From Albimonas marina (GTDB taxonomy: Bacteria; Pseudomonadota; Alphaproteobacteria; Rhodobacterales; Rhodobacteraceae): a stretch of 64,000 nucleotides of DNA. This document shows, piece after piece, positions 1-64,000 of the stretch. The stretch spans positions 186,001 to 250,000 of the forward strand of contig NZ_JARHUC010000009.1 of the NCBI RefSeq assembly GCF_029223255.1. Reading direction: 5' to 3'. Positions within the stretch are counted from its first letter, which is position 1; every line of letters starts with the position of its first letter. Below the pieces are notes generated by a model, which saw only the letters and a list, made by a program, of their open reading frames with translations, searched no databases and was not told where the DNA came from. The position numbers were made by a program, and so were the translations under genes.

Positions 1-1
1 C

Positions 2-550
2 CTCGGCGCCTCGATGGTCTACGTCACCCACGACCAGATCGAGGCGATGACGCTCGCCACCAAGATCGTGGTGATGAAGGGCGGCGTGATCCAGCAGATC
101 GGCGCGCCCTCCGAGATCTACAACCGCCCCGCCAACATGTTCGTGGCCGACTTCATGGGCTCGCCCGCGATGAACCTGATCCCCGCCCGGGTCGAGGGCG
201 GCCAGGTCGCCATCGCGCGGGAGGGCGACGCCCCGATCCTGATCGACGCCGGCGTGGTCGGGGGCCTGTCGGGCGACCTGCCGCGCGACGTGGTGCTGGG
301 CCTGCGCCCCGAGGACATCGTCGAGCCCGGCGCGCGCAACGGCGCCCATGTCGTCCCCGCCCGCTGCCTGGTGGAGGTGGTCGAGCCCGCGGGCGCCGAC
401 ACCTACGTCGTCTCCCGCCTCGGCGGCGCGGCGGTGACCGCGCGGCTGTCGGCCGAGACGCGGGCGCGCGCCGGCCAGCCGCTGGACGTGGCCTTCGACC
501 TCGCCAAGGCCAGCTTCTTCGCCCCGGACACCGGCGCCCGGCTGAACTGA
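2..550 (+). CDS. Sugar-type ABC transporter ATP-binding protein, C-terminal part (partial)
   Basis: The reading frame enters from the left edge, so only about 182 C-terminal residues are visible. It opens with the switch region ([15 protein letters not shown], the H-loop of an ABC ATPase), continues with the usual [13 protein letters not shown] and [19 protein letters not shown] blocks, and ends in a TOBE-like domain containing LGLRPEDI. This order is typical of MalK/UgpC ATPases that energise import of sugars or glycerol phosphate from the cytoplasmic face. Walker A, signature and Walker B motifs lie outside the window. Substrate and partner permeases cannot be seen. A strong hairpin follows the stop, so this is probably the last gene of its operon. 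Confidence 0.9.
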
Positions 551-556
551 GGGGGG

Positions 557-587
557 CGCGGGAACCGGCCGCCGGTCGGTTCCCGCG
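557..587 (+). terminator. Stem-loop terminator after the ABC ATPase
   Basis: An 11-bp perfect inverted repeat (CGCGGGAACCG at 557-567 pairing with 577-587) starts six bases after the stop codon, with a 9-nt loop. There is no clear T-run, as is common in very GC-rich genomes, so it could also act as an mRNA-stabilising 3' hairpin. Confidence 0.6.
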
Positions 588-623
588 GGCGCGCGATGCG
601 GGGGCCGGGGCCCGATGAAATCG

Positions 624-636
624 ACCGACGGTCGGT
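624..636. promoter_or_regulatory. TetR-like operator palindrome ACCGAC-G-GTCGGT
   Basis: Two 6-bp arms form a perfect inverted repeat around one central base, 112 bp upstream of the thioesterase start. This spacing and symmetry resemble TetR/AcrR-type operators. No matching regulator gene is adjacent, so the assignment is only structural. Confidence 0.35.
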
Positions 637-748
637 TGATCGCGGCGCTTGCCCCCCGCCTCGCGATGCGGTCCAACGGGGGCGAACCCTTCACGAAGGG
701 GCGCCGGCGAGGCCCTCGCCGCGGCCCCCGCCCGACGTCAGGACCCGC

Positions 749-1228
749 ATGAACACCTCGACCGCCCCCGCTCCCGCCCCGCTGATGGAACCCGAAGCCA
801 CCCCCGGCAGCCTGTTCGAGACGATGGGCTTCCAGCGCCGCACCCATTTCGCCGACGGGCGCGCGGTGGTCGAGTACATGGCCGGGCCGCACCTGTGCCA
901 CTCGGGCGGGATCGTGCAGGGGGGCTTCGTCACCGGCTGGATCGACCAGGCGATGGCGATGGCGCTGATGAGCCTGACGGGCCCCGAGATGACCCCCATC
1001 TCGCTGGAGATCAAGGTCAGCTTCTTCGCCCCCGCCCGCCCCGGCCTGCTGATCGCCGAGGGCCGGGTGGAATACGCCGGCCGCTCGACCTGCTTCGCCG
1101 AGGGCGACCTGCGCGACGCCCGCGGCAAGCTGCTGGCGAAGTCGACCTCCACCATCCGCCTGATCCCCCGCGCCAAGGCCGAGGCCGCCTCCGCCGCCGC
1201 GCTCGCAGCGATGGAAGGCGAGGGCTGA
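749..1228 (+). CDS. PaaI-family hot-dog thioesterase
   Basis: A 159-residue protein with the hot-dog core. Residues 51-70 carry the H-S-G-G-I-V-Q-G-G-F...D67 pattern, where an Asp near the start of the long helix is the usual catalytic or water-activating residue in PaaI/YbdB thioesterases, which hydrolyse acyl-CoA esters in the cytoplasm. The frame is open from 596, but residues upstream of 749 look like non-coding GC-rich translation; ATG 749 gives the normal family length. It stands alone between an upstream terminator and a convergent methyltransferase. The acyl substrate is unknown; phenylacetyl-CoA-type or general acyl-CoA clearance are both possible. Confidence 0.85.
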   Translation: MNTSTAPAPAPLMEPEATPGSLFETMGFQRRTHFADGRAVVEYMAGPHLCHSGGIVQGGFVTGWIDQAMAMALMSLTGPEMTPISLEIKVSFFAPARPGLLIAEGRVEYAGRSTCFAEGDLRDARGKLLAKSTSTIRLIPRAKAEAASAAALAAMEGEG

Positions 1229-1255
1229 GCCGAGCCTGGACGGCCAAGAGACCGA

Positions 1256-1289
1256 AACCGCCGCCGCGTCGCCCGACGCGGCGGCGGTT
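1256..1289. terminator. Bidirectional terminator hairpin
   Basis: A 15-bp perfect stem (1256-1270 with 1275-1289, loop GCCC) lies between the convergent thioesterase and methyltransferase genes. AACC at one end and GGTT at the other make it symmetrical, as expected of a shared terminator. Confidence 0.75.
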
Positions 1290-1300
1290 CGCGTTCCGGC

Positions 1301-2707
1301 TCAGCCGGTCTGCGGAGCGGGATCCAGCAAGCCGAGACGCGCGAGCCCCTCGCGCATCTCGGCCTCCTCGGGCGCGCCGGAGGCAAGGGCGCGCGCCTCC
1401 TCGGGCGCGAGGGGGACGAGGCGGCCGGTGATCGGGGAGGGCGCGCCGGGAACCGGCTCGCCGCGGGCGAAACGCGCGCGCAGGGCCGCGAGCAGGCCGG
1501 GCAGGGCGGCGCGCGCGGCGATGGCCTCGGGCGGCGACAGCGCCGCGATCTCCCGCCGGGCGATCCCCAGCAGCGCCGCCTGCGCGGCCTGCCGGGGCGG
1601 GAGGCAGGCGCGCTCCGCGAATTCGGCGACCGTGGCGGGCCCGTCGGCGAAGCCGGCGGCGACGCGGGCGGCGGTCTCGGGGCCGAAGCCGGGGCGGGCG
1701 CCGTGGACCTCGGCCTCGCGCCGCTCGTGCGCCAGGCGGGGCGGCCAGGGGGCGATGCGCAGGGCGGCGAGGCGCGCGGCCTGCTCGGCCTCGGTCAGGC
1801 GCGGGGCGCCGCGGGCGAAGAGGTCGACGCGGAAGCCCCGCCGGCTCATCAGGTCGCGCGCGGCCTCGCCCCACCCCTCGGCCACGGCCTTGCGCACGAA
1901 GGCGACGGCGTCGGCGTCGAAGCGCAGCACGTCGAACTGCTCGATCAGGTCGGCGGGGGCGGCGAAGGCGAGCTTGGCCGGCGCCAGCGCCTCCGCCACC
2001 TCGGCCGGCCAGGCGGCGGAGGCATGGGTCGCGCCGAGATCGTGGGCGAGGTAGCGGTCGGGCAGCTTCGAGAGTTTCGCCCAGACCTCGGCCGTGCGCG
2101 CATCCCCGCCGCCGGCGGCCAGCCAGGCGTCGACGGCGGCGCGGGCGGCCTCGAACGTCGGGCGACCGGGCGGGCGCGGCGCCTCGCGGAAGATGCGGCG
2201 GATCGCGGCGGTCTCGGCCCAGCCGGCGGCGGCGGCGTAGCCGGTGTAGAGCACGCCCCCCGGCGCCAGCCAGCGCCCCAGGATCGCGACGAGCCGCGCC
2301 CGGTTCTCGGGCGACACCCAGGTCCACACGCCGTGCATCGCGATGTAGTCGAAGGGCTCGGGGTCGTGGGCGCGGGGGGCCTCGGCCAGATCCTCGAAGC
2401 TCGCCTCGATGAACTTCAGGTTCTCCAGCCCCGCCTCGGCGGCGAGGCGACGGGCGCGGGCCACGTGCTCGGGCATGAAGTCGACCCCGAGGAAGCGCCC
2501 CTCGGGGTGCAAGGCCGCCAGACCCGCCAGGGTGAAGCCGGTGCCGCAGCCGAGCTCGGCATAGCGGAACCCCGACGCCCGCGGGGGCGGCGAGACCCCC
2601 GCCACGCTCAGCGCGAGGTCGATCGCCTCCGGCCCCTGCAGGGGCTGGGCGGTCTCGAGATAGCTTTCGGCGACGGGGTAGCCCCCGCCCCAGTCCGGCG
2701 CGGGCAC
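1301..2707 (-). CDS. Class I SAM methyltransferase with C-terminal regulatory-type domain
   Basis: 468 residues. The N-terminal ~270 residues are a Rossmann methyltransferase: motif I ELGCGTG at 51-57, then a GVDFMP motif with the acidic residue that holds the SAM ribose, and a FDYIAMHGVW motif IV-like segment. The remaining ~200 residues are Ala/Arg-rich helices resembling the methyltransferase regulatory domain (PF10119-like) seen in some proteobacterial enzymes. It begins 4 bp after the Hcp-like gene on the same strand, so both are probably co-transcribed. The methyl acceptor is unknown; protein or lipid substrates are both possible. The family assignment is firm, the function is not. Confidence 0.8.
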   Translation of the reverse strand: MPAPDWGGGYPVAESYLETAQPLQGPEAIDLALSVAGVSPPPRASGFRYAELGCGTGFTLAGLAALHPEGRFLGVDFMPEHVARARRLAAEAGLENLKFIEASFEDLAEAPRAHDPEPFDYIAMHGVWTWVSPENRARLVAILGRWLAPGGVLYTGYAAAAGWAETAAIRRIFREAPRPPGRPTFEAARAAVDAWLAAGGGDARTAEVWAKLSKLPDRYLAHDLGATHASAAWPAEVAEALAPAKLAFAAPADLIEQFDVLRFDADAVAFVRKAVAEGWGEAARDLMSRRGFRVDLFARGAPRLTEAEQAARLAALRIAPWPPRLAHERREAEVHGARPGFGPETAARVAAGFADGPATVAEFAERACLPPRQAAQAALLGIARREIAALSPPEAIAARAALPGLLAALRARFARGEPVPGAPSPITGRLVPLAPEEARALASGAPEEAEMREGLARLGLLDPAPQTG

Positions 2708-2711
2708 GCGC

Positions 2712-3188
2712 TCAGAGCAGGAAGTCGAAGTCGCCGACGTCGGTGATCGCGGGCCCGCCGTCGGGGTCGCCGCCGGTCGACACGCTCGATACCAGCACGT
2801 CGGTCATCTTGATCTCGACCGTCCCGTCGCCGTTGCGCTTGACCTTGTAGTCGAAGTCGAACCCCGTGGCGTCGAGGAACGCGTCGAGACGCGCGGCGTA
2901 CTCCAGCGCCTCCTGGTAGCCGGCCTTGCCTTCGGCCAGGGGGACGTAGGTCACGTCGAGCTTGAGGAAGATCGGCGTCGGATCGCCCGCCGCCGCGTGC
3001 TCGGGCGGCCCGCCCGGCGACAGGATCGAGAGGTCGAAGCTGTCGATGTCGCGCGTGTGATGCGTCAGCACCCGCAGCAGGTATTCCGCCTCGTCGATGA
3101 GCTGGCCCTTGTAGCGGTCCAGAACCTCCTGGATGTCTTGCGACTCGCCATCGATGTCCGGGATCTTGAGATAACCGGTTAACGGCAT
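2712..3188 (-). CDS. Hcp-like (type VI secretion tube-like) protein
   Basis: 158 residues. The N-terminus reads Y-L-K-I-P-D-I-D-G-E-S-Q-D (6-18), the hallmark opening of Hcp proteins, and near the C-terminus MTDVLVSSVSTGG resembles the Hcp segment before the last strands. The middle (about 20-100) is more helical and less Hcp-like. Length is normal for Hcp (about 160). ATG 3188 is preceded by GGAGGAGG and is clearly better than the long upstream extension of the frame. Hcp forms hexameric tubes and is secreted by type VI systems; no other type VI gene is visible here, so this is an orphan Hcp, an Hcp-fold structural protein, or a remnant. It is coupled to a methyltransferase downstream. Confidence 0.6.
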   Translation of the reverse strand: MPLTGYLKIPDIDGESQDIQEVLDRYKGQLIDEAEYLLRVLTHHTRDIDSFDLSILSPGGPPEHAAAGDPTPIFLKLDVTYVPLAEGKAGYQEALEYAARLDAFLDATGFDFDYKVKRNGDGTVEIKMTDVLVSSVSTGGDPDGGPAITDVGDFDFLL

Positions 3189-3362
3189 GGTTGCGCCTCC
3201 TCCACTGGGAAACAATCGTGACGCAGGGAGGGTGAACCCCGCTTGAAGCTGACGTAAGGGAGGCTTGCGGTCCGCGGCGTTCCGCGCTCGGGTCGGCACG
3301 AAACCCGCATGGCCGAGGCCGCCCCGTGCCCGCTGCCCGTCCCCGCTGAAGGAACCGCCCCC

Positions 3363-4601
3363 ATGTCCGCACCCCTCGTCGACGCCGCCCGCCTCTGGGA
3401 CCGGCACATGAGCCTCGCCCGGATCGGCGCCACGCCCGAAGGCGGCGTGCGCCGCCTCGCCTTCGACGCGGCCGAGGTCGCGGCCCACCGCCTGCTGGCC
3501 GACTGGGCGCTGGCGCGGGGCTTCGCCCTCGCCCTGGACCCCGCCGGCAACCTCTTCGTCCGGCGCGAGGGGACGGACCCCGCCGCCGCCCCCGTCGTCT
3601 CCGGCTCCCATCTCGACAGCCAGCCCTCGGGCGGGCGTTTCGACGGGGTGTTCGGCGTGCTCTGCGCGTTCGAGGCGATGGAGACGGCGGAGGACCGCGG
3701 CCTCGTCACCCGCCGCCCGCTGGAATGCGTGGTCTGGGCGAACGAGGAGGGCTCCCGCTTCCGGCCGGGCTGCATGGGCTCGGCGGTCCAGGCCGGCGAG
3801 ATGACGCTCGCCGAGGCGCTCGCCACGGTGGGCGACGACGGCGCGACCTATGGCGAGGGGCTCGACGCCCTGCGCGCCGCGTTGCCCGAGGCCGCCCCCG
3901 CCCCCCTCGACCGCCCCTTCGCCGCGCTGCTGGAGGCGCATATCGAGCAGGGCCCCCTGCTGGAGGCGGGCGGAGAGCTGATCGGCGTGGTCGACCGCGT
4001 GCAGGGGCACCGGCGGCTCGACATCTCGGTCGTCGGGCGGGAGGACCACTCCGGCGGCGCGCCGCTGAGCCTGCGCAAGGACGCCTTCGTGGACGCGATC
4101 GAGGTCTGTCGGGGCCTCGCCGAGCTGTGCCGGGACGAGACCGACGTGCTGCGCTTCACCTTCGGCCGCTTCGTGGTCAGCCCCAACGCCGTCTCGGTGG
4201 TGCCGGGGCGGGTGGACATGGTGCTGGACCTGCGCCACCCCGACCAGGAGGAGCTGGTGCGCCTGGGCGACCTCGTCCACGCGAAGGCGCAGGGTCTGGC
4301 GCGGCTGTGCGAGGTGACGGTGGCCGACAGCTCCTGGCACGCGCCCGTCGCCTTCACGCCTGCGATCCGCGAGGCGCTCTCCCGCTCCGCCGCCGCCCGG
4401 GGCTTCGCGCAGCGCGAGATCTACTCCGGCGGCGGGCACGACGCGCGCTGGTTCCCCGGCCGCTGCCCCACGGGGATGCTGTTCATCCCCTGCGAGAACG
4501 GCGTCAGCCACCACCCGGCCGAGAACGTGGACCCCGCCCATGCCGCCGCCGGCGCCCAGGTGATCGCCGACGTGATGCTGGAGCTGGCGGGCGAGGGCTG
4601 A
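3363..4601 (+). CDS. M20-family amidase (hydantoinase/L-carbamoylase or allantoate amidohydrolase type)
   Basis: 412 residues. Metal-binding and catalytic signatures of the hydantoinase/carbamoylase family are present: GSHLDSQPSGGRFDG (81-95, with H83 and D94) and WANEEGSRF (126-134, with the EE pair), then the HIEQGP motif, and SGGGHDA near the C-terminus. These enzymes are cytoplasmic binuclear metal hydrolases that remove carbamoyl groups from N-carbamoyl amino acids or hydrolyse allantoate or ureidoglycine. ATG 3363, preceded by GAAGGA, gives the family length; an in-frame ATG at 3309 is less likely. It is divergent from the Hcp-like gene. Which carbamoyl substrate it uses cannot be read from sequence; a D-carbamoylase lies at 28475-29413. 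Confidence 0.85.
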   Translation: MSAPLVDAARLWDRHMSLARIGATPEGGVRRLAFDAAEVAAHRLLADWALARGFALALDPAGNLFVRREGTDPAAAPVVSGSHLDSQPSGGRFDGVFGVLCAFEAMETAEDRGLVTRRPLECVVWANEEGSRFRPGCMGSAVQAGEMTLAEALATVGDDGATYGEGLDALRAALPEAAPAPLDRPFAALLEAHIEQGPLLEAGGELIGVVDRVQGHRRLDISVVGREDHSGGAPLSLRKDAFVDAIEVCRGLAELCRDETDVLRFTFGRFVVSPNAVSVVPGRVDMVLDLRHPDQEELVRLGDLVHAKAQGLARLCEVTVADSSWHAPVAFTPAIREALSRSAAARGFAQREIYSGGGHDARWFPGRCPTGMLFIPCENGVSHHPAENVDPAHAAAGAQVIADVMLELAGEG

Positions 4602-4610
4602 GCGCGCCCC

Positions 4611-4649
4611 TGCCGCGCATTCGGGCGCCGGGCGCCCGAATGCGCGGCA
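4611..4649 (+). terminator. 19-bp perfect stem-loop after the amidase
   Basis: Bases 4611-4629 pair perfectly with 4631-4649 around a single unpaired base, one of the longest perfect inverted repeats in the window. It begins ten bases after the amidase stop codon. No T-run follows. Likely a terminator or 3' stabilising hairpin; it also separates the amidase from the regulated gene downstream. Confidence 0.6.
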
Positions 4650-4662
4650 AGATCATATTCGC

Positions 4663-4676
4663 CTCCAAACTTGGAG
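4663..4676. promoter_or_regulatory. Candidate TetR operator upstream of the tandem-domain gene
   Basis: CTCCAAACTTGGAG is a perfect 6-bp-arm palindrome that fits the pattern CTnCAnnnnTGnAG shared with sites at 10257-10272 and 11109-11124. Immediately downstream, 4671-4687 (TTGGAGCGAACTACATT) is identical to the reverse complement of 11117-11133. A TTGACA hexamer at 4686-4691 overlaps this block and may be the -35 of the 4751 gene, although no good -10 follows. Binding here would occlude that promoter. Confidence 0.55.
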
Positions 4677-4750
4677 CGAACTACATTGACATGGCGCGAG
4701 CCCTGCGGCGTCCTGTTCCCGACCCGGATTGCAGACCGACGAGGGATTCC

Positions 4751-5743
4751 ATGGCCACGCTCACCCAGGCCCAGCACGACCGCGCCGTCCGCTTCATCGC
4801 GGCCAACCGCTTTCCCTTCCCCGACCAGCCCGACCCGAGCTGGCCGCTGCACTACCGGACCTGGTTCAACTCGCAGACCCATCCCCGCATCGCCATCGAG
4901 GGGCCCGACGGCCCGCATTACCCCGACATCGTGATCGTCGACGGCGACGGCCGCCTGCGGGAGATCGCGGAGGTCGAGACCGCGCTCTCCCCCGACATGA
5001 TCCCCCGCTGGCGGGCCGCCTCCGAGGCCGCCGACGACACCACCGAGACCGGCTGCCGCCACCTGCTGGTCTACGTGCCCGAGGGGCTGGAGGCCGAGGC
5101 CCAGGCGATGCTGGAGGGGGCCGGGATCAGCTACCACGCCCTGCGCGGCATCCGCGTGGACGAGGACGGCACGGTTCACGTCCTGCCCCACCAGACGCTG
5201 GGCAACACCAAGGACCACCGCCCCGACAGCCCGCCGCCCGCCTCCCAGGACCCGGTGCGCGCGACGCTCGACGACGACGCGCGCGAGGCGGTGATCCGCT
5301 TCCTGCTGGCCGAGCGCTTCCCCTTCCCCGGCGAGGGGGTCGAGCAGTGGGGCCTCGACCTCCACTGCCTGACCAACACCCGCCACCACCGCCGCCGCGC
5401 CATCCCCGGCCCGGACGGCGACCTGTTCCCCGCCATCGTGGTGGTCGACGCCGAAGGTCGCCCCTGCAAGATCGCGATGGTGGAAACCGAGGTGGGCCCC
5501 GAGACGCTCCCCGCCTGGAAGGCCTGCTCCGAGGCCGCGGTCTACGAGGGCCACTACACCGACCCCGACACCGGCCGCCCGGCGAAGCACTTCCTCCTCT
5601 ACGTCCCCCTGGGGCAGGAGGAGACCGCCCGCGAGATGCTGATCGAAGCCGGCATCTCCTGCGCCGGCGTGCGGGGCTACGAGGTGACCGAGGCGCTCAG
5701 GGTGCGGATGCCGGCGATCCTGCCGCCGGTGGTGCGGGGCTGA
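4751..5743 (+). CDS. Tandem-domain protein of unknown function (PD-(D/E)XK-like?)
   Basis: 330 residues made of two copies of one ~150-residue domain (about 5-148 and 175-325) joined by a Pro-rich linker (155-172). Shared landmarks are RFPFP, a GPDG...YPDI strand, a charged E-V-E-T strand, a hydrophobic HLLVYVP strand, and GISYAGVRG near the end. A third, single-domain copy is encoded at 18158-18631. In the first copy D59 followed by E74-x-E76 could be the acidic core of a restriction-endonuclease-like fold; in the second copy the equivalent positions are A228 and M243, with only E245 kept, so it would be inactive. No signal peptide. ATG 4751 follows GAGGGA. I do not recognise the family; the nuclease-like reading is inference. 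Confidence 0.7.
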   Translation: MATLTQAQHDRAVRFIAANRFPFPDQPDPSWPLHYRTWFNSQTHPRIAIEGPDGPHYPDIVIVDGDGRLREIAEVETALSPDMIPRWRAASEAADDTTETGCRHLLVYVPEGLEAEAQAMLEGAGISYHALRGIRVDEDGTVHVLPHQTLGNTKDHRPDSPPPASQDPVRATLDDDAREAVIRFLLAERFPFPGEGVEQWGLDLHCLTNTRHHRRRAIPGPDGDLFPAIVVVDAEGRPCKIAMVETEVGPETLPAWKACSEAAVYEGHYTDPDTGRPAKHFLLYVPLGQEETAREMLIEAGISCAGVRGYEVTEALRVRMPAILPPVVRG

Positions 5744-5767
5744 GCGTTCGCCCCGGACGCGCCTTTC

Positions 5768-5796
5768 TTGCGAAATTAGAGCTTCCAGGCTATATA
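5768..5796 (+). promoter_or_regulatory. Promoter of the toxin-antitoxin pair
   Basis: TTGCGA at 5768-5773 and TATATA at 5791-5796 are separated by exactly 17 bases, a good sigma70-type arrangement in otherwise GC-rich DNA. The toxin start lies about 23 bases beyond the -10. Confidence 0.65.
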
Positions 5797-5800
5797 GCCT
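5787..5800. promoter_or_regulatory. Autoregulatory operator of the HigBA module
   Basis: AGGCTATATAGCCT is a perfect 14-bp palindrome with the -10 hexamer in its centre. Type II antitoxins with an HTH bind such sites to repress their own operon, so the downstream antitoxin is the natural ligand. Confidence 0.65.
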
Positions 5801-5818
5801 CCATGGCATGATCCGGTC

Positions 5819-6172
5819 ATGCCATGGACCGTGCTGTTCGCCGACGAGTTCGAGCCGGAGTTCGATGCGCTGCCTGCGCCGGTGCAGGACGCGATCTATG
5901 CCCGCGCCAGGCTGCTGGAGCGGGAGGGGCCGGCGCTGGGCCGTCCCCATGCGGACACGCTGGCCGGCTCGCGGCACCGGAACATGAAGGAGCTGCGCTG
6001 CACGGCCGCCGACGGCGTCTGGCGCATCGCCTTCGCCTTCGACCCGGACCGGCAGGCGATCCTGCTGGTGGCCGGGGACAAGTCCGGCGGCGGCGAGCGA
6101 CGGTTCTACAAGCGGCTGATCGAGCGGGCGGACGAGCGCTTCGACCGCCACCTGCGACTGCGGAAAGGATGA
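5819..6172 (+). CDS. higB: HigB/RelE-type toxin (phage Gp49-like)
   Basis: 117 residues. The body shows the Gp49-like/HigB pattern: an N-terminal basic-acidic strand (MPWTVLFADEFEPEF), HADTLAG...MKELR (45-60), a WRIAFAFDP strand (68-76), ILLVAGDKSG (81-90) and a C-terminal basic helix. Proteins of this group are ribosome-dependent mRNA interferases that stall growth when free of antitoxin. It is the first gene of a two-gene operon and its stop overlaps the antitoxin start by the ATGA motif, so translation is coupled. The toxin-first order is typical of HigBA. The start codon has a weak ribosome binding site, which may limit toxin synthesis. Confidence 0.85.
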   Translation: MPWTVLFADEFEPEFDALPAPVQDAIYARARLLEREGPALGRPHADTLAGSRHRNMKELRCTAADGVWRIAFAFDPDRQAILLVAGDKSGGGERRFYKRLIERADERFDRHLRLRKG

Positions 6173-6528
6173 CGGCCATGGCGCGCACGCTGGCGGAGAA
6201 GCTCGCCGACCTCGACCCCGACCGGCGCGAGGTGATCGAGGCGGAGGCCGATCGGCTCCATGCCGAGTATCTGACCCTTCAGCAGCTTCGCAAGGCGAAG
6301 GCGCTGACGCAGGTGCAGCTTGCCCAGAGCCTCGGGGTGCAGCAGGCGACCGTCGCGAAATACGAGCGGCAGAGCGACCTGCTGCTGTCGACCCTCAGGA
6401 GCTACGTGCAGGCGATGGGGGGCGAGCTGAAGCTGATGGTCGAGTTTCCCGATGCGCCCCCCGTGACGCTGGACGGGCTGGGCGACGCCGAGGAGCCGCG
6501 CAGGCGGCGGAGCGGCGCCCCGGCCTGA
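6169..6528 (+). CDS. higA: HigA-type XRE antitoxin
   Basis: 119 residues from ATG 6169 (an alternative in-frame ATG lies at 6178). Residues 36-68 form an XRE helix-turn-helix: LRKAKALTQVQLAQSLGVQQ followed by ATVAKYERQSD. The helical N-terminus and the GELKLMVEFPD strand near 85-94 match antitoxins that neutralise Gp49-like toxins. It would bind the toxin and, with it, the palindrome at 5787-5800. The C-terminal tail is Arg-rich and probably disordered. Overlap with the toxin stop makes the pair one transcription and translation unit. Confidence 0.85.
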   Translation: MTAMARTLAEKLADLDPDRREVIEAEADRLHAEYLTLQQLRKAKALTQVQLAQSLGVQQATVAKYERQSDLLLSTLRSYVQAMGGELKLMVEFPDAPPVTLDGLGDAEEPRRRRSGAPA

Positions 6529-6538
6529 CGGCGGCGGA

Positions 6539-7378
6539 TCATTCCCGTCCCGCCACCGACCGGATGAAGTTCCGCGTCCGCTCCTCCTGCGGGTCGTCCA
6601 TGATCTGCGCCGCGGGGCCCGTCTCCACGACCCGGCCCTGGTCCATGAACACCACCCGGTCGCCGACCTCGCGGGCGAAGCCGAGCTCGTGGGTGACCAC
6701 GACCATGGTCATGCCGGCGCGGGCCAGGTCGCGCATCACCGCGAGGACCTCGCCCACCAGCTCGGGGTCCAGCGCCGAGGTCGGCTCGTCGAACAGCATC
6801 ACCTTGGGATTCATCGCCAGCGCCCGCGCGATGGCGACGCGCTGCTGCTGGCCGCCCGAGAGGTCCTTGGGGTAGCTTGAGGCCTTCTCGGCCAGCCCCA
6901 CCCGGGCGAGCAGGCGGCGGGCGCGGTCCTCGGCCTGGCCGCGGGGCTCCTTCAGGACGTGGATCGGGCCCTCGGTGATGTTCTGCAGCGCGGTCATGTG
7001 CGGGAACAGGTTGAAGCGCTGGAAGACCATGCCGGTCTTGCGCCGCTGGCGGGCGATCTCGGCCTCGGGCAGGGGGTGCAAGCGCTCCCCCTCCAGCCGC
7101 CAGCCCAGCAGCTCCCCGTCGAGCCAGAGCGAGCCCTCGTCGATCCGCTCCAGCTGATTGATGCAGCGCAGGAACGTGGTCTTGCCCGAGCCGGAGGGGC
7201 CGATGATGCACACCACCTCCCCCTCGGCCACGTCGATCGACACCTCCGACAGCGCCCGGAACTCCCCGAACAGCTTGCCCACCCGGCGGCCCGAGACGAT
7301 GGGCAGGCCGGGGGCGGTGGTGGGGGCGACGTCCTGCTCCATCTGCGATGCCCTGCCGTTGACGGTCATGTCGTTCAT
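6539..7378 (-). CDS. Polar amino acid ABC transporter ATP-binding protein
   Basis: 279 residues. Walker [10 protein letters not shown] (60-68), Q-loop in [16 protein letters not shown], signature LSGGQQQR, Walker [13 protein letters not shown] and H-loop VVVTHE are all intact. The [11 protein letters not shown] opening and [15 protein letters not shown] segment are typical of GlnQ/HisP-class ATPases. It is the last gene of a three-gene importer: binding protein (9098), permease (8256), ATPase. Its ATG overlaps the permease stop by four bases. An insertion after Leu-Asp-Gly (about residues 86-105) enlarges the region before the Q-loop, as in some histidine/arginine-type members. Confidence 0.92.
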
Positions 7379-8256
7379 GCGTCCCGCACCCCCGAGGCGA
7401 AGCCGCGGCCGAAGCGACGCTCGAGGCGGCTCTGGCCGATGGAGAGGATCGTGACCACCACCAGATACCACGCGGCGGCGACCATCAGCAGTTCGATCAC
7501 GCGGGCGTTCACGTAGTAGATGTCCTGGCTGGTGCGCAGCACGTCGGCGAAGCCGATGATGGAGGCGAGCGAGGTCATCTTCACCAGGCCGATGAACTCG
7601 TTGCCCAGGGGCGGGATCACCACCCGCATCGCCTGGGGCAGGATGATGCGCTTCAGGCTCGCCCAGTAGCTCATGCCGATGGCCTGGGCGGCCTCGTACT
7701 GGCCGCGGTCGACCGACAGCAGGCCCGCGCGCATCACCTCCGAGGTGTAGGCGCCCTGGTTCAGGCCCAGGCCCAGCAGGGTGGCGACGGCGGGGGTGAT
7801 GACCTCGACCGTGCGCACCTGGAAGCCGGGAAAGCCCAGCCAGGGGAACACCAGCGCCAGGTTGAACCAGATCAGCAGCTGCAGGATCACCGGCGTGCCG
7901 CGGAAGAACCACTGGTAGCCCACCGCCACGTTGCGCAGCACCGGGTTGGGCGAGCCGCGCATCACCGCCACCAGCACGCCGATGACGATGCCGATGATCA
8001 TGCAGGCGATGGACATCCAGATGGTGTTGACCACGCCCATCAGGATCGTGGGCCAGAACAGGTATTCGCCCGTGACGTCCCAGGCGATCTTGCCCAGGGC
8101 GAAGGCGCGGATCAGCCAGGCGATCAGCAGCACCATGATCGCCACCGCCGCGATGCGGCCCCAGCGACGGGGCCGCACCACGATCATCTTCGAGACGTCG
8201 ACCTCGGGGGCGGCTGCGCGCGCGCCCGGGGCGAGTGCGGAGCCGCCCGCCGCCAT
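7375..8256 (-). CDS. Polar amino acid ABC transporter permease
   Basis: 293 residues. A long cytoplasmic N-terminus (about 30 residues) precedes a first membrane helix ([17 protein letters not shown]), then the HisM/GlnP-type core with [17 protein letters not shown] and the EAA-type loop [23 protein letters not shown] that docks on the ATPase. About five to six membrane segments are visible. A single permease is present, so the transporter probably works as a homodimer. Both ends overlap neighbours by ATGA, which couples it to the binding protein upstream and the ATPase downstream. Confidence 0.92.
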
Positions 8257-9098
8257 CAGGGCTGCGGACCCTGGTTGACGGTCGGCTCGTCGAGCGCCGA
8301 GAGGTTGAGCTTCCACTTCTCGATCAGGCTCATGTAGGTGCCGTCCTCCCACAGCTCCTTGAGGGCGGCGAGGAAGGCCTCGCGCAGCTCCGTGTCCTCC
8401 TTCGCGAAGGCGATGCCCATCAGGGCGGAGGAGATCGGATCGCCCAGCGCCTTGAACTCGCCGGGGTAGGTCTCGAGGATCGTGGGCACGGCCTCGAGGC
8501 CCTGGACCGCGGCGACGGCGCGGCCGGTGCGCAGGTTGGTCAGCTGCTGGCCGCGGTCGGTGTCGACGATGACCTCGATCGGCTCCTTGCCGTTGGCCAC
8601 GCAGTTCTTCTCGGACCAGGTCTCGACCGTCTTGGGATAGGAGGTCCCGCGCGAGGTGGTGATGGTCTTGCCGCAGAGGTCCGCGGCGCTCTCCAGCCCC
8701 TCGGAGACCGGCGAGTAGAACTGGGCGCCGGCGCGCAGGTAGTCGATGAAGTCGAAGATCTCGCGGCGGGCGGGCGTGTCGTAGAAGCCCGACCAGATGA
8801 TGTCCACGCGGCCCGACTGCAGGGCGGGGGTCATCGCCTCGAAGGCGCCGTTGAGGTACTCGACCTCGAAGCCCAGCTTGTCGCCGACGGCCTTCAGCAG
8901 GTCGACGTCGAAGCCGGTGAACTCGTTCGTCGCCGGGTCCAGCATCTCCATCGGGGGATAGCCGGCGTTCAGCGCCGATTTCAGGACGCCCGCGTCCTTG
9001 ATGCGCGCGGGCAGCTCCTGCGCGCCGGCCGCTCCGGCGGCCGCGGCTATGGCGAGCGTCGCGACGAGGGCCGCCGCGCCTTTGGTGATCCGTCTCAT
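8256..9098 (-). CDS. Amino acid ABC transporter substrate-binding protein (SBP_bac_3)
   Basis: 280 residues. A signal peptide (about 1-26, ending AGAQE) is followed by the family-3 solute-binding fold: [18 protein letters not shown], then [36 protein letters not shown] and a TSRGTSYP ligand-loop region. It delivers a polar solute to the adjacent permease. Because the downstream cluster encodes a NodB-type amidohydrolase and, across a TetR regulator, a deiminase-fold enzyme and M20 hydrolases, a ureido or guanidino compound or amino acid derivative is a plausible ligand, but this is inferred only from context. Confidence 0.9.
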
Positions 9099-9197
9099 CC
9101 TGACCTCCTTGTCGGGAGGCGCCGCCCTGTGGCCGGGCGTGCGCCGGGACCGGCGGGCGCCGCTCCTGGACGCCTTCGCCGGATGGGTGGGGCCGCG

Positions 9198-10118
9198 TCA
9201 GCGGCTGGGCGTCACGATCTGCGGGACGGCGCCGTCGTAGGGGGGAAGCGTCTCCTCCGGGGGCGTCCAGTCTCCGCGGGCCACGAGGCCCTCGATGTGC
9301 TCGGCGATCTCGGCGCAGGTGGCGAACCAGACATCGCCCTTGGCCATCATGTGCTCGATCAGGCGCACCTGCTCCTCGGCGCGCGCGAGGCGGCCGGAGA
9401 CGAACGGGTGCCAGACCGCGGTCCACAGGCCGCCATGCTCCCACGCCGCGTCGAAGTCCGCCTGGAAGACGGCGCGCGCCACGGCCGGGGCCTGGGGCTG
9501 CATCGTCCAGCCCGAGACGGGCAGGTTCACGTACTGGTTCCAGTCGTCGGCCGTCGCCTCGTGCGGCAGCTCGACCACCGATCTGCCGTCCGGGCGCTTG
9601 ATCAGGTAGGGCACGTCGTAGCCCGCGAGCGAGGCGTCGTAGCGGATCCCATGCTCGATCATCAGGTCTAGCGTATGCTCGGAGAACGCGCCCGACGGGC
9701 AGCGGTAGCCGACGGGCGGCTTGCCGGTCGCCTTCTCGATCGCCCGCACGCCGGCGATCATCACCTTCTCCTCGTCCTCGCGCGAGAGCTGGTTGGTCCG
9801 CTCGTGCAGCCAGCCGTGGTGGCCGATCTCGTGGCCGCCCTTCACCAGCAGATCGACCGCGTCAGGGTACTGCTCCAGGCACCAGCCGGGGGTGAACACG
9901 GTCTGGCGGATGCCGAAGTGGTTCCAGATCTTGACGATGCGCGGGATCGCGACCGTCGCGCCGTACTTGAGCGTCTGCTGCAGCGTGACCCGGCGGCGGA
10001 CGTCGTCGCTGGGGAAATAGAGGTGCAGCAGGCTCTCGGCGTCGAAGTCGTAGGCGAAGCAGACCGCGCAGCGCGCGCCGTTCGGCCAGGGGGGCGGGTT
10101 GTCGATCAGGCTCAGCAT
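9198..10118 (-). CDS. Polysaccharide deacetylase family (NodB/PuuE-like) hydrolase
   Basis: 306 residues of the NodB homology fold. The metal site is visible as D24/D26 in YDFD and the H96-x3-H100 motif in GHEIGHHGW; YRCPSGAFSE supplies the usual Arg/Pro-rich motif 3. There is no signal peptide, which favours an intracellular C-N hydrolase of the PuuE allantoinase/cyclic-imide type over a cell-wall deacetylase. It precedes the amino acid transporter on the same strand (99-bp gap) and is divergent from the TetR regulator, with a TTGACA on its strand overlapping the candidate operator at 10257-10272. The substrate is unknown. Confidence 0.82.
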   Translation of the reverse strand: MLSLIDNPPPWPNGARCAVCFAYDFDAESLLHLYFPSDDVRRRVTLQQTLKYGATVAIPRIVKIWNHFGIRQTVFTPGWCLEQYPDAVDLLVKGGHEIGHHGWLHERTNQLSREDEEKVMIAGVRAIEKATGKPPVGYRCPSGAFSEHTLDLMIEHGIRYDASLAGYDVPYLIKRPDGRSVVELPHEATADDWNQYVNLPVSGWTMQPQAPAVARAVFQADFDAAWEHGGLWTAVWHPFVSGRLARAEEQVRLIEHMMAKGDVWFATCAEIAEHIEGLVARGDWTPPEETLPPYDGAVPQIVTPSR

Positions 10119-10256
10119 CGCGCGCTCCGCGGCCGGGCTGCGGCGGTTTCGAACCGCGGCGGATTGATCGGGCGACGGATCGGGGCTTTCATTCCGGGGG
10201 GCGTCTCCGGCTATGCTGCGCTGCGGAAAGGTTCCGGCTGTCCGGACTTATTGTCA

Positions 10257-10272
10257 ACTCCATTTTTGTAGT
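10257..10272. promoter_or_regulatory. Candidate TetR operator between deacetylase and tetR
   Basis: ACTCCATTTTTGTAGT fits the palindrome ACTnCAnnnnTGnAGT (with outer A and T extending it to 18 bp). On the minus strand a TTGACA (10252-10257) abuts it, so occupancy would block the deacetylase/transporter promoter. It lies 35 bp upstream of the TetR start, consistent with autoregulation. Confidence 0.55.
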
Positions 10273-10306
10273 TGCATCCATGTAGGCGCTTTGGGCGCGG
10301 TCTGGT

Positions 10307-11044
10307 ATGCAGCCGGAAAGAACGAAGAAGCGCGGAGGCGATTCGGTGGCGGCAGGCGGCCTGAGGCAGAAGCACAAGCGGCGCAGGCTGCAGCAGGTGC
10401 TCGACGCGGCGGAGGTGCTGTTCTCGACGAACGGCTACGAGGCGACGCGGATCGAGGCGATCGCGGACAGCGCCTCGGTGGCGCCGGCGACGGTCTACAA
10501 CTACTTCGCCACCAAGCCGAACCTGCTGATGGCGCTGGCCATCCGCCACGTGCGCAGCGCGCTGCCCGAGCGGCGCGCCTACCTCCAGGACCTGCCCGAG
10601 GACATCCTGGCCGCGATCCTGGGGTTCGAGCGTCTGCTGGCCGAACAGGCCATGCGTCACCTGTCGCGGGAGTGCTGGCGGGTGATCCTGTCCTCCCAGC
10701 ATATCGAGCCGGGCGGGCGCGCGAGCCGCACCGGGGCGCGGCTGAACAACCTCATCAAGCGCCACTACATCCGCCTGCTGGGCACCTACCGCGACCGCGG
10801 CGTGCTGCGCGACGACCTCGACATCGCCGAGCTCGCCGGGCTGATCGTGGGAATCACCACCTGGGACTTCTCGCGCTTCGTCTCCTCCGAGGCGGGCACG
10901 ATCGAGGATCTGCTGCGCAAGGGCGTGCCCGGCATCCGCCTGATCCTCGAGGGGCTGCTGACCGAGGAAGGGGCGCGGCTGCTGGCGACCTCTCCGGCGA
11001 TGGGCGACGTGCCCCCGGTGACCGGGCTCGACCCCGCCGCCTGA
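10307..11044 (+). CDS. TetR-family transcriptional regulator
   Basis: 245 residues. A basic N-terminus (1-30) leads into the TetR DNA-binding domain: RLQQVLDAAEVLFSTNGYEA, then the HTH IEAIADSASVAPATVYNYFATKPNLL. The rest is the all-helical ligand/dimer domain. It sits between the divergent deacetylase/transporter operon and the deiminase operon, with near-identical palindromes on both sides (10257-10272 and 11109-11124), which is the expected layout for a local repressor. The inducer is unknown. ATG 10307 follows a GTCTGGT leader with weak Shine-Dalgarno. Confidence 0.9.
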   Translation: MQPERTKKRGGDSVAAGGLRQKHKRRRLQQVLDAAEVLFSTNGYEATRIEAIADSASVAPATVYNYFATKPNLLMALAIRHVRSALPERRAYLQDLPEDILAAILGFERLLAEQAMRHLSRECWRVILSSQHIEPGGRASRTGARLNNLIKRHYIRLLGTYRDRGVLRDDLDIAELAGLIVGITTWDFSRFVSSEAGTIEDLLRKGVPGIRLILEGLLTEEGARLLATSPAMGDVPPVTGLDPAA

Positions 11045-11108
11045 GACCGACGCTCCCGCACGCGCGCCGAAGCGGGGGACGGTCGGCCTCGCCTGCGGGA
11101 CGTTGGCG

Positions 11109-11124
11109 ACTCCAAAAATGTAGT
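11109..11124. promoter_or_regulatory. Candidate TetR operator upstream of the deiminase operon
   Basis: ACTCCAAAAATGTAGT matches ACTnCAnnnnTGnAGT and differs from the site at 10257-10272 only in the central A/T tract. A second left half-site, CTCCAAAAAT, repeats 18 bp downstream (from 11128), giving a direct repeat CTCCAAAAAT-N8-CTCCAAAAAT. Confidence 0.55.
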
Positions 11125-11271
11125 TCGCTCCAAAAATCGTCTTGCGGCGCCGCAGCAGGCTTGGCTACGGTGCGCGCAGGCGACCCGTCCTTCGCCCGGC
11201 GTCCGCCCCTCCCGGGCGACGCGCGGCGTCGCGGCGGGGTCGCGGCCGCAGCCAGCCGAAGGAGCCGCCCC

Positions 11272-12276
11272 TTGACCGCGATCACCGAGAACGAGTGGCG
11301 CTACAACCAGACCATCAAGCGCTTCCCCTCCGAGCCCGAGCCCGCCTTCGAGGCGCCGGACCAGCTGGAGCGGTGGTGGGGCCGCAACTGGGGCTGCACC
11401 AACGACGTGGGCAAGCTGCGCGTGGTGCTGATGCACCGGCCCGGGGAAGAGCTCCTGCAGGTGGACGCGTCCAAGAAGCTCGACTTCAACTCCTACGGCG
11501 ACGAGCAGGCGGGCTGGTACTGGCGCGGCGACGTCCCTCCCGACCTGCCCGCGATGCAGGCCCAGCATGACGCCTACGTGGCGCTGCTGCGCTCCGAAGG
11601 GGTCGAGGTCGTGTTCATCGACCGCGCCGCCAGGGACCGGATGAAGACCTGCTACACCCGCGACTCGGTCGTGGGCATCGGCGGCGGCGCCATCGTCACC
11701 CGCCTCGGGCCCCGCATCCGGCGGGGCGAGGAGCTGCCGGCGACCCGCACGCTGGCCTCCATCGGCTGCCCGATCCTGCGCACCATCAACGGAACGGGCG
11801 TGTTCGAGGGCGGCAGCTTCGCCTGGCTGAATTCCAAGACCGCGGTCGTCGGCGTCTCCTCGCGCGTGAACGAGGAGGGGGCCAAGCAGGTCGGCGAGGT
11901 CCTCGCCGCCCAGGGCGTCGAGCTGATCCGCGTGCAGCTGACCGGCTACCGCCTGCATATCGACGGCCTGTTCGTGATGCTCACGCCGGACCTCGCGCTG
12001 GTGAACTCGGCCCTGCTGCCCTGGTGGTTCCTCCAGCAGCTGGACGCCATGGGCATCTCCATCATCGAGGTCTGCCCGGAGGACGACGGCTCGATCATCA
12101 ACTCCCTCGCCATCGCGCCGGGGCGGGTGATCATGCCCGACGGCCTTTCGACCCGCACCGAGGGCGAGCTGCGCCGCGCGGGCGTCGAGATCCTGCAGAC
12201 CCCCTACGACCAGGTGATCCTGGGCGGCGGCGGCCTGCACTGCTCGACCGCCCCCCTGATCCGCGACGAGGTCTGA
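11272..12276 (+). CDS. Arginine deiminase/amidinotransferase-fold hydrolase (DDAH-like)
   Basis: 334 residues from a TTG start preceded by GAAGGAG. The guanidine-modifying fold is evident: YTRDS at 128-132, FEGG at 178-181, LHIDG at 228-232 (H229) and the terminal LHCST at 322-326 with nucleophile C324. These supply the Cys-His-Glu/Asp triad of dimethylargininase, arginine deiminase and related enzymes, which hydrolyse a guanidino group to a ureido group in the cytoplasm. The next gene starts two bases after its stop. Substrates other than arginine derivatives are likely, given the N-terminal tryptophan-rich extension (residues 1-48). The longer upstream frame is not supported. Confidence 0.85.
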   Translation: MTAITENEWRYNQTIKRFPSEPEPAFEAPDQLERWWGRNWGCTNDVGKLRVVLMHRPGEELLQVDASKKLDFNSYGDEQAGWYWRGDVPPDLPAMQAQHDAYVALLRSEGVEVVFIDRAARDRMKTCYTRDSVVGIGGGAIVTRLGPRIRRGEELPATRTLASIGCPILRTINGTGVFEGGSFAWLNSKTAVVGVSSRVNEEGAKQVGEVLAAQGVELIRVQLTGYRLHIDGLFVMLTPDLALVNSALLPWWFLQQLDAMGISIIEVCPEDDGSIINSLAIAPGRVIMPDGLSTRTEGELRRAGVEILQTPYDQVILGGGGLHCSTAPLIRDEV

Positions 12277-12278
12277 GC

Positions 12279-13889
12279 ATGTCCGAGACGATCCCCGAGC
12301 TTCCCGACTTCGACTGGACCCCCGCGCAGGCGGAGGCGCTGGAGTGGCTGAAGGCCAACCATGAGGCCCTGTCGCAGGACCACATGACGATCTGGAACTT
12401 CCACGAGCCGTCCTGGCGGGAATACAAGTCGTCGGCCTGGTACATGGACCGGCTGGAGGCGGAAGGCTTCGAGGTCGAGCGCGGCTCGGGCGGGATGCCC
12501 ACCGCCTTCCGCGCGGTGTGGTCCAACGGCCCCGGCCCGACCATCGGCGGCTACGCCGAATACGACGCCGTGCCGGGCCAGAGCCAGGCGCCCGTCCCCC
12601 GCCGCCAGCCGCGCGAGGGCACCACCAAGCACGCCGCCGGCCACACCGACCCGCATTCCGCGCTGGGCATCGGCGCCTTCGCGGGCTTCCTCGCCGCCAA
12701 GCGGGCGATGGAGCAGCACGGCATCGGCGGCACGCTGGTGTTCTTCGGGGAGCCGGCCGAGAAGCTCTGCGGCTCGAAGCCGATCCACGCGGCGAAGGGC
12801 TACTACGACGACCTCGACGCCGCCTTCTCCTTCCACCCCCACAGCTTCCCGGCCCTGACCAACGGCTGCTTCTGGGAGACGACCTCCGCCCCCCTGTGGA
12901 GCCGGATGTACACGTTCGAGTGCGAGAACCCCGAGACCTGGCAGCAGGGCCACTCGGCGGGCGGGGCCACGCATCCCCACGCCTCGGCCCGCGCGCCGGG
13001 GGCCATCGACGCGGTGTGCATGATGTACACCACCTCGAAGATGATGAAGGAGTCGATGCTGCCCCACACCGGCTCCTGGGCGATGAACGAGTTCATCCCG
13101 GTGGCCGGTCAGGCGACCTCGGACAACATCGCGCCGGCCATCGGGCAGGTGCAGTTCACGCTGCGCGCGCCGGCGATCGAGATGTGCAACGCGGCCTACG
13201 CCGTGCTGGACCGCAACGCCGAGCAGATCGCGGGCATGACCCACTGCACCTGGCGGGCGGACTGGATCGCGCGCACCCGCGCGGGCCTGCCCAACAAGGC
13301 GATGGCCGAGATCACCTACCGCAACTTCAACAAGCTCGGCGCGCCGAAGTGGTCGGACGAGGCGAAGGCCTTCGCCCGCGCCCTGCAGAAGGAGCTCGGC
13401 GCCCCGGAGACGGACGAGCCGCTGCTGGCGGGGATGGAGAAGCTGACCCCGCCGTGGGAGGCGGAGGAGAGCTTCCGCGCCCAGCTTCCCGCCTGGCAGC
13501 TGAACTACGCCGCCGACGACTACGTCGACTACACCTGGCACTGCCCGACCGTGCGCCTCTACGTGGCCCGCCCGACCATGGAGGCGCGGCCCGACGGCGC
13601 CCGCTGGCCGGAGTGGGTGCGCCACGCCATGGGCGGCGTGCCGGCCTGCATCGACCCGATGTGGTCGAAGGCCGCCGAGGTGATCTCGACCACCCTCCTC
13701 GACCTGCTGACCGATCCCGAGGGGCTGGCCCGCGCCAAGGCCGAGTTCGAGGCCCGCACCGGCGGCGGCGTCGGCGGGACCGACTGGGTCGCCCCCCTGC
13801 TGCCCGCCGACTTCGAGCCGCCGATCCATTACCGCTGGCCCGAATACGTCGAGACGCCCCGCGGCCCGGAATGGACCGTGCGGTCTTGA
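12279..13889 (+). CDS. M20 amidohydrolase, AbgB/PM20D2-like
   Basis: 536 residues. Metal-site motifs of the aminobenzoyl-glutamate hydrolase group are present: AEYDAVPG, then HAAGHTDPHSALG and FFGEPAEK, with a central dimerisation lid (ARAPGAIDAVCMMYTTSKM). HAAGH replaces the more common HACGH. The enzyme hydrolyses an amide between an amino acid and another group; the related AbgB acts on p-aminobenzoyl-glutamate. It is longer than AbgB (about 480) because of an extended N-terminus and C-terminus. It lies two bases after the deiminase and overlaps the nitroreductase by 19 bp, so the three are translated from one message. Confidence 0.85.
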   Translation: MSETIPELPDFDWTPAQAEALEWLKANHEALSQDHMTIWNFHEPSWREYKSSAWYMDRLEAEGFEVERGSGGMPTAFRAVWSNGPGPTIGGYAEYDAVPGQSQAPVPRRQPREGTTKHAAGHTDPHSALGIGAFAGFLAAKRAMEQHGIGGTLVFFGEPAEKLCGSKPIHAAKGYYDDLDAAFSFHPHSFPALTNGCFWETTSAPLWSRMYTFECENPETWQQGHSAGGATHPHASARAPGAIDAVCMMYTTSKMMKESMLPHTGSWAMNEFIPVAGQATSDNIAPAIGQVQFTLRAPAIEMCNAAYAVLDRNAEQIAGMTHCTWRADWIARTRAGLPNKAMAEITYRNFNKLGAPKWSDEAKAFARALQKELGAPETDEPLLAGMEKLTPPWEAEESFRAQLPAWQLNYAADDYVDYTWHCPTVRLYVARPTMEARPDGARWPEWVRHAMGGVPACIDPMWSKAAEVISTTLLDLLTDPEGLARAKAEFEARTGGGVGGTDWVAPLLPADFEPPIHYRWPEYVETPRGPEWTVRS

Positions 13890-14623
13890 GCGAGCGGCCC
13901 CCGAAGCCGGCGGCGGCGGAGGCGTGCAGCGTCTCCGCCGTCGTCGACGGCCGCCGCTCGATCCGCCGGTTCCTCGATGCGCCGGTGGACCGGGCGCTGG
14001 TCGAGGACGTGGTGCGCCGCGCCGCCCGCGCGCCCTCGGGCTCGAACGTGCAGCCCTGGGCGGTGCGCATCGTCGACGGCGAGCGGATGGACGCGCTGCG
14101 CGCGATGATGCGCCGCCTGCGCGCCGAGCGGCCGGAGGGCGAGCCCCTCGATCCGCCCTACCAGCCCCCCGCCGGCCCGCCGCCCGAGTTCCAGCGCCGC
14201 CGCCTGCGCAACGGAGAGATTCTTTACGGCGCGCTGGGCATCGACCGGTCCGACGCCGCCGCCCGCGCCGCCTGGAACGAGGAGAACTTCCAGTTCTTCG
14301 GCGCCCCCGCGGGCGTGTTCCTGCTGATGCGGCGCGAATGCGTGGCCTGGCAGTGGCTCGACCTCGGGATCTACCTTCAGACCCTGCTGCTGCTGTTCGA
14401 GGAGGCGGGCCTGGGAACCTGCCCCCAGGCCGACTGGGCGATGCATGGCGAGGCGGTGGCGTCCTTCCTGGGCGTCGACCCCGCCTTCCGCCTGCCGGTC
14501 GGCGTCGCGGTCGGGATCCCCGACCTGACCGCCCCCGAGAACCGGATCCGGACCGAGCGGGACGATCCGCTGGCCGACGATCCCGACGCCTCGCCTCCCC
14601 CTCCCGGAGCCTTCCCATGCTGA
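13871..14623 (+). CDS. Nitroreductase-family FMN oxidoreductase
   Basis: 250 residues. The FMN-binding opening V-x-x-R-R-S-I-R-R-F (about 27-36) and RAPSGSNVQPWAV are the classic nitroreductase motifs, and GLGTCPQA near the C-terminus is the usual FMN-phosphate loop. It would use NAD(P)H to reduce nitro groups, quinones or an enone. The ATG at 13871 lies inside the 3' end of the preceding M20 gene (19-bp overlap) and the stop overlaps the aldolase start by 7 bp. A Pro-rich insertion at about 75-105 is atypical. Role in the pathway is unknown. Confidence 0.85.
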   Translation: MDRAVLSERPPKPAAAEACSVSAVVDGRRSIRRFLDAPVDRALVEDVVRRAARAPSGSNVQPWAVRIVDGERMDALRAMMRRLRAERPEGEPLDPPYQPPAGPPPEFQRRRLRNGEILYGALGIDRSDAAARAAWNEENFQFFGAPAGVFLLMRRECVAWQWLDLGIYLQTLLLLFEEAGLGTCPQADWAMHGEAVASFLGVDPAFRLPVGVAVGIPDLTAPENRIRTERDDPLADDPDASPPPPGAFPC

Positions 14624-15402
14624 ATTCCGCGAACCTGCCCGCGACCCTCCCCCAGCCGCCGGGCCCCGACCACGTGCCGACCGAGCAGGAGCTGCGCGAG
14701 GATCTCGCCGCCGCCTACCGGCTGATCGCGCTGTTCGGGATGACGGACACGGTCTTCACCCACCTCAGCGTGCGGGTCCCGGGCGAGGGCCACCAGTTCC
14801 TGGTGAACCCCTACGGCCTGCTGTTCGAGGAGATCACGGCCTCCTCCCTGGTGCTGGTCGACGCCGACGGCGAGCCGAAGCAGGAAACCTCCTGGCCGGT
14901 GAACCCCGCGGGCTTCGTGATCCACTCCGCCATCCACCGCGAAGCGCCCAACGCCGCCTGCGTGATGCACACCCACACCCAGGCCGGCATGACCGTCTGC
15001 GCCCAGGCCGGCGGGCTGCTGATGCTCAACCAGATGTCGATGGAGTTCCACGGCCGCGTCGCGATCCACGAATACGAGGGCATCGCCGCCGACGACAACC
15101 TGTCGGAGCGCGAGCGGATCGTGCGCGACCTCGGCGACAAGACCTGCCTTCTGCTCCGCAACCACGGCCTGCTGACCGTCGGCCGCAACGTGGCCGAGGC
15201 CTTCTACAACATGTACTACCTTGAGCAGGTCTGCCGCCTTCAGGTCGCCGCCCAGTCGACGGGGGCGGAGCTGTCGATCCCCCCGACCCAGGTGGTCGAG
15301 CGCACGGCGGCCCAGTTCACGCCGGGCCCCAACAAGGGCTGGCTGCCCTGGCAGGCCCTGCGCCGCAAGCTCGACCGCGAGCAGCCGGACTATCGCCATT
15401 GA
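14617..15402 (+). CDS. Class II aldolase/adducin family protein
   Basis: 261 residues. The class II aldolase/adducin fold is shown by LIALFGMTDTVFTHLSVRVP, the zinc-ligand motif HTHTQAG (about 110-116), and RNHGLLTVG with the third histidine. Relatives are fuculose-phosphate aldolase-like lyases and a large subgroup of uncharacterised members that includes decarboxylases. Last gene of the deiminase operon, followed by a strong hairpin. It may process a carbonyl product released by the upstream hydrolases, but the substrate cannot be inferred. Confidence 0.85.
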   Translation: MLNSANLPATLPQPPGPDHVPTEQELREDLAAAYRLIALFGMTDTVFTHLSVRVPGEGHQFLVNPYGLLFEEITASSLVLVDADGEPKQETSWPVNPAGFVIHSAIHREAPNAACVMHTHTQAGMTVCAQAGGLLMLNQMSMEFHGRVAIHEYEGIAADDNLSERERIVRDLGDKTCLLLRNHGLLTVGRNVAEAFYNMYYLEQVCRLQVAAQSTGAELSIPPTQVVERTAAQFTPGPNKGWLPWQALRRKLDREQPDYRH

Positions 15403-15453
15403 CTGGTCGCGCGCCCTGCGGACCGGCCCTTTCGGGCCCGCGGCCTTTTCGGG

Positions 15454-15483
15454 CCGCCGGACCGGCCGAGGCCGGTCCGGCGG
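15454..15483. terminator. Bidirectional terminator hairpin
   Basis: A 14-bp perfect inverted repeat (15454-15467 with 15470-15483) between the convergent aldolase and VPLPA-CTERM genes. Two shorter hairpins with TTTCG/TTTTC loops precede it (about 15425-15455). Confidence 0.7.
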
Positions 15484-15494
15484 ATGGCGCGCGC

Positions 15495-16097
15495 TCAGGC
15501 TTGCGGGGCGCGACGGCGCAGCAGCGCGAAACCGCCCAGCCCCGCCGCCAGCAGCGGCAGCGCCGCGGGCGCCGGAACGGCCGAGTCGGGCGCGTCGAAG
15601 GTCATCGCGTCGAACCAGACCGCCTCGTCCCGGACGCTGGACAGCACGATCCGCACCGTGTCGACGGGCGCGGAGAAGCCGGTCGCCAGCGCGTCGGCGG
15701 CATAGGCGCCGGTCGCGGTCACGCCCAGCAGCTGCTCGGTGACGCTTCCGCCGACGAGGCCGAAGATGTCGACGACGTCATAGGCGGTCGTAGCGGCGCC
15801 CGGCCCGCGCAGCACGAAGGCGTCGAAGGTGAAGGTTCCGCCCCCGCTCCGCACCACCTCCACCGTGTCCCCGGCGCTCGGAATCGGCGAGATTCCGAGC
15901 GTGAGGAACTGGTAGTTGCCGTTGTCGATGACGCTCGCCTGGGCCCCCGTGGTCTGGGTGAAGGCGAAGCCGCCTTCGGAGTAGGGCAGCGCGCCCGGCG
16001 TTCCGTCGAACTCGACGGTCAGCGCAACCGCGGCCTGCGCCCCAAGCGCAAGCGGCGCGGCCAGAGCCATTGCCATGATATGAGATCGGATCGTCAT
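15495..16097 (-). CDS. Secreted protein with VPLPA/PEP-CTERM-type sorting tag
   Basis: 200 residues: a signal peptide (about 1-25), a ~150-residue beta-rich domain without recognisable catalytic motif (ending DEAVWFDAMTFDAP), then the tripartite tail VPAPAALPLLAAGLGGFALLRRR, which is a VPLPA-type exosortase signal: motif, membrane helix, basic anchor. Such proteins are exported by Sec, processed by an exosortase-like protease and retained or released at the surface, often with exopolysaccharide. No exosortase gene is in the window. The body may be a carbohydrate-binding jelly roll, a guess from its strand pattern. Confidence 0.8.
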   Translation of the reverse strand: MTIRSHIMAMALAAPLALGAQAAVALTVEFDGTPGALPYSEGGFAFTQTTGAQASVIDNGNYQFLTLGISPIPSAGDTVEVVRSGGGTFTFDAFVLRGPGAATTAYDVVDIFGLVGGSVTEQLLGVTATGAYAADALATGFSAPVDTVRIVLSSVRDEAVWFDAMTFDAPDSAVPAPAALPLLAAGLGGFALLRRRAPQA

Positions 16098-16271
16098 TCA
16101 GCGTTCCCCCTTGCAAGCGACGTCGCGACGTTAACCGAGGTGAACGCCTCGTGAGGCGATGACCCAAGGTCATCGAATCGTTCGTTTTCGCGCCCGCTCG
16201 GCCCGAGCCTCCCGGCTCGCCGGAGGCGCGGCGCGACCCAGAAAGACCCGACCGGAGGAAGGACCCCGAAG

Positions 16272-17924
16272 ATGACCGCCGCCCCCAGCGCCGCCCCGCA
16301 GAGCTCTCCCAACGCCCCCACCGGCGGCGAGATCGCCGTCGAGAGCCTGCTCGCCAACGGCGTCGACACGCTGTTCGCGCTGCCCGGCGTGCAGCTCGAC
16401 CACCTGATGAACGCGCTGCACGGCGCGACCGACCGGCTGCGGGTGATCCATCCGCGTCATGAGCAGGGCGCGGCCTACATGGCGCTGGGCTACGCGATGG
16501 CCACGGGGCGCGTGGGCGCCTACGCCGTGGTGCCGGGGCCGGGGTTCCTCAACACCACCGCCGCGCTCTCGACCGCCTACGCCGTCCACGCGCCGGTGCT
16601 GGCGGTGATCGGGCAGATCGCCTCGAAGGCCATCGGCCAGGGCGGGGGCGAACTGCACGAGCTGCCGGACCAGTCCGCGATCCTCGACGGGCTGACCCGC
16701 AGCCACGGCATCGCGAGGGAGGCCGGCGAGGTCGCGGGCGTGATGCAGGCGGCCTTCGCGGCGCTGGCTTCCGGCCGCGCGCCGGCGGGTGTGGAGCTTC
16801 CCGCCGACGTGCTGCGCAAGACCGCCGAGGGCGCGACGGTCGCGCCCGCCGCCCGCGCCGTCCCCGCCCCCGACGCGGTCGCTATGGACGAGGCCGCGGC
16901 CCTGCTCGCCGGGGCGAAGCGGCCGCTGATCTGGATCGGCTCCGGCGCGCTCGCTTGCGGCGAGGGGCTGGCCGAGATCGCGGCGCGCATCGGCGCGCCG
17001 GTCGTCAGCCACCTGACCGGCGTGGGCGTGCTGCCCACCGACCACCCCTGGGCCGTGGGCACCTGGGAGGGGCGGGAGCTGTGGCGCGAGGCGGACGTGA
17101 TCCTCGCCGTCGGCACCCGCCTGCACGACCCCCGCCGCCGCTGGGGCGTGGCGGAGGGGCAGGCGGTGATCCGGGTGGACCTCGACCCCGCCCAGTTCTC
17201 CCGCGGGGCGCCGCCGACGGTCGCGATCGAGGCGGACGCGGCCGAGGCGATCCCCGCGCTGGCGCAGGCGCTGGCCGGCGCCGAGATCGCCGCCGACGTC
17301 TCCGCCCGCCAGGCGCGCACGGCCGAGCTGAAGGCCGCCAAGGCCGCGATCTTCGAGGAGCGCCTGGCCCCGCAGATGGCCTATCTGCGCGCGATCCGCG
17401 CGGCCCTGCCGATGGAGGCGGCGGTGGTCTGCGACTACACCCAGATCGGCTACGCCGCGACCGCGGCCCTGCCGATGGACCGCCCGCGCCGGCTGATCAC
17501 GCCGGGCTACCAGGGCACGCTGGGCTTCGCCTATGCGACCGCGCTGGGCGTCAAGGCGGGCCTGCCCGACGCGCCGGTGGTGGCGCTGTGCGGCGACGGC
17601 GGCTTCCTGTTCACCGGCGCCGAGATGGCGACCGCCGTCCAGCACGGGATCAACGCGGTGGGAATCGTGTTCTCGGACGGCGCCTACGGCAACGTGCGCC
17701 GGATGCAGGACCAGATCCACGGCGGCAAGCTGATCGCCTCGGACCTGCGCAACCCCGACTTCGTGGCCTATGCGCAGAGCTTCGGCGCCGAGGCGCGCCG
17801 CGCCGAGGGCCCCGAGGCGCTGGGCGAGGCGCTGGCCTGGGCGATCACGCGCCCCGGCCCGGTGCTGATCGAATGCCCGATGCCGGTGCTGCCCGACCCG
17901 TGGGAGCTGCTGGAGCCGCGCTGA
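16272..17924 (+). CDS. Thiamine diphosphate-dependent enzyme (acetolactate synthase-like)
   Basis: 550 residues with the three-domain ThDP layout. E64 in RHEQGAAYMALGYA is the cofactor-activating glutamate; GDG at 441-443 followed by the AYGN segment is the ThDP/Mg motif; the central domain carries a nucleotide-type Rossmann segment (LIWIGSGALACGEG). It would decarboxylate a 2-oxo acid and ligate or oxidise the product. Because no small regulatory subunit is adjacent, it is probably a catabolic or specialised member rather than the biosynthetic IlvB. ATG 16272 follows GGAGGA. Candidate activities include benzaldehyde-lyase-like or sulfoacetaldehyde-type reactions; none is favoured by context. 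Confidence 0.85.
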   Translation: MTAAPSAAPQSSPNAPTGGEIAVESLLANGVDTLFALPGVQLDHLMNALHGATDRLRVIHPRHEQGAAYMALGYAMATGRVGAYAVVPGPGFLNTTAALSTAYAVHAPVLAVIGQIASKAIGQGGGELHELPDQSAILDGLTRSHGIAREAGEVAGVMQAAFAALASGRAPAGVELPADVLRKTAEGATVAPAARAVPAPDAVAMDEAAALLAGAKRPLIWIGSGALACGEGLAEIAARIGAPVVSHLTGVGVLPTDHPWAVGTWEGRELWREADVILAVGTRLHDPRRRWGVAEGQAVIRVDLDPAQFSRGAPPTVAIEADAAEAIPALAQALAGAEIAADVSARQARTAELKAAKAAIFEERLAPQMAYLRAIRAALPMEAAVVCDYTQIGYAATAALPMDRPRRLITPGYQGTLGFAYATALGVKAGLPDAPVVALCGDGGFLFTGAEMATAVQHGINAVGIVFSDGAYGNVRRMQDQIHGGKLIASDLRNPDFVAYAQSFGAEARRAEGPEALGEALAWAITRPGPVLIECPMPVLPDPWELLEPR

Positions 17925-17940
17925 GGCGCGCGCGGGGAGG

Positions 17941-18063
17941 CGCCCCTTCGGGGCGTCTCCGGCCTGCGGCCGGGCGGGACGGGGGCGCCCCTGCGGGGCG
18001 GTTTCGGCCTTCGGCCGGACGCGAGGGGGGCCGGCCTTCGGCCGGGCGCGCGCCTGCGGCGCG
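17941..18063. repeat. Array of six short hairpins with CTTCG/CTGCG loops
   Basis: Six 15-bp elements at 17941-17955, 17959-17973, 17986-18000, 18004-18018, 18031-18045 and 18049-18063 each have arms of four to five bp around a loop reading exactly CTTCG or CTGCG. Arms differ (CGCCC, CCGGC, CGCGC). UUCG-type loops make very stable RNA hairpins. The array begins 16 bp after the ThDP gene stop and ends before the convergent gene at 18158-18631, so it may act as a compound terminator. Confidence 0.65.
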
Positions 18064-18157
18064 TCTTGCGCTGCGCGCGGGAAGCCGGGCGGTCGCCGGC
18101 GGCGCCGGCCGGTCGGGACAGGCTGGTCGCCTCTCCCGACCGCTCTTTGCCCCGCGC

Positions 18158-18631
18158 TCAGACCGTGCCGGGCTCGGTCACCTGGTGGTCGTAGGGATCG
18201 CCCGGGGTCACGAAGGGCACCACGCGGATCGCGTCGCCCTCGACCGTGAAGCCGCGCACGCCGGCGTAGGAGATCCTGGCGTCGTCCAGCATCTTCTGCG
18301 CGTCCGCCTCCAGCCCCGCGGGCACGTAGAGGAAGAAGTGGCGCACGCCCGTCGAGGTCTTGTCGTCCGAGGTCTCGGAGCCCAGCCGCAGCATCGGGAC
18401 CTTCGCCGGGTCGATGGTCATCTCGACCTCGCCGACTTCGCGCACCTCGTCGGTGGGCGAGACGATGATGATGTCGGGATAGTAGGGGCCGTCCGGCGTC
18501 TCGATCGCGCGGCGCTTCTCGACCGCGTTGCAGATCGCGACGTAGCCCTCGGGCCAGTCCTGCTGGCCGGGGAAGGGGTAGCGGGTGCGCGAGATGTAGT
18601 GCGCGACCTTGTCATGAACGTCCTGGGTCAT
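18158..18631 (-). CDS. Single-domain paralogue of the 4751-5743 protein, function unknown
   Basis: 157 residues covering one domain: RYPFPG (17-22), ETPDGPYYPDI (44-54), EVGEVE (65-70), RHFFLYVPAGLEADAQKML (97-115) and ISYAGVRG (120-127). All of these match both halves of the 330-residue protein at 4751-5743. The putative acidic residues are intact here (D53, E68, E70). A strong AAGGAGG precedes ATG 18631 and lies inside the 3' end of the transporter gene, which it overlaps by 20 bp. No signal peptide or membrane segment. I do not recognise the family; a PD-(D/E)XK-like fold is a hypothesis. Confidence 0.7.
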   Translation of the reverse strand: MTQDVHDKVAHYISRTRYPFPGQQDWPEGYVAICNAVEKRRAIETPDGPYYPDIIIVSPTDEVREVGEVEMTIDPAKVPMLRLGSETSDDKTSTGVRHFFLYVPAGLEADAQKMLDDARISYAGVRGFTVEGDAIRVVPFVTPGDPYDHQVTEPGTV

Positions 18632-19604
18632 CGGATCCTCCTTCCAGGGGATGGGGTTGAGCGTCGGTGATCGGGGCCGCGGCCGCGGCGGCTACGGGTT
18701 CGGGGGGGCCGGCGGGGGCGACGCGGCGGCGCTCTGCCGCGACGATGGCGAGGCCCGAGGCCAGCACCAGCGCCGCGCCCGCCCAGACATGGGCGGCCGG
18801 CGCCTCGGCGAAGAACAGCCAGCCCAGCGCGAAGCCGACCGGCAGGGCGCCGTACTCCAGCGCCGCCAGGGTCGAGGCCGAGAGCCGCCCCGCCGCCGCG
18901 TAGATCGCGTATTGCCCCGCGCCGCCGGCCATCCCCGCCAGCGCCAGCCCCGCGGTCTGGCGCAAGTCGGCCTGCCAGCCGAGCGCCAGCGCGATCGCGC
19001 CGGTCCCGATCACGAAGACCCCGTTGGAGACCGCGACCTGGAGCAGCGTGGACTCGGCCACCGCGATGGCGCGCAGCAGGATCATCGTCACCGCCCACAG
19101 CGCGGCGGCCAGCAGCCCGAAGCCGGTGGCGGCGGAGAACTCGAGCCGCAGGGCCCCGCTGGTCAGCGCGACGCCCGCGAAGCCCAGCGCGATGGCGACC
19201 CAGACCATCGCCCCCGCCCGCTCGCCCAGGAAGGGCCCGGCGAGCAGCGCCACGATGACCGGCGAGACGAAGTAGAGGGTGATCGCCTGGCCCAGCGGCA
19301 GCTCGCGCAGGGCGAGGTAGAAGGCGCCCCAGGCCGCCAGGTTCACCAGCGCCCGCACCACCATCGTCGGCAGCCGCCGCGCCCGCGGCAGCCGGCGGAC
19401 CAGCGGCCGCCCGCCCAGGAGCAGCGCCAGCGCCAGCACCGCCAGGCTGCGGGCCAGCAGCACCTGCCACACCGGCAGCGCCTGCACGAAATCCTTGCTC
19501 AGCGCATCCTGCAGCGGCAGCAGCACGTTGGCCGCGCAGACGAAGCCGACGCCGATCCACAGGCCCCGCGTCGGGGACAGGAGGGGTTCGGCCGGCGGGC
19601 TCAT
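18612..19604 (-). CDS. EamA-family (DMT superfamily) transporter
   Basis: 330 residues with about ten hydrophobic helices arranged as two EamA repeats; the first repeat ends around residue 145 and the second begins at LEFSAATGFGLLAAALWAV. Acidic/basic residues sit between helices (RPLVRRLPRARRLP). DMT exporters move small metabolites such as amino acids or nucleosides across the inner membrane. The C-terminal ~40 residues are Ala/Pro-rich and cytoplasmic. Its 3' end overlaps the single-domain unknown by 20 bp, so the two are co-expressed. A half-site of the putative TetR operator (CTCCAAGTTT, 19698-19707) and a TTGACG lie upstream. Confidence 0.88.
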   Translation of the reverse strand: MSPPAEPLLSPTRGLWIGVGFVCAANVLLPLQDALSKDFVQALPVWQVLLARSLAVLALALLLGGRPLVRRLPRARRLPTMVVRALVNLAAWGAFYLALRELPLGQAITLYFVSPVIVALLAGPFLGERAGAMVWVAIALGFAGVALTSGALRLEFSAATGFGLLAAALWAVTMILLRAIAVAESTLLQVAVSNGVFVIGTGAIALALGWQADLRQTAGLALAGMAGGAGQYAIYAAAGRLSASTLAALEYGALPVGFALGWLFFAEAPAAHVWAGAALVLASGLAIVAAERRRVAPAGPPEPVAAAAAAPITDAQPHPLEGGSDDPGRS

Positions 19605-19697
19605 CGCGCGACGGTCCCGCGGCGGGGGGCGGAGGCGGAGGGAGGGGGGCAAGGCGGTTCCGGAGTTCGGTATATTCGGCTCTGAGTTTGAGGCTAA

Positions 19698-19707
19698 CTC
19701 CAAGTTT
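19698..19707. promoter_or_regulatory. Half-site resembling the TetR operator
   Basis: CTCCAAGTTT is identical to ten bases of the site at 4663-4676 read on the opposite strand (AAACTTGGAG). The right half of the palindrome is not conserved here. It lies about 95 bp upstream of the DMT transporter start, within the promoter region of that operon. Confidence 0.3.
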
Positions 19708-19813
19708 CTCCGCCCGTCAACGCCGCTCTTCGCAGGCGCGAAAAAACCCGCCGGGCGCGGGGCCGGGCGGGCTCTCGTTCGCAGTCGGGGCGGCGGGGCG
19801 GAGGCCCCGTCCC

Positions 19814-21130
19814 TCAGCGTCGCCGCGCGTCGTCGCGGGCGTCCTGCCAGGCGTGCCAGCGGGTCAGCCCGGCGGCGACCCAGGGGGCGAGGGGGCGGAA
19901 CGGCACCTTGGGGAAGGGCAGGTCGTCGAAGGCGGTCTCCGCCTCCGCCCGCCCCAGGATCCGGCGCGCCAGCTTGTCGGCGAAGTAGAGGCTGCGGGTG
20001 ACGCCCGAGCCGCAGTAGCCGCCCGCGAACCACACCCCGTCGATGCGCCCCAGGTGGGGGGCGTGATCCTGGGTATAGGCGATGGCCCCGGTCCACAGGT
20101 GGGTGAAGCGCACGTCGGCGAGCTGCGGGAACACCCGCGCGGCCGAGGCCCGCACCGCCTTCGCCCGCGCCGCGCGCGAGCCGCGCATCGGCCCCAGCCG
20201 CCCCCCGAAGATGAAGCGCTTCCCGTCGGGCGTGGGGCGGAACCACATGAACACGCGCCGGTTCTCGCCGAAGTTCTGGCCCTGGGGGGTCAGGTCGCGG
20301 ATCAGGTTGGGCGACAGCTCCTCGGTCGCGGCCACCCCGGTCAGCACCGGCACCAGCCGCGGGCCCAGCGGCGCGGTCGCGCCCGGCGCGCCGTAGCCGT
20401 TGGTGGCCATCACCACGTCGCGCGCGACCAGCGTGCCGGAGGGCAGGCGCAGCGCGAAGCGCTCCCCGTCGCGGCGCAGGCCGGAGACGGGCGTATTCTC
20501 GAACAGCATCGCGCCGGCGGCCTCGGCGCGGGTCGCCAGCGCCTCGACCAGCATCCGGGGCTGGATGCCGCCGTCGCGGGGGTAGAGCACGCCGCCGTGG
20601 TAGAAATCCGAGCCGATGTGGTCGCGCTGGCGCGCCTTCGGGATCATCTCGAAGGGCAGGCCGACGGCTTTCGACAGGCGCTCGCATTCCCGCGCCGTCG
20701 CCTCGTAGCTGGCGGCCGTGGGGGCGCCGCGGAAGCGGCCGGGCAGGGTGAAGGCGCAGTCGATGCCCTCGGCCTCGACGAAGGCCTCGAAATGGTCGAG
20801 CGCCAGCATCCCCTCGCGCATGATCGCGCCGGCCTTCGCCTCGCCGTAGGCCGAGGTCAGGCCCGCCATGCCCAGCTTGTGGAAGCTCGGCCCCACCATG
20901 CCGCCGTTGCGCGAGCTCGCCCCATGGCCGACGTCGCGCGCCTCGAGCACGGCGACCGAGCGGCCGGCGCGGGCGAGCTCCAGCGCCGTGCGCAGCCCGG
21001 TGAAGCCGGAGCCGACCACGGCCACGTCGACCTCCGCCGGCATCTCGTGCGCGTGGGGGACGTAGGGCGCCCGGCCGTGGCGCCAGTAGTTCTCGCCCTC
21101 GCCGAGGTCGATGGGGCCGGGCGCGCTCAT
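19814..21130 (-). CDS. FAD-dependent amine/amino acid oxidase (DAO family, PuuB-like)
   Basis: 438 residues. The dinucleotide-binding motif VVGSGFTGLRTALELARAG begins near residue 37, followed by EARDVGHGASSRNGG, the segment typical of gamma-glutamylputrescine oxidase-type enzymes, and closes with LWTGAIAYTQDHAPHLGRIDGVWFAGGYCGSG, the second FAD contact region. It would oxidise a secondary or primary amine to an imine with release of hydrogen peroxide or transfer to a carrier. It is the last gene of the polyamine-type transporter operon, and its ATG overlaps the DUF1028 stop. The transporter suggests a polyamine-like or N-substituted amine substrate. Confidence 0.85.
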   Translation of the reverse strand: MSAPGPIDLGEGENYWRHGRAPYVPHAHEMPAEVDVAVVGSGFTGLRTALELARAGRSVAVLEARDVGHGASSRNGGMVGPSFHKLGMAGLTSAYGEAKAGAIMREGMLALDHFEAFVEAEGIDCAFTLPGRFRGAPTAASYEATARECERLSKAVGLPFEMIPKARQRDHIGSDFYHGGVLYPRDGGIQPRMLVEALATRAEAAGAMLFENTPVSGLRRDGERFALRLPSGTLVARDVVMATNGYGAPGATAPLGPRLVPVLTGVAATEELSPNLIRDLTPQGQNFGENRRVFMWFRPTPDGKRFIFGGRLGPMRGSRAARAKAVRASAARVFPQLADVRFTHLWTGAIAYTQDHAPHLGRIDGVWFAGGYCGSGVTRSLYFADKLARRILGRAEAETAFDDLPFPKVPFRPLAPWVAAGLTRWHAWQDARDDARRR

Positions 21131-21888
21131 TCGGTGAAGGACCAGGCCTGGCGGCGCCGTTCGGCGGGGAAGCGCTCGACCAGGTCCTGGTCGCGGATGC
21201 GCGCGACCGAGGCGTCGAACAGCTGGCGGTTCACCGGCACCCCGTCGGGGGCGAGCGCCACGCGGCGCAGCATCTCCCCGCGCCCGCCCCAGGCCTCGTG
21301 CAGTCGGCGCAGCTGGTGGACCGCGTCGCCGTCGGCGATGTCCACGCGCAGGTCGCACAGGTCGATCTCGTGCGGGCCGGTGACGCGCAGGGCGGCGGAC
21401 AGCAGCCGGTCGCCGACCTCCCCGCCCGCGTCGCGCCCGGCCTCGAGCGCGTCCATCAGCCGGTCGGCGAGGGGCGCCTCGGGATGGGCGGCGAAGGCCG
21501 CGGCCATGGCGGCGGGCACGTCGGGATTGTCCAGGATGTTGCCCAGCGCCAGCCCGTCGGGGACGACGGCATGGGCGTAGATCGAATACATCTGCCGCCC
21601 GTGGTGGACCGCGACCCGCCCCTGCGCGTCGATCACGCCGACCTGGCGCCACTCGATGTCGGGGGTCGAGTGGCAGATCGCCGACAGGGTGGTCTCGGCG
21701 TCCGCGCCCTCGGCCAGCTTGCGCACGCCCAGGTCGCGCAGGCGCGGGTCGGTGCGGTGCTGGCTGAGCACGCCCCCCTTGCCGTGCAGCAGCCCCACGC
21801 AGCGAGAGCCCACCGCGAGGTCCGAGGTGGTGATCGCGGCGCCGTAGGCGCCGGTGCGCGCGCAGCGGGCGACGATGGAGAAGGTCAT
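21127..21888 (-). CDS. DUF1028 protein
   Basis: 253 residues. The N-terminus MTFSIVARCARTGAYGAA followed by a SDLAVGSRCV segment is the DUF1028 pattern (Ntn-hydrolase-like fold in this family). Members are cytoplasmic and often lie in amino acid or peptide catabolic operons; biochemical function is not established. The C-terminal ~60 residues (after VDIADGDAVHQLRRLHEAW) extend beyond the core. It sits between the amidohydrolase and the amine oxidase, with four-base overlaps on both sides. Confidence 0.8.
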   Translation of the reverse strand: MTFSIVARCARTGAYGAAITTSDLAVGSRCVGLLHGKGGVLSQHRTDPRLRDLGVRKLAEGADAETTLSAICHSTPDIEWRQVGVIDAQGRVAVHHGRQMYSIYAHAVVPDGLALGNILDNPDVPAAMAAAFAAHPEAPLADRLMDALEAGRDAGGEVGDRLLSAALRVTGPHEIDLCDLRVDIADGDAVHQLRRLHEAWGGRGEMLRRVALAPDGVPVNRQLFDASVARIRDQDLVERFPAERRRQAWSFTE

Positions 21889-23282
21889 GCGGAAGCTCCG
21901 GAAGGCAGGGCGTCGAACCGGGGCAGGGGGGCGTCGTGGCCCTCCGCCTCGAACTTGGCCCACATGGAACGGGTGGCGGCCTGGGCGGCCTCGACGGCGG
22001 CGGGCTCGTCGATGGTGGTCAGGCGACGGTCGCGCATCAGGAAGCGGCCGTCGACCATCGTGTCGGTCACCAGCCCCGGGTGCCCGTAATGCACGAGGTT
22101 CGAGATCGCCGAGACGGTGGGCGCCATCGTCGCCTGGGTGAGGTCGATCATCGCCAGGTCGGCCTTCGCCCCCACGGCGATGCGCCCCAGGTCCGGCCGG
22201 TCGAGCGCCTTCGCGGCGTTGACGGTCGCGTAGTCGAAGACCCGACCCGGCGAGGGCCGGACCGAGCGTCCCCAGGCCCCGCGATGCAGGACCAGCGCGG
22301 TCTTCATCGACTGGAACATGTCCTCGGTCATGTTGTCGGAGCCGAGCGCGATGTTGATCCCCGCCTCCTGGATCGCCTTCACCGGCGCCGGGTGGGGGCC
22401 CTTGGCGGACATCGAGGCGGGGGAGTGGATGAAATGCACCCCGCGCTCGGCCAGGGTCGCCACGTCGCTCTCGGTGCAGAAGGTCCAGTGGACGGCGAGC
22501 AGGTCGTCGTCGAGGAAGCCGTTGCGCTCCAGATACTCGGTCGAGGTGCAGCCGTGCAGCGCCTCGACCTGGGTCTTCTCGGAGATGATTTGCGACAGGT
22601 GGATCGTCCGGCGGAGGCCATGGCGATGCGCCAGCTTCGTGACCTCGCCCAGCATCCAGGGCGAGCAGTTGTCGGGCCCGTGGGCCGCGGCCATCACGCG
22701 GACGCGGTCGTTCTCGGATCCGTGGAAGCGCTCGATCAGCGCCTCGGTGCGATCGAGGAAGGTCTGCCCGAAGTCGCGGTCGAAGCGGTAGGTCCCCTTG
22801 CCCACCTCTGTCGTCACCGCGTCGGCGCAGCTCTCGGCCAGCCACAGGCGCAGGCCGCTGTCGGCCATGGCGGGGGCGTAGTCGGCGACGTGGCGCAGCG
22901 GGTCGACCAGCGTGGTGGTCCCCGAGCGGATCGCCTCGGCGCAGGCGAGGCGCGCGATGGCGGCCCGCTCGTCGGGCGTCAGCAGGTAGGAGACGGGGAC
23001 CATGTACTGGTAGACGAGGTTGCCCTCGATGTCCTCGATGGTCCCGCGCAGCGCCAGCAGCACGGCGTGCGTGTGGCTGTTGATCAGGCCCGGCAGGATC
23101 AGGCGTCCGGCCATGTCCACCGGCTCGAAATCCGCGAAGTCGGAGCCGGCCGGCCCCTCCTCCAGCACCGCGACGATGCGGTCGCCGTCGATGGCGAGCG
23201 CGGCGGGGGCGATGCGGGGACCGTCGGTCCCGGGCTCGCCCGGAAGGGCGCAGGCGGCGCCGGTCAGCAGCAGGCGGCTCAC
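21885..23282 (-). CDS. ATZ/TRZ-type amidohydrolase (cytosine deaminase-like superfamily)
   Basis: 465 residues from a GTG start that overlaps the preceding permease stop (GTGA). Metal and catalytic motifs: PGLINSHTHAVL (HxH), HLSQIISEK (third His and the proton-shuttle Glu region), LAVHWTF and LGSDNMTEDMF (catalytic Asp). Family members remove amino or halogen groups from heterocycles or hydrolyse cyclic amides in the cytoplasm (TrzN, SAH/MTA deaminase, guanine deaminase). Being in an uptake operon, it probably acts on the imported N-heterocycle or ureide. The exact substrate cannot be told from the sequence. Confidence 0.85.
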   Translation of the reverse strand: MSRLLLTGAACALPGEPGTDGPRIAPAALAIDGDRIVAVLEEGPAGSDFADFEPVDMAGRLILPGLINSHTHAVLLALRGTIEDIEGNLVYQYMVPVSYLLTPDERAAIARLACAEAIRSGTTTLVDPLRHVADYAPAMADSGLRLWLAESCADAVTTEVGKGTYRFDRDFGQTFLDRTEALIERFHGSENDRVRVMAAAHGPDNCSPWMLGEVTKLAHRHGLRRTIHLSQIISEKTQVEALHGCTSTEYLERNGFLDDDLLAVHWTFCTESDVATLAERGVHFIHSPASMSAKGPHPAPVKAIQEAGINIALGSDNMTEDMFQSMKTALVLHRGAWGRSVRPSPGRVFDYATVNAAKALDRPDLGRIAVGAKADLAMIDLTQATMAPTVSAISNLVHYGHPGLVTDTMVDGRFLMRDRRLTTIDEPAAVEAAQAATRSMWAKFEAEGHDAPLPRFDALPSGASA

Positions 23283-24070
23283 GTGCGGCGCATCCCGGAG
23301 ATGACAGCCACCACGAGGCTGATCACCACGAGGATGGTGGCGACGGCCGCGATGGTGGGGTCGATGTTGTCCTGGATGCCCTCCCAGATCAGCTTGGGCA
23401 GGGTCTCGACCCGGCGCACGGTGATGAAGAGGACGCCGACGATCTCGTCGAAGCTGACGATGAAGGCGAAGACCGCGCCGGTGATCATGCCGGGCCGCGC
23501 GGCCGGCACCACCACCTCGCGCACCGTCCGCCAGACCGAGGCGCCCAAGCTGCGCGCCGCCTGCGGCAGCTTGGGGTCGAGGTTCGCCAGCGCCGCGAAG
23601 ACCGAGATCGAGACGTAAGGCAGCGCCAGCAGCGTGTGCGCCAGGATCACCCCGGTCCAGGTGTCGATCAGGCCCAGCGTCACCCAGAAGCGGTAGAAGC
23701 CCAAGCTCTGCACCACCGGCGGCACCAGGATCGGCACGATCAGCACCCAGCGCGCGATGGTCGCCGCGCGCCCGCCCAGGAACCACACCCCGATCGAGAA
23801 GGCGGTGCCCAGCACGGTCGCGAAGAAGGCCACCGCCAGCCCCACCAGGATCGAGGCGAGCGTCCCCCCCAGCCAGCGGGACGAGGCGAAATAGGCCTCG
23901 TAGTGCTGGAGGCTCAGCCCCTCCTTCGGCAGGCCGATGTAGGAGGTGTCGGTCAGCGACACCGGGATCACCACCAGGATCGGCAGGGCGAGGAAGGCGG
24001 CCACCAGCCAGCCGCCCGTCGACATGGCGATGCGGAAGGGCGTGGTCTGCGCGGTTTCGGGGGCGCTCAT
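23279..24070 (-). CDS. PotC-like ABC transporter permease
   Basis: 263 residues, six membrane helices, with the cytoplasmic EAA loop QAARSLGASVWRTVREVVVPAARPG. The first helix WLVAAFLALPILVVIPVSL and the P-K-E-G-L-S-L-Q-H-Y periplasmic segment are typical of the second permease of spermidine/putrescine-type importers. Its start overlaps the PotB-like stop by one base and its stop overlaps the amidohydrolase GTG. It pairs with the 24070-24903 permease to form the channel. Confidence 0.92.
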   Translation of the reverse strand: MSAPETAQTTPFRIAMSTGGWLVAAFLALPILVVIPVSLTDTSYIGLPKEGLSLQHYEAYFASSRWLGGTLASILVGLAVAFFATVLGTAFSIGVWFLGGRAATIARWVLIVPILVPPVVQSLGFYRFWVTLGLIDTWTGVILAHTLLALPYVSISVFAALANLDPKLPQAARSLGASVWRTVREVVVPAARPGMITGAVFAFIVSFDEIVGVLFITVRRVETLPKLIWEGIQDNIDPTIAAVATILVVISLVVAVISGMRRT

Positions 24071-24903
24071 CAGCTCCGCTCCAGCAGGGCGTTCTTGAGG
24101 TTCAGGAACCGCGCCGCGATCACCAGCACCAGCGCGGTGGCCACCAGCAGCGCGACCGACAGCGCCGAGCCCAGCCCCCAGTTCAGGAACTCCTGGATCT
24201 GGTAGGTGATGTACTCGGAGACCATCAGCACCCGGCCTCCGCCCAGCAGCGCGGGCGTGATGTAGAAGCCGAGCGACAGCACGAAGACCAGCAGCGCGGC
24301 CGAGCCGATGCCGGGCAGCGTCTGGGGCAGGTAGACCAGGCGGAAGGCGGTGAACTCGCCCGCCCCCAGCCCCCGCGCGGCGTCGGTGTAGGAGGAGGAG
24401 ATGCCGCGCATGTTCGCCAGCAGCGGCAGCACCGCGAAGGGCAGCATCACGTGCACCATCGCCAGCACCACGCCGAATTCGTTGTGCATCAGGCGCAGGG
24501 GCTTCTCGATGATCCCCCAGTCGCGCAGCGTGTCGTTGACCAGGCCCGAGCGGCCCAGCAGCACGATCCACGAGAAGCTGCGGATCAGCACCGAGACCCA
24601 GAACGGCAGCAGCACCAGCGCGATCAGCAGGGGCTTGGCGCGCCGGATCACGTTGGCAATCGCATAGGCGCAGATGTAGCCCAGGATCACGCAGAACACC
24701 GTGGTCAGCGCCGCCACCCGGAAGGTGATGATGAAGGAGGTGGTCACGGCCGAGGACTCGGCCGCCTTCACGTAGTTGCCCAGGCCCAGCTCCGGCTCGG
24801 TCACCGAGATCTGCCAGATGCTGACCAGCGGCCAGATGTAGAAGATCACCATCACCGCCAGCGCGGGCAGCGCCAGAAGCCAGTATCGGGCCTTGTCGGT
24901 CAT
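24070..24903 (-). CDS. PotB-like ABC transporter permease
   Basis: 277 residues with six hydrophobic helices, starting RYWLLALPALAVMVIFYIWPLVSI. The ATPase-contacting loop reads YTDAARGLGAGEFTAFRLVYLPQTLPGIGS. Length and topology match the first permease of PotABCD-type systems. A 169-bp gap with hairpins separates it from the binding protein gene upstream, an arrangement that often lowers expression of membrane components relative to the binding protein. Confidence 0.92.
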   Translation of the reverse strand: MTDKARYWLLALPALAVMVIFYIWPLVSIWQISVTEPELGLGNYVKAAESSAVTTSFIITFRVAALTTVFCVILGYICAYAIANVIRRAKPLLIALVLLPFWVSVLIRSFSWIVLLGRSGLVNDTLRDWGIIEKPLRLMHNEFGVVLAMVHVMLPFAVLPLLANMRGISSSYTDAARGLGAGEFTAFRLVYLPQTLPGIGSAALLVFVLSLGFYITPALLGGGRVLMVSEYITYQIQEFLNWGLGSALSVALLVATALVLVIAARFLNLKNALLERS

Positions 24904-25000
24904 CGTCGTCGCTCGGTCCGGGTCCGGGGCCTCGACGCGCGGCCGGGGCCGCGGCGGAGGCGCGAAGGGGCGGGGAGGCGCGCGCGGCGGCGGCCGGGCG

Positions 25001-25051
25001 CCTCCCGGTCGTGTCGGGAGGGGCCGTTCCCCGGACCGCGCGGGCCCGGGG
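25001..25051 (-). promoter_or_regulatory. Intra-operon stem-loops after the binding-protein gene
   Basis: Two inverted repeats, CCTCCCG/CGGGAGG (25001-25007 and 25015-25021) and CCCCGG/CCGGGG (25029-25034 and 25046-25051), follow the binding-protein stop. In transporter operons such hairpins commonly protect the upstream message or partly terminate transcription. Confidence 0.45.
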
Positions 25052-25072
25052 ACGGCGAGGTCGCGCGCCCGA

Positions 25073-26206
25073 TCAGTTGATCAGGGCGTTGACGTACTTC
25101 TCCTCGGCCGCGACCTGGTTCGCGGCGTACCACTCGTCGTTGTAGAGGATCTGGGTGGCCACGTTCTCGGGCGAGGTCGGGTTCCACTTGGCCATCGACT
25201 CGGGCACCAGCGGCGCCGCGGCGGGGTTGATCGGCGCGGAGCCGATCAGCTCGAACCACTTCACCTGCAGCGCGGGATCCTGGGCGAAGGCGATGAACTT
25301 CATCGCCTCGTCGGCGCCGGCGGGGTTGTTCTTGGGAACGACCCAGGTGCCCGGCGACATCACGCCCCCGTCGAAGGAGACGGCGAAGGTGCCCTCGTCC
25401 ATCTCGTCCTTCAGCAGGTGCGCGCGGGTCGACCAGATGTTGCCCATCACCACCTCCTCCTGGAGGAACAGGTTCTGGGACTCGGAGCCGGAGCCCCACA
25501 CGATCACGTTCTCGCGGATCTTGCGGAACTGGTCGATGGCCGCGTCGATGCCGTCCTCGGTCGACAGGACCTCGTAGACCTGATCCAGCGGCACGCCCTG
25601 GGCCATGGTGGCGCATTCCAGCATGCCGCGCACGGCCTTGCGGAAGGTGCGCATGCCGGGGAAGTTCTTGGTGTCGAACACGTCCGCCCAGCTGGTCGGG
25701 ACCCCGCCCTCGGAGAGCTTGGGGTTGTAGGCCAGCACGTAGGAATAGACGTAGTTGCCCGCGCCGAACTCCCAGTCGGTGCCTTTCATCAGCTTCGAGC
25801 GGTCGACGATGTCGTAGTTGATCGGCGCGGTCATGCCGGCCTCGCCCAGGATGATCGCCGAGCCGGGGCCCGAGTCGCACACGTCCCAGACCACCGCGCC
25901 GCTCTCGACCATGGCGCGGATGCGGCCGGCCGAGGGGCCGGAACCGTCGATGACGACGTCGATGCCGGTGGCTTCCTTGTAGGTGTCGCCCAGCACTTCC
26001 TTGATGATGTCGGCGGCCTTGCCGCCCCAGTTCACCACCACCAGCTCGGAGGGGGCGGCCTTGGCCTTGCCGCCCATGCCGACCATCGGGATCACGCCCA
26101 GCGCGCCCATGGCCATCAGGAAGCCGCGCTTGGTGATGCGGCCTTCGCGCAGCTTGTGCGCGGCGATCTCGGCGAGGTCGCGCTTGAAGTCGTTGTCGTG
26201 GGACAT
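25073..26206 (-). CDS. PotD/PotF-type substrate-binding protein
   Basis: 377 residues from ATG 26206, which has AAGGAG at the right distance (an in-frame ATG at 26227 lacks one). The N-terminus is long and polar, then GRITKRGFLMAMGALGVIP, a Tat-like signal with KR rather than RR, ends at GKAKAAP. The mature domain opens LVVVNWGGKAADIIKEV, as in polyamine-binding proteins of the PotD/SBP_bac_8 group, and includes YVLAYNPKL and SWADVFD motifs. It is the second gene of the operon after the ATPase. The ligand is likely a polyamine-like or other cationic nitrogen compound. Confidence 0.88.
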   Translation of the reverse strand: MSHDNDFKRDLAEIAAHKLREGRITKRGFLMAMGALGVIPMVGMGGKAKAAPSELVVVNWGGKAADIIKEVLGDTYKEATGIDVVIDGSGPSAGRIRAMVESGAVVWDVCDSGPGSAIILGEAGMTAPINYDIVDRSKLMKGTDWEFGAGNYVYSYVLAYNPKLSEGGVPTSWADVFDTKNFPGMRTFRKAVRGMLECATMAQGVPLDQVYEVLSTEDGIDAAIDQFRKIRENVIVWGSGSESQNLFLQEEVVMGNIWSTRAHLLKDEMDEGTFAVSFDGGVMSPGTWVVPKNNPAGADEAMKFIAFAQDPALQVKWFELIGSAPINPAAAPLVPESMAKWNPTSPENVATQILYNDEWYAANQVAAEEKYVNALIN

Positions 26207-26286
26207 GGGTCGCTCCTTGTCGGTCATGCCGGGTCGGACTTGGATCGGCTTCTGACGGCCGTTGGATCGGGGCTCGCGGGGGCCGG

Positions 26287-27357
26287 TCAGGCCTCCTCGA
26301 GGAACACGCAGGCGTCGCGCTCCCAGCGGAGCGTGACGGGCAGGCCGGGCTCGGGGTGGATCTCGGCCTTCCAGGTGGGGCGGGAGACCAGCAGCGGGCC
26401 CAGCCCCTCGGTCTCGACGATCAGCTGCGCCCGCTCGCCCAGGTACGAGACCTGGGAGATGCGGCCCGGCACGCCGGCCTGGCCCGCGGGGCCCAGCGCG
26501 ATGCGCTCGGGCCGCAGGGCCACTCGGGCGGCGGCGCCGACGGGGGGCGGGGCGGGGGAGGCGATCTCGATCTCGACCCCGCCCATGTCGCAGCGCGCCG
26601 CGCCCGCGTCATGGCCCGCCACGGTCACGTTCAGGAAGTTCGACTTGCCCAGGAAGTTCGCCACGAACCCGGTGCGCGGCCGGTCGTAGAGCGCCTCGGG
26701 CGCGCCCTCCTGCTGGATCCGGCCGCCGGAGAGGATGACGATGCGGTCGGACATCGACAGCGCCTCCTCCTGGTCGTGGGTGACGTAGATGAAGGTCACG
26801 CCCAGCTTCTCGTGCAGGGCCTTGAGCTCCCACTGCAGGTCGGCGCGCAGCTTCTTGTCGAGCGCCGAGAGCGGCTCGTCGAGCAGCAGCACCTGGGGGT
26901 GGAAGCTCAGCGCGCGGGCCAGCGCCACGCGCTGCTGCTGGCCGCCCGACAGCTGCTGGGGCATGCGGTCGGCGTAGGCGCCCATCTGGACGAGGTCCAG
27001 GCACTCCGCCACCCGGGCCGCGATCTCGGCCTTGGACTTGCCGCGGACCTTCAGGGGGAAGCCGACGTTCTGCGCCACGGTCATGGTCGGGAACAGGGCG
27101 TAGCCCTGGAACACCATGCCGAAGCCGCGCTTCTCGGGCGGCAGGCGGGTGATGTCGGCGCCGCGCATCGAGACCGTGCCCGAGGTCAGCTGCGTGAAGC
27201 CCGCCACCGCCGTCAGAAGCGTCGTCTTGCCCGAGCCCGAGGGCCCCAGCAGCGTCAGGAATTCGCCTTCCGCCACGTCGAGGTCGACGTCGTCGAGCGC
27301 GTGCGTCTCGCCGTAACGCTTCACCGCCTTGCGGATAGAGAGGATCACGTCGGTCAT
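26287..27357 (-). CDS. PotA-like ABC transporter ATP-binding protein
   Basis: 356 residues. Walker [11 protein letters not shown] (37-46), Q-loop FGMVFQGYALFPTM, signature LSGGQQQR, Walker B VLLLDEPLSALDKKLR and H-loop IYVTHDQEEAL are complete. The C-terminal third is a TOBE domain with ALRPERIAL, as in PotA/FbpC. It is the first gene of the seven-gene operon running to 19814 (ATPase, binding protein, two permeases, amidohydrolase, DUF1028, oxidase). The preceding LysR gene on the same strand ends 117 bp upstream with its own terminator. Confidence 0.93.
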   Translation of the reverse strand: MTDVILSIRKAVKRYGETHALDDVDLDVAEGEFLTLLGPSGSGKTTLLTAVAGFTQLTSGTVSMRGADITRLPPEKRGFGMVFQGYALFPTMTVAQNVGFPLKVRGKSKAEIAARVAECLDLVQMGAYADRMPQQLSGGQQQRVALARALSFHPQVLLLDEPLSALDKKLRADLQWELKALHEKLGVTFIYVTHDQEEALSMSDRIVILSGGRIQQEGAPEALYDRPRTGFVANFLGKSNFLNVTVAGHDAGAARCDMGGVEIEIASPAPPPVGAAARVALRPERIALGPAGQAGVPGRISQVSYLGERAQLIVETEGLGPLLVSRPTWKAEIHPEPGLPVTLRWERDACVFLEEA

Positions 27358-27443
27358 GAGGCTCCGGTCCGGCCAACGAGGATCGGGCGCGTCGGAGCGC
27401 GCCGTCAGGTTCAGACCAACACGCCGACGGCATCATTCGGAAA

Positions 27444-27462
27444 TAAAAAAGCGACCCGCTTC
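27444..27462 (-). terminator. Rho-independent terminator of the LysR gene
   Basis: On the minus strand AAGCG-GGT-CGCTT is followed by a run of Ts, one of the few classical T-tailed terminators in the window. It lies a few bases after the LysR stop and separates it from the PotA-like operon. Confidence 0.6.
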
Positions 27463-27474
27463 GATAGGTGCAGG

Positions 27475-28371
27475 TTATATCCGGTCGGCCGCCGCCACGT
27501 AGTCCGCGAAGTGGCGCTGGAACAGCAGCGCGAGGTTGGGCGTGGGGAACAGGGTCGAGGTCAGGGCGTAGACCTGCAGCGCGATGTCGGGCGTGGTCGG
27601 GCGCGCGACCACGCCCGTCGGCAGCCCGCCGATCAGGGCGAAGTCGTCGACCAGCGCCGCCCCCAGCCCCCCCGCCACCAGGTCGAGCGCGGTGGAGGTG
27701 TGGCGCACCTCGCAGAAATGCCGCCGCTCCAGCCCCTCGGCCATGAACACCGCGTCGATCGAGCGGCCGAGCGGCGTGTCCGCGGCGTAGGAGATGTGGG
27801 GGACGTGGTTGAGGTCGGTGATGCGGACCCGGTCCGACAGCGCCAGCTCATGCCCCTTGGGCAGGGCGCAGACCAGCCGCCCCTCGGCCACCGGCTGGAT
27901 CGACAGGCCCACCTGCCGCGGCCGGGTGATCGAGAAGCCCAGGTCCGCCTCGCCCGACAGCAGGCGGGCCGCGATCTCGTCCACCGTGCCCACCTCGAAG
28001 CTGATCCGCGCGCGGGAACGGCCCTTGAGGAACGCGCTCAGCGCCTGCGGCACGATCCCGTGGCCCAGCGAGGGCGTGGCGATGATCGACAGCCGCCCCG
28101 CCACGCCGCCCCGCAGGTCCTCGACCATCGAGGAGATGCGCTTCTGCTGGCGGAACAGGTGGCGCGCCTCGTCGGCGATGTGCAGCGCCTCGCGCGTCGG
28201 GGTCAGGCGGCCGCGCTCGCGCAGGAACAGGGGGAAGCCGATCTGGTCCTCGGTGTGGCGGATCATGTTCGACACCGCCGGTTGGCTGATGCCCAGCGCG
28301 TCGGCGGCCCGCGCGGTCGTGCCCATCTCGATGACGGCGCAGAGGATTTCGAGGTTGCGGGCCTTGAGCAT
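27475..28371 (-). CDS. LysR-family transcriptional regulator
   Basis: 298 residues. N-terminal wHTH: MLKARNLEILCAVIEMGTTA then ADALGISQPAVSNMIRHTEDQIGFPLFLRERG. The rest is a periplasmic-binding-like effector domain (about 90-295). It is divergent from the D-carbamoylase gene with a 103-bp AT-richer spacer, and sits upstream of the polyamine-type operon, so it probably activates one or both in response to a pathway intermediate. Confidence 0.9.
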   Translation of the reverse strand: MLKARNLEILCAVIEMGTTARAADALGISQPAVSNMIRHTEDQIGFPLFLRERGRLTPTREALHIADEARHLFRQQKRISSMVEDLRGGVAGRLSIIATPSLGHGIVPQALSAFLKGRSRARISFEVGTVDEIAARLLSGEADLGFSITRPRQVGLSIQPVAEGRLVCALPKGHELALSDRVRITDLNHVPHISYAADTPLGRSIDAVFMAEGLERRHFCEVRHTSTALDLVAGGLGAALVDDFALIGGLPTGVVARPTTPDIALQVYALTSTLFPTPNLALLFQRHFADYVAAADRI

Positions 28372-28384
28372 GGCGGTCTTATAA

Positions 28385-28418
28385 TCCTGACTTATTCCCT
28401 CCCCCACATTCCTGATTT
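28385..28418. promoter_or_regulatory. Direct repeats in the LysR/carbamoylase intergenic region
   Basis: TCCTGACTT (28385-28393) and TCCTGATTT (28410-28418) repeat with 25-bp spacing between the divergent genes, in a locally AT-rich stretch. This is a plausible LysR contact region, though no clear T-N11-A inverted repeat stands out. Confidence 0.35.
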
Positions 28419-28474
28419 CTGGCTGATGCTCAAGGGCGCTATGCGTGGACGCCGAGCCGACAGAAGGACCGCCC

Positions 28475-29413
28475 ATGAGCCGCAAGGAAGTCTTCGCCGT
28501 CGCCCAGATGGGGCCCGTCCACCTCGCCGACGAGCGCCCGGCGGTGATCGCCCGCCTGATCGAGATGCTGCGCGAGGCGCATGCCCGCGGCGCGCGCTGG
28601 GTCACCTTCCCCGAGCTGGCGCTGACCACCTTCTTCCCGCGCTACGTCTACGACGACCCCGCCGAATACGACCGCTTCTACGAGGAGGGGCTGCCCTCGC
28701 CGGCCATGGTCCCGCTGTTCGAGGCGGCGAAGGACCTGGGCGTGGGCTTCTACCTGGGCTACGCCGAGAAGGTGGTGGAGGAGGGCGTCACGCGCCGCTT
28801 CAACACCTCCGTCCTCGTGGGCCCCGACGGGGCGATCCTGGGGAAATACCGCAAGATCCACCTGCCCGGCACCAAGGATCCCATCGGCGACCTGGAGTTC
28901 GAGCATCTCGAGAAGCGGTATTTCGAGGTCGGGAACCTGGGCTTCCCAACCTTCGCAACCCCCTCGGGCCGCTTCGGCATGTGCATCTGCAACGACCGCC
29001 GCTGGCCGGAGACCTTCCGCACCATGGCGCTGCGCGGGGCGGAGGTGTTCATGCTGGGCTACAACACGCCCACCCGGAACATCCACCACCCCGAGCCGGC
29101 GCACCTGCGCGAGTTCCACAACCGCCTGTCGCTGGAATCGGCCGCCTACCAGAACGGCGCGTGGGTGATGGCGGCGGCGAAATGCGGGGCCGAGGACGGC
29201 TTCGCCATGATCGGCGGCAGCGCCATCGTGGCCCCCACCGGCGAGACGGCGGCGATGTGCATGTCCGAGGAGGACGAGGTCATCACCTTCGCCTGCGACC
29301 TGGACCTCGGCGCCTACATCCGCCGCTCGGTCTTCGACTTCGCCCGCCACCGCCGGCCCGAGCACTACGGCCCGATCACCGCGCAGGTGGGCGTCGAGAT
29401 CCCGAAGGACTGA
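28475..29413 (+). CDS. N-carbamoyl-D-amino acid hydrolase (nitrilase superfamily)
   Basis: 312 residues. The nitrilase catalytic triad sits at E47 (FPELAL), K127 (YRKIHLPG) and C172 (MCICNDRRWPE), the same numbering as in Agrobacterium D-carbamoylase, and the YNTPTRN and SYQNGAW-like segments are also shared. It hydrolyses N-carbamoyl-D-amino acids to the D-amino acid, ammonia and CO2 in the cytoplasm, normally after a hydantoinase. ATG 28475 has AGAAGGA upstream. It is divergent from a LysR regulator and near an ATZ/TRZ-type amidohydrolase that could open the ring. N-carbamoylputrescine amidase is a less likely alternative. Confidence 0.9.
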   Translation: MSRKEVFAVAQMGPVHLADERPAVIARLIEMLREAHARGARWVTFPELALTTFFPRYVYDDPAEYDRFYEEGLPSPAMVPLFEAAKDLGVGFYLGYAEKVVEEGVTRRFNTSVLVGPDGAILGKYRKIHLPGTKDPIGDLEFEHLEKRYFEVGNLGFPTFATPSGRFGMCICNDRRWPETFRTMALRGAEVFMLGYNTPTRNIHHPEPAHLREFHNRLSLESAAYQNGAWVMAAAKCGAEDGFAMIGGSAIVAPTGETAAMCMSEEDEVITFACDLDLGAYIRRSVFDFARHRRPEHYGPITAQVGVEIPKD

Positions 29414-29439
29414 CCCCGGCCGCCCCCGCGACGATATCC

Positions 29440-29474
29440 TCCGGCGTCCGGCGTCCGGCGTCCGGCGTCCGGCG
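29440..29474. repeat. Five tandem copies of TCCGGCG
   Basis: A perfect 7-bp unit repeats five times without interruption (35 bp) in the intergenic region after the D-carbamoylase. Short perfect arrays of this type are prone to copy-number change. Confidence 0.9.
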
Positions 29475-29515
29475 GCGACCGCCCCCGTCGATCGCGCGGC
29501 GCCCCGCGGGCGCGT

Positions 29516-29576
29516 CCCGGGCTTGACCCGGGACCTCCTCCGCCGCCACAGGACGCGGCCCCGGGTCAAGCCCGGG
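29516..29576. repeat. 17-bp inverted repeat CCCGGGCTTGACCCGGG
   Basis: The copy at 29516-29532 is exactly the reverse complement of 29560-29576, with 27 bp between. Each arm is itself nearly palindromic. It lies between the convergent carbamoylase and peptidase genes and could be a terminator or a dispersed intergenic repeat element. Confidence 0.7.
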
Positions 29577-29685
29577 GCGCCCCCTCGCCGCGGCCGAGCC
29601 GCCCGACCTCCGCGCTGGGACCTGGCGGCGGGGCGCGGCGGCGCCCCGGCGGAAGGCCCGGGCAGAGCGCCGGCGCCCGGCCGCC

Positions 29686-30765
29686 TCAGCCCCTCAGCCG
29701 TCCCGCCCGGCCCATGATCTCGACCAGCCGGTCGAGGTCGATGGCCCGGCAGGTCTTGCCGGCGGGCTTGACGGTGGGCGCGTCCTCGCCCGCGGTCAGG
29801 GCGTTCAGCACCGCCTCCTCCACCGCCTCGACGGCGGCGAGGTAGAGCGGGTCCATCAGCCCGCCGTTCAGCTCGCGCCGCGTGCGCACCGGGCCGGCGT
29901 GCAGCGGCATCGGCCCCGGATCGGCCACCGTGAAGGCCAGGAACACGTCGCCCGAGCTGTCGCCCCCCGGCGAGCCGCCGCGCCCCACCCCCAGCGCCGC
30001 CCGCTTCGCCATCTGCCGCAGGCCCAGCCCCGACAGCGGCGCATCGGTCGCCAGCACCACGATGATCGAGCCGCTCTCGCGATCCTTCAGCCGGCCCTCC
30101 GTCATCTCCCGCCCCACGGGGACGCCCAGCACCGTCAGCCAGGGGCGCAGGCCGTGGTTGGCCTGCACGAAGGCGCCGACGGTGTACGTCTCGCCCCCCG
30201 CCTCGACGAGGCGCGAGGCGGTGCCCGAGCCGCCCTTGAACTCGTAGGCGATCATCCCCGCCCCGCCCCCGACCGAGCCCTCGGCGACCGGGCCGCCGGC
30301 CGCGCGCTCCAGCGCCGCGCGGGCGTGTTCGGGCGTCACCGCCTGGGCGTTGATGTCGGAGAGGACGCCGTCGTAGGTCTCGGCCACCACGGGCATCGCC
30401 CAGGCGTGCTCGGTCGCGAAATAGTCCGAATAGGCGTCGATCATCCAGCGGGTCGCGGCGTGGTGGACCATGCCGACGGAGTGGGTGTTGGTGATCATCA
30501 CCGGCCCGAAGAACCAGCCGGCGTCATCGATCCAGTGGCTGCCGGTCATCTCGCCGTTGCCGTTCAGATCGAAGCGCCCCGCCCAGACCGGTTGGGGGTC
30601 GCCCTCGTCCTGCCGCGGCAGGATCGCGGTGACCCCGGTGCGCAGGTTGCGGGCGGGGTCGATGATCGTCTCGTATCCCACGCGCACGCCGGGCACGTCG
30701 GTGATGGCGTTGAAGCGCCCCGGCGTTCCGGGAACGTCGAGGCCGAGGTCGCGGGCGCGGGGCAT
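29686..30765 (-). CDS. P1-family (DmpA-like) aminopeptidase/amidase
   Basis: 359 residues. The DmpA/P1 autoproteolytic site is visible: ESGSIIVVLATDAPLS with cleavage expected between G232 and S233, where the new N-terminal Ser is the nucleophile. ITDVPGVRVGYETI near the N-terminus and the GSVGGGAGMIAYEFKGG block are family hallmarks. Such Ntn-like hydrolases remove N-terminal residues, sometimes D- or beta-amino acids, or act on peptide amides. It is cytoplasmic, with no signal peptide. It follows the GntR gene on the same strand after a 78-bp gap. Confidence 0.9.
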   Translation of the reverse strand: MPRARDLGLDVPGTPGRFNAITDVPGVRVGYETIIDPARNLRTGVTAILPRQDEGDPQPVWAGRFDLNGNGEMTGSHWIDDAGWFFGPVMITNTHSVGMVHHAATRWMIDAYSDYFATEHAWAMPVVAETYDGVLSDINAQAVTPEHARAALERAAGGPVAEGSVGGGAGMIAYEFKGGSGTASRLVEAGGETYTVGAFVQANHGLRPWLTVLGVPVGREMTEGRLKDRESGSIIVVLATDAPLSGLGLRQMAKRAALGVGRGGSPGGDSSGDVFLAFTVADPGPMPLHAGPVRTRRELNGGLMDPLYLAAVEAVEEAVLNALTAGEDAPTVKPAGKTCRAIDLDRLVEIMGRAGRLRG

Positions 30766-30843
30766 GGGCGGCTCCTGGTCAGGCGGCGGCGAGGCGCCTC
30801 CGGCTTAGCCCACCCGGCGGCGGTCGAGAAGCGTCCCCCGCGG

Positions 30844-31590
30844 TCAGCCAGGCGGCGAGAGCAGAGCCTCCATCTCGGAGGGGGAGTCGGAGGGCAGGAA
30901 GATCTCGGGATGCGTCTCGCGCATGAAGTCGAGGACCTCGCCCAGGTCGTCGAGGTGGCTGCGCATCAGGCGATGGGCGAGCGCCTCGTCCCGGGCCTGC
31001 AGGGCGGCGTGGATCGCGCGATGCTCCTGCTCGACCTCGCCCGAGATGTCGCCGGCGGTGTAGGAGAACCGCCGCACCCGGTCCAGCTGGCCCGCCGCCA
31101 CCTGCACCACCCGCCAGATGTCGGGAAAGCCCGCGACCGTGCAGATCAGCCGGTGGAAGGCCATGTCCACGCTCAGCGAGCGGTCGTGGTCCCCGCGCCG
31201 CCGCGCCTCGGCCTGCATGAACATCAGGAGCTCGAAGTCCGCGTCGTGGGCGCCGTCGTAGGCGCGCGCGGCGAGGCGCACCATGCGCAGCTCGAGGCTC
31301 GATCGCACCAGGTGCCCCTCGATCACCTGGTGGAGCGAGATCTTGCGCACGAAGGTGCCCTCGCTCGGCACGATGTCGATCAGCCCCTCCTGCGCGAGGC
31401 GCAGCACCGCCTCGCGCATCGGCGTGCGCGAGAAGCCGAGCTCGGCGCAGATCTCCTTCTCGGGCAGGGCCGAGCCGGGCGCCAGGCGCATGGTGATGAT
31501 CGCCTGGCGCAGGTGGTCGTAGGCCTGGTCCGCCTTGGCGCGGCCGCGGCCCCGGGCGGTCTCGCCCGGGCCGGTCGCCAGCAGCGCCAT
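30844..31590 (-). CDS. GntR/FadR-family transcriptional regulator (FCD domain)
   Basis: 248 residues from ATG 31590 (a TTG 15 bases upstream is possible). wHTH: QAYDHLRQAIITMRLAPGSA then ICAELGFSRTPMREAVLRLAQEGLIDIVPSEGTFV. The C-terminal helical FCD domain (about 100-235) holds the metal/ligand site with D...H...H spacing (SVDMAFHRLI and EHRAIHAAL). It follows the aminotransferase-like gene on the same strand and probably controls the local aminotransferase/kinase cluster. Confidence 0.9.
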   Translation of the reverse strand: MALLATGPGETARGRGRAKADQAYDHLRQAIITMRLAPGSALPEKEICAELGFSRTPMREAVLRLAQEGLIDIVPSEGTFVRKISLHQVIEGHLVRSSLELRMVRLAARAYDGAHDADFELLMFMQAEARRRGDHDRSLSVDMAFHRLICTVAGFPDIWRVVQVAAGQLDRVRRFSYTAGDISGEVEQEHRAIHAALQARDEALAHRLMRSHLDDLGEVLDFMRETHPEIFLPSDSPSEMEALLSPPG

Positions 31591-31673
31591 CACCGCATCG
31601 CTCAAGGTCGCGCCCCCGTCATCTGTCCGCGCCCGCGGCGCGGGCCTTCTTGCCGCCCGCGCCGGGGCCCGGC

Positions 31674-33011
31674 TTACCCTTCGGGGGCGATCTCGGCCAG
31701 CACCCGGCCCAGCGTGTCGAGGAACAGCGCCGCGTCCGCGGGCGCGAAGCACATCGGCGGGCGGATCTTGAGCACGGCGCCCGTCGCCCCCGCGGTGCTG
31801 ATCAGCACGCCCTGCGCCCGCATGTCGTTGACCACCCGGTGCGCCAGCGCCCCGTCGGGCCGGTCGTCGGGGGTGCGGAACTCGAGCCCGATGAACAGCC
31901 CCGCGCCCCGCACGTCGGCGATGCGCGGGTCCTTCGCCTGCAGGGCGCGCATGCCGTCCATCATCAGCCGGCCCATCGCCGCGCTGTTGGCGATCAGCCC
32001 CTCGTCCTCGATCACCGAGAGCACCGCGGAGGCGGCTGCGATCGAGACGTTGTTGGCCCCGAAGGTGTTGAAGTAGCGGATGTCGCGGCCGAAGCTCTCC
32101 TGGTGGCGGGCCTGCATGACGGCGGCCGCGATGGGCATGCCGTTGCCCATCGGCTTGCCCATCACCACGATGTCGGGAACCAGCCCGTGGCGCGCGAAGC
32201 CCCACATGCCCGCGCCCAGACGCCCGAAGCCCGGTTGAACCTCGTCCGCGACGTAGAGGGCGCCGCCCGCCCGCGCCGCCTCGACCGCCGGGGCGAGGAA
32301 GCCCTGCGGGTCCGCGAAGATGCCGTCGGTCGAGAAGATGCCGTCGGCCACGAAGGCGGCGGGCGTGATCCCCCGGCGCTTCATGAAGGCGATGGCCTCC
32401 TCGACGTCGCGGGCCATGGCGGCGGCGGCGTCGCCGTCCTCGGCCTCGCGGGGGTCGGGGCAGCGGATGGTCATCACATGCTCGCCCAGCGGCGACTTCT
32501 CGCCCAGCGAGGGCGATATCTCCGCCGCCGCCGTGGTCACGCCGTGGTAGGCGTTGGCGGTGACGATCACCCCGGTCCCCCCGGTGACCCGGCGCGCGAT
32601 GCGCAGCGCGAGGTCCACCGCCTCGGAGCCGGTGCAGGTGTACATCACCCGGTCCAGCGCCTCGGGGAAGGTGGCCAGCAGCCGCTCGGAATAGTCCAGC
32701 AGCGCCTCGCCGAGATAGCGGGTGTGAGTGTTGAGGATGCCCGCCTGCTCGCGGATCGCCTCGACCACGCGGGGGTGGCAGTGCCCGACGGAGGGGACGT
32801 TGTTGTAGGCGTCGAGGTATCGCCGCCCGTCCGCTCCCTCCAGCCACACGCCCTCGGCGCGGACCACGTGCAGGGGATCGTCGTAGAACAGCCGGTAGGA
32901 GGGGCCCAGCGCCTGCGCGCGCCGGCGCAGCAGGGCCTGGGTCTCGGGCGGCTGCGCGCCGAGGCGGCTTTCGTCGAAACCGTTCAGCATTCCGGCGGCC
33001 GGGCGGGTCAT
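31674..33011 (-). CDS. Class III aminotransferase-fold phospholyase-like enzyme
   Basis: 445 residues. PLP lysine K286 lies in VVMGKPMGNGMP, and the N-terminal NNVPSVGHCHP (71-81) replaces the more usual class III sequences. Both motifs are typical of ethanolamine-phosphate and 5-phosphohydroxylysine phospholyases (AGXT2L1/2), which eliminate phosphate and ammonia rather than transaminate. D256 (VADEVQ) contacts the PLP pyridine nitrogen. The gene overlaps the kinase gene by four bases, so a phosphorylated amino alcohol made by that kinase is the likely substrate. An ordinary omega-aminotransferase is the alternative. Confidence 0.75.
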   Translation of the reverse strand: MTRPAAGMLNGFDESRLGAQPPETQALLRRRAQALGPSYRLFYDDPLHVVRAEGVWLEGADGRRYLDAYNNVPSVGHCHPRVVEAIREQAGILNTHTRYLGEALLDYSERLLATFPEALDRVMYTCTGSEAVDLALRIARRVTGGTGVIVTANAYHGVTTAAAEISPSLGEKSPLGEHVMTIRCPDPREAEDGDAAAAMARDVEEAIAFMKRRGITPAAFVADGIFSTDGIFADPQGFLAPAVEAARAGGALYVADEVQPGFGRLGAGMWGFARHGLVPDIVVMGKPMGNGMPIAAAVMQARHQESFGRDIRYFNTFGANNVSIAAASAVLSVIEDEGLIANSAAMGRLMMDGMRALQAKDPRIADVRGAGLFIGLEFRTPDDRPDGALAHRVVNDMRAQGVLISTAGATGAVLKIRPPMCFAPADAALFLDTLGRVLAEIAPEG

Positions 33012-34102
33012 GGGCGGTCTCCTGCGAAGACGGCGGCGAACCGGTCCGTCATGGCGTCGGGCGGGATCTGGTCGAGCCGGTCGAGCTGCGCCCAGACCGT
33101 GGGCAGGCTGGCGTTGAGCCGCGCCCGGTGATCGGGCAGCAGGCGCGCGCGCCAGGCGGGGATCGCGACGCGCAGCACGATGCGGGTCATCACCGCCGCC
33201 TGCAGGAGCGAGAGCTCGAGCGTCGAGAGCGTCCGGTGCTCGGCATAGCCCTCCAGGAACTCGCAGGCCGCGGGGACGGGGTCGTCGAGCGCCTCCATCT
33301 GGTAGCAGACGGCCACCGCGACGTCGAACAGCGCCGGGGCGCGGACGATGTCGCCGAAGTCGATGATGCCGGTCACCCGGTCCAGGTCGGTCGCGTGGAT
33401 CAGGATGTTGTTGGGGTTGAAGTCGTTGTGGATCGCCTGGGCCGGAAGCTCGGGCAGGCGGGGCAGGATCGTCGCCTCGTGGTCGTCCAGGATGCGGGCG
33501 AGGCGCGCGCGCCGGGCCGGGTCCTCGACCGCGTCGAGCTTGCCGCGCAGGCCGCAGGCGTGGGTCATGTCCCAGGCGATGGGGTGGAGGAGGGCGGGGT
33601 CCTCGAACCCCTCCAGCGCCGTCTGCATCCGCCCCATCAGCCGGCCGATTTCGCGCCGCTGGGCGGGCGAGCGGGGGCGGCCGCGCTGCGAGACGCCCTC
33701 GAGGAAGCTGACCATGCGCACGGTGCGCTCGCCCCCCGCCTCGACCTCGATGCGCCGGTCGGGGGCGCCGTCGCGCGTGCGGATCACGCGCTGCACGGGG
33801 ATGCCGGGATCGGCGGCCTCGAGGTGCATCAGCGCGCGGGCGTGCATGGCGGTGACGCTCGGGTCCTCGGCGGGGCTGAGGATCTTCAGCAGCCGCGCGG
33901 TCCCGTCGGGCAGGGTCAGGCGGTAGTTGCTGTCCTTCTCGCCCCACAGCCACTCGGCCCGGCCGCAGAGGCCGTAGACCTCGCGCGCGATCCGCTCCGC
34001 CTCGGCGGGGCCGACGGCGGCGGCGTCGGAGGTCAGCTCCGTCCCCACGGCCGGGGCCTCGGGGGCCTGCCTGCGCCGGGGGGCGCCGGTCTGCGCGGCC
34101 AT
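33008..34102 (-). CDS. APH-family small-molecule kinase (hydroxylysine kinase-like)
   Basis: 364 residues. Kinase motifs: the nucleotide loop region WGEKDSNYRL with LLKIL carrying the ATP lysine (about 71-75), the catalytic H-N-D-F-N-P-N-N at 225-232 (D227) and the metal-binding IIDFGD at 246-251 (D248). It belongs to the choline/aminoglycoside/homoserine kinase superfamily. Coupling by ATGA to a GKPMGNG-type phospholyase mirrors the vertebrate hydroxylysine kinase/phospholyase pair, suggesting phosphorylation of an amino alcohol. A disordered ~25-residue N-terminus is present. Homoserine or choline as substrate cannot be excluded. Confidence 0.75.
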   Translation of the reverse strand: MAAQTGAPRRRQAPEAPAVGTELTSDAAAVGPAEAERIAREVYGLCGRAEWLWGEKDSNYRLTLPDGTARLLKILSPAEDPSVTAMHARALMHLEAADPGIPVQRVIRTRDGAPDRRIEVEAGGERTVRMVSFLEGVSQRGRPRSPAQRREIGRLMGRMQTALEGFEDPALLHPIAWDMTHACGLRGKLDAVEDPARRARLARILDDHEATILPRLPELPAQAIHNDFNPNNILIHATDLDRVTGIIDFGDIVRAPALFDVAVAVCYQMEALDDPVPAACEFLEGYAEHRTLSTLELSLLQAAVMTRIVLRVAIPAWRARLLPDHRARLNASLPTVWAQLDRLDQIPPDAMTDRFAAVFAGDRP

Positions 34103-34142
34103 GGCGGTCTCCTGTCGTCGGGCGCGGTCCTGCGGGGAGGGG

Positions 34143-34170
34143 GCGCGCAGCGAGGGGCCTCGCTGCGCGC
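34143..34170 (-). terminator. 13-bp stem-loop between aminotransferase and kinase genes
   Basis: 34143-34155 pairs perfectly with 34158-34170 around two bases. In the 98-bp gap between the two minus-strand genes, it may end the upstream aminotransferase transcript or tune read-through into the kinase. Confidence 0.55.
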
Positions 34171-34200
34171 GGTCTCTCGGGGCTCGGGGCCCGGCCGCGC

Positions 34201-35553
34201 TCAGGCGCGCTGGGCCGCGACCGCGTCGAGCGCGCGGCCGATGGAGTCGAACATCGCGTCGATCTCGGCCTCGGTGATGATCAGCGGCGGGCAGAAGCAC
34301 AGGGCCTCGGCCACGTTGCGCGCGATCACGCCCTCGGCCTGGGCGGCGGCGGCGAGCGCCGCGGCCGCGGCGCCGGGGGCGGCGCCCTCCCAGGGCTTCA
34401 TCTCCAGCGCGCCGATCAGGCCCACGCCGCGCGACGAGGCCGCCATCGGGTGCGTGGCGAGGTCCGCCAGCCGGCCCAGGAACTTCGGCGACAGCGCGGC
34501 CGCGTGATCGACCAGCCCCCGCTCCTCGATGATCTTGAGGTTCTCGAGGCCCACGGCGGTCGCCACCGGGTGGCCCGAGGCGGTGAAGCCGTGGCCCAGG
34601 ATGCCCAGGCGCGCGGATTCGTCGGCGATGGGCTGGAAGAAGTTGTCGTTCATCACGATCGCGGACAGCGGCATGTAGGACGACGAGATCTGCTTCGACA
34701 GCACCATCACGTCCGGGGTGATCCCGTAGGTCTCGCAGGCGAACATCTTGCCGGTGCGCCCGAAGCCGCAGATCACCTCGTCGGCGACGAGCAGGATGTC
34801 ATGCTTGCGCAGGATCTTCTGCACGCCCTCCCAGTAGCCGGCCGGGGGCGTCAGCACGCCGCCCGCGCCCATCACCGGCTCGCCCCACATGGCGGCGATG
34901 GTCTCGGGGCCCTCGGCCTCGATCAGGGTCTCGAGGTCGTTCAGCATCCGCGCGGTGAACTCCGCCTCCGTCTCCCCGGCCTCGCCGAAGTGGACGTAGG
35001 AGGGGCAGGAGGTGTGGATCATCCGGTCGAGCGGCAGGTCGAAGCTCTTGTGGTTCGCCGGAAGGCCGGTGATCGAGGCGGCCGCGATGGTCACCCCGTG
35101 GTAGCCCTTGATGCGCCCGATGATCTTCTTCTTCTCGGGCTTGCCCAGCGAGTTCGAGCGATACCACACCAGCTTCGCCGCCAGGTCGTTCGCCTCCGAG
35201 CCCGAGGAGGTGAAGTGCACCTTCGACATCGGGCAGGGCGCCATCTGGATCAGCTTTTCGGCGAGCTCGATCGAGGGGCCGTGCGTCTTGTAGGAGAAGG
35301 TGTGGTAGTAGGGCAGCTTGCGCATCTGCTCGGTCGCGACCTTCACCAGCCGCTCCTCGCCGAAGCCCAGCGCCACCGACCACAGGCCGGCCATCGCCTC
35401 GATGTAGCGGTTGCCCTCGCCGTCGACGACGTAGACGCCCTCGCCCGACTCGATCAGCAGGCCGCCCTCGCGCTCGTAGCGGCGCAGGTCGACGTTGGGG
35501 TGCATCTGGTAGGCGATGTCCCGGGCTTCCATGGAGTTGGGCATGACGTTCAT
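34201..35553 (-). CDS. Class III aminotransferase (putrescine/GABA/taurine-pyruvate type)
   Basis: 450 residues from ATG 35553 (MNVMP; a second ATG lies 9 bases in). Fold-type I landmarks: VDGEGNRYIEAMAGLWSVALGFG, then SGSEANDLAAKL for the phosphate loop, LLVADEVICGFGRTGKMF with the PLP aspartate, and LSKQISSSYMPLSA with the Schiff-base lysine. This pattern fits omega-amino acid:pyruvate aminotransferases acting on putrescine, GABA, beta-alanine or taurine. It is upstream of the kinase/phospholyase pair on the same strand, and near a polyamine-type transporter, which favours a polyamine or omega-amino acid substrate. Confidence 0.9.
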   Translation of the reverse strand: MNVMPNSMEARDIAYQMHPNVDLRRYEREGGLLIESGEGVYVVDGEGNRYIEAMAGLWSVALGFGEERLVKVATEQMRKLPYYHTFSYKTHGPSIELAEKLIQMAPCPMSKVHFTSSGSEANDLAAKLVWYRSNSLGKPEKKKIIGRIKGYHGVTIAAASITGLPANHKSFDLPLDRMIHTSCPSYVHFGEAGETEAEFTARMLNDLETLIEAEGPETIAAMWGEPVMGAGGVLTPPAGYWEGVQKILRKHDILLVADEVICGFGRTGKMFACETYGITPDVMVLSKQISSSYMPLSAIVMNDNFFQPIADESARLGILGHGFTASGHPVATAVGLENLKIIEERGLVDHAAALSPKFLGRLADLATHPMAASSRGVGLIGALEMKPWEGAAPGAAAAALAAAAQAEGVIARNVAEALCFCPPLIITEAEIDAMFDSIGRALDAVAAQRA

Positions 35554-36057
35554 CGAGGGCTCGCTCCGCTTGAGAGAATGAGGGGGAGGCCATGCGGGCG
35601 CATGGCCGGGCGCTCCGGGCCGTTCGGGCTGGGATGCGCGGCGTGAGGGGTGCGCGCGACGCCGCCGGGACCCGCGGCGTCGCCCGGCCCGATCGCGCGC
35701 GCGTCCGCCGCCGTCGCCCGAGGGGCGCGCGGAAGATCGGTCGAGATCGGAAGCGGGCGTCGCAAGTCGGTCCCCTGCGGAGCGGCGTGGCGGTCGGGTC
35801 GGGGCGGAGGCCGGGCGGAATCGCCTGCCGTCGCCGGACCGATGTGTCGATATATCGGTATATCGATCCACCACGCCGCCGCCCCCGCCGTCAAGCCTCG
35901 CGCCCCGGCTTGGGGAAAGAATTTTTCCTCGGGCGCCGTCGCGCCGGGGCTCAGGCCGCGACCGGATGCCCGGCTGACGCGCCCGCCTTCGCTGCGACAG
36001 GCTGATCGAAGGGGGCGGAACGCCGGCCCTGCCGACTGGGCGGAGGGGGAAAGAACC
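35554..36057. other. 504-bp intergenic region between divergent genes
   Basis: No coding region is supported. It separates the aminotransferase (minus) from the SDR gene (plus), so it must hold both promoters. It contains a strikingly AT-rich palindrome at 35847-35866 and an AAAGAATTTTTCCTC stretch near 35919-35935; the rest is GC-rich without clear motifs. Confidence 0.6.
35847..35866. promoter_or_regulatory. AT-rich palindrome TCGATATA-N4-TATATCGA
   Basis: Two 8-bp arms pair perfectly around TCGG. In DNA this GC-rich such a block is unusual and looks like an operator or a promoter core. It lies 294 bp upstream of the aminotransferase start and 192 bp upstream of the SDR start. The nearby GntR regulator (30844-31590) is a possible ligand. 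Confidence 0.5.
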
Positions 36058-36834
<777 letters not shown>

Positions 36835-36846
36835 GGGCCCCGGCCC

Positions 36847-37749
36847 TCACACCGGCTTCGTCCGCGTCGCGTAGGTCTCGAAGAAGTCCGAGAAGGCGGC
36901 GACCCGGCGGGGCAGGCGCTCGTAAGGGGGGTAATGGAGGGTGAGCCAGAGCTGCGGCGCGCTCCACTCCGGCAGGATCTCCTCCAGCGTTCCGTCGCGC
37001 AGCTGATCCTCGACGATGAAGCGGGGCAGGAGGGCGACGCCCTCGCCCCGGGCCGCGAGCTCGGCGATCAGCTCGCCGTTGTTGGCCGCGACCGGCGTGC
37101 CGGCGGTGGCGCGCATCCGGCGGGGGCCGTGGGTCAGCTCCCAGACCTCGGGGCCCGCCTCGGCGCCGTAGCCCAGCAGCGCCCGCCCCGCCAGGTCGCC
37201 CGGATCCCGCGGCCGCCCCTCCCGCGCCAGAAGCCCGGGCGAGGCGACCAGGCAGCGGCGCACCGGGCAGATCCGCCGCCAGATCGTCAGCTTGTCCGAG
37301 GGCGGGCCCGAGATGCGGATGGCGAGGTCCGCCGGCTCGCTCATCACGTCGATCAGCCGGTCGGTCAGCGTCACCGCGAAGGCGACGCCGGGATGCTCTT
37401 CGCGGAAGGCGGCGATGGCCTGGGGCAGCAGCAGGCGGCCCAGCGACAGCGGCGCGTTGATCCGCAGCCGTCCCGACAGGGCGCCCGCCTCGGCCCGCAG
37501 GTCCTGGGCGGCGGCCTCGATCCCCTCGACCAGCGGGCGGACGCGGGCGGCGTAGGCGGCGCCCGCGGCGGTGAGCGAGACCTGGCGGGTGGTGCGCAGC
37601 AGAAGCTGCACGCCCAGCTTCGCCTCCAGCGCGCCCACGGCGCGGGTCACGGCGGGCGGGCTGACGTTCAGGCGGCGGGCGGCGGCGGCGAAGCTCTCCT
37701 GCTCGGCCACTTCCAGGAACATGCGGATGGTCTCGAGGTCGCCGGGCAC
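36847..37749 (-). CDS. LysR-family transcriptional regulator
   Basis: 300 residues. N-terminal wHTH with MFLEVAEQESFAAAARRLNVSPPAVTRAVGALE, then LLRTTRQVSLTAAG, typical of the CrgA/DsdC-like LysR subgroup. The effector domain includes SGRLRINAPLSLGRLLL and WRRICPVRRCLVASPG; a cysteine in that last segment could sense electrophiles. It is divergent from the ring-cleaving dioxygenase/esterase/pirin genes (128-bp spacer), which it probably controls. Confidence 0.9.
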   Translation of the reverse strand: MPGDLETIRMFLEVAEQESFAAAARRLNVSPPAVTRAVGALEAKLGVQLLLRTTRQVSLTAAGAAYAARVRPLVEGIEAAAQDLRAEAGALSGRLRINAPLSLGRLLLPQAIAAFREEHPGVAFAVTLTDRLIDVMSEPADLAIRISGPPSDKLTIWRRICPVRRCLVASPGLLAREGRPRDPGDLAGRALLGYGAEAGPEVWELTHGPRRMRATAGTPVAANNGELIAELAARGEGVALLPRFIVEDQLRDGTLEEILPEWSAPQLWLTLHYPPYERLPRRVAAFSDFFETYATRTKPV

Positions 37750-37877
37750 GGGATTGTTCCGAAAATCGCAAGGGTGTCGGTCGAATTATTCCCATTATCG
37801 AAGCCCACGTCATCCCCCATCTTGGTTCCAACGGAAACGGACCGGGGCCCCCGGCCCCCCAACCCGAGGATGACGCG

Positions 37878-38804
37878 ATGAAGATCAACGGTCTGCACCA
37901 TGTGACGGCGCTCGCTTCGGGCGCGCGGTCCAACAACGCCTTCTACACCCAGGCCCTCGGGCTGCGGCGGGTGAAGAAGACGGTCAACTTCGATGCCCCC
38001 GACACCTATCACCTCTACTACGGGGACGAGCGCGGGCGCCCCGGCACCGCCATCACCTACTTCCCCTTCGCCGGCATCGGCCAGGGCGGCAAGGGGACCG
38101 GCGCGGCCTCGGAGGTCGCCTATTCGATCCCCGTCGGCGCCTCCGGCTGGTGGGCCGAGCGGCTGACGACGCTGGAGATCCCCCACGCCCGCCGCGAGGG
38201 GCCCTTCGGGGAGACCGGCCTCGACGTGACCGGCCCCGACGGCGAGGCGATCGCGCTGGTCGAGGTCGCGGACGACGCCCGCGAGGGCTGGACCGGCGGC
38301 GGGGTCGACGCGGCCCACGCGATCCGCGGCTTCCGGGGCGTGACCCTGCGCCTGCGGGAGACGGCGCCCACCCAGGCGATCCTGGAGGCGATGGGCTACG
38401 CGGTCGAGGCCGTGGACGGCGCCCGCACCCGGCTGAAGATCGCCGGGGGCAACGGCGCCGACCTCGTCGACCTGGTCGCCGCCCCGAACGAGCCGCGCGC
38501 GGCCGAGGGCGCCGGCTCGGTCCACCACGTCGCCTTCTCGGTCTCCGACCGGGCGGCGCAGGACGAGGCGCGCCGGGCGCTGACCGAGGCCGGCGCGCAG
38601 ATCACGCCGCCGATCGACCGGGACTATTTCTGGGCGATCTACTTCCGCACCCCCGGCGGGGTGCTGTTCGAGATCGCCACCGACGAACCCGGCTTCGACC
38701 GGGACGAGGCGCCCGAGGCGCTGGGCACGGCCCTGAAGCTGCCGCGCCAGCACGAGCGTCTGCGCACGCGGATCGAGGAGATCCTCGAGCCCATCGACGC
38801 CTGA
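37878..38804 (+). CDS. VOC-superfamily ring-cleaving dioxygenase (MhqO/PcpA-like)
   Basis: 308 residues with two glyoxalase-type repeats. Predicted metal ligands are the N-terminal GLHHVT histidine, VHHVAF in the second repeat (about 216-221) and the glutamate in VLFEIATDE (about 265). MKINGLHHVTALA and the HLYYGDERGRPGTAITYFPF segment are characteristic of the MhqO/MhqA group, which cleave or bind hydroquinones. It is the first of four co-directional genes with an esterase and two pirins, as in quinone-resistance clusters. Activity on hydroquinones is inferred from family and neighbourhood. Confidence 0.87.
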   Translation: MKINGLHHVTALASGARSNNAFYTQALGLRRVKKTVNFDAPDTYHLYYGDERGRPGTAITYFPFAGIGQGGKGTGAASEVAYSIPVGASGWWAERLTTLEIPHARREGPFGETGLDVTGPDGEAIALVEVADDAREGWTGGGVDAAHAIRGFRGVTLRLRETAPTQAILEAMGYAVEAVDGARTRLKIAGGNGADLVDLVAAPNEPRAAEGAGSVHHVAFSVSDRAAQDEARRALTEAGAQITPPIDRDYFWAIYFRTPGGVLFEIATDEPGFDRDEAPEALGTALKLPRQHERLRTRIEEILEPIDA

Positions 38805-38810
38805 TCCCGC

Positions 38811-38836
38811 CGGAGGGGGGCCTCGCCCCCCCTCCG
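38811..38836 (+). terminator. Hairpin between dioxygenase and esterase genes
   Basis: CGGAGGGGGG (38811-38820) pairs with CCCCCCTCCG (38827-38836), loop six bases, directly after the dioxygenase stop. Could be a partial terminator or mRNA-stability element within the cluster. Confidence 0.5.
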
Positions 38837-38862
38837 CCCCTGAAGCAGAGGAGAGCCGAGCC

Positions 38863-39516
38863 ATGACCCGCACCGCCCCCGATCTCGCCGGCGCCGAGCG
38901 CATCGGCCCCCTCGACGGCCGCATCGCCCTGGTGCGTCCGCCCAGGCGCCCCGGCGCGCCGCTGGTCTTCGCCTTCCACGGCACCGGCGGGGACGAGACC
39001 CAGTTCGCGGAGCTGCTCCCCCGCCTTCTGCCCGAGGCCGGGGTGATCGCGCCGCGGGGCGACGTCTCCGAGCACGGGGCCGCCCGCTTCTTCCGCCGCA
39101 AGGCGGAGGGCGTCTACGACATGGAGGACCTCGCCGCCCGGCGCGACGCGCTGGCCGACTGGGTGGCGGCGCGGATCGCCGAGCATCCGGGCTCGCCGGC
39201 CTGGGGCCTGGGCTATTCCAACGGCGCCAACATCCTGGCGGCCATGGCCTTCACGCGTCCGACGCTGTTCGCGCGGCTGGCTCTGCTGCACCCGCTGATC
39301 CCGTGGACGCCCGAGCCCCAGCCGGGGCTCGCCGCCGCCCGGGTCCTGGTCGCGGGCGGAGAGCGCGACCCGATCGCGCCCGTCGCCGGCACGCGGGCGC
39401 TGGCGGAGTGGTTCCGCGCCCAGGGGGCGCGGACCCGCCTCGCCCTGCATCCGGGCGGACACGAGGTCCGGCCGGAGGAGCTGACCGCCCTCGCCGAACT
39501 GTTCGGCGAGCCCTGA
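38863..39516 (+). CDS. Carboxylesterase/phospholipase-type alpha/beta hydrolase (MhqD-like)
   Basis: 217 residues. Nucleophile S119 lies in GYSNGA, with D169 in GGERDP and H200 in PGGHE completing the triad; the oxyanion loop is FHGTGGDE (38-45). Length and motif order match the YodD/MhqD group of small esterases. It sits between the dioxygenase and pirin genes, preceded by an AGAGGAG ribosome site, as in mhqO-mhqD pairs of Gram-positive bacteria, where it is associated with resistance to quinones. Confidence 0.87.
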   Translation: MTRTAPDLAGAERIGPLDGRIALVRPPRRPGAPLVFAFHGTGGDETQFAELLPRLLPEAGVIAPRGDVSEHGAARFFRRKAEGVYDMEDLAARRDALADWVAARIAEHPGSPAWGLGYSNGANILAAMAFTRPTLFARLALLHPLIPWTPEPQPGLAAARVLVAGGERDPIAPVAGTRALAEWFRAQGARTRLALHPGGHEVRPEELTALAELFGEP

Positions 39517-39541
39517 CCCCAGGGACGAAAGGAGACGCGCG

Positions 39542-40231
39542 ATGACCCACCTGATCCATGAGAGCATGAACCGCGGCCGCAGCCGTCTGGGCTGGGTCGA
39601 CGCGTTCCACAGCTTCTCCTTCGGCGGCTTCCACGACCCCGAGCGCATGGGCCACGGCCGCCTGCGGGTGCTGAACGAGGACCGCATCGCCCCCGGCGCG
39701 GGCTTCGCCCCGCACGACCATGCCGACGTCGACGTGATGACCGTGGTCCTCAAGGGCCGCGTGCGCCACGAGGACGACCGCGGCCATGTCGAGGAGATCG
39801 GCGCCGGCGAGGTGCAGCTGATGCGCGCGGGCTCGGGCATCCGGCATTCGGAGTCGAACCCCTCGCCCGACGAGGCGGCGCAGCTCCTGCAGATCTGGCT
39901 GATCCCGCGCCTGCGGGGCGGCGACCCCGCCTACGCCCGCGCGCGCCTGCCGGAGGGGGAGGGGCCGCACCTTCTCGCCTCCGGCGACGGCACGGGCCTG
40001 CTGACGCTGGGCTCCGACGTCCGCGTCTGGTGGGGCCGGCCGACGGAGGGGACGGCGAGCCGCTTCGACCTCGCCCCCGGCCGCAAGGGCTTCGTGCAGC
40101 TGGTCGAGGGTTTCGGCACGATGGAGGGCGAGCGGCTGGTGGCCGGCGACGGCCTCCAGGTCGAAGAGGCGCCGCCCGAGCTCGTCTGGGCCTCCGACGG
40201 GGCCTACCTGTTCTTCGACCTTCCCGCCTGA
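39542..40231 (+). CDS. Pirin-like bicupin (YhaK/quercetinase-type)
   Basis: 229 residues. The cupin metal site is H58 and H60 (PHDHADVDV) with H102 and E104 (GIRHSESN). N-terminal FGGFHDPERMGHGRLRVLNED is the conserved pirin opening. Homologues have quercetin 2,3-dioxygenase activity or act as redox-sensitive regulators. Third gene of the dioxygenase cluster, with a good ribosome site (AAAGGAGA). Confidence 0.88.
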   Translation: MTHLIHESMNRGRSRLGWVDAFHSFSFGGFHDPERMGHGRLRVLNEDRIAPGAGFAPHDHADVDVMTVVLKGRVRHEDDRGHVEEIGAGEVQLMRAGSGIRHSESNPSPDEAAQLLQIWLIPRLRGGDPAYARARLPEGEGPHLLASGDGTGLLTLGSDVRVWWGRPTEGTASRFDLAPGRKGFVQLVEGFGTMEGERLVAGDGLQVEEAPPELVWASDGAYLFFDLPA

Positions 40232-40293
40232 CCGCCCCGGGCGGCGCGGCCCCGCCGCGCCCCCACCTCGCCCCCCACCGGAAAGGACATGCC

Positions 40294-41244
40294 ATGAGCT
40301 GGAACCCCACCCAGTCCCCCGACTGCCCCGCGGCCGGCGGGCTCGACGCGATCGAGACGCTGATCGTCCCCCGCGCCCGCGACCTGGGCGGGTTCGAGGT
40401 GCGCCGCGCGCTGCCCGCGCCCCGGCGGCAGATGGTCGGCCCCTTCATCTTCTTCGACCAGATGGGCCCGGCCGAGTTCCTGACCGGCGGCGGCATCGAC
40501 GTGCGCCCGCACCCGCACACCGGCCTCGCCACCGTCACCTACCTCTACAAGGGGGAATTCCATCACCGCGACAGCACGGGCGCCGACCAGATGGTCTATC
40601 CCGGCGAGGTGAACTGGATGATCGCGGGGCAGGGCGTGACCCATTCCGAGCGCACCTCGGAGGAGATGCGCCGCAAGCCCGGCTCGCTGTTCGGCATCCA
40701 GACCTGGGTGGCGCTGCCCGACGAGGCCGAGGACGTGGACGCCGCCTTCGAGCACCACGGCAAGGAGGCGCTGCCCTTCCTCGAGGACGGCGGCGTCTCG
40801 ACCCGGCTGATCCTGGGCCATGCCTGGGGCGCGAAGGCCCCGGTGAAGACCTTCACCGAGACCTTCTACGCCGACGTGGCGCTGGCGCCGAACGCCTCCC
40901 TCCCGCTGCCCGACGACCACGAGGACCGCGGCGTCTACATCGTCGAGGGCGCGGTGGAGATCGCGGGCGAGCGGTTCGAGGCCGGCCGAATGATGGTCTT
41001 CCGCCCCGGCGACCGCATCACCCTGAAGGCGGGCGAGCAGGGCGCGCGGCTGATGGCGTTGGGCGGCGAGACGCTGAACGGGCCGCGCTACATCTCGTGG
41101 AACTTCGTCGCCTCCTCGCCCGAGCGCATCGAGGAGGCCAAGCGCGCCTGGGCGCAGGGCGACTTCGCCCACGGCCGCTTCGCCCTGCCGCCGGGCGACA
41201 CGTCGGAGTTCATCCCGCTGCCCGACGCGCTGAAGCCCGCCTGA
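40294..41244 (+). CDS. Pirin family protein
   Basis: 316 residues, longer than the preceding pirin because the C-terminal cupin and tail are complete. Metal ligands H73, H75 (RPHPHTGL), H117 and E119 (THSERT) are present. GPFIFFDQMGPAEF is the classical pirin opening. Only the N-terminal cupin keeps the ligands. The pair of different pirins in one cluster suggests non-redundant roles. The message ends in a 9-bp stem-loop. Confidence 0.9.
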   Translation: MSWNPTQSPDCPAAGGLDAIETLIVPRARDLGGFEVRRALPAPRRQMVGPFIFFDQMGPAEFLTGGGIDVRPHPHTGLATVTYLYKGEFHHRDSTGADQMVYPGEVNWMIAGQGVTHSERTSEEMRRKPGSLFGIQTWVALPDEAEDVDAAFEHHGKEALPFLEDGGVSTRLILGHAWGAKAPVKTFTETFYADVALAPNASLPLPDDHEDRGVYIVEGAVEIAGERFEAGRMMVFRPGDRITLKAGEQGARLMALGGETLNGPRYISWNFVASSPERIEEAKRAWAQGDFAHGRFALPPGDTSEFIPLPDALKPA

Positions 41245-41253
41245 GGCGACCTT

Positions 41254-41276
41254 CCCTGTCCCAGGGCGGGACAGGG
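41254..41276 (+). terminator. Terminator hairpin after the pirin gene
   Basis: CCCTGTCCC (41254-41262) and GGGACAGGG (41268-41276) form a 9-bp perfect stem with a five-base loop, ten bases after the stop codon. It ends the dioxygenase-esterase-pirin transcript. Confidence 0.65.
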
Positions 41277-41358
41277 CGGGCCGAGGCGCCTGAGGCATTT
41301 CGTCCCTGTCGTCGCGGCGGGGGCGAAATCGAACTGTTTCAATGACCTCGCTTGGGCG

Positions 41359-42393
41359 ATGAACGGCGAGGAGGCCCGGCGCGTCGCGCTGCGGCGCTCA
41401 TTTCGAAACGCCATTTTCCGGACGCCCGCCCTGACCGACCGCCGTTTTCCGAGCCGCCCCGCCCGACCGCGCGATTTCGGGGCGAAGCTGCGCCTGACGG
41501 CGATGATGTGGGGCTGCGACAGCCAGAAGGCGCTGGCCGCGCGGTTCCGCGAGGCCGATCCCAACACCGACTTCGACGTCGCGCGCTCCTACAAGTGGAT
41601 CCAGGGGCGGGCGGCGCCGCGTTCGGCCAAGCTCTACGAGGAATGGGCGCGGCTGCTCGACGTCGGGCGCCCCGGCGCCTGGCTCGCGGCCTGCGACCTG
41701 GGCGCCTTCGTCGCCACGCTGGAGACGCGCCACGGCCCGGCCGCCGCCGGCCTGCGCGAGGCCGCGGGCCTGGCGCCGGAGCCCGCCTCGGCCGGCGAGC
41801 CGCATGCCTTCCTGCCCGGCCGCTTCGCCCTCTACGGCCTCGCCCAGTCGCCCTATTACGAGGACCGCATGATCCGCGGCGACCTCCAGATCTCCCCCGG
41901 CCTCGAGGGGGAGCCGGGCCACCGGGTGCGGGTGCGCGAGTCCTTCGCGGGGATCGACGCGGTGTGGACCGGCGCCGTCGAGCCCCACGCCCAGGGCGTC
42001 TCGGGGGAGCTGCGCAACGAGGGCGGGGTGTTCGGCCCCTGCTACCTCGCGCTGATCGCGCCGACCCTGCCGGCGAGCCTGCTGACGGGGATGATGGTGG
42101 GCTTCGTCTCCCTCCAGCCCGGCGCGCAGCGGCCCTATGCGACCCGCTTCGCCGCCGTGCGCGTCCCCCCGGCGGCGGTCGAGACGCTGGTCGCGTCCAA
42201 CCGCTACCTCGGCGTGCAGGAGCCCATCGCGGACGACCTGCGCGCCCTGGGCCTGCCCGTGGACGACGAGCCGGGCTTCGCCGAGGCGCTCGAGCGCTGG
42301 CTGCGCAGCCCCGTCGCTCCCGCGGCGCTGGCGCCCGCGGAGATGACCGAGCTGGTCGCCGGCGCCGACCGGCTGTGGCTCGCCACGCTCTAG
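41359..42393 (+). CDS. Protein of unknown function with HTH-like N-terminal domain
   Basis: 344 residues; I do not recognise the family. A basic N-terminus (1-45) is followed by AKLRLTAMMWGCDSQKALA and FDVARSYKWIQGRAAPRSAKLYEEWARLL, which look like a helix-turn-helix that would read a target with the R-S-Y-K-W-I-Q-G-R helix. The rest (about 145-344) is a mixed alpha/beta domain with a PGRFALYGLAQSPYYEDRMIRGDL start, suggestive of a ligand or effector module. No signal peptide or membrane helix. It stands alone after a terminator. Start could be further downstream (for example near the AKLRLTAMM segment), but none is better supported. Confidence 0.65.
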   Translation: MNGEEARRVALRRSFRNAIFRTPALTDRRFPSRPARPRDFGAKLRLTAMMWGCDSQKALAARFREADPNTDFDVARSYKWIQGRAAPRSAKLYEEWARLLDVGRPGAWLAACDLGAFVATLETRHGPAAAGLREAAGLAPEPASAGEPHAFLPGRFALYGLAQSPYYEDRMIRGDLQISPGLEGEPGHRVRVRESFAGIDAVWTGAVEPHAQGVSGELRNEGGVFGPCYLALIAPTLPASLLTGMMVGFVSLQPGAQRPYATRFAAVRVPPAAVETLVASNRYLGVQEPIADDLRALGLPVDDEPGFAEALERWLRSPVAPAALAPAEMTELVAGADRLWLATL

Positions 42394-42730
42394 GCCCGCG
42401 CGCGGCCGCGGCCGTCCCCGGTTTTCCAATCCGTTCCAAAATTCGCCGCCGAAACGACGAACATGCGCGTTGAGGGCGCCCGCCCACCGCGGCAGGGTGC
42501 GCGCCGAGGACGCCCGCCGCGGCGGCGTCCGAGGTGATCGCATCGAGGCGAGGGCGGAGGCGCGTTGGGGCGCCCTTCGCCGAACCGGAGGAGACGGCGG
42601 CCCGGCCCCGGGGGGGACGCCGGGGAACGCCTCCTCCGGTTCCCCGCCTCGGGGCGGCGCGGGGCGAACCCCAGGCCCGCGTCGCCCGAAGACCCGCCGC
42701 TTTGGATGGCGGCGCCGGGGCGGGGCGGGA
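42394..42730. other. 337-bp intergenic region between convergent genes
   Basis: No coding region is supported. It contains a 12-bp perfect inverted repeat GAACCGGAGGAG (42582-42593) / CTCCTCCGGTTC (42631-42642) and a smaller GGACGCC/GGCGTCC pair near 42498-42520. These may serve as terminators for the genes on both sides. Confidence 0.55.
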
Positions 42731-44134
42731 TCAGGCCGCGGCGTCGGCGTCCTCGCCGAGGTCCCACCACAGGGCGGCCATCAGACCCAGCGCCTCGCGG
42801 CACAGCGGCAGCAGCACATGCTCGTCCGGCGCGTGCTGGGAGCAGGCGGTGTAGGAATGCGGGACCCAGATCGCCGGGATGCCCAGCAGGTCGGTGAACA
42901 GCTCGTTGCAGATCGAGGCGCCCATCTGCGGGATCACCGCCGGCGCCGCGCCCGAGGTCCGCTCGATCGAGCGGCGCACGCGCGCGGCCCAGGGGTCGTC
43001 GGGCTCGGTCCGGCTGGCCGCGAAGCCGCCGCGGTTGGCCTCGGGCGGCTCCTCGATCGCGACCATCGGAAAGCCGCGGGCGTCGAGGTGGCGGCGCAGG
43101 CCGGGGAGGATGTCGTCGACGTCGGTGCCGGCGATGTAGCGCAGCTGGCAGCTCGCCCGCGCCACCGGCTGGATCGCGTTCACCGGGCTCTCGGGCGTGC
43201 CGGTCAGCATCGCCAGCACCGCGAAGCTGTTCCAGGCGTAGACGTTCTCGGCCGGCGAGAAGCCGGGCTCCCCCCAGTCGGGGTCGGGGCGGGGGCCGTC
43301 GGGGCCGGCCTCGATCCGCACCCCGGCCAGCAGCTCGCGCACCAGGGCCGAGGGCGGGGCGGGGCGCCAGGCCTCGACCTCGATGCGCCCGGTGGCCGAG
43401 ACGATGGAGGCGATGGCGTGGCTCAGGATCGCCGCCGGATCCGCCAGCGCCCCGCCCCAGTTGCCGGAGTGATGCGCCCCCTCGCGCAGGGCGCAGACCA
43501 GCTCGAAGTTCACCGCCCCGCGCGCGCCCAGCGACACGGTCGGCCGGTCGACCGAGACCCGCGGCCCGTCGGAGGCGACGAAGACGTCGGCGCGGAAGGC
43601 GTCGAGATCGCTCTCGATCACCTCGCGCAGGCCTTTCGAGCCGTTCTCCTCCCCCGTCTCGATGATCCATTTCACGTTGTAGCCCAGCCGCCCGCCCCGC
43701 GCGGCCAGCGTCGCCTCCAGCGCCTTGAGGTTGATCCAGTGCTGGCTCTTGTTGTCGGCGGTGCCGCGGCCGTAGAGCCGCTCGCCCTCGCGCGCCGTGC
43801 GCCAGGGGCCGGCGCCGCGGGTCCAGCGGTCGTCCATGCCGCGCACCGTGTCGCCGTGGCCGTAGCCCAGCAGCGTGGGCAGGGCCGGATCCTCGATCCG
43901 GGTCGCCAGCAGCACCGGGCCGCAGCCGGGCAGGGGGTTGTCGTAGACCCGCGTCTCGAACCCCAGCGCCTGGAAGGCGGGGGCCATCGCCTCGTCGAGG
44001 TAGCGCCGGCAGTGGGGCAGCCCCTCGGGGACCTGGCTCTCGGTCGGATAGGACACCAGGCGGGCGAGGTCCTGCTCGAACCCGCCGGCGTCGAAATAGG
44101 CCTGGGCGTGCTGGATGGCGGCGGCTCGGCTCAT
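42731..44134 (-). CDS. M20-family peptidase/amidase
   Basis: 467 residues. Metal and catalytic residues are readable in LLGYGHGDTVRG (His, Asp), GRGTADNKSQ (bridging Asp) and IETGEENGSKG (Glu pair); a late MGASICNELF segment is near the final histidine, WVPHSYTACSQHAPDE. These features place it with dipeptidase/acylase-like M20 enzymes. Cytoplasmic. It is divergent from a second M20 gene (44267-45400), sharing a 132-bp promoter region, so the two may work on one peptide or conjugate. Confidence 0.87.
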   Translation of the reverse strand: MSRAAAIQHAQAYFDAGGFEQDLARLVSYPTESQVPEGLPHCRRYLDEAMAPAFQALGFETRVYDNPLPGCGPVLLATRIEDPALPTLLGYGHGDTVRGMDDRWTRGAGPWRTAREGERLYGRGTADNKSQHWINLKALEATLAARGGRLGYNVKWIIETGEENGSKGLREVIESDLDAFRADVFVASDGPRVSVDRPTVSLGARGAVNFELVCALREGAHHSGNWGGALADPAAILSHAIASIVSATGRIEVEAWRPAPPSALVRELLAGVRIEAGPDGPRPDPDWGEPGFSPAENVYAWNSFAVLAMLTGTPESPVNAIQPVARASCQLRYIAGTDVDDILPGLRRHLDARGFPMVAIEEPPEANRGGFAASRTEPDDPWAARVRRSIERTSGAAPAVIPQMGASICNELFTDLLGIPAIWVPHSYTACSQHAPDEHVLLPLCREALGLMAALWWDLGEDADAAA

Positions 44135-44266
44135 GCGGTCGGTCCCTCGTGGCTGTCGGCGGGGCGAAGCGGAGCACAGCGCGCGCGCGAAGGCCAGCGG
44201 CCGCAGGGCTCTGGCGCGGCCCGCGGCCTTCGGCCACTGTCGGCGCAGCCAGCTCAGGAGCCTGCG

Positions 44267-45400
44267 ATGCCCATCCCCGACCATTCCCCCGACCCCGCGC
44301 GGATCCAGGCGGACCTCGAGGCGCTGGTCGCGCTCGAATCCCCGACCGAGGACGCGGCCCGCGTCACCGCCGCGATCGCCGCGGTCGAGACGCGCCTGGC
44401 TGAGGCCGGGGCGGAGACGACCCGGATCCCCGGCCGCGACGGCTTCGGCGATCACCTGGCCGCCACCCTCGCGGGCGGGCGCGAGGGCGCGCCGGTGCTG
44501 ATCCTGTGCCACCTCGACACCGTCCACCCCGTCGGCGCCTTCGGTCCCGCGCCGGTGCGGATCGAGGGGCGGCGGCTGATCGGCCCCGGCTCGGTCGACA
44601 TGAAGGGGGGCGTGGCGCTGGCGTTGGCGCTGGTGCGCACGCTGGCGGCCGATCCCGCGCCGCGCCGGCCCGTGCGGCTGCTGTTCACCTCGGACGAGGA
44701 GGTCGGCTCCCCCACCTCCCGCGCCCTGATCGAGGCGGAGGCGGCCCCCGCCTCCCACGTGCTGGTGGTGGAGCCCGCGCGCGAGGGCGGCGGCGTGGTG
44801 ACCGGCCGGCGCGGCGTGGGGCGCTACGTGGTGCGCGCCCACGGGCGGCCCTCGCATTCGGGCCTCGACCATCCGGCGGGGCGCAGCGCGATCCGCACGC
44901 TGGCCCGCGCGATCCTCGAGATCGAGGCGATGACCGACTACACGCGCAACGTGGCCCTGAACGTGGGCACGGTGCGCGGCGGCACCGGCGCCAACGTGGT
45001 GCCCGAACATGCCGAGGCGCTGGTCGACCTGCGCATCGACGATCCCGCCGACGCCGAGGAGTTCGACGCCCGCATCCGCGCCCTGGCCAGCGGCGACGAG
45101 GGCGTGACCCTGACGGTCGAGGGCGGCATCAACCGCCCGCCCTACCGACGCTCCCCGGGGATCGACTCGCTTCTCGCCCTGGCGCGCGAGGCGGGGGCGC
45201 CGCTGGGCCTGGCGCTGCCCGACGTGCATACGGGCGGGGGCGGCGACAGTTCCTTCGTCGCGGCGATGACCCCGGTTCTGGACGGTCTGGGCGTGGCCGG
45301 CGGGGGCGCGCACACGCTGGGCGAGTGGGTGGACCTCGACAGCCTCGCCCCCCGCGGCGCGCTGCTCGCGCGCCTGACGGATCGCGTCGCCCGCATGTGA
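44267..45400 (+). CDS. M20-family peptidase (carboxypeptidase G2/ArgE-like)
   Basis: 377 residues. CHLDTVHP at 81-88 (H82, D84), GPGSVDMKGG (bridging Asp) and FTSDEEVGS (catalytic Glu) form the dinuclear site; GGINRPPY and HTGGGGDSSF supply the C-terminal elements, with the terminal histidine in GGGAHTLGEW. The lid domain includes GRPSHSG, as in CPG2, which removes C-terminal glutamate from folate-like conjugates. It lacks a signal peptide. Divergent from the other M20 gene. Combined with the AbgB-like enzyme at 12279-13889, the strain has several conjugate-hydrolysing M20 members. Confidence 0.88.
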   Translation: MPIPDHSPDPARIQADLEALVALESPTEDAARVTAAIAAVETRLAEAGAETTRIPGRDGFGDHLAATLAGGREGAPVLILCHLDTVHPVGAFGPAPVRIEGRRLIGPGSVDMKGGVALALALVRTLAADPAPRRPVRLLFTSDEEVGSPTSRALIEAEAAPASHVLVVEPAREGGGVVTGRRGVGRYVVRAHGRPSHSGLDHPAGRSAIRTLARAILEIEAMTDYTRNVALNVGTVRGGTGANVVPEHAEALVDLRIDDPADAEEFDARIRALASGDEGVTLTVEGGINRPPYRRSPGIDSLLALAREAGAPLGLALPDVHTGGGGDSSFVAAMTPVLDGLGVAGGGAHTLGEWVDLDSLAPRGALLARLTDRVARM

Positions 45401-45897
45401 GGGCGCGGGGCGGAGGCGGCGCCCCGCGCGCCCCCCGGCCGGTCCCGCGGACGGGCGGGCGCGGCGGGGAGCGTGCGCCCGGAAGCTGTATGTGGGCGGC
45501 GCGCTTCGCGCTGCAAGCGTCTGCTCCGGATCGGTAAAATTCGAATGCGGCGGCCCTTGAGCGGGAAGGCCGCGGCATCGGTCCGGGCTGGCCGCAGCGT
45601 GGAGGACGCAGGGCCGGACGGGCGCGCGCCGGTCAGCTCAGCGCTTCCGACGCCGGGCGGATCGCGGCGTCTCCGCGCTCCGCCACGGGCGCTCCGACGA
45701 CGTCCGGCGCGCCCGCCTCCGCCGGCGCCGCGCCAGGCGCGCGAGGGGCCTGCGGGGGCGCCGAAAGGGCGCTCGCGGGGTGTCGCGCCGCGGCCTCGCC
45801 TTCGCGGCGATGGTCCGAACATGCTTGCGGAACCGCGCGCGAGGCGTCATGTCCCCCGCCAGAGGCGACGCCGCCCCATCCCTGAAAGGTTTTCCTG
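45401..45897. other. 497-bp region upstream of the DEAD-box helicase
   Basis: No coding region is supported. A locally AT-rich GGTAAAATTCGAATG near 45531-45546 could be a promoter core, which would give a long untranslated leader (about 350 bases) for the helicase, as is common for cold-induced RNA helicases. This is speculative; nothing else stands out. Confidence 0.45.
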
Positions 45898-47595
45898 ATG
45901 TCCGACGCGCCGCGCGTTCCGCCGTCGCTCGCCTCCGCGTTGGCGGAGCGCGGCTACGAATCCCTCACCCCCGTGCAGGAGGCTGTGCTGGCCCCCGACG
46001 TCGCCGGCCGCGACGCGCTGGTCTCGGCGCGCACCGGCTCGGGCAAGACCATCGCCTTCGGCCTGTCGATGGCCGAGGACCTGCTGCAGGGGGCCGAGCG
46101 TCTCGGCCCGGCCGAGGCGCCGCTGGGCCTGATCGTCGCCCCCACGCGCGAGCTCGCCATGCAGGTGCGCCGGGAGCTGGAGTGGCTCTACGCCCCCGCC
46201 GGCGCCGTCTTCGCCTCCTGCATCGGCGGCATGGACCCGCGCGCCGAGCGTCGGGCGCTGGAGCGCGGCGCCCATATCGTCGTCGGCACCCCCGGCCGCC
46301 TGCGCGACCATATCGAGCGGCGCGCCCTCGACCTCGCCGAGCTGCGCACCGCGGTGCTCGACGAGGCCGACGAGATGCTCGACCTGGGCTTTCGCGAGGA
46401 CCTGGAGTTCATCCTCGCCGCCGCGCCCGAGAGCCGGCGCACGCTGCTGTTCTCGGCCACCGTGCCCAAGGGCATCGCGGCGCTGGCCGAGCGCTTCCAG
46501 CGCGACGCCGCCCGCATCACCACCGCGGGCGAGCGGCGGGCCCATTCCGACATCGACTACCGCGCCTACGCGGTGATGCCGGCGGACCGCGAGAACGCGG
46601 TCTACAACCTGCTGCGCTTCCACGACGCCGAGCGGGCGCTGGTGTTCTGCACCACCCGCGCCTCGGCCGCTCACCTGGCGGCGAGGTTCTCGAACCGCGG
46701 CCTGCCGGTGGTGGCGCTGTCGGGGGAGCTGAGCCAGTCCGAGCGCACCCACGCCCTGCAGGCGATGCGCGACGGGCGGGCGCGGATCTGCGTGGCGACC
46801 GACGTCGCCGCCCGCGGCATCGACCTGCCGGGGCTGGACCTGGTGATCCACGCCGACCTGCCCACCAATTCCGAGACGCTGGTCCACCGCAGCGGCCGCA
46901 CCGGGCGCGCGGGCCGCAAGGGCCTGTGCGCGCTGATCGTGCCGGTGAAGGCGCGCCGCAAGGCCGAGCGCCTGCTGGCCGGCGCGGGGGTCGAGACGGT
47001 GTGGGCCGCGCCTCCGGGCCCGACCGAGATCCTCGCCCGCGACGACGCCCGCATCCTCGAGGATCCGGGCCTCGCCGAGGCGGTGGCCGAGGACGAGCAG
47101 GCGCTGGTCGCGGCCCTGCTGGAGCGTCACGGTCCCGAGCGCGTCGCCGCCGCCTTCCTGCGCCGCCTGCGCGCCGGCATGGCCGCGCCCGAGGAGCTGG
47201 CCGATCCCGGCGACATGGCCGCCGGCAAGCGCCCCGCGCGCGAGGCCTTCGGCGCCAGCGTCTGGTTCGAGCTGTCGGTGGGCCGCAAGCAGCGGGCCGA
47301 GCCGCGCTGGCTGCTGCCGATGATCCTCACCGGCGGCGGGCTGGAGCGCCGCGACGTCGGCGCGATCCGCATCGGCGAGACCGAGACCCACGTCCAGATC
47401 GCCGCCGACCGGGCCGACGCCTTCCTCGAGGCGATCTCGCCGGGCCGCACGCTGGAGAAGGGCGTGCGCGTGGCCCCCTCCGACGGCCCGCCGCCGGACA
47501 GCGAGCGTCCGGGCGGCCGCGGCGGCCCGCGCCCCCGGCGCCCCGCCCATCCCCGCCCGCATCGCAAGGGCCGTCCCGGCGACGACCGGCGCTGA
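45898..47595 (+). CDS. DEAD-box ATP-dependent RNA helicase (DbpA/DeaD type)
   Basis: 565 residues. The Q-motif (YESLTPVQEAVL), Walker A SARTGSGKT (43-51), PTRELAMQ, GTPGRLRDH, DEAD in VLDEADEML, SAT (LFSATVPKG), ATDVAARGIDLP and HRSGRTGRAG are all present. After the helicase core (to about 365) is a linker and a DbpA/CsdA-like RNA-binding domain (about 440-520), then an Arg/Gly/Pro-rich tail that would bind RNA. It probably helps ribosome assembly or RNA decay. ATG 45898 follows CTGAAAGGTTTTCCTG. Confidence 0.92.
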   Translation: MSDAPRVPPSLASALAERGYESLTPVQEAVLAPDVAGRDALVSARTGSGKTIAFGLSMAEDLLQGAERLGPAEAPLGLIVAPTRELAMQVRRELEWLYAPAGAVFASCIGGMDPRAERRALERGAHIVVGTPGRLRDHIERRALDLAELRTAVLDEADEMLDLGFREDLEFILAAAPESRRTLLFSATVPKGIAALAERFQRDAARITTAGERRAHSDIDYRAYAVMPADRENAVYNLLRFHDAERALVFCTTRASAAHLAARFSNRGLPVVALSGELSQSERTHALQAMRDGRARICVATDVAARGIDLPGLDLVIHADLPTNSETLVHRSGRTGRAGRKGLCALIVPVKARRKAERLLAGAGVETVWAAPPGPTEILARDDARILEDPGLAEAVAEDEQALVAALLERHGPERVAAAFLRRLRAGMAAPEELADPGDMAAGKRPAREAFGASVWFELSVGRKQRAEPRWLLPMILTGGGLERRDVGAIRIGETETHVQIAADRADAFLEAISPGRTLEKGVRVAPSDGPPPDSERPGGRGGPRPRRPAHPRPHRKGRPGDDRR

Positions 47596-47634
47596 GCGGA
47601 TCCCCGGGGGCGGCGCCCGCTCCCGGGGCCGCCT

Positions 47635-49209
47635 TCAGGCCTCCAGCCCGGCCTTGCGCAGCCCCTCCATCAGGTGCGCGAGGTCCTGGGGGGAGGCGTT
47701 CCACTTGCGGATCTCTTCGGCCGGCGACAGGCCGCGGCGCAGGTTGCGCATCCGCGCGATCGACAGCGCCGCCTCGGGCCGGCCCAGCTGGCCCTGCGCC
47801 GCGGCGTTGAGGATGTGGGACCAGTAGAACCCCGGCAGCCCCACCCGCGCCATGTCCACCAGCACCGCTTCGTAGTCGCCGCGGTGATAGTGGTGGCGGG
47901 CCGAGGCGAAGTGATACCAGCCCGGATGCAGCGGGTTCAGCCGCCGCGCCCGGCGCGAGAGCTCCACCCCGCGGTCATGCTCTCCCAGGAAGGCCAGGTA
48001 GTGCCCGGCCTCGGCCAGGATCTCGGGGTCGTTGGGGTTGAGGTCCAGCGCGCGCTGCATCTCGGCCTGGAACGTGGCGTTGTCCTTGCGGAAGAAATGC
48101 GCGATCGCCAGCCAGCAGCGGGCGTAGGCGCTCTGCGGATCCAGCTCGGTCGCGCGCTGCGCGGTCGCCAGCGCCCGGCCCAGCGGATCGGGGCGCGGAT
48201 TGGCGCCGAAGCGGTGCTCGGCCAGGTAGACGTTGGACAGCAGCGCATGCGCCTCGGCATAGGTCGGGTCCAGCGCCACCGCCCGCTCCAGCAGCTCGCG
48301 CGCCTCGGCGTGGACCGCGTCGTCGAGGCTCGCGGTCCAGCGCCGCGCGCGCAGCAGGCAGTCGTAGGCGTCGAGCTCTGGCGGGGTCTTGCGCAGCGCC
48401 CGCGACAGGGTGGTGTCCTGCACCTGCACGCCCAGGGCGGCGGCGACCATGCGGGTCAGCTCGTCCTGCACCTCGAAGAGGTCGGCCACCTCCCGGTCGT
48501 AGCGCCCGGCCCAGAGCGAGACGCCGGTCGCCGCGTCCACCAGCTGCACGTTCAGCCGGATGCGCCGGGCGTCGCTGCGCGCGCTGCCCGCCACGATGAA
48601 GTCCGCGCCCAGCCGCCCGGCGATGTCGGGGGGCGACATCGCGCTGGCGCGGAAGTGGAAGGCGGTGCCCCCGGCGATGACGCGCAGCTCCCGGAAGCGG
48701 GTCAGCGCGCCGATCAGGTCCTCGGTCAGCCCGTCGCAGAGGTACTTGTCGGTCTCGGCGCTCGCGGCCTTGAAGGGCAGGATCAGCAGGGTGGGCGGGT
48801 GCGCGGCGCCGTCCGGCTCGGGCGGCGGCGCCTCCGGGGCGATCTCTACAGGCGGGCCCGCGGGCGCCGCGCCGGCGGGGACCCGCCGCTCGGCGCAGGC
48901 GCGCGCCTCGACCTCGGCCACGAAGCGGAAGCCCCGGCGGGGGATCGTGCGCACGTAGCTCTGTTCCGCCCCGCTGTCGCCCAGCGCCTTGCGCAGCGCG
49001 AACAGGCGGCTGCTGATCGTGGTCTCGGCCACCGCGCGGCCGTCCCAGATCGCCTCGACCAGCTCGTCGCGGGGCACGATCCGGTCGCGCCGCTCGATCA
49101 GGTGCAGCAGGATGTTGAACACCAGCGGCTCCACCGGCAGCGCCGCCCCGTCGCGCCGCAGCTCGTAGAGCTCCGCGTCGGCCTCGAACGGGCCGAAGGC
49201 ATAGATCAT
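47635..49209 (-). CDS. Winged-helix (OmpR/CadC-type) regulator with TPR domain
   Basis: 524 residues. Residues 1-100 are a CadC/OmpR winged helix: FGPFEADAELYELRRDGAAL, then VVAETTISSRLFALRKALGDSG-like recognition elements and VRTIPRRGFRF. A Pro-rich linker (about 105-140) leads to an adenylate-cyclase-associated TolB-like segment (LLILPFKAASAETDKYLCDGL), then TPR repeats (about 290-500). No membrane helix is visible, unlike CadC. Such proteins read peptide or protein partners through the TPRs. It is divergent from the DUF1326-DUF2182 pair, with direct repeats and a palindrome between them. Confidence 0.87.
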   Translation of the reverse strand: MIYAFGPFEADAELYELRRDGAALPVEPLVFNILLHLIERRDRIVPRDELVEAIWDGRAVAETTISSRLFALRKALGDSGAEQSYVRTIPRRGFRFVAEVEARACAERRVPAGAAPAGPPVEIAPEAPPPEPDGAAHPPTLLILPFKAASAETDKYLCDGLTEDLIGALTRFRELRVIAGGTAFHFRASAMSPPDIAGRLGADFIVAGSARSDARRIRLNVQLVDAATGVSLWAGRYDREVADLFEVQDELTRMVAAALGVQVQDTTLSRALRKTPPELDAYDCLLRARRWTASLDDAVHAEARELLERAVALDPTYAEAHALLSNVYLAEHRFGANPRPDPLGRALATAQRATELDPQSAYARCWLAIAHFFRKDNATFQAEMQRALDLNPNDPEILAEAGHYLAFLGEHDRGVELSRRARRLNPLHPGWYHFASARHHYHRGDYEAVLVDMARVGLPGFYWSHILNAAAQGQLGRPEAALSIARMRNLRRGLSPAEEIRKWNASPQDLAHLMEGLRKAGLEA

Positions 49210-49226
49210 CTCGCCCTCCTGGCCTG

Positions 49227-49260
49227 ACCCTGATCGAACCCTGATGAAATCAGCAGGGTT
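49227..49260. promoter_or_regulatory. Direct repeats and palindrome between the winged-helix regulator and DUF1326 gene
   Basis: ACCCTGAT occurs twice, at 49227-49234 and 49238-49245, one helical turn (11 bp) apart, the spacing OmpR-type winged helices prefer. The second copy is inside a 24-base palindrome (49237-49260) with 10 of 12 base pairs matched. It lies 18 bp from the regulator start codon and 80 bp from the DUF1326 start. Confidence 0.6.
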
Positions 49261-49340
49261 TCAGCATGCGGCCGACAAGCGGGGAAGTCGACCGGCATCC
49301 ATCATCCTGTGCGAATATCCCGACGCAACAGGAGGCCCGC

Positions 49341-49943
49341 ATGGCCTGGTCGATCTCCGGCACCTACTTCGAGAGCTGCAACTGCGACACGGCCTGCCCG
49401 TGTCTGTTCCTCAGCCCGCCCACGCAGGACGACTGCACCGCCCTGGTGGGCTGGCACATCGCCGAGGGCGAGCATGAGGGGACCCCGCTGGCGGGGCTAA
49501 ACATGGCGCTGGCGGTGCATTCCGACGGTCCGATGCCCACCACACAGTGGACCGTCGCCGTCTATGTCGACGCCCGCGCGGACGAGGCGCAGAACGCCGC
49601 CCTGATGAAGATCTTCGGCGGCCAGGCCGGCGGGCACCCGGCGCGGCTCGCCTCCCACATCGGGGCCATCGCGGGCGTGCGCAGCGTGCCCATCGCCTTC
49701 ACCGTCGAGGGCGGCCGCCACCGGCTGGAGATCCCGGAGATCGCCGAGGTGGAGATCGAGCCCATCGTCGGCCAGGGCGACGGACCGGTCACCGTCGAGG
49801 GCCATCCGCTGTGCATCGCGCCGGGCTTTCCCGGGACCATCTCCAAGGGCAAGCGGCTGACCTACTCCGACCACGGGATGTCCTGGTCGCTGACCGACAA
49901 GACGGGGGTGTTCTCGCCCTTCGCCTACTCGGACGCGAGCTGA
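49341..49943 (+). CDS. DUF1326 protein
   Basis: 200 residues. The N-terminus contains ESCNCDTACPCLF, a conserved four-cysteine cluster (C-x-C-x4-C-x-C) that looks metal-binding, followed by a beta-rich body. AGGAGG precedes ATG 49341 by a good distance. No signal peptide, so it is probably cytoplasmic. The stop overlaps the start of the DUF2182 gene (TGATG), an association seen widely, and the pair is thought to be linked to metal or redox handling, though function is unproven. Confidence 0.85.
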   Translation: MAWSISGTYFESCNCDTACPCLFLSPPTQDDCTALVGWHIAEGEHEGTPLAGLNMALAVHSDGPMPTTQWTVAVYVDARADEAQNAALMKIFGGQAGGHPARLASHIGAIAGVRSVPIAFTVEGGRHRLEIPEIAEVEIEPIVGQGDGPVTVEGHPLCIAPGFPGTISKGKRLTYSDHGMSWSLTDKTGVFSPFAYSDAS

Positions 49944-50740
49944 TGGGGGGCGTGGGAACGGGGGCGGCGGCGGGGCGGAGCGCGCGGCCGCTCCGCCTTC
50001 TGCCGCTGCTGGCGGCGCCCGCGCTGGTCGCGGCGGGGGCCTGGGCGTGGCTGGCGCTGATGATCGGGGACATGTCGCGCATCCCCGGCTTCTCGCCGAT
50101 GGCAATGATGGCGCCGCAGCCGGTCTCGGGCGCGATGCTGTGGGGCCTGTTCGTGATGTGGGCGGTGATGATGGCCGCGATGATGCTGCCCACCGCCGCC
50201 CCGATGCTGGTCGCCTTCGCCCGGATGCAGGGCGCGGGGAAGGCGGGAAGCTGGGCGCCGGTCGCGGGCTTCGCCGGCGGCTACCTCGCGGTCTGGTCGG
50301 GCTTCAGCCTGGGGGCCGCGCTGCTGCAGGCGGCATTGACCGACCTCGCGCTGATGTCGCCGATGATGATGACGGCGGCGGCGCCGGTCTCGGGCGCGAT
50401 CCTGATCGCCGCGGGCCTCTACCAGTTCACCCCCTTCAAGCATGCGTGCCTGCGGCTCTGCCGTTCGCCGATGAGCTTCCTGATGACCCGCTGGCGGGAG
50501 GGCGTGGGCGGCGCCCTGCGCATGGGGCTGAGCCACGGCGCCTGGTGCCTGGGCTGCTGCTGGGCGCTGATGCTGGCGCTGTTCGCCGTGGGGGTGATGA
50601 ACACCGCCTGGATCGTGGGGATCGCGGCCTACGTGCTGCTTGAGAAGCTGGTCCCCCGCAGCCTGCTGCTGTCGCGCCTGTCGGGGGCGGGCCTGCTGGG
50701 CGCCGGGCTGTGGCTGGTCGCGGGCGCCGCGATGGGCTGA
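49943..50740 (+). CDS. DUF2182 integral membrane protein
   Basis: 265 residues with about seven hydrophobic helices. Met-rich stretches (MIGDMSRIPGFSPMAMMAPQ, MWAVMMAAMMLPTAAPM, MSPMMMTAA) and FKHACLRLCRSP plus HGAWCLGCCW are typical of DUF2182, a predicted metal-binding membrane protein; methionine and cysteine ligands point to copper(I) or a similar soft metal. Translation is coupled to the DUF1326 gene. Export, import or assembly of a metalloenzyme are all possible. Confidence 0.87.
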   Translation: MGGVGTGAAAGRSARPLRLLPLLAAPALVAAGAWAWLALMIGDMSRIPGFSPMAMMAPQPVSGAMLWGLFVMWAVMMAAMMLPTAAPMLVAFARMQGAGKAGSWAPVAGFAGGYLAVWSGFSLGAALLQAALTDLALMSPMMMTAAAPVSGAILIAAGLYQFTPFKHACLRLCRSPMSFLMTRWREGVGGALRMGLSHGAWCLGCCWALMLALFAVGVMNTAWIVGIAAYVLLEKLVPRSLLLSRLSGAGLLGAGLWLVAGAAMG

Positions 50741-50780
50741 GCGGCGGCGGCGAGGCCCGGCGCAGGGGGGGCGGGCGCGA

Positions 50781-50857
50781 GGCCCGGGCGTGGGGGCGCC
50801 CGGGCCGTCTTCGTCTCGCGCGCGCCCGGGCCGGGCGCGATCCCCGGCCCGGGCGCG
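50781..50857. terminator. Double hairpin terminator between convergent genes
   Basis: GGCCCGGGCG (50781-50790) pairs with 50797-50806 and is followed by a CTTCGTCT stretch for plus-strand transcription; a second, 15-bp perfect stem (50821-50835 with 50843-50857) directly follows the stop of the minus-strand gene. Confidence 0.7.
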
Positions 50858-50863
50858 GCCGCG

Positions 50864-51805
50864 TCAGTCGCAGTGCTCGGTGGCCGGGTCGAAGGCGCAC
50901 TGGCAGATGTTGCGGTTCGGCGGGTTCTCCTGGAAGTAGACCTTCGCCTCCTGGATGAAGGGCTTGTCGCAGGTCCTCAGCTTGGTCTCGACATAGACCG
51001 AGCCGCCGATGTCGTAGGCCTTCCAGGCGCGGATCAGCCGGTCGGCGCCCACCTCGTTGTTCTTGATCGCGTAGTCGATGAACCACTCGGAGCTCGAGGT
51101 GCTCTGCGCCAGGATCACGGTCGAGGCCTGCTTCGCCGCGGGGGTCAGGTAGCGATGGCCCCGAAGCTCCCACACGCCCTTGCGCAGCTCGAGCCGCACC
51201 AGCGCGGTGCGCGGCCGCTCGTAGGGGCTGCGCAGGTTGTAGACGTCGCCGAACACCACCAGTTCGCGCAGGTCCGCGCCCTGCATCCGCTGGCGGAACA
51301 GGTCCTCGGCCCGCACGGCCAGCGCCCGCAGCTCCCGGCCGTTGCGCAGCTTCGGGCCGCCCGGGGGCATCGGATCGGCGCCCACGTCGCGGTCGTCGCG
51401 GCAGGGATCGACCCCCGCGGGCGGGAAGCGGTTCGAGGCGTCGAGCTCCCACCGCGATCCCGCCTCGGGGACGGGGGCGTCGTCGGCCGACGCCTCGGAA
51501 TAGCGCAGGTAGACGCAGCGCTGCGCGGACCAGCCGTGGAAGTTGAGGTTCGTCGGCCGGAACGCCCGGCCCTTGCCCGGCAGCCCGTCGTTGATCAACA
51601 GGCACAGGTCGTGGGCCAGGTTCTCGACGTCCGCGGCGCCCGGCTCGGAGGGCGCGGCGCAGACGGCGGGGGCCTGCGCGGCCTCCTGGGCTGCGGCGAG
51701 CGTGTAGGTCGCATCCGAGACCGCCCCGGCCGGCGCTGCGATCAGGGCGGATAGGACCAGCGCCGACCCCGCGGCGGCGACGGCTTTCGGAAGCGGCAGG
51801 GGCAT
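50864..51805 (-). CDS. Secreted protein of unknown function
   Basis: 313 residues. A signal peptide (about 1-27, ending AGAVS) is followed by a domain with four to eight cysteines, including VCAAPSEPG, DLCLLINDG and a terminal CQCAFDPATEHCD, so disulfides are likely. A central stretch (FRPTNLNFHGWSAQ, then GAGSRWELDAS-like segments) has no recognised motif. It is the third gene of the cyclase/FecR-barrel operon, 65 bp after the barrel gene. Being exported with a predicted outer-membrane barrel, it may be a periplasmic or extracellular ligand or partner of it. I do not recognise the family. Confidence 0.75.
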   Translation of the reverse strand: MPLPLPKAVAAAGSALVLSALIAAPAGAVSDATYTLAAAQEAAQAPAVCAAPSEPGAADVENLAHDLCLLINDGLPGKGRAFRPTNLNFHGWSAQRCVYLRYSEASADDAPVPEAGSRWELDASNRFPPAGVDPCRDDRDVGADPMPPGGPKLRNGRELRALAVRAEDLFRQRMQGADLRELVVFGDVYNLRSPYERPRTALVRLELRKGVWELRGHRYLTPAAKQASTVILAQSTSSSEWFIDYAIKNNEVGADRLIRAWKAYDIGGSVYVETKLRTCDKPFIQEAKVYFQENPPNRNICQCAFDPATEHCD

Positions 51806-51870
51806 CGGTGTTCTCCTGGGTGACGCTCGCCGGGGCGGACCCGGCGAGACCCTGCGATGTGGGGAAACGC

Positions 51871-54800
51871 TCAGAAACGCACCGCCAGGCGGCCCATGAC
51901 GGCGAGCCCGGCGGAGAACCGGCGCAGGCCGGGGTCTTCGACGCGATACACGGGTTCCTGGAACCGCACGTCCTGGTCCGTGAGGTTCAGGGCATCCAGC
52001 GACACGACCACCGGCCGGTCCGAGAAGCGCCAGCCGATCGAGGCGTCGAGCACGTGGCCCGCCACGCTCTCCTGGCTGGCGATGCCGGCCGCGGTGCGTC
52101 CCGCCTGCTGCTGGTAGAAGGTCAGGCGGGCCATCGCGAACAGGCCCGAGGGATCGTGCCAGGCGACGGTGGCGGGGAAGGTCCAGCTTTCGAGGGACTC
52201 GGTCAGCAGGCCGCGGCGCTCCTGGTCGATCCGCTCGGCCGCGAGGTTGACGGACAGCGACTCCCCGATCACGCCCGAGATCCAGGCGCGGAACCGCTCC
52301 TCCTCCCAGGGCTGGGGGACGAAGGCGCCGGAGAGCTGGATGGGCGTCTCGATGCTGCGGGTCACCCACTCGGCGCCCAGGCTCAGCTCGTCCAGCGGCG
52401 TCCACTCGGCGCCCAGGCCGAAGGCGTCGTACTCGGCGCCGTTGTAGTCCTGGAAGCTCTGGTTGAAGCCCGCGAACTGCGTGGGCTCGAGCTGCTGGTC
52501 GAAGATCAGGCGCTTCTTGATGCCCTGGAACCAGGCGGCGCGCAGGGACAGCGTCTCGACCGGGCGCAGGACCAGGCCGAACCGGGGGGAGATCTCCTCC
52601 TGGTTCAGGCGGCCGGGGCCGGCCGGGTCCTCGACGTAGCTGTCGAAGGAGAGGCCCCCCTCGACGTCCAGCCAGTCGGCGGCGGCCCAGGACAGGTAGG
52701 CGTAGAGGGTCGCCTGGCTGGACTCGAGGTCGGTCGTCCCGAAGAAGGGCGTCGCGGTCTCGGCGTCCGAGGCGCCGACCTCGCCGCCGAAGGTCAGCGT
52801 CAGGTCGTCCGTCGGCCGCCAGTCGCCGCGCAGCTGCACCTGGCCGCCGTCCTCCTGGTTGCGGGTCGCGCCCAGCGGGCTGAGGACGCGCGCGTCGACC
52901 GAGCGCCACACCGCCAGCGCCAGCAGGTCGAGGTCCGGGCCCATCCGCGCATGGGCGCCCAGGCGCGCGCGGTGGTCCTCCTGCGCGAAGCGGGTGCTGG
53001 GGCGCACGGGGGTCAGCAGCCGGTCGTTGATCACGCCGCGCTCGGATTCGAGGAAGCGATACTCGCCGAACAGGTCCAGCCAGGGCGCGGCGGAGGCGCG
53101 GAGCTGGCCCACCAGGATCTCGTCGCGCACGTCGTTGTTGGGGCCGAAGCCGTCGTTCTGGAAATGGAACTGCCCCAGCGCCGCCGACCAGCGCCCGCCG
53201 TCGTAAGCGGCCGAGGCGGTGTCGCCGTAGGTGTCCTGCGTGCCGGCCTCGCCCGCGAATTCGCCCGCGAAGCCGGGCTGGCGGAAGAAGGCGGAGTATT
53301 CGCGGAAGCTCGGCCGCAGCTCGCCCAGCCCGTCGAGCAGGCCCAGGTTCACCTCGCCGTCCTGGGGGCGGATCGGGGCGTTGGTCGGGCCCGAGAGCAG
53401 ATCCGCGACCAGCGTCTGGGAGCTGCGCGCCACCTCGTAACCGCTGCGCGGCGTCAGCGCCCGGGCGAGGAAGCGATGCGCCCCCGCCGAGGTCGGGTCC
53501 GCGGCCACCGCCTGGCCGGCGGAGGCGACCGCGGCGTCGTCCTGGCCCAGCGAGCGGTAGGTCTGCGCCAGCGCCGCGCCGCGCTGGGCGGCGTCTTCGT
53601 CGAGGCCCCGGCGGTCGCGCACCGGGGCGCGGGCCGCCCCCCGACGCTCGGCCGCGCGCAGGGCGCGCAGGGCGCCCACGGGATCGTTGTCGGCATAGCG
53701 CTGGAGCGCGGCGAACAGGTAGGGCAGGGGGGAGTCCGGATCTTCGGCCCGCGCCAGCTCGTACTGGGCGGCGGCCTTGTCGTCCCGGCCTTCCTCGTAA
53801 TAGGCGCGGCCCAGCCAGACCCGGAGCGAGGCCTGCCGGGGCGCCAGCGCCGCGGCCGCCTCGAGGTCGGCGCGCCCGCCCGCGACGTCGCCCTCGCGGA
53901 TGCGCAGCAGGCCCCGGCCGAGCCAGCCCAGCGGCTCGTCCCCGTCGCCCTCCAGCGCGCAGTCGAGGCGCACGCGGGCGGCGTCGAGGTCCTGCTGGGA
54001 CAGCAGCGCGAAGCCCGCCACCGCGTTCACGAAGGGGATCGGGTCGCAGGGCGTCTGCGCTTCGAGGATGTCGAGCGCGCCCGACGCGTCGCCGCGCAGC
54101 AGGCGCAGCTCGGCCGCGCGGGCGCGGGTCAGCCGGTCGGCGGGGGCGAGCGCCACGGCCGCTTCGGCGTCCGCCTCGGCCGCGCGCAGGTCGCCGCGCG
54201 CCTGCCGGGCGTAGGAGGAGGCGATCAGCCAGGGCGCGCCGGGCGCGGGCGGGGGCGAGGCGAGCCGCGCCGCGGCCGCCTCGGCGTCGTTGCGCCCGAC
54301 CGCCACCAGCAGGCACAGCTCCGCCGTCGGGGAGGGCGCGCCGGGCCTGCAGTCGAGCGCCGCCTCGGCCGCGTCGAGGTCGCCGTCGGCCAGCGCCGCC
54401 AGCGCCGCGGGCGGCGCCTCGCGCAGCGGGTCGAGGGCGGGGGCGGGGTAGTGGATCGCCCAGTCCACCGCGCCCTCGGGGTTCAGCACGTAGGCGCGGA
54501 ACGGGGCGGGCAGGGCGTCGGCGTCCGCCGCGCCGACCGGCCTGACGGGGCCGCCCGGCGGGGCGAAGGCGGTCTGCCCGCCCGCCACCGGGGTCGAGGC
54601 GCCGCCGCCCGTGGCGGTCACCCGCCCCTCGCGCACCGAGACCGCGGCGCCCAGCGCGGGCAGCACGTGGACCACCGCCTCGGTCCCGTCGATGCCCGCG
54701 GTGACCAGCGGCGTGTCGATCGAGAAGAACACCCGCGTGGAGGAGAGGAAATGCAGCAGGCCCCGGGTCAGCCCGACGCCCGGCGTGGGGTCGGAGGCGG

Positions 54801-55155
54801 GGCGCAGCCGGAGTTCGGAGTTGCGGTTCAGCCGGATGACGGTCTGGGTCGCGGGCATCCGCAGCGCCAGCCGCCCGTCGCCCGAGGTGCGCAGCGTGTC
54901 GCCGGGGCACAGCCAGCCGCCCGGCGCCAGCGCGATGGCCGCGCCGTTGGTGGCCGTCGCCTCGACCGCGCCGGAGACGGAGATCACCTGCGCCGCATCG
55001 CAACCCGCTTGCGGACGCGCACCCGTTCCAGGCGGCGGCGCGCCCGTCTGGGCCCGCGCCGGCTGCACGCCAGCGGTCAGCGTCGCGCAAATGGCGACGA
55101 CGCATGCGACGAGACCGGCGGCCAGGCGCGGCCGTTCGCCCCGAGTGTTCAGCAT
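51871..55155 (-). CDS. FecR-TPR-outer membrane beta-barrel fusion protein
   Basis: 1094 residues with an unusual order: signal peptide (about 1-36), FecR domain (about 55-180; GGWLCPGDTLRTSGDGRLAL and RNSELRLRP), about ten TPR-like repeats (about 250-600), then a beta-barrel (about 640-1094) of alternating aromatic strands ending in MGRLAVRF, with the terminal Phe recognised by the BAM machinery. The barrel resembles the C-terminal half of TonB-dependent receptors but no plug domain is evident. So FecR and TPRs lie in the periplasm and the barrel in the outer membrane. It follows a CHASE2 cyclase by 52 bp and precedes a secreted protein. Ribosome site GGAGGGG supports ATG 55155. Function unknown. 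Confidence 0.8.
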   Translation of the reverse strand: MLNTRGERPRLAAGLVACVVAICATLTAGVQPARAQTGAPPPGTGARPQAGCDAAQVISVSGAVEATATNGAAIALAPGGWLCPGDTLRTSGDGRLALRMPATQTVIRLNRNSELRLRPASDPTPGVGLTRGLLHFLSSTRVFFSIDTPLVTAGIDGTEAVVHVLPALGAAVSVREGRVTATGGGASTPVAGGQTAFAPPGGPVRPVGAADADALPAPFRAYVLNPEGAVDWAIHYPAPALDPLREAPPAALAALADGDLDAAEAALDCRPGAPSPTAELCLLVAVGRNDAEAAAARLASPPPAPGAPWLIASSYARQARGDLRAAEADAEAAVALAPADRLTRARAAELRLLRGDASGALDILEAQTPCDPIPFVNAVAGFALLSQQDLDAARVRLDCALEGDGDEPLGWLGRGLLRIREGDVAGGRADLEAAAALAPRQASLRVWLGRAYYEEGRDDKAAAQYELARAEDPDSPLPYLFAALQRYADNDPVGALRALRAAERRGAARAPVRDRRGLDEDAAQRGAALAQTYRSLGQDDAAVASAGQAVAADPTSAGAHRFLARALTPRSGYEVARSSQTLVADLLSGPTNAPIRPQDGEVNLGLLDGLGELRPSFREYSAFFRQPGFAGEFAGEAGTQDTYGDTASAAYDGGRWSAALGQFHFQNDGFGPNNDVRDEILVGQLRASAAPWLDLFGEYRFLESERGVINDRLLTPVRPSTRFAQEDHRARLGAHARMGPDLDLLALAVWRSVDARVLSPLGATRNQEDGGQVQLRGDWRPTDDLTLTFGGEVGASDAETATPFFGTTDLESSQATLYAYLSWAAADWLDVEGGLSFDSYVEDPAGPGRLNQEEISPRFGLVLRPVETLSLRAAWFQGIKKRLIFDQQLEPTQFAGFNQSFQDYNGAEYDAFGLGAEWTPLDELSLGAEWVTRSIETPIQLSGAFVPQPWEEERFRAWISGVIGESLSVNLAAERIDQERRGLLTESLESWTFPATVAWHDPSGLFAMARLTFYQQQAGRTAAGIASQESVAGHVLDASIGWRFSDRPVVVSLDALNLTDQDVRFQEPVYRVEDPGLRRFSAGLAVMGRLAVRF

Positions 55156-55207
55156 AACCCCTCCGGCGCCCAGCCGGACAGGACCCCCGCGGACAGCGGT
55201 CCCGTCG

Positions 55208-57058
55208 TCAGGCGCTTTCAATCCCTCTGCGCGTCGACGGGCAAATGAACACCGTGACCGGCTCGTCATGGCCCGCGAAGATCTGGCTCCCGATCTCATG
55301 GACCGGCCAGCTCGACCCCGAAAGCTGCGACGCAACGCTCCCTGAACACAGTATGGTCGTGATGTCGCCCGAGTCTAACCTTTTTCCATGTTGTTCAAGG
55401 CGTGTGGCCACGATCACGGGGTCCCCCAGCACGTCCGCCGCGATCTGCCGGGCCGAGCCCACGGCGACCAGCGCCACCGTCCCGCAGTCGATCCCGACGC
55501 GCATCCGCACCGGCAGCGGGGGCAGGGAGGGGGGGCGCGGCGCCTCGTCCACCCGCTCGCCCAGGGCCTGGGCGGCGGCCATCGCGCGCCGCGCATGGTC
55601 GGGGCCCGAGACCGAGGCTGCGAAGACCGCGATCAGCCCGTCGCCGGTGTACTTGGCGACGAAGCCGCGCTCGGCCTCGATGGCGGTGGTCATCGCGTCG
55701 AGGCAGGCGCGCATCAGGCGGGCGTAGGCCTCGCCCCCCGCCTGCACCGCGAGGCCGCTGGAGTTCACCACGTCGATCACCACCACGGTCGCAGTCTCGC
55801 GCCGCAGCGGATCGCCGGAGTCGCCGACCGCGCCGCGCAGCGCGGCCTGCAGCGGGCGGGGCACCAGCCGGGTCAGCATCGCCGCCGCCTCCCGGTAGCC
55901 GAGCGCCAGCCGCAGGGCCGCGGCGGCGGGCGCGGCCAGGATCGCGGGCCCCGCCACCGGCAGCCAGATCGACCACAGCGAAAAGGCCGCCGTCGCCCCC
56001 GCGATCCAGGCCAGCGCGCCCCCCAGCGCCGCGAAGGCGCCCGGCAGCCCCGGCCAGGGCCCGCCCAGCGCGAAGAAGCCCAGCCCCAGCGCCAGGGTGA
56101 TCGCCATCTCCGCCGCCGGCGCCGGCCGGCGCAGCTCGGATCCGTCGAGCCCGTTGAGATAGGCGGTCGCCACCAGCTCCACCCCGCTCAGGTCGCCCTG
56201 GCGCAGGGTGCTCCACGGCGTCTCGAACCGGTCGCGCACCGGCCCGTCGCCGGGCTGCGAGGCGCCGATGAACACCGCCCGGTTCGCCGCGGGCGCCGTC
56301 GCCGCCGGATCGCTCAGCAGCCGGCTGAGGCGAAGGGTGGGGATGGTCCCGCCGGGGCCGTAGAGGTTGAAGTTGCGGTAGATCACCTCCCCCGGCGCCG
56401 GCGGGGAGACCGACGCTGCGGCCGCCGTCGGCGCGGCCGCCAGCTCCAGCGCCCGCGCGGCCAGGTTGCGCGCCTCGGGGTGATCGCCCAGCGCGTCGGC
56501 GTAGCGATAGGTGTCGCCCGTGCGCCATTCCGCCAGGAAGAAGCCGGTCCGCGCATGGGCGGCGAAGCGCCGGGCGGGCAGCCGGCGCACGAGCTGGCCC
56601 GGCGCCGCCGCGCTCAGCTTCTCGAGCAGGATCGCCACGCCCAGCCGGTCGAGCCCGCGCACCAGGACCTCGTCCTCCGCCGCGTCGCCCTCGGCCGCGA
56701 GGTGGATGTCGACCGCCACCGCCGCGGGGCGACGCTCCGACAGCGCCTCGAGCACGCAGCCGTGGATGCTGCGGGGCAGGTCCTCGACGTTGCGCACATG
56801 GGCCAGCGCCTGCCGCGCGGCCTCGGGCAGGCAGGCGCGCAGGTCGGGGCGCAGGGGCTCCAGCGCCGGGGCGTGGAACGCCAGCCAGTCGACGCTGTCC
56901 TGGTCGACGGCGACGATCAGCGCGGCCTCGCCCGGGTCGCGCTCCCCCCGCAGGGCGTAGAGCAGCGGCAGCCCGAGGTCCGGCTCCAGCGAAGGCGCCA
57001 CGACCGCCGCGGCGGCGGCGGCGACCAGCGCGGCCAGCCATCTGGGACGCAGGCGCAT
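55208..57058 (-). CDS. CHASE2-domain class III adenylate cyclase
   Basis: 616 residues. A first membrane helix (about 8-25), a periplasmic CHASE2 sensor (about 30-310), three membrane helices (about 318-386) and a cytoplasmic class III cyclase domain (about 420-610). In the catalytic domain metal residues D429 (VIDVV) and D473 (TGDG) and the adenine-selecting K469 and D542 are present, as is R553; the usual transition-state asparagine is Ile549. The P-loop-like GIDCGTVALVAVGS is kept. Product would be cAMP if active. It is the first gene of an operon with the FecR-TPR-barrel and secreted genes, so an extracytoplasmic signal is probably relayed by cAMP. Confidence 0.85.
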   Translation of the reverse strand: MRLRPRWLAALVAAAAAAVVAPSLEPDLGLPLLYALRGERDPGEAALIVAVDQDSVDWLAFHAPALEPLRPDLRACLPEAARQALAHVRNVEDLPRSIHGCVLEALSERRPAAVAVDIHLAAEGDAAEDEVLVRGLDRLGVAILLEKLSAAAPGQLVRRLPARRFAAHARTGFFLAEWRTGDTYRYADALGDHPEARNLAARALELAAAPTAAAASVSPPAPGEVIYRNFNLYGPGGTIPTLRLSRLLSDPAATAPAANRAVFIGASQPGDGPVRDRFETPWSTLRQGDLSGVELVATAYLNGLDGSELRRPAPAAEMAITLALGLGFFALGGPWPGLPGAFAALGGALAWIAGATAAFSLWSIWLPVAGPAILAAPAAAALRLALGYREAAAMLTRLVPRPLQAALRGAVGDSGDPLRRETATVVVIDVVNSSGLAVQAGGEAYARLMRACLDAMTTAIEAERGFVAKYTGDGLIAVFAASVSGPDHARRAMAAAQALGERVDEAPRPPSLPPLPVRMRVGIDCGTVALVAVGSARQIAADVLGDPVIVATRLEQHGKRLDSGDITTILCSGSVASQLSGSSWPVHEIGSQIFAGHDEPVTVFICPSTRRGIESA

Positions 57059-57406
57059 ACGCGGCCCCCCTCGCCGCCTGAAGATCGTCTCGCGCTCCGG
57101 CACGGCGCACGCTTCGCCCCGGGTCCGGCGCCGCTGCGGCGCGACGGATCGGGCGTCGGGGGGAATCGTGCCGCCCCTGCGACCCGGTGGCAAGGGGAGG
57201 GCGCGTCTCGGCGGGCCTCGCCGGCGCCGGCGGATACGGGCGAGGGGCGGGATTCCAGCGGCGCGCGGGCCCGCCGGAGCCGCGCCTCGGGGGCCTGCGC
57301 CCCGCTCTCGACCTCGCGCCCGGGCTGCACGATGATGGCGGCCGGGGACGGGCGGCGACGGGCGCCGCCGGGCCTTCGGGCCGACCGGCGGGGGGATCGC
57401 GGCCGC
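57059..57406. other. 348-bp region between divergent cyclase and P-type ATPase genes
   Basis: No coding region is supported. It must hold the promoters for both genes, but it is uniformly GC-rich and I see no clear -10/-35 pair or strong palindrome; short GC-rich inverted repeats near 57200-57260 are not distinctive. Confidence 0.5.
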
Positions 57407-59278
57407 ATGGAGCAGATCCGCATGGATCGCGTGAAGACGGCGGTCCTCGTCGCCGCGGCGCTCGGCCTCGCGGCCGGGCTGGCGCTGCATGTCGCCGGGC
57501 AGGGGGAGGCGGCGCGCCTCGCCTGGATCGCGGGGACCGCGCCCGCGCTCGCCGCGCTCGTGGTCGAGATCCTGCGCAGCGTCGCGCGGGGGGAGGCGGG
57601 GCTCGACATCGTCGCGGCCCTCTCGATGAGCGCGGCGCTGATCTTCGGCGAGACCCTGGCGGCCTCCGTCGTGGCGGTGATGTACGCCGGCGGCGCCTTC
57701 CTCGAAAGCTTCGCCGAGGGGAAGGCGCGGCGCGAGATGCACGCGCTGCTCGCCCGCGCGCCGCGCACCGCCGCCCGCCACCGCGACGGCGGGCTCGAGG
57801 ACGTGCCCCTCGACGCGGTCGCGCCGGGCGACCGGCTGCTGATCCGGCAGGGCGACGTGGCGCCGGTGGACGGCACGCTCGCCTCGGACGCGGCCTTCGT
57901 CGACACCTCCGCGCTGACCGGCGAATCCCTGCCCGTGCGCCTCGCCCGCGGGGCCGAGGTGCTGAGCGGCTCGACCAACGCCGGCGACGCCTTCGACCTG
58001 GTCGCCGCCCGCCCCGCGGCGCAGAGCACCTACGCCGGCATCGTGCGGCTGGTGGAGGCGGCGCAGCGCTCCAAGGCGCCGATGTCTAGGCTCGCCGACC
58101 GCTGGTCGCTGGGCTTCCTCGCCGTGACGCTGGCCATCGCCGGCGCGGCCTGGGGGCTGAGCGGCGATCCGATCCGGGCGGTCGCGGTGCTGGTGGTGGC
58201 GACGCCCTGTCCGCTGATCCTCGCCGTGCCGGTGGCGCTGGTGGCGGGCCTGTCGCGGGCCGCGCATTTCGGGGTGCTGATCAAGGGCGCCCGCCCGCTG
58301 GAGGCGATGACGCGCATCCGCACGCTGGTGCTCGACAAGACCGGCACGCTCACCGACGGGCGCCCGCGGATCGTGGCGATCGAGACGGCCGAGGGGCTGG
58401 GGGAGGACGAGATCCTGCGCCTCGCCGCCGCGCTCGACCAGGCCTCCAAGCATCCCGTCGCGCAGGCGACCGTCGCCGCCGCCCGCGCGCGGGGCCTGGC
58501 GCTGCCCGTGCCTGACGGGGTGGCCGAGGTCCCGGGCGAGGGCGTGCTGGGCCGGGTCGAGGGCCGCGAGGTGATCGTGGGGGGCGAGGGCTTCGTAGCC
58601 TCTCGTGTCGGCGCCCCGCCCGGCGCCCACCCCGCGCTCGCCGCCGGCTCGGTCGTGGTGGCGGTGGCGGTCGAAGGGCGCTTCGCGGGGCGGCTGGTGA
58701 TGGCCGATCCCCTGCGCGAAGGGGCGGGGGAGATGCTCGCCGGCCTGCGCGCGCAGGGGGTGGGGCGCATCCTGCTCGCCACCGGCGACCGGGTCGAGGT
58801 GGCCGAGCGGGTGACCGAAGGGCTGGGCCTCGACGGGCTGCGCGCCGGGCTGACGCCGGACCAGAAGGTCCTGCTGGTGCTGACAGAGCGCAAGAACGGC
58901 CCGGTGATGATGGTCGGCGACGGTGTGAACGACGCGCCGGCGCTGGCCGCGGCCGACGTGGGCGTGGCGATGGGCGCGCGGGGGGCCGCGGCCTCGGCCG
59001 AGGCGGCGGACGTGGTGCTGCTGGTCGACCGGATCGACCGGCTGGGCGCGGGGATCGAGATCGCCCGCGGCGCCCGGGGCATCGCGCTGCAGAGCGTGGC
59101 GGTCGGGATCGGCCTTTCGGTGCTGGGCATGATCGCGGCGGCGGCGGGCCACCTGACCCCGGTCGAGGGCGCGCTGTTGCAGGAGGCGATCGACGTGGCG
59201 GTGATCCTCAACGCCCTGCGCGCCCTGCGCATCGCCCCCGCCGACGTCCCCGGCCGGGGCGACGGCGCCGCCCCCTGA
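57407..59278 (+). CDS. P1B-type heavy-metal ATPase (no N-terminal metal domain)
   Basis: 623 residues from ATG 57407 (ATG 57422 is a close alternative). Key motifs: actuator TGES at 171-174, ion site TPCPL at 266-270 in the sixth-helix position, phosphorylation D310 in DKTGTLTDG, SKHP of the P1B nucleotide domain, and MVGDGVNDAPAL hinge. TPC rather than CPC or CPH at the transport site, and the short total length, suggest a zinc/cadmium/cobalt-type or divergent pump. There is no heavy-metal-associated domain at the N-terminus. It exports metal from the cytoplasm. Stands alone, ending in a terminator shared with the frc operon. Confidence 0.88.
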   Translation: MEQIRMDRVKTAVLVAAALGLAAGLALHVAGQGEAARLAWIAGTAPALAALVVEILRSVARGEAGLDIVAALSMSAALIFGETLAASVVAVMYAGGAFLESFAEGKARREMHALLARAPRTAARHRDGGLEDVPLDAVAPGDRLLIRQGDVAPVDGTLASDAAFVDTSALTGESLPVRLARGAEVLSGSTNAGDAFDLVAARPAAQSTYAGIVRLVEAAQRSKAPMSRLADRWSLGFLAVTLAIAGAAWGLSGDPIRAVAVLVVATPCPLILAVPVALVAGLSRAAHFGVLIKGARPLEAMTRIRTLVLDKTGTLTDGRPRIVAIETAEGLGEDEILRLAAALDQASKHPVAQATVAAARARGLALPVPDGVAEVPGEGVLGRVEGREVIVGGEGFVASRVGAPPGAHPALAAGSVVVAVAVEGRFAGRLVMADPLREGAGEMLAGLRAQGVGRILLATGDRVEVAERVTEGLGLDGLRAGLTPDQKVLLVLTERKNGPVMMVGDGVNDAPALAAADVGVAMGARGAAASAEAADVVLLVDRIDRLGAGIEIARGARGIALQSVAVGIGLSVLGMIAAAAGHLTPVEGALLQEAIDVAVILNALRALRIAPADVPGRGDGAAP

Positions 59279-59284
59279 AACGGA

Positions 59285-59318
59285 CCCGCCCGGCGGGCGC
59301 AGGGCGCCGCCGGGCGGG
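59285..59318. terminator. Bidirectional terminator hairpin
   Basis: CCCGCCCGGCGG (59285-59296) pairs perfectly with 59307-59318 around a ten-base loop, between the convergent P-type ATPase and frcA genes. Confidence 0.7.
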
Positions 59319-59354
59319 GAAGGGGGCGTCGGGGCCGCCCGTGAGGCCGAGGGC

Positions 59355-60128
59355 TCAGGCGGCCAGCGCCTCGGGCTCCTTGGCGCCGGTCATGTAGGCG
59401 ACCGCGTCGGACATGGTGCAGTCCTTGGGGTCGATCACGCACAGCCGCCGGCCGAGGCGGTGGACATGGATCCGGTCGGCCACCTCGAAGACATGGGGCA
59501 TGTTGTGGGAGATCAGGATGATCGGGATCCCGCGGGAGCGGACCTCCTGGATCAGCTCCAGCACGCGCCGGCTCTCCTTCACCCCCAGCGCCGCCGTCGG
59601 CTCGTCGAGGATCACCACCTTCGAGCCGAACGCCGCCGCCCGCGCCACCGCCACCCCCTGGCGCTGGCCGCCCGAAAGCGTCTCCACCGCCTGGTTGATG
59701 TTCTGGATGGTCATCAGGCCGAGTTCGGCCAGCTTCTCGCGGGCGAAGGTCTCCATCCGCCGGCGGTCGAGCTTGCCGAAGACCGAGCCCAGGATCCCGG
59801 GCATCTTCAGCTCGCGCCCCATGAACATGTTGTCGGCGATCGACAGGGCGGGCGACATGGCCAGCGTCTGGTAGACCGTCTCGATCCCCGCCTGGCGGGC
59901 GTCGTTGGGGGTCTCGAAGGCGATGGGCTCGCCGTCGAGGCGGATCTCGCCGCCGTCGGGGCGGATCGCCCCCGACAGCGCCTTGATCAGGGTGGACTTG
60001 CCCGCGCCGTTGTCGCCGATCACCGCCAGGATCTCGCCGGGCATCAGGTCGAAGTCGCAGTTGTTCAGCGCGGTCACCTTGCCGTAGCGCTTCACGAGGC
60101 CGCGCGCCTCCAGGATGGGCCGGGTCAT
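59355..60128 (-). CDS. frcA: Fructose ABC transporter ATP-binding protein
   Basis: 257 residues, a single ABC domain like FrcA rather than the duplicated RbsA. Walker A GDNGAGKST (38-46), the Q-loop GIETVYQTLAM, signature LSGGQRQGVAVARA, Walker B VVILDEPTAALGVKE and H-loop IILISHNMPHV are complete. It is the last gene of frcB-frcC-frcA; its start overlaps the permease stop by four bases. Powers import of fructose, and in the known system also ribose and mannose, in a CUT2-type complex. Confidence 0.87.
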   Translation of the reverse strand: MTRPILEARGLVKRYGKVTALNNCDFDLMPGEILAVIGDNGAGKSTLIKALSGAIRPDGGEIRLDGEPIAFETPNDARQAGIETVYQTLAMSPALSIADNMFMGRELKMPGILGSVFGKLDRRRMETFAREKLAELGLMTIQNINQAVETLSGGQRQGVAVARAAAFGSKVVILDEPTAALGVKESRRVLELIQEVRSRGIPIILISHNMPHVFEVADRIHVHRLGRRLCVIDPKDCTMSDAVAYMTGAKEPEALAA

Positions 60129-61195
60129 GCCGTCACCTTTCTGATCCACTGGTCCACGGACACGGCGGCGATGATCAGCACGCCGATCAGGAGATAGGTC
60201 CACTGCGGGTCGGCGCCCGACATCCTGAGGCCGAGCTCGAACACCCCCACGATCAGGGCGCCGAAGAAGGCCCCGAGGATCGAGCCGCGCCCGCCGAACA
60301 GCGAGATGCCCCCGATCACCACCGCGGTGATGGACTGGATGTTGCCGATCACGCCCGTCGTGGCCGAGGGAGAGACCGAGCCGAAGCGGCCGATCATCAC
60401 CCAGCCGGCCAGCGCGCAGATGAAGCCGACCAGCATGTAGACCGACATCAGCGTCCGGTGGACGTTCACGCCGGCGAGCTTCGCGGCCTCCGGGTCGTCG
60501 CCGACCGCGTAGACGTGCCGCCCCCAGGCGGTGGAGCGCAGCGCGTAGGCCAGGACCAGCACCAGCAGCAGCATCAGCACCACGCCCAGCGTCAGCGTCG
60601 CCCCCCCGACCTGGAGCTTCAGGCCGAGGAACTGGAGGAACGGCGCCTCGGTCTCGATCTCCTGGGCGCGGATCGTCTCGTTGGAGGAGTAGAGGTAGTT
60701 CGCCGCCAGCACGATCTGCCACATGCCCAGCGTCACGATGAAGGGGGGCAGCTTCATGCGGCTGACCAGCCAGCCGTTGGCGGCCCCGATCAGAGTGCCC
60801 ACGGCCATGCCGCACGCCACCGCCGCCGGCGCCGGCAGCCCGTAGCGGAAGGTGAACTGGCCCATGACGACCGAGCACAGCACCGCCACCGCGCCCACCG
60901 ACAGGTCGATGCCCGCGGTGAGGATGATCAGCGACTGGGCGGCGGCCAGCACGCCCACGATCTGCACCTGCTGCAGGATCAGCGTCATCGCGAAGGGCGA
61001 GAAGAACTTCTCCCCCAGCACGATCCCGAAGATCGCCAGCGCCGAGACCAGCACGATCAGCGGCACCAGCGAGGGGGTGGAGTGCAGGGCGTTGTGGAAC
61101 CGTCCGAACAGTCCCGGGTGCTGGTCCTCGAACTCGGCGAAGCTTTCCTCTCGCCGCGTCTTGACCACGTCTTCAAATCGATCCGCGTCGGTCAT
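60125..61195 (-). CDS. frcC: Fructose ABC transporter permease
   Basis: 356 residues. A charged cytoplasmic N-terminus (1-45) precedes about nine membrane helices. The family hallmark AGIDLSVGAVAVLCSVVMGQ and a GLPAPAAVACGMAVGTLIGAANGWL segment are seen, then FIVTLGMWQIVLAANYLYS, typical of CUT2 permeases. An extra periplasmic loop (TIRAQEIETEAPFLQFLGLKLQ) is present. A stem-loop lies in the gap to the binding protein gene upstream. Confidence 0.88.
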   Translation of the reverse strand: MTDADRFEDVVKTRREESFAEFEDQHPGLFGRFHNALHSTPSLVPLIVLVSALAIFGIVLGEKFFSPFAMTLILQQVQIVGVLAAAQSLIILTAGIDLSVGAVAVLCSVVMGQFTFRYGLPAPAAVACGMAVGTLIGAANGWLVSRMKLPPFIVTLGMWQIVLAANYLYSSNETIRAQEIETEAPFLQFLGLKLQVGGATLTLGVVLMLLLVLVLAYALRSTAWGRHVYAVGDDPEAAKLAGVNVHRTLMSVYMLVGFICALAGWVMIGRFGSVSPSATTGVIGNIQSITAVVIGGISLFGGRGSILGAFFGALIVGVFELGLRMSGADPQWTYLLIGVLIIAAVSVDQWIRKVTA

Positions 61196-61299
61196 CGTCG
61201 CCTCCTCGGAACGGCTCGCGCGACGCGCCGGCGGCGCGGGGCGAGGGGGCGCCTTCAGGCGCGCCGCCGTTCGCTGGGTCAGGGGTGGGGCGTCAGGAT

Positions 61300-61322
61300 C
61301 CGGGCGGCCGCGCGCCGCCCGG
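61300..61322 (-). promoter_or_regulatory. Stem-loop after frcB
   Basis: CCGGGCGGC (61300-61308) pairs with GCCGCCCGG (61314-61322), eleven bases beyond the frcB stop on the minus strand. Such hairpins commonly stabilise the binding-protein message and lower read-through into permease genes. Confidence 0.5.
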
Positions 61323-61333
61323 ACCGGTCGGGA

Positions 61334-62353
61334 TCAGCCCCAGCAGCGCTCGAGCCCCTCCTTGGAGGTGATCGAGTCCAGGCCCTCCACCGGCTCGTCG
61401 GTGATCAGGGTCACGCCGGTGTCGAAGAAGTCCTTGCCCTCGGTCGCCTGGGGCTTCACGCCGTCCTCGGCCCAGGCCTTGATCGCCTCGATGCCCTTGG
61501 AGGCCATCAGCAGCGGATACTGCTGGGAGGTCGCGCCGATCACGCCGTCGGCCACGTTCTGCACGCCGGGGCAGCCGCCGTCGACCGAGACCACCAGCAC
61601 GTCGTTCTCGCGCCCGATCGAGCGCAGCGCCTCGTAGGCGCCGGCGGCGGCGGGCTCGTTGATCGTGTAGACGACGTTGATGAAGGGATCCTGGGCCAGC
61701 AGGTTCTCCATCGCCTTGCGGCCGCCCTCCTCGTTGCCCTGGGTCACGTCGTGGCCGACCACGCGGGGGTCGTCCTCGTCGCCCCACTTGCCGGGGTCCT
61801 TCACGTCGATGCCGAAGCCGGTCATGAAGCCCTGGTCGCGCAGCACGCCGACCGTCGGCTGGGAGACGTCGAGGTCGAGCATCGCGATCTTGGCGTCCGC
61901 CGCGTCGGCGCCCAGCTTGCCGGCCGCCCACTTGCCGATCAGCTCGCCGGCGCGGAAGTTGTCGGTCGCGAAGGTCATGTCGGCCGCGTCGATCGGGTCC
62001 AGCGGCGTGTCGAGCGCGATCACCAGGATGCCCGCGTCCCGCGCCTGCTGGAGCGAGGGCACGATGGCCGAGGTGCTGGACGCGGTGATCAGGATGCCCT
62101 CGGCGCCGTTGGCGATGCAGGTCTCGACCGCGCTGACCTGGGCCTCGTTGTCGCCGTCGACCTTGCCGGCGTAGCTGTTGAGCGAGATCCCCAGCTCCTT
62201 CGCCTTGGCCTCGGCGCCTTCGCGCATCTTCACGAAGAACGGGTTGGTGTCGGTCTTGGTGATCAGGCAGGCGGAGATGTCCGCGGCCTGGGCGGCCCCG
62301 CCGGAGGCGAGGGCGATCGTGGCGAGCGCGGTGGCTGCGAGAAGCGGCTTCAT
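61334..62353 (-). CDS. frcB: Fructose ABC transporter substrate-binding protein
   Basis: 339 residues. Signal peptide about 1-23 (ending GAAQA). The mature protein opens [23 protein letters not shown] and shows [38 protein letters not shown] and ends EGLERCWG, matching the FrcB family closely. It binds fructose in the periplasm and hands it to FrcC. First gene of the operon, divergent from a ROK regulator across 191 bp that contains an AT-rich palindrome. Confidence 0.9.
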
Positions 62354-62477
62354 GGGGATCCTCCCGAGTGTCTGGTCGCCGGATCGCAGGCGTCCGGCTG
62401 TTCCTCCCGGCCGCGACTCGGCGACCGGCGCACCCCTTGGATGCGGGATTCGCGCCCTTGCGTCAATTAATAAATCC

Positions 62478-62492
62478 ATTTGATATACAAAT
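62478..62492. promoter_or_regulatory. AT-rich palindrome ATTTG-N5-CAAAT between frcB and the ROK gene
   Basis: Arms ATTTG/CAAAT flank ATATA in an unusually AT-rich stretch (62460-62492). Symmetry and position fit an operator for the divergently encoded ROK regulator acting on both promoters. Confidence 0.55.
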
Positions 62493-62544
62493 CGGGAGCA
62501 GGCATGCTTTCCCCGGGGATCGAGGCACAGGCGGGCGACGCGAG

Positions 62545-63717
62545 ATGAAGGACACCGAAATCCGGGGCCTGCGGCCGGGCGTGAACCTGACCGGCGTGCG
62601 CGCCCATAACGAGCGGCTGATCCTGTCCCTGATCCAGCGGCACGGAGAGATGCCGGGCGCCGAGCTCGCGAAGCTCGCGGAGCTGTCGCCGCAGACCGTC
62701 TCCAACATCCTGCGCCGGCTGGAGGCGGACGGCTTCCTGCTGCGCGGGACGCCGCAGCGGGGGCGGGTGGGCAAGCCCTCGGTCCCCATGGCGCTGGACC
62801 CGGACGGGGCGCTCTCCTTCGGGCTGAAGCTGGGGCGGCGCACCTCGGACCTGGCGGTGATGAACCTGCATGGGACCGTGCTGGAGGAGCGGCGGATCGC
62901 CTATCGCTATCCCATGCCCGAGCAGATCTTCGGCTTCCTGCGCGAGGGGATGACCACGCTGTCGGCGGGCCTGTCCGAACGCCAGCGGTCGGCGCTGTGC
63001 GGGGTGGGCATCGCCGCGCCGGCGGAGATCTGGCGCTGGGTCGACGCGCTGGGCGCCTCGGACGAGATGTCGGTCTGGCAGGACGTCGACTTCGCCGAGG
63101 AGCTCGCCGCCTTCTCCGGCCTGCCGCTGTTCACCGAGAACGACGCCACCGCCGCCTGCCGGGCGGAGCATGTCTTCGGCCGGGGGAGGGAGTTCGGCGA
63201 CTACGCCTATTTCTTCATCGGCTCGTTCATCGGCGGCGGGGTGGTGATGAACTCCTCGGTGGTGGTGGGGGGGCGGCGCAACGCCGGCGCCTTCGGCTCG
63301 TTGCCCGCGATCGGGGCGGACGGGCGGCGCACGCAGCTGCTCGACACCGCCTCGATCCACCTGCTCGAGGCCGAGATCGCGCGCGCGGGCGGCGACACGG
63401 GCGCCCTGTGGACCGAGCCGCAGGACTGGTCCGCCTTCGCCCCGCAGCTCGCCCCCTGGATCGAGCGGACGGCGGTGCAGCTCGCCGAGGCCGCCTGCAC
63501 GGTCTGCGCGGTGATCGACTTCGAGGCGGTGCTGATCGACGGCGCCTTCCCCGTCGCGGTGCGCGAGGCGATCGTGACCCGAGCGCGGGAGGCGATGGAG
63601 GGCATGGACATGCGCGGCCTGATCGCCCCGCGGATCGAGGCCGCCCGCGTCGGCGGAACCGCCCGCGCCATCGGCGCCGCGGCCCTGCCGATCTTCTCGC
63701 AGTTCTTCCTGGAGTGA
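62545..63717 (+). CDS. ROK-family transcriptional regulator (FrcR-like)
   Basis: 390 residues from ATG 62545. A winged helix (about 18-75: [20 protein letters not shown] then [20 protein letters not shown]) precedes an actin-like ROK domain (about 85-385) with [18 protein letters not shown] and [17 protein letters not shown]. The classical ROK zinc-binding CxCGxxGC segment is not apparent. It probably represses frcBCA in response to a sugar or sugar phosphate. Start chosen for GGGCGACGCGAG ribosome context and normal length; the upstream in-frame extension to 62368 crosses the operator. Confidence 0.87.
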
Positions 63718-63763
63718 TCCGAGGCGGGCGCGGCGCGCGCCGCTCGCTCGCCCGGGCCGCCGC

Positions 63764-64000
63764 CTAGCGGCCGGAGGGGCCGGCCTGGGCCCGGTGGTCC
63801 GACGGCGCGCCGGCCGCGCCCCGGGCCGAGCCGGACAGCGCGAACAGCAGTGCGGGATCGGGGGTGGGGCCGGGGTAGGCGCACAGGATCGTGGCGCCCA
63901 GCGGGCCCGCCTCGATCACCGCGCGGTCGGCGTTGAGGTGGAACGCGTCGCCCACCTCGCCGGGGTTGAGCCCGATCTCGGCGGTTCCGTCGGTCACCAG
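63764..64000 (-). CDS. C-terminal end of an unidentified protein (partial)
   Basis: The reading frame is open to the right edge, so only about 78 C-terminal residues are seen: TDGTAEIGLNPGEVGDAFHL, then ADRAVIEAGPLGATILCAYPG, ending in a Ser/Ala/Arg-rich tail. I do not recognise it. It lies convergent to the ROK gene with a 46-bp spacer. Codon composition (GC in third positions) matches the neighbours, so it is probably a real gene. Confidence 0.5.
   Translation of the reverse strand: MVTDGTAEIGLNPGEVGDAFHLNADRAVIEAGPLGATILCAYPGPTPDPALLFALSGSARGAAGAPSDHRAQAGPSGR

Follow-up and report, generated by a model that had tools for sequence, protein, structure and literature searches.

What does a small domain do that occurs twice in one protein and once in another of the same genome, and what is to be made of the copy that has lost part of its acidic core? 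The question is raised by the window, herein the whole stretch of 64,000 nucleotides of Albimonas marina DNA that was analyzed, which carries a gene for a two-copy protein (P0001) and another for a single-copy paralogue (P0002). An earlier note, made from the letters of the window, had seen a possible nuclease-like acidic site in this domain, and had suggested that the two-copy protein is the outcome of an internal duplication.

Results

Three related domains in two conserved genes

The translations of P0001 (330 residues) and P0002 (157 residues) are free of internal stops (Table 1). Local alignment with BLOSUM62 gave scores of 275 for copy 1 with copy 2, 347 for copy 1 with the single-copy domain and 204 for copy 2 with the single-copy domain, against 60, 59 and 55, respectively, for the best of 500 shuffles (z = 46, 62 and 36). 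These scores (z = 36-62) bear out the three related domains of the earlier note, two at 4751-5743 and one at 18158-18631, and the residues that it named, D59, E74, E76, A228, M243 and E245 in the two-copy protein and D53, E68 and E70 in the single-copy protein, were correctly placed. Two of the motifs said to be common to all three are more loosely kept than described: copy 2 reads FPAI, not YPDI, and copies 1 and 2 have ISYHALRG and ISCAGVRG, respectively, for the motif given as ISYAGVRG. Both genes are kept in two further Albimonas species, A. pacifica and A. donghaensis, with Nei-Gojobori dN/dS below 1 for all pairs compared, and are therefore regarded as real genes. Further copies of the family were not found in the A. 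marina genome at E values up to 1.

Table 1. Coordinates of the family genes, the surrounding cluster genes and the fused frames of other genomes (window positions unless a locus is named; A and B are the two domain classes described in the text)
Feature	Position	Strand	Basis or remark
M20 hydantoinase/carbamoylase-family amidase	3309..4601	+	TIGR01879 354 bits, cut-off 204
Two-copy protein P0001, 330 aa	4751..5743	+	A-like copy 1 and B-like copy 2; from translation
Copy 1, residues 1-161	4751..5233	+	D59, E74, E76 intact
Copy 2, residues 162-330	5234..5740	+	A228, M243 at acid positions; E245 kept
Polar amino-acid ABC importer ATPase	6539..7378	-	match to Shinella gene so annotated
Polar amino-acid ABC importer permease	7375..8256	-	match to Shinella gene so annotated
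ABC importer substrate-binding protein	8256..9098	-	TIGR01096 114 bits, under cut-off 256
Polysaccharide-deacetylase-family (PuuE-like) protein	9198..10118	-	PF01522 over cut-off; PuuE model 86 bits, under 425
TetR-family regulator	10307..11044	+	match to Shinella gene so annotated; no NCBIfam match
Arginine-deiminase/DDAH-superfamily hydrolase (start approximate)	11272..12276	+	PF02274 64.4 bits, cut-off 22.8; no NCBIfam cut-off met
Amidohydrolase, M20 type	12279..13889	+	TIGR01891 106 bits, under cut-off 154; plasmid relatives annotated amidohydrolase / peptidase M20
Nitroreductase-family protein	13883..14623	+	PF00881
Class II aldolase/adducin-family protein	14617..15402	+	PRK07044 346 bits, cut-off 207
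TPP-dependent enzyme	16272..17924	+	PRK08266 620 bits, cut-off 571; PRK07524 371 bits, under 500
Single-copy paralogue P0002, 157 aa	18158..18631	-	D53, E68, E70 intact
EamA (DMT) transporter	18612..19604	-	PF00892; 3' end overlaps P0002 start by 20 nt
Fused EamA-A frame, Mangrovicella	L017:6930-8474		
Fused EamA-A frame, Xanthobacteraceae MAG	L018:6945-8474		
Fused EamA-A frame, Hyphomicrobiales MAG	L025:7026-8474		

A rare family without a name in the libraries searched

No family was recognized at E < 0.001 in Pfam (24 members scanned), NCBIfam (P0001 and P0002), PHROGs or PADLOC (29 members). The sole Pfam match of P0002 was RE_endonuc (PF19778; 11.9 bits against a cut-off of 23.4, E 0.21), a model matched by two of the 24 members at E up to 10, with 0.21 as the best value, and the lowest E value over the 24 members, 0.012, belonged to UvrC_RNaseH_dom in two of them, a domain of a different nuclease fold. 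Nothing exceeded the NCBIfam cut-offs for P0001 or P0002, and the matches of the 29 members in PHROGs and PADLOC were weak and scattered (lowest E 0.0085 and 0.047, respectively). A scan of viral contigs for close relatives of P0002 gave none. A defence or phage protein was ruled out as a candidate, with PADLOC, PHROGs and the viral-contig scan with P0002 all unconvincing. Literature searches turned up no paper naming the family or its cluster, by which no absence from print is claimed. The domain family is conserved and is unnamed in the libraries searched.

It is also rare. Scanning the GTDB genome collection by pattern yielded 15 loci in 12 genomes, the genera including Albimonas, Mangrovicella, Rubellimicrobium, Arsenicitalea, Acuticoccus, Aestuariivirga and several others, all of which we take to be Alphaproteobacteria. 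Among 72,556 plasmid records, 8 carry the family, from Sinorhizobium and Shinella. Sampled genomes were positive in 3 of 394 cases within the same taxonomic family (A. marina included), in 2 of 385 within the class (A. marina itself and one chance match in an unrelated protein) and in 1 of 398 within the phylum (A. marina). The match labeled G717 (E 0.01) was dismissed, as it sits in an unrelated protein, presumably HypE-like. The suspicion that the S. meliloti copy is a pseudogene was likewise rejected, the suspected stop being the stop codon of the gene itself.

Predicted fold

AlphaFold2 models were obtained for P0002 (pLDDT 83.4, pTM 0.81, alignment of 9 sequences) and for P0001 (pLDDT 78.5, pTM 0.66, alignment of 24 sequences); the two start from different proteins, and their alignments have members in common. 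The elements predicted for P0002 are H3-16, E31-34, E54-57, E63-69, H75-87, E99-104, H108-117 and E124-131, comprising an alpha-beta-beta-beta-alpha-beta core that is predicted similarly in both halves of P0001. D53 lies directly ahead of one strand of the P0002 model, and E68 and E70 end the next. In Foldseek comparisons against the PDB, the best 27 listed matches of P0002 were all NucS, YaeQ, NucC, PaqCI or AF1548, and the best 18 listed matches of P0001 were all NucC, PaqCI or YaeQ, proteins that we take to be of the PD-(D/E)XK type. The scores were low (best E 3.3e-03, PDB 2vld with the P0002 model; none below 0.001; leading TM-scores about 0.2-0.4), and unrelated folds then follow. Matches to viral structures were of a similar kind and equally weak; those with names included an endonuclease I, an MmcB-like protein, a restriction endonuclease and a PD-(D/E)XK nuclease. 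Judged from these models, the three domains probably belong to a family with a PD-(D/E)XK-like fold and a D-E-E acidic site.

NucS/EndoMS (2vld) is the top PDB match of the P0002 model, and passages of a structural account give D165, E179 and K181 as the catalytic residues of Tko EndoMS and D160, E174 and K176 among the residues of Pab NucS that contact the substrate (PMC7343888). Thus, NucS/EndoMS has a D, E, K layout, whereas P0002 has E70 at the motif spacing of the lysine and stands among metabolic genes. Sequence searches of solved PDB structures gave no NucS match and nothing useful. The YaeQ family (PDB 7tcb, 2g3w, 2ot9 and 3c0u), similar in size to P0002, was the second-ranked neighbor and also matches the two-copy model; the Pfam YaeQ model matched none of the 24 members scanned. 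NucC, a cyclic-trinucleotide-activated nuclease, is a structural neighbor of both models, and PADLOC gave no match at E < 0.04 among 29 members. The active site of BamHI is D-E-E (D94, E111 and E113), with E-x-E in place of E-x-K. This site resembles the E-x-E of the family, but BamHI is absent from the 50 best listed PDB matches of either model.

Conservation of the acidic site and its loss in one copy

The site was numbered after P0002 (D53, E68 and E70) and followed in 26 domains other than Albimonas copy 2. D53 is kept in all 26, position 68 is E or D in all 26, and position 70 is acidic in each of the 25 domains with a letter there (24 E, 1 D). The acids of the earlier note are therefore conserved in homologues. 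The D at position 68 is found in the four Sinorhizobium/Shinella/PR2 sequences and the D at position 70 in the B domain of Mangrovicella. The canonical lysine, expected two residues after the (D/E), is missing, the same 25 domains having E in 24 cases and D in one. A PD-(D/E)XK-like site, as suggested in the earlier note, is consistent with the predicted fold, the leading PDB neighbors (at weak scores) and the conserved acids, and fits less well with the lack of this lysine and with the metabolic neighborhood. In one Rubellimicrobium MAG copy (L020:8001-8450, also L032 and L057), a short in-frame deletion takes out position 70, either a real change or a matter of assembly.

In copy 2 of the three Albimonas species, position 53 is A, S and S, position 68 is M and position 70 is E throughout. 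Loss of both the D and the E was seen in Albimonas copy 2 alone (3/3). The earlier note had wondered if this loss is general in copy 2; that was ruled out by Acuticoccus, where copy 2 retains D, E and E, and among the genomes seen the loss is restricted to Albimonas copy 2. The change goes beyond the acids: in the other 26 domains, 30 columns are conserved to 92% or more, and seven of these differ in all three Albimonas copies 2, namely D53, the Q, P and Y at positions 23, 27 and 30, T142 and the D148-H149 pair, which is absent (position 68, with its four D's, does not reach 92%). Among the Albimonas, dN/dS for the three pairs was 0.30, 0.39 and 0.35 in copy 2, 0.27, 0.42 and 0.41 in copy 1 and 0.60, 0.40 and 0.64 in the single-copy gene. 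The values for copy 2 show that it is still constrained within Albimonas and is maintained, not decaying.

Two domain classes and the origin of the two-copy protein

A second, diverged paralogue class, B, was found in 5 of 10 genomes searched (Mangrovicella, two Rubellimicrobium, Aestuariivirga and Rhizobiales Y), beside the class A to which P0002 belongs. In Aestuariivirga and Rhizobiales Y, B and A are neighboring genes straight after the ADI-like hydrolase gene, and in both Rubellimicrobium genomes B comes after that gene. Thirteen genomes were searched whole, the three Albimonas and the ten behind ten loci: four have the fused two-copy gene plus a single A, five a free A and a free B, four A alone and none B alone, so that an A and a B-type domain occur together, whether free, in tandem or fused, in 9 of 13. 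As genomes were found by A-like queries, those with B only may have been missed.

A tree built from 29 domains has one clade each for B, copy 1 and copy 2 (100/99 to 100/100). Copy 2 and B are parted from copy 1 and A by a single branch (82/84); the tree program warns of long branches, and the tree does not settle where among the A rows copy 1 belongs. Copy 2 of P0001 has K at a site occupied by E in A-type domains; at position 65, E is found in A and copy 1 (20/20), whereas copy 2 and the five B domains have K or R (9/9). On the residue pattern at position 65 and the 82/84 branch, the two-copy protein looks like an A-B fusion, which is more likely than the simple internal duplication that the earlier note had proposed. 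The alternative, that copy 2 is a duplicate of copy 1 which then diverged, its likeness to B being convergence or long-branch attraction, could draw on the meeting of long branches (copy 2 with B, copy 1 with some A rows) and on a separating branch of just 82/84. We consider it improbable, since a basic residue at position 65 is common to copy 2 and all five B domains, and the copies 1 of Albimonas and Acuticoccus group in one clade, as do their copies 2, so that any duplication would predate the split of those copies. The A-B fusion itself looks older than the divergence of the Albimonas and Acuticoccus copies, whether that came about by descent or transfer. Albimonas and Acuticoccus, to judge by their orders, are not close kin. 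Oddly, A. donghaensis falls outside Acuticoccus among the copy 1 domains of the tree (90/80), while the three Albimonas stand together among those of copy 2 (99/93).

A recurring cluster of catabolic genes

The genomic neighborhoods were compared by running 20 window proteins in tblastn against 18 loci, which come from 15 genomes or records (3 of the 8 plasmid records among them). A recurring pool of genes was found, encoding a TetR regulator, a PuuE-like deacetylase, a polar amino-acid ABC importer, an ADI-like hydrolase, an M20 amidohydrolase, a TPP enzyme, a class II aldolase, a nitroreductase and EamA, and in 14 of the 15 a family gene has at least three of them nearby. The exception is a Rubellimicrobium MAG (L020) in which the contig end adjoins the gene; its B copy adjoins the ADI-like hydrolase and an ABC ATPase. 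Near one Acuticoccus locus (L022) lie just the aldolase gene and a weakly matching ABC ATPase, and the other (L028) has the cluster. In the window, the M20 amidase gene ends 149 nt upstream of the two-copy gene.

Several genes bear on the pathway. In Arsenicitalea, an agmatinase gene (TIGR01230, 202.6 bits, cut-off 174.3) lies immediately upstream of A, and Shinella has a 5-guanidino-2-oxopentanoate decarboxylase (PRK07524, 728 bits, cut-off 500), to which the TPP enzyme of the window is related, the cut-off being missed. Genes processing guanidino, amide and 2-oxo-acid groups are thus linked in one cluster, and this content suggests to us that it breaks down a guanidino compound resembling arginine. 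In Sinorhizobium meliloti, the arginine transamination network (CATCH-N) uses 5-guanidino-2-oxopentanoate decarboxylase and ureohydrolases, and the passages of that paper dealing with CATCH-N mention neither a PD-(D/E)XK protein nor an EamA fusion (PMC7268258). Enzyme types of CATCH-N also occur in some of the family clusters. On a Shinella plasmid, a PLP enzyme (L039:10551-11735; PRK06108 over cut-off) adjoins the A gene; its second-best model, under cut-off, is GntC (gamma-hydroxyarginine cyclodehydratase), and a capreomycidine synthase model is among the weaker matches, which hints at a cyclic or hydroxylated arginine as substrate. Upstream of A in Rubellimicrobium arenae (L019:6183-6866) is an isochorismatase-family protein nearest to the biuret amidohydrolase BiuH (228 bits, under the cut-off of 370).

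Clusters without the family were sought via relatives of the M20 amidohydrolase. Nine plasmid records match this protein at 60-80% identity, eight with the family and one, from Kozakia baliensis (L044), without: the hydrolase, M20, aldolase and deacetylase are 61-69% identical, and a family member was not detected on the plasmid. The domain therefore seems accessory to the reactions of the cluster. The Kozakia cluster also contains two polysaccharide-deacetylase genes and a TonB-dependent receptor. In 372 genomes of the class, the M20 matches besides that of the window were at most 61% identical, and three of the 18 such matches were inspected and had no family member.

The link to an EamA transporter

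The overlap of the EamA and A genes in the window recurs in A. donghaensis (4 nt). In Mangrovicella, a Xanthobacteraceae MAG and a Hyphomicrobiales MAG, EamA (by PF00892) and the A domain form a single open frame with no stop between them, of 515, 510 and 483 residues, respectively, from stop to stop. Right ahead of the A domain, all three frames have a Shine-Dalgarno-like stretch and an ATG, a putative internal start from which a free A form could be made alongside the fused one. The link is not general. EamA adjoins A in 5 of 16 genomes or records (the window, A. donghaensis and the three fusions). In Acuticoccus it lies within the cluster without adjoining A, A. pacifica gave no EamA match in its 19.5-kb region, and the other nine genomes or records, Sinorhizobium included, gave none near A at E 1e-8; an annotated DMT transporter lies three genes downstream in Shinella. 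The single-copy gene of A. pacifica (L012) comes after an FAD oxidoreductase gene, with EamA missing beside it, unlike in the other two Albimonas.

Discussion

Herein, we tentatively propose a role for the family in guanidino catabolism. The three domains would be soluble components of a cluster for the uptake and breakdown of a guanidino compound resembling arginine. Domains of type A (P0002 and copy 1), of PD-(D/E)XK-like predicted fold, would most likely coordinate a metal ion through D53/E68/E70 and act on an intermediate of the pathway in a small-molecule reaction, and in some species they would be physically tied to the EamA transporter. Those of type B, which copy 2 represents, would be the partners of A, and copy 2 of Albimonas, with two of its three acids lost, may serve for binding or pairing alone. 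As a whole, this reading falls somewhat short of an even chance. Against the pairing of A and B stand the 4 of 13 genomes that have A without B, and against the fold assignment stands the fact that no sequence profile links the domain family to any PD-(D/E)XK family. The reading of the locus in the earlier note is partly supported: the predicted fold, the conserved acids and the maintenance of copy 2 agree with it, a simple internal duplication is not supported, and the loss of the acids is not general.

Nearly as likely, and close behind the catabolic reading, is ligand sensing without chemistry, in which the PD-(D/E)XK-like domain would regulate EamA or the catabolic enzymes on binding a metal or the metabolite being transported. 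The in-frame EamA fusions in three genomes and the EamA overlaps in two Albimonas are what would be expected of such a sensor, as are the maintenance of copy 2 without two of its acids and the deletion of position 70 in one Rubellimicrobium MAG copy. However, the acids are otherwise near-invariant across divergent members, which is more typical of a catalytic or metal site, and EamA does not adjoin A in most genomes; taken by itself, a sensing role is somewhat unlikely. To our knowledge, PD-(D/E)XK relatives of known function act on nucleic acids, and a true nuclease on DNA or RNA might be carried in the cluster by chance, e.g. as a stress, regulatory or selfish element. The nearest folds include the nucleases NucS, NucC and PaqCI, and the named viral matches include an endonuclease I, a restriction endonuclease and a PD-(D/E)XK nuclease. 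Nevertheless, E or D stands in place of the canonical lysine in all 25 domains that have a residue at the site (Albimonas copy 2 set aside), the linkage is to catabolic genes and a transporter, the lowest PADLOC E value among 29 members is 0.047, and the domains are acidic. Net charge is negative in all 29 domains (-2 to -13), which does not favor DNA binding, but several of the neighboring enzymes are likewise acidic, so that the charge argument counts little. The missing lysine, the context and the charge make a nuclease the less likely explanation, one that we consider rather improbable, and the function of the family is probably not cleavage of nucleic acids.

Returning to the catabolic reading, in its boldest form a PD-(D/E)XK domain would have left nucleic acids altogether and become a metal-dependent enzyme of guanidino catabolism, with A and B acting as a pair, a DMT transporter joined to the domain in some species, and one half a pseudoenzyme in Albimonas; this we regard as possible but less likely than not. 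We know of this fold almost wholly from work on DNA and RNA. A PD-(D/E)XK family retained among catabolic genes, and in some genomes fused to a metabolite transporter, would allow the move of the fold to small molecules to be tested. For an unnamed domain family, there is now also a definite genomic context and a candidate pathway, together with a naturally acid-poor half to set against the intact ones.

Other features of the window were also observed. Between the two-copy gene and the ABC importer genes (5819-6528, + strand), a Gp49-like (PF05973) protein of RelE/HigB type is followed by an HTH protein, likely a toxin-antitoxin pair. In the middle of the catabolic cluster (15495-16097, - strand) lies a gene for a secreted-looking protein with what we take to be a PEP-CTERM-like tail, and at about 2712-3190 (- strand) a frame starting MPLTGYLKIPDIDG presumably encodes an Hcp-like protein.
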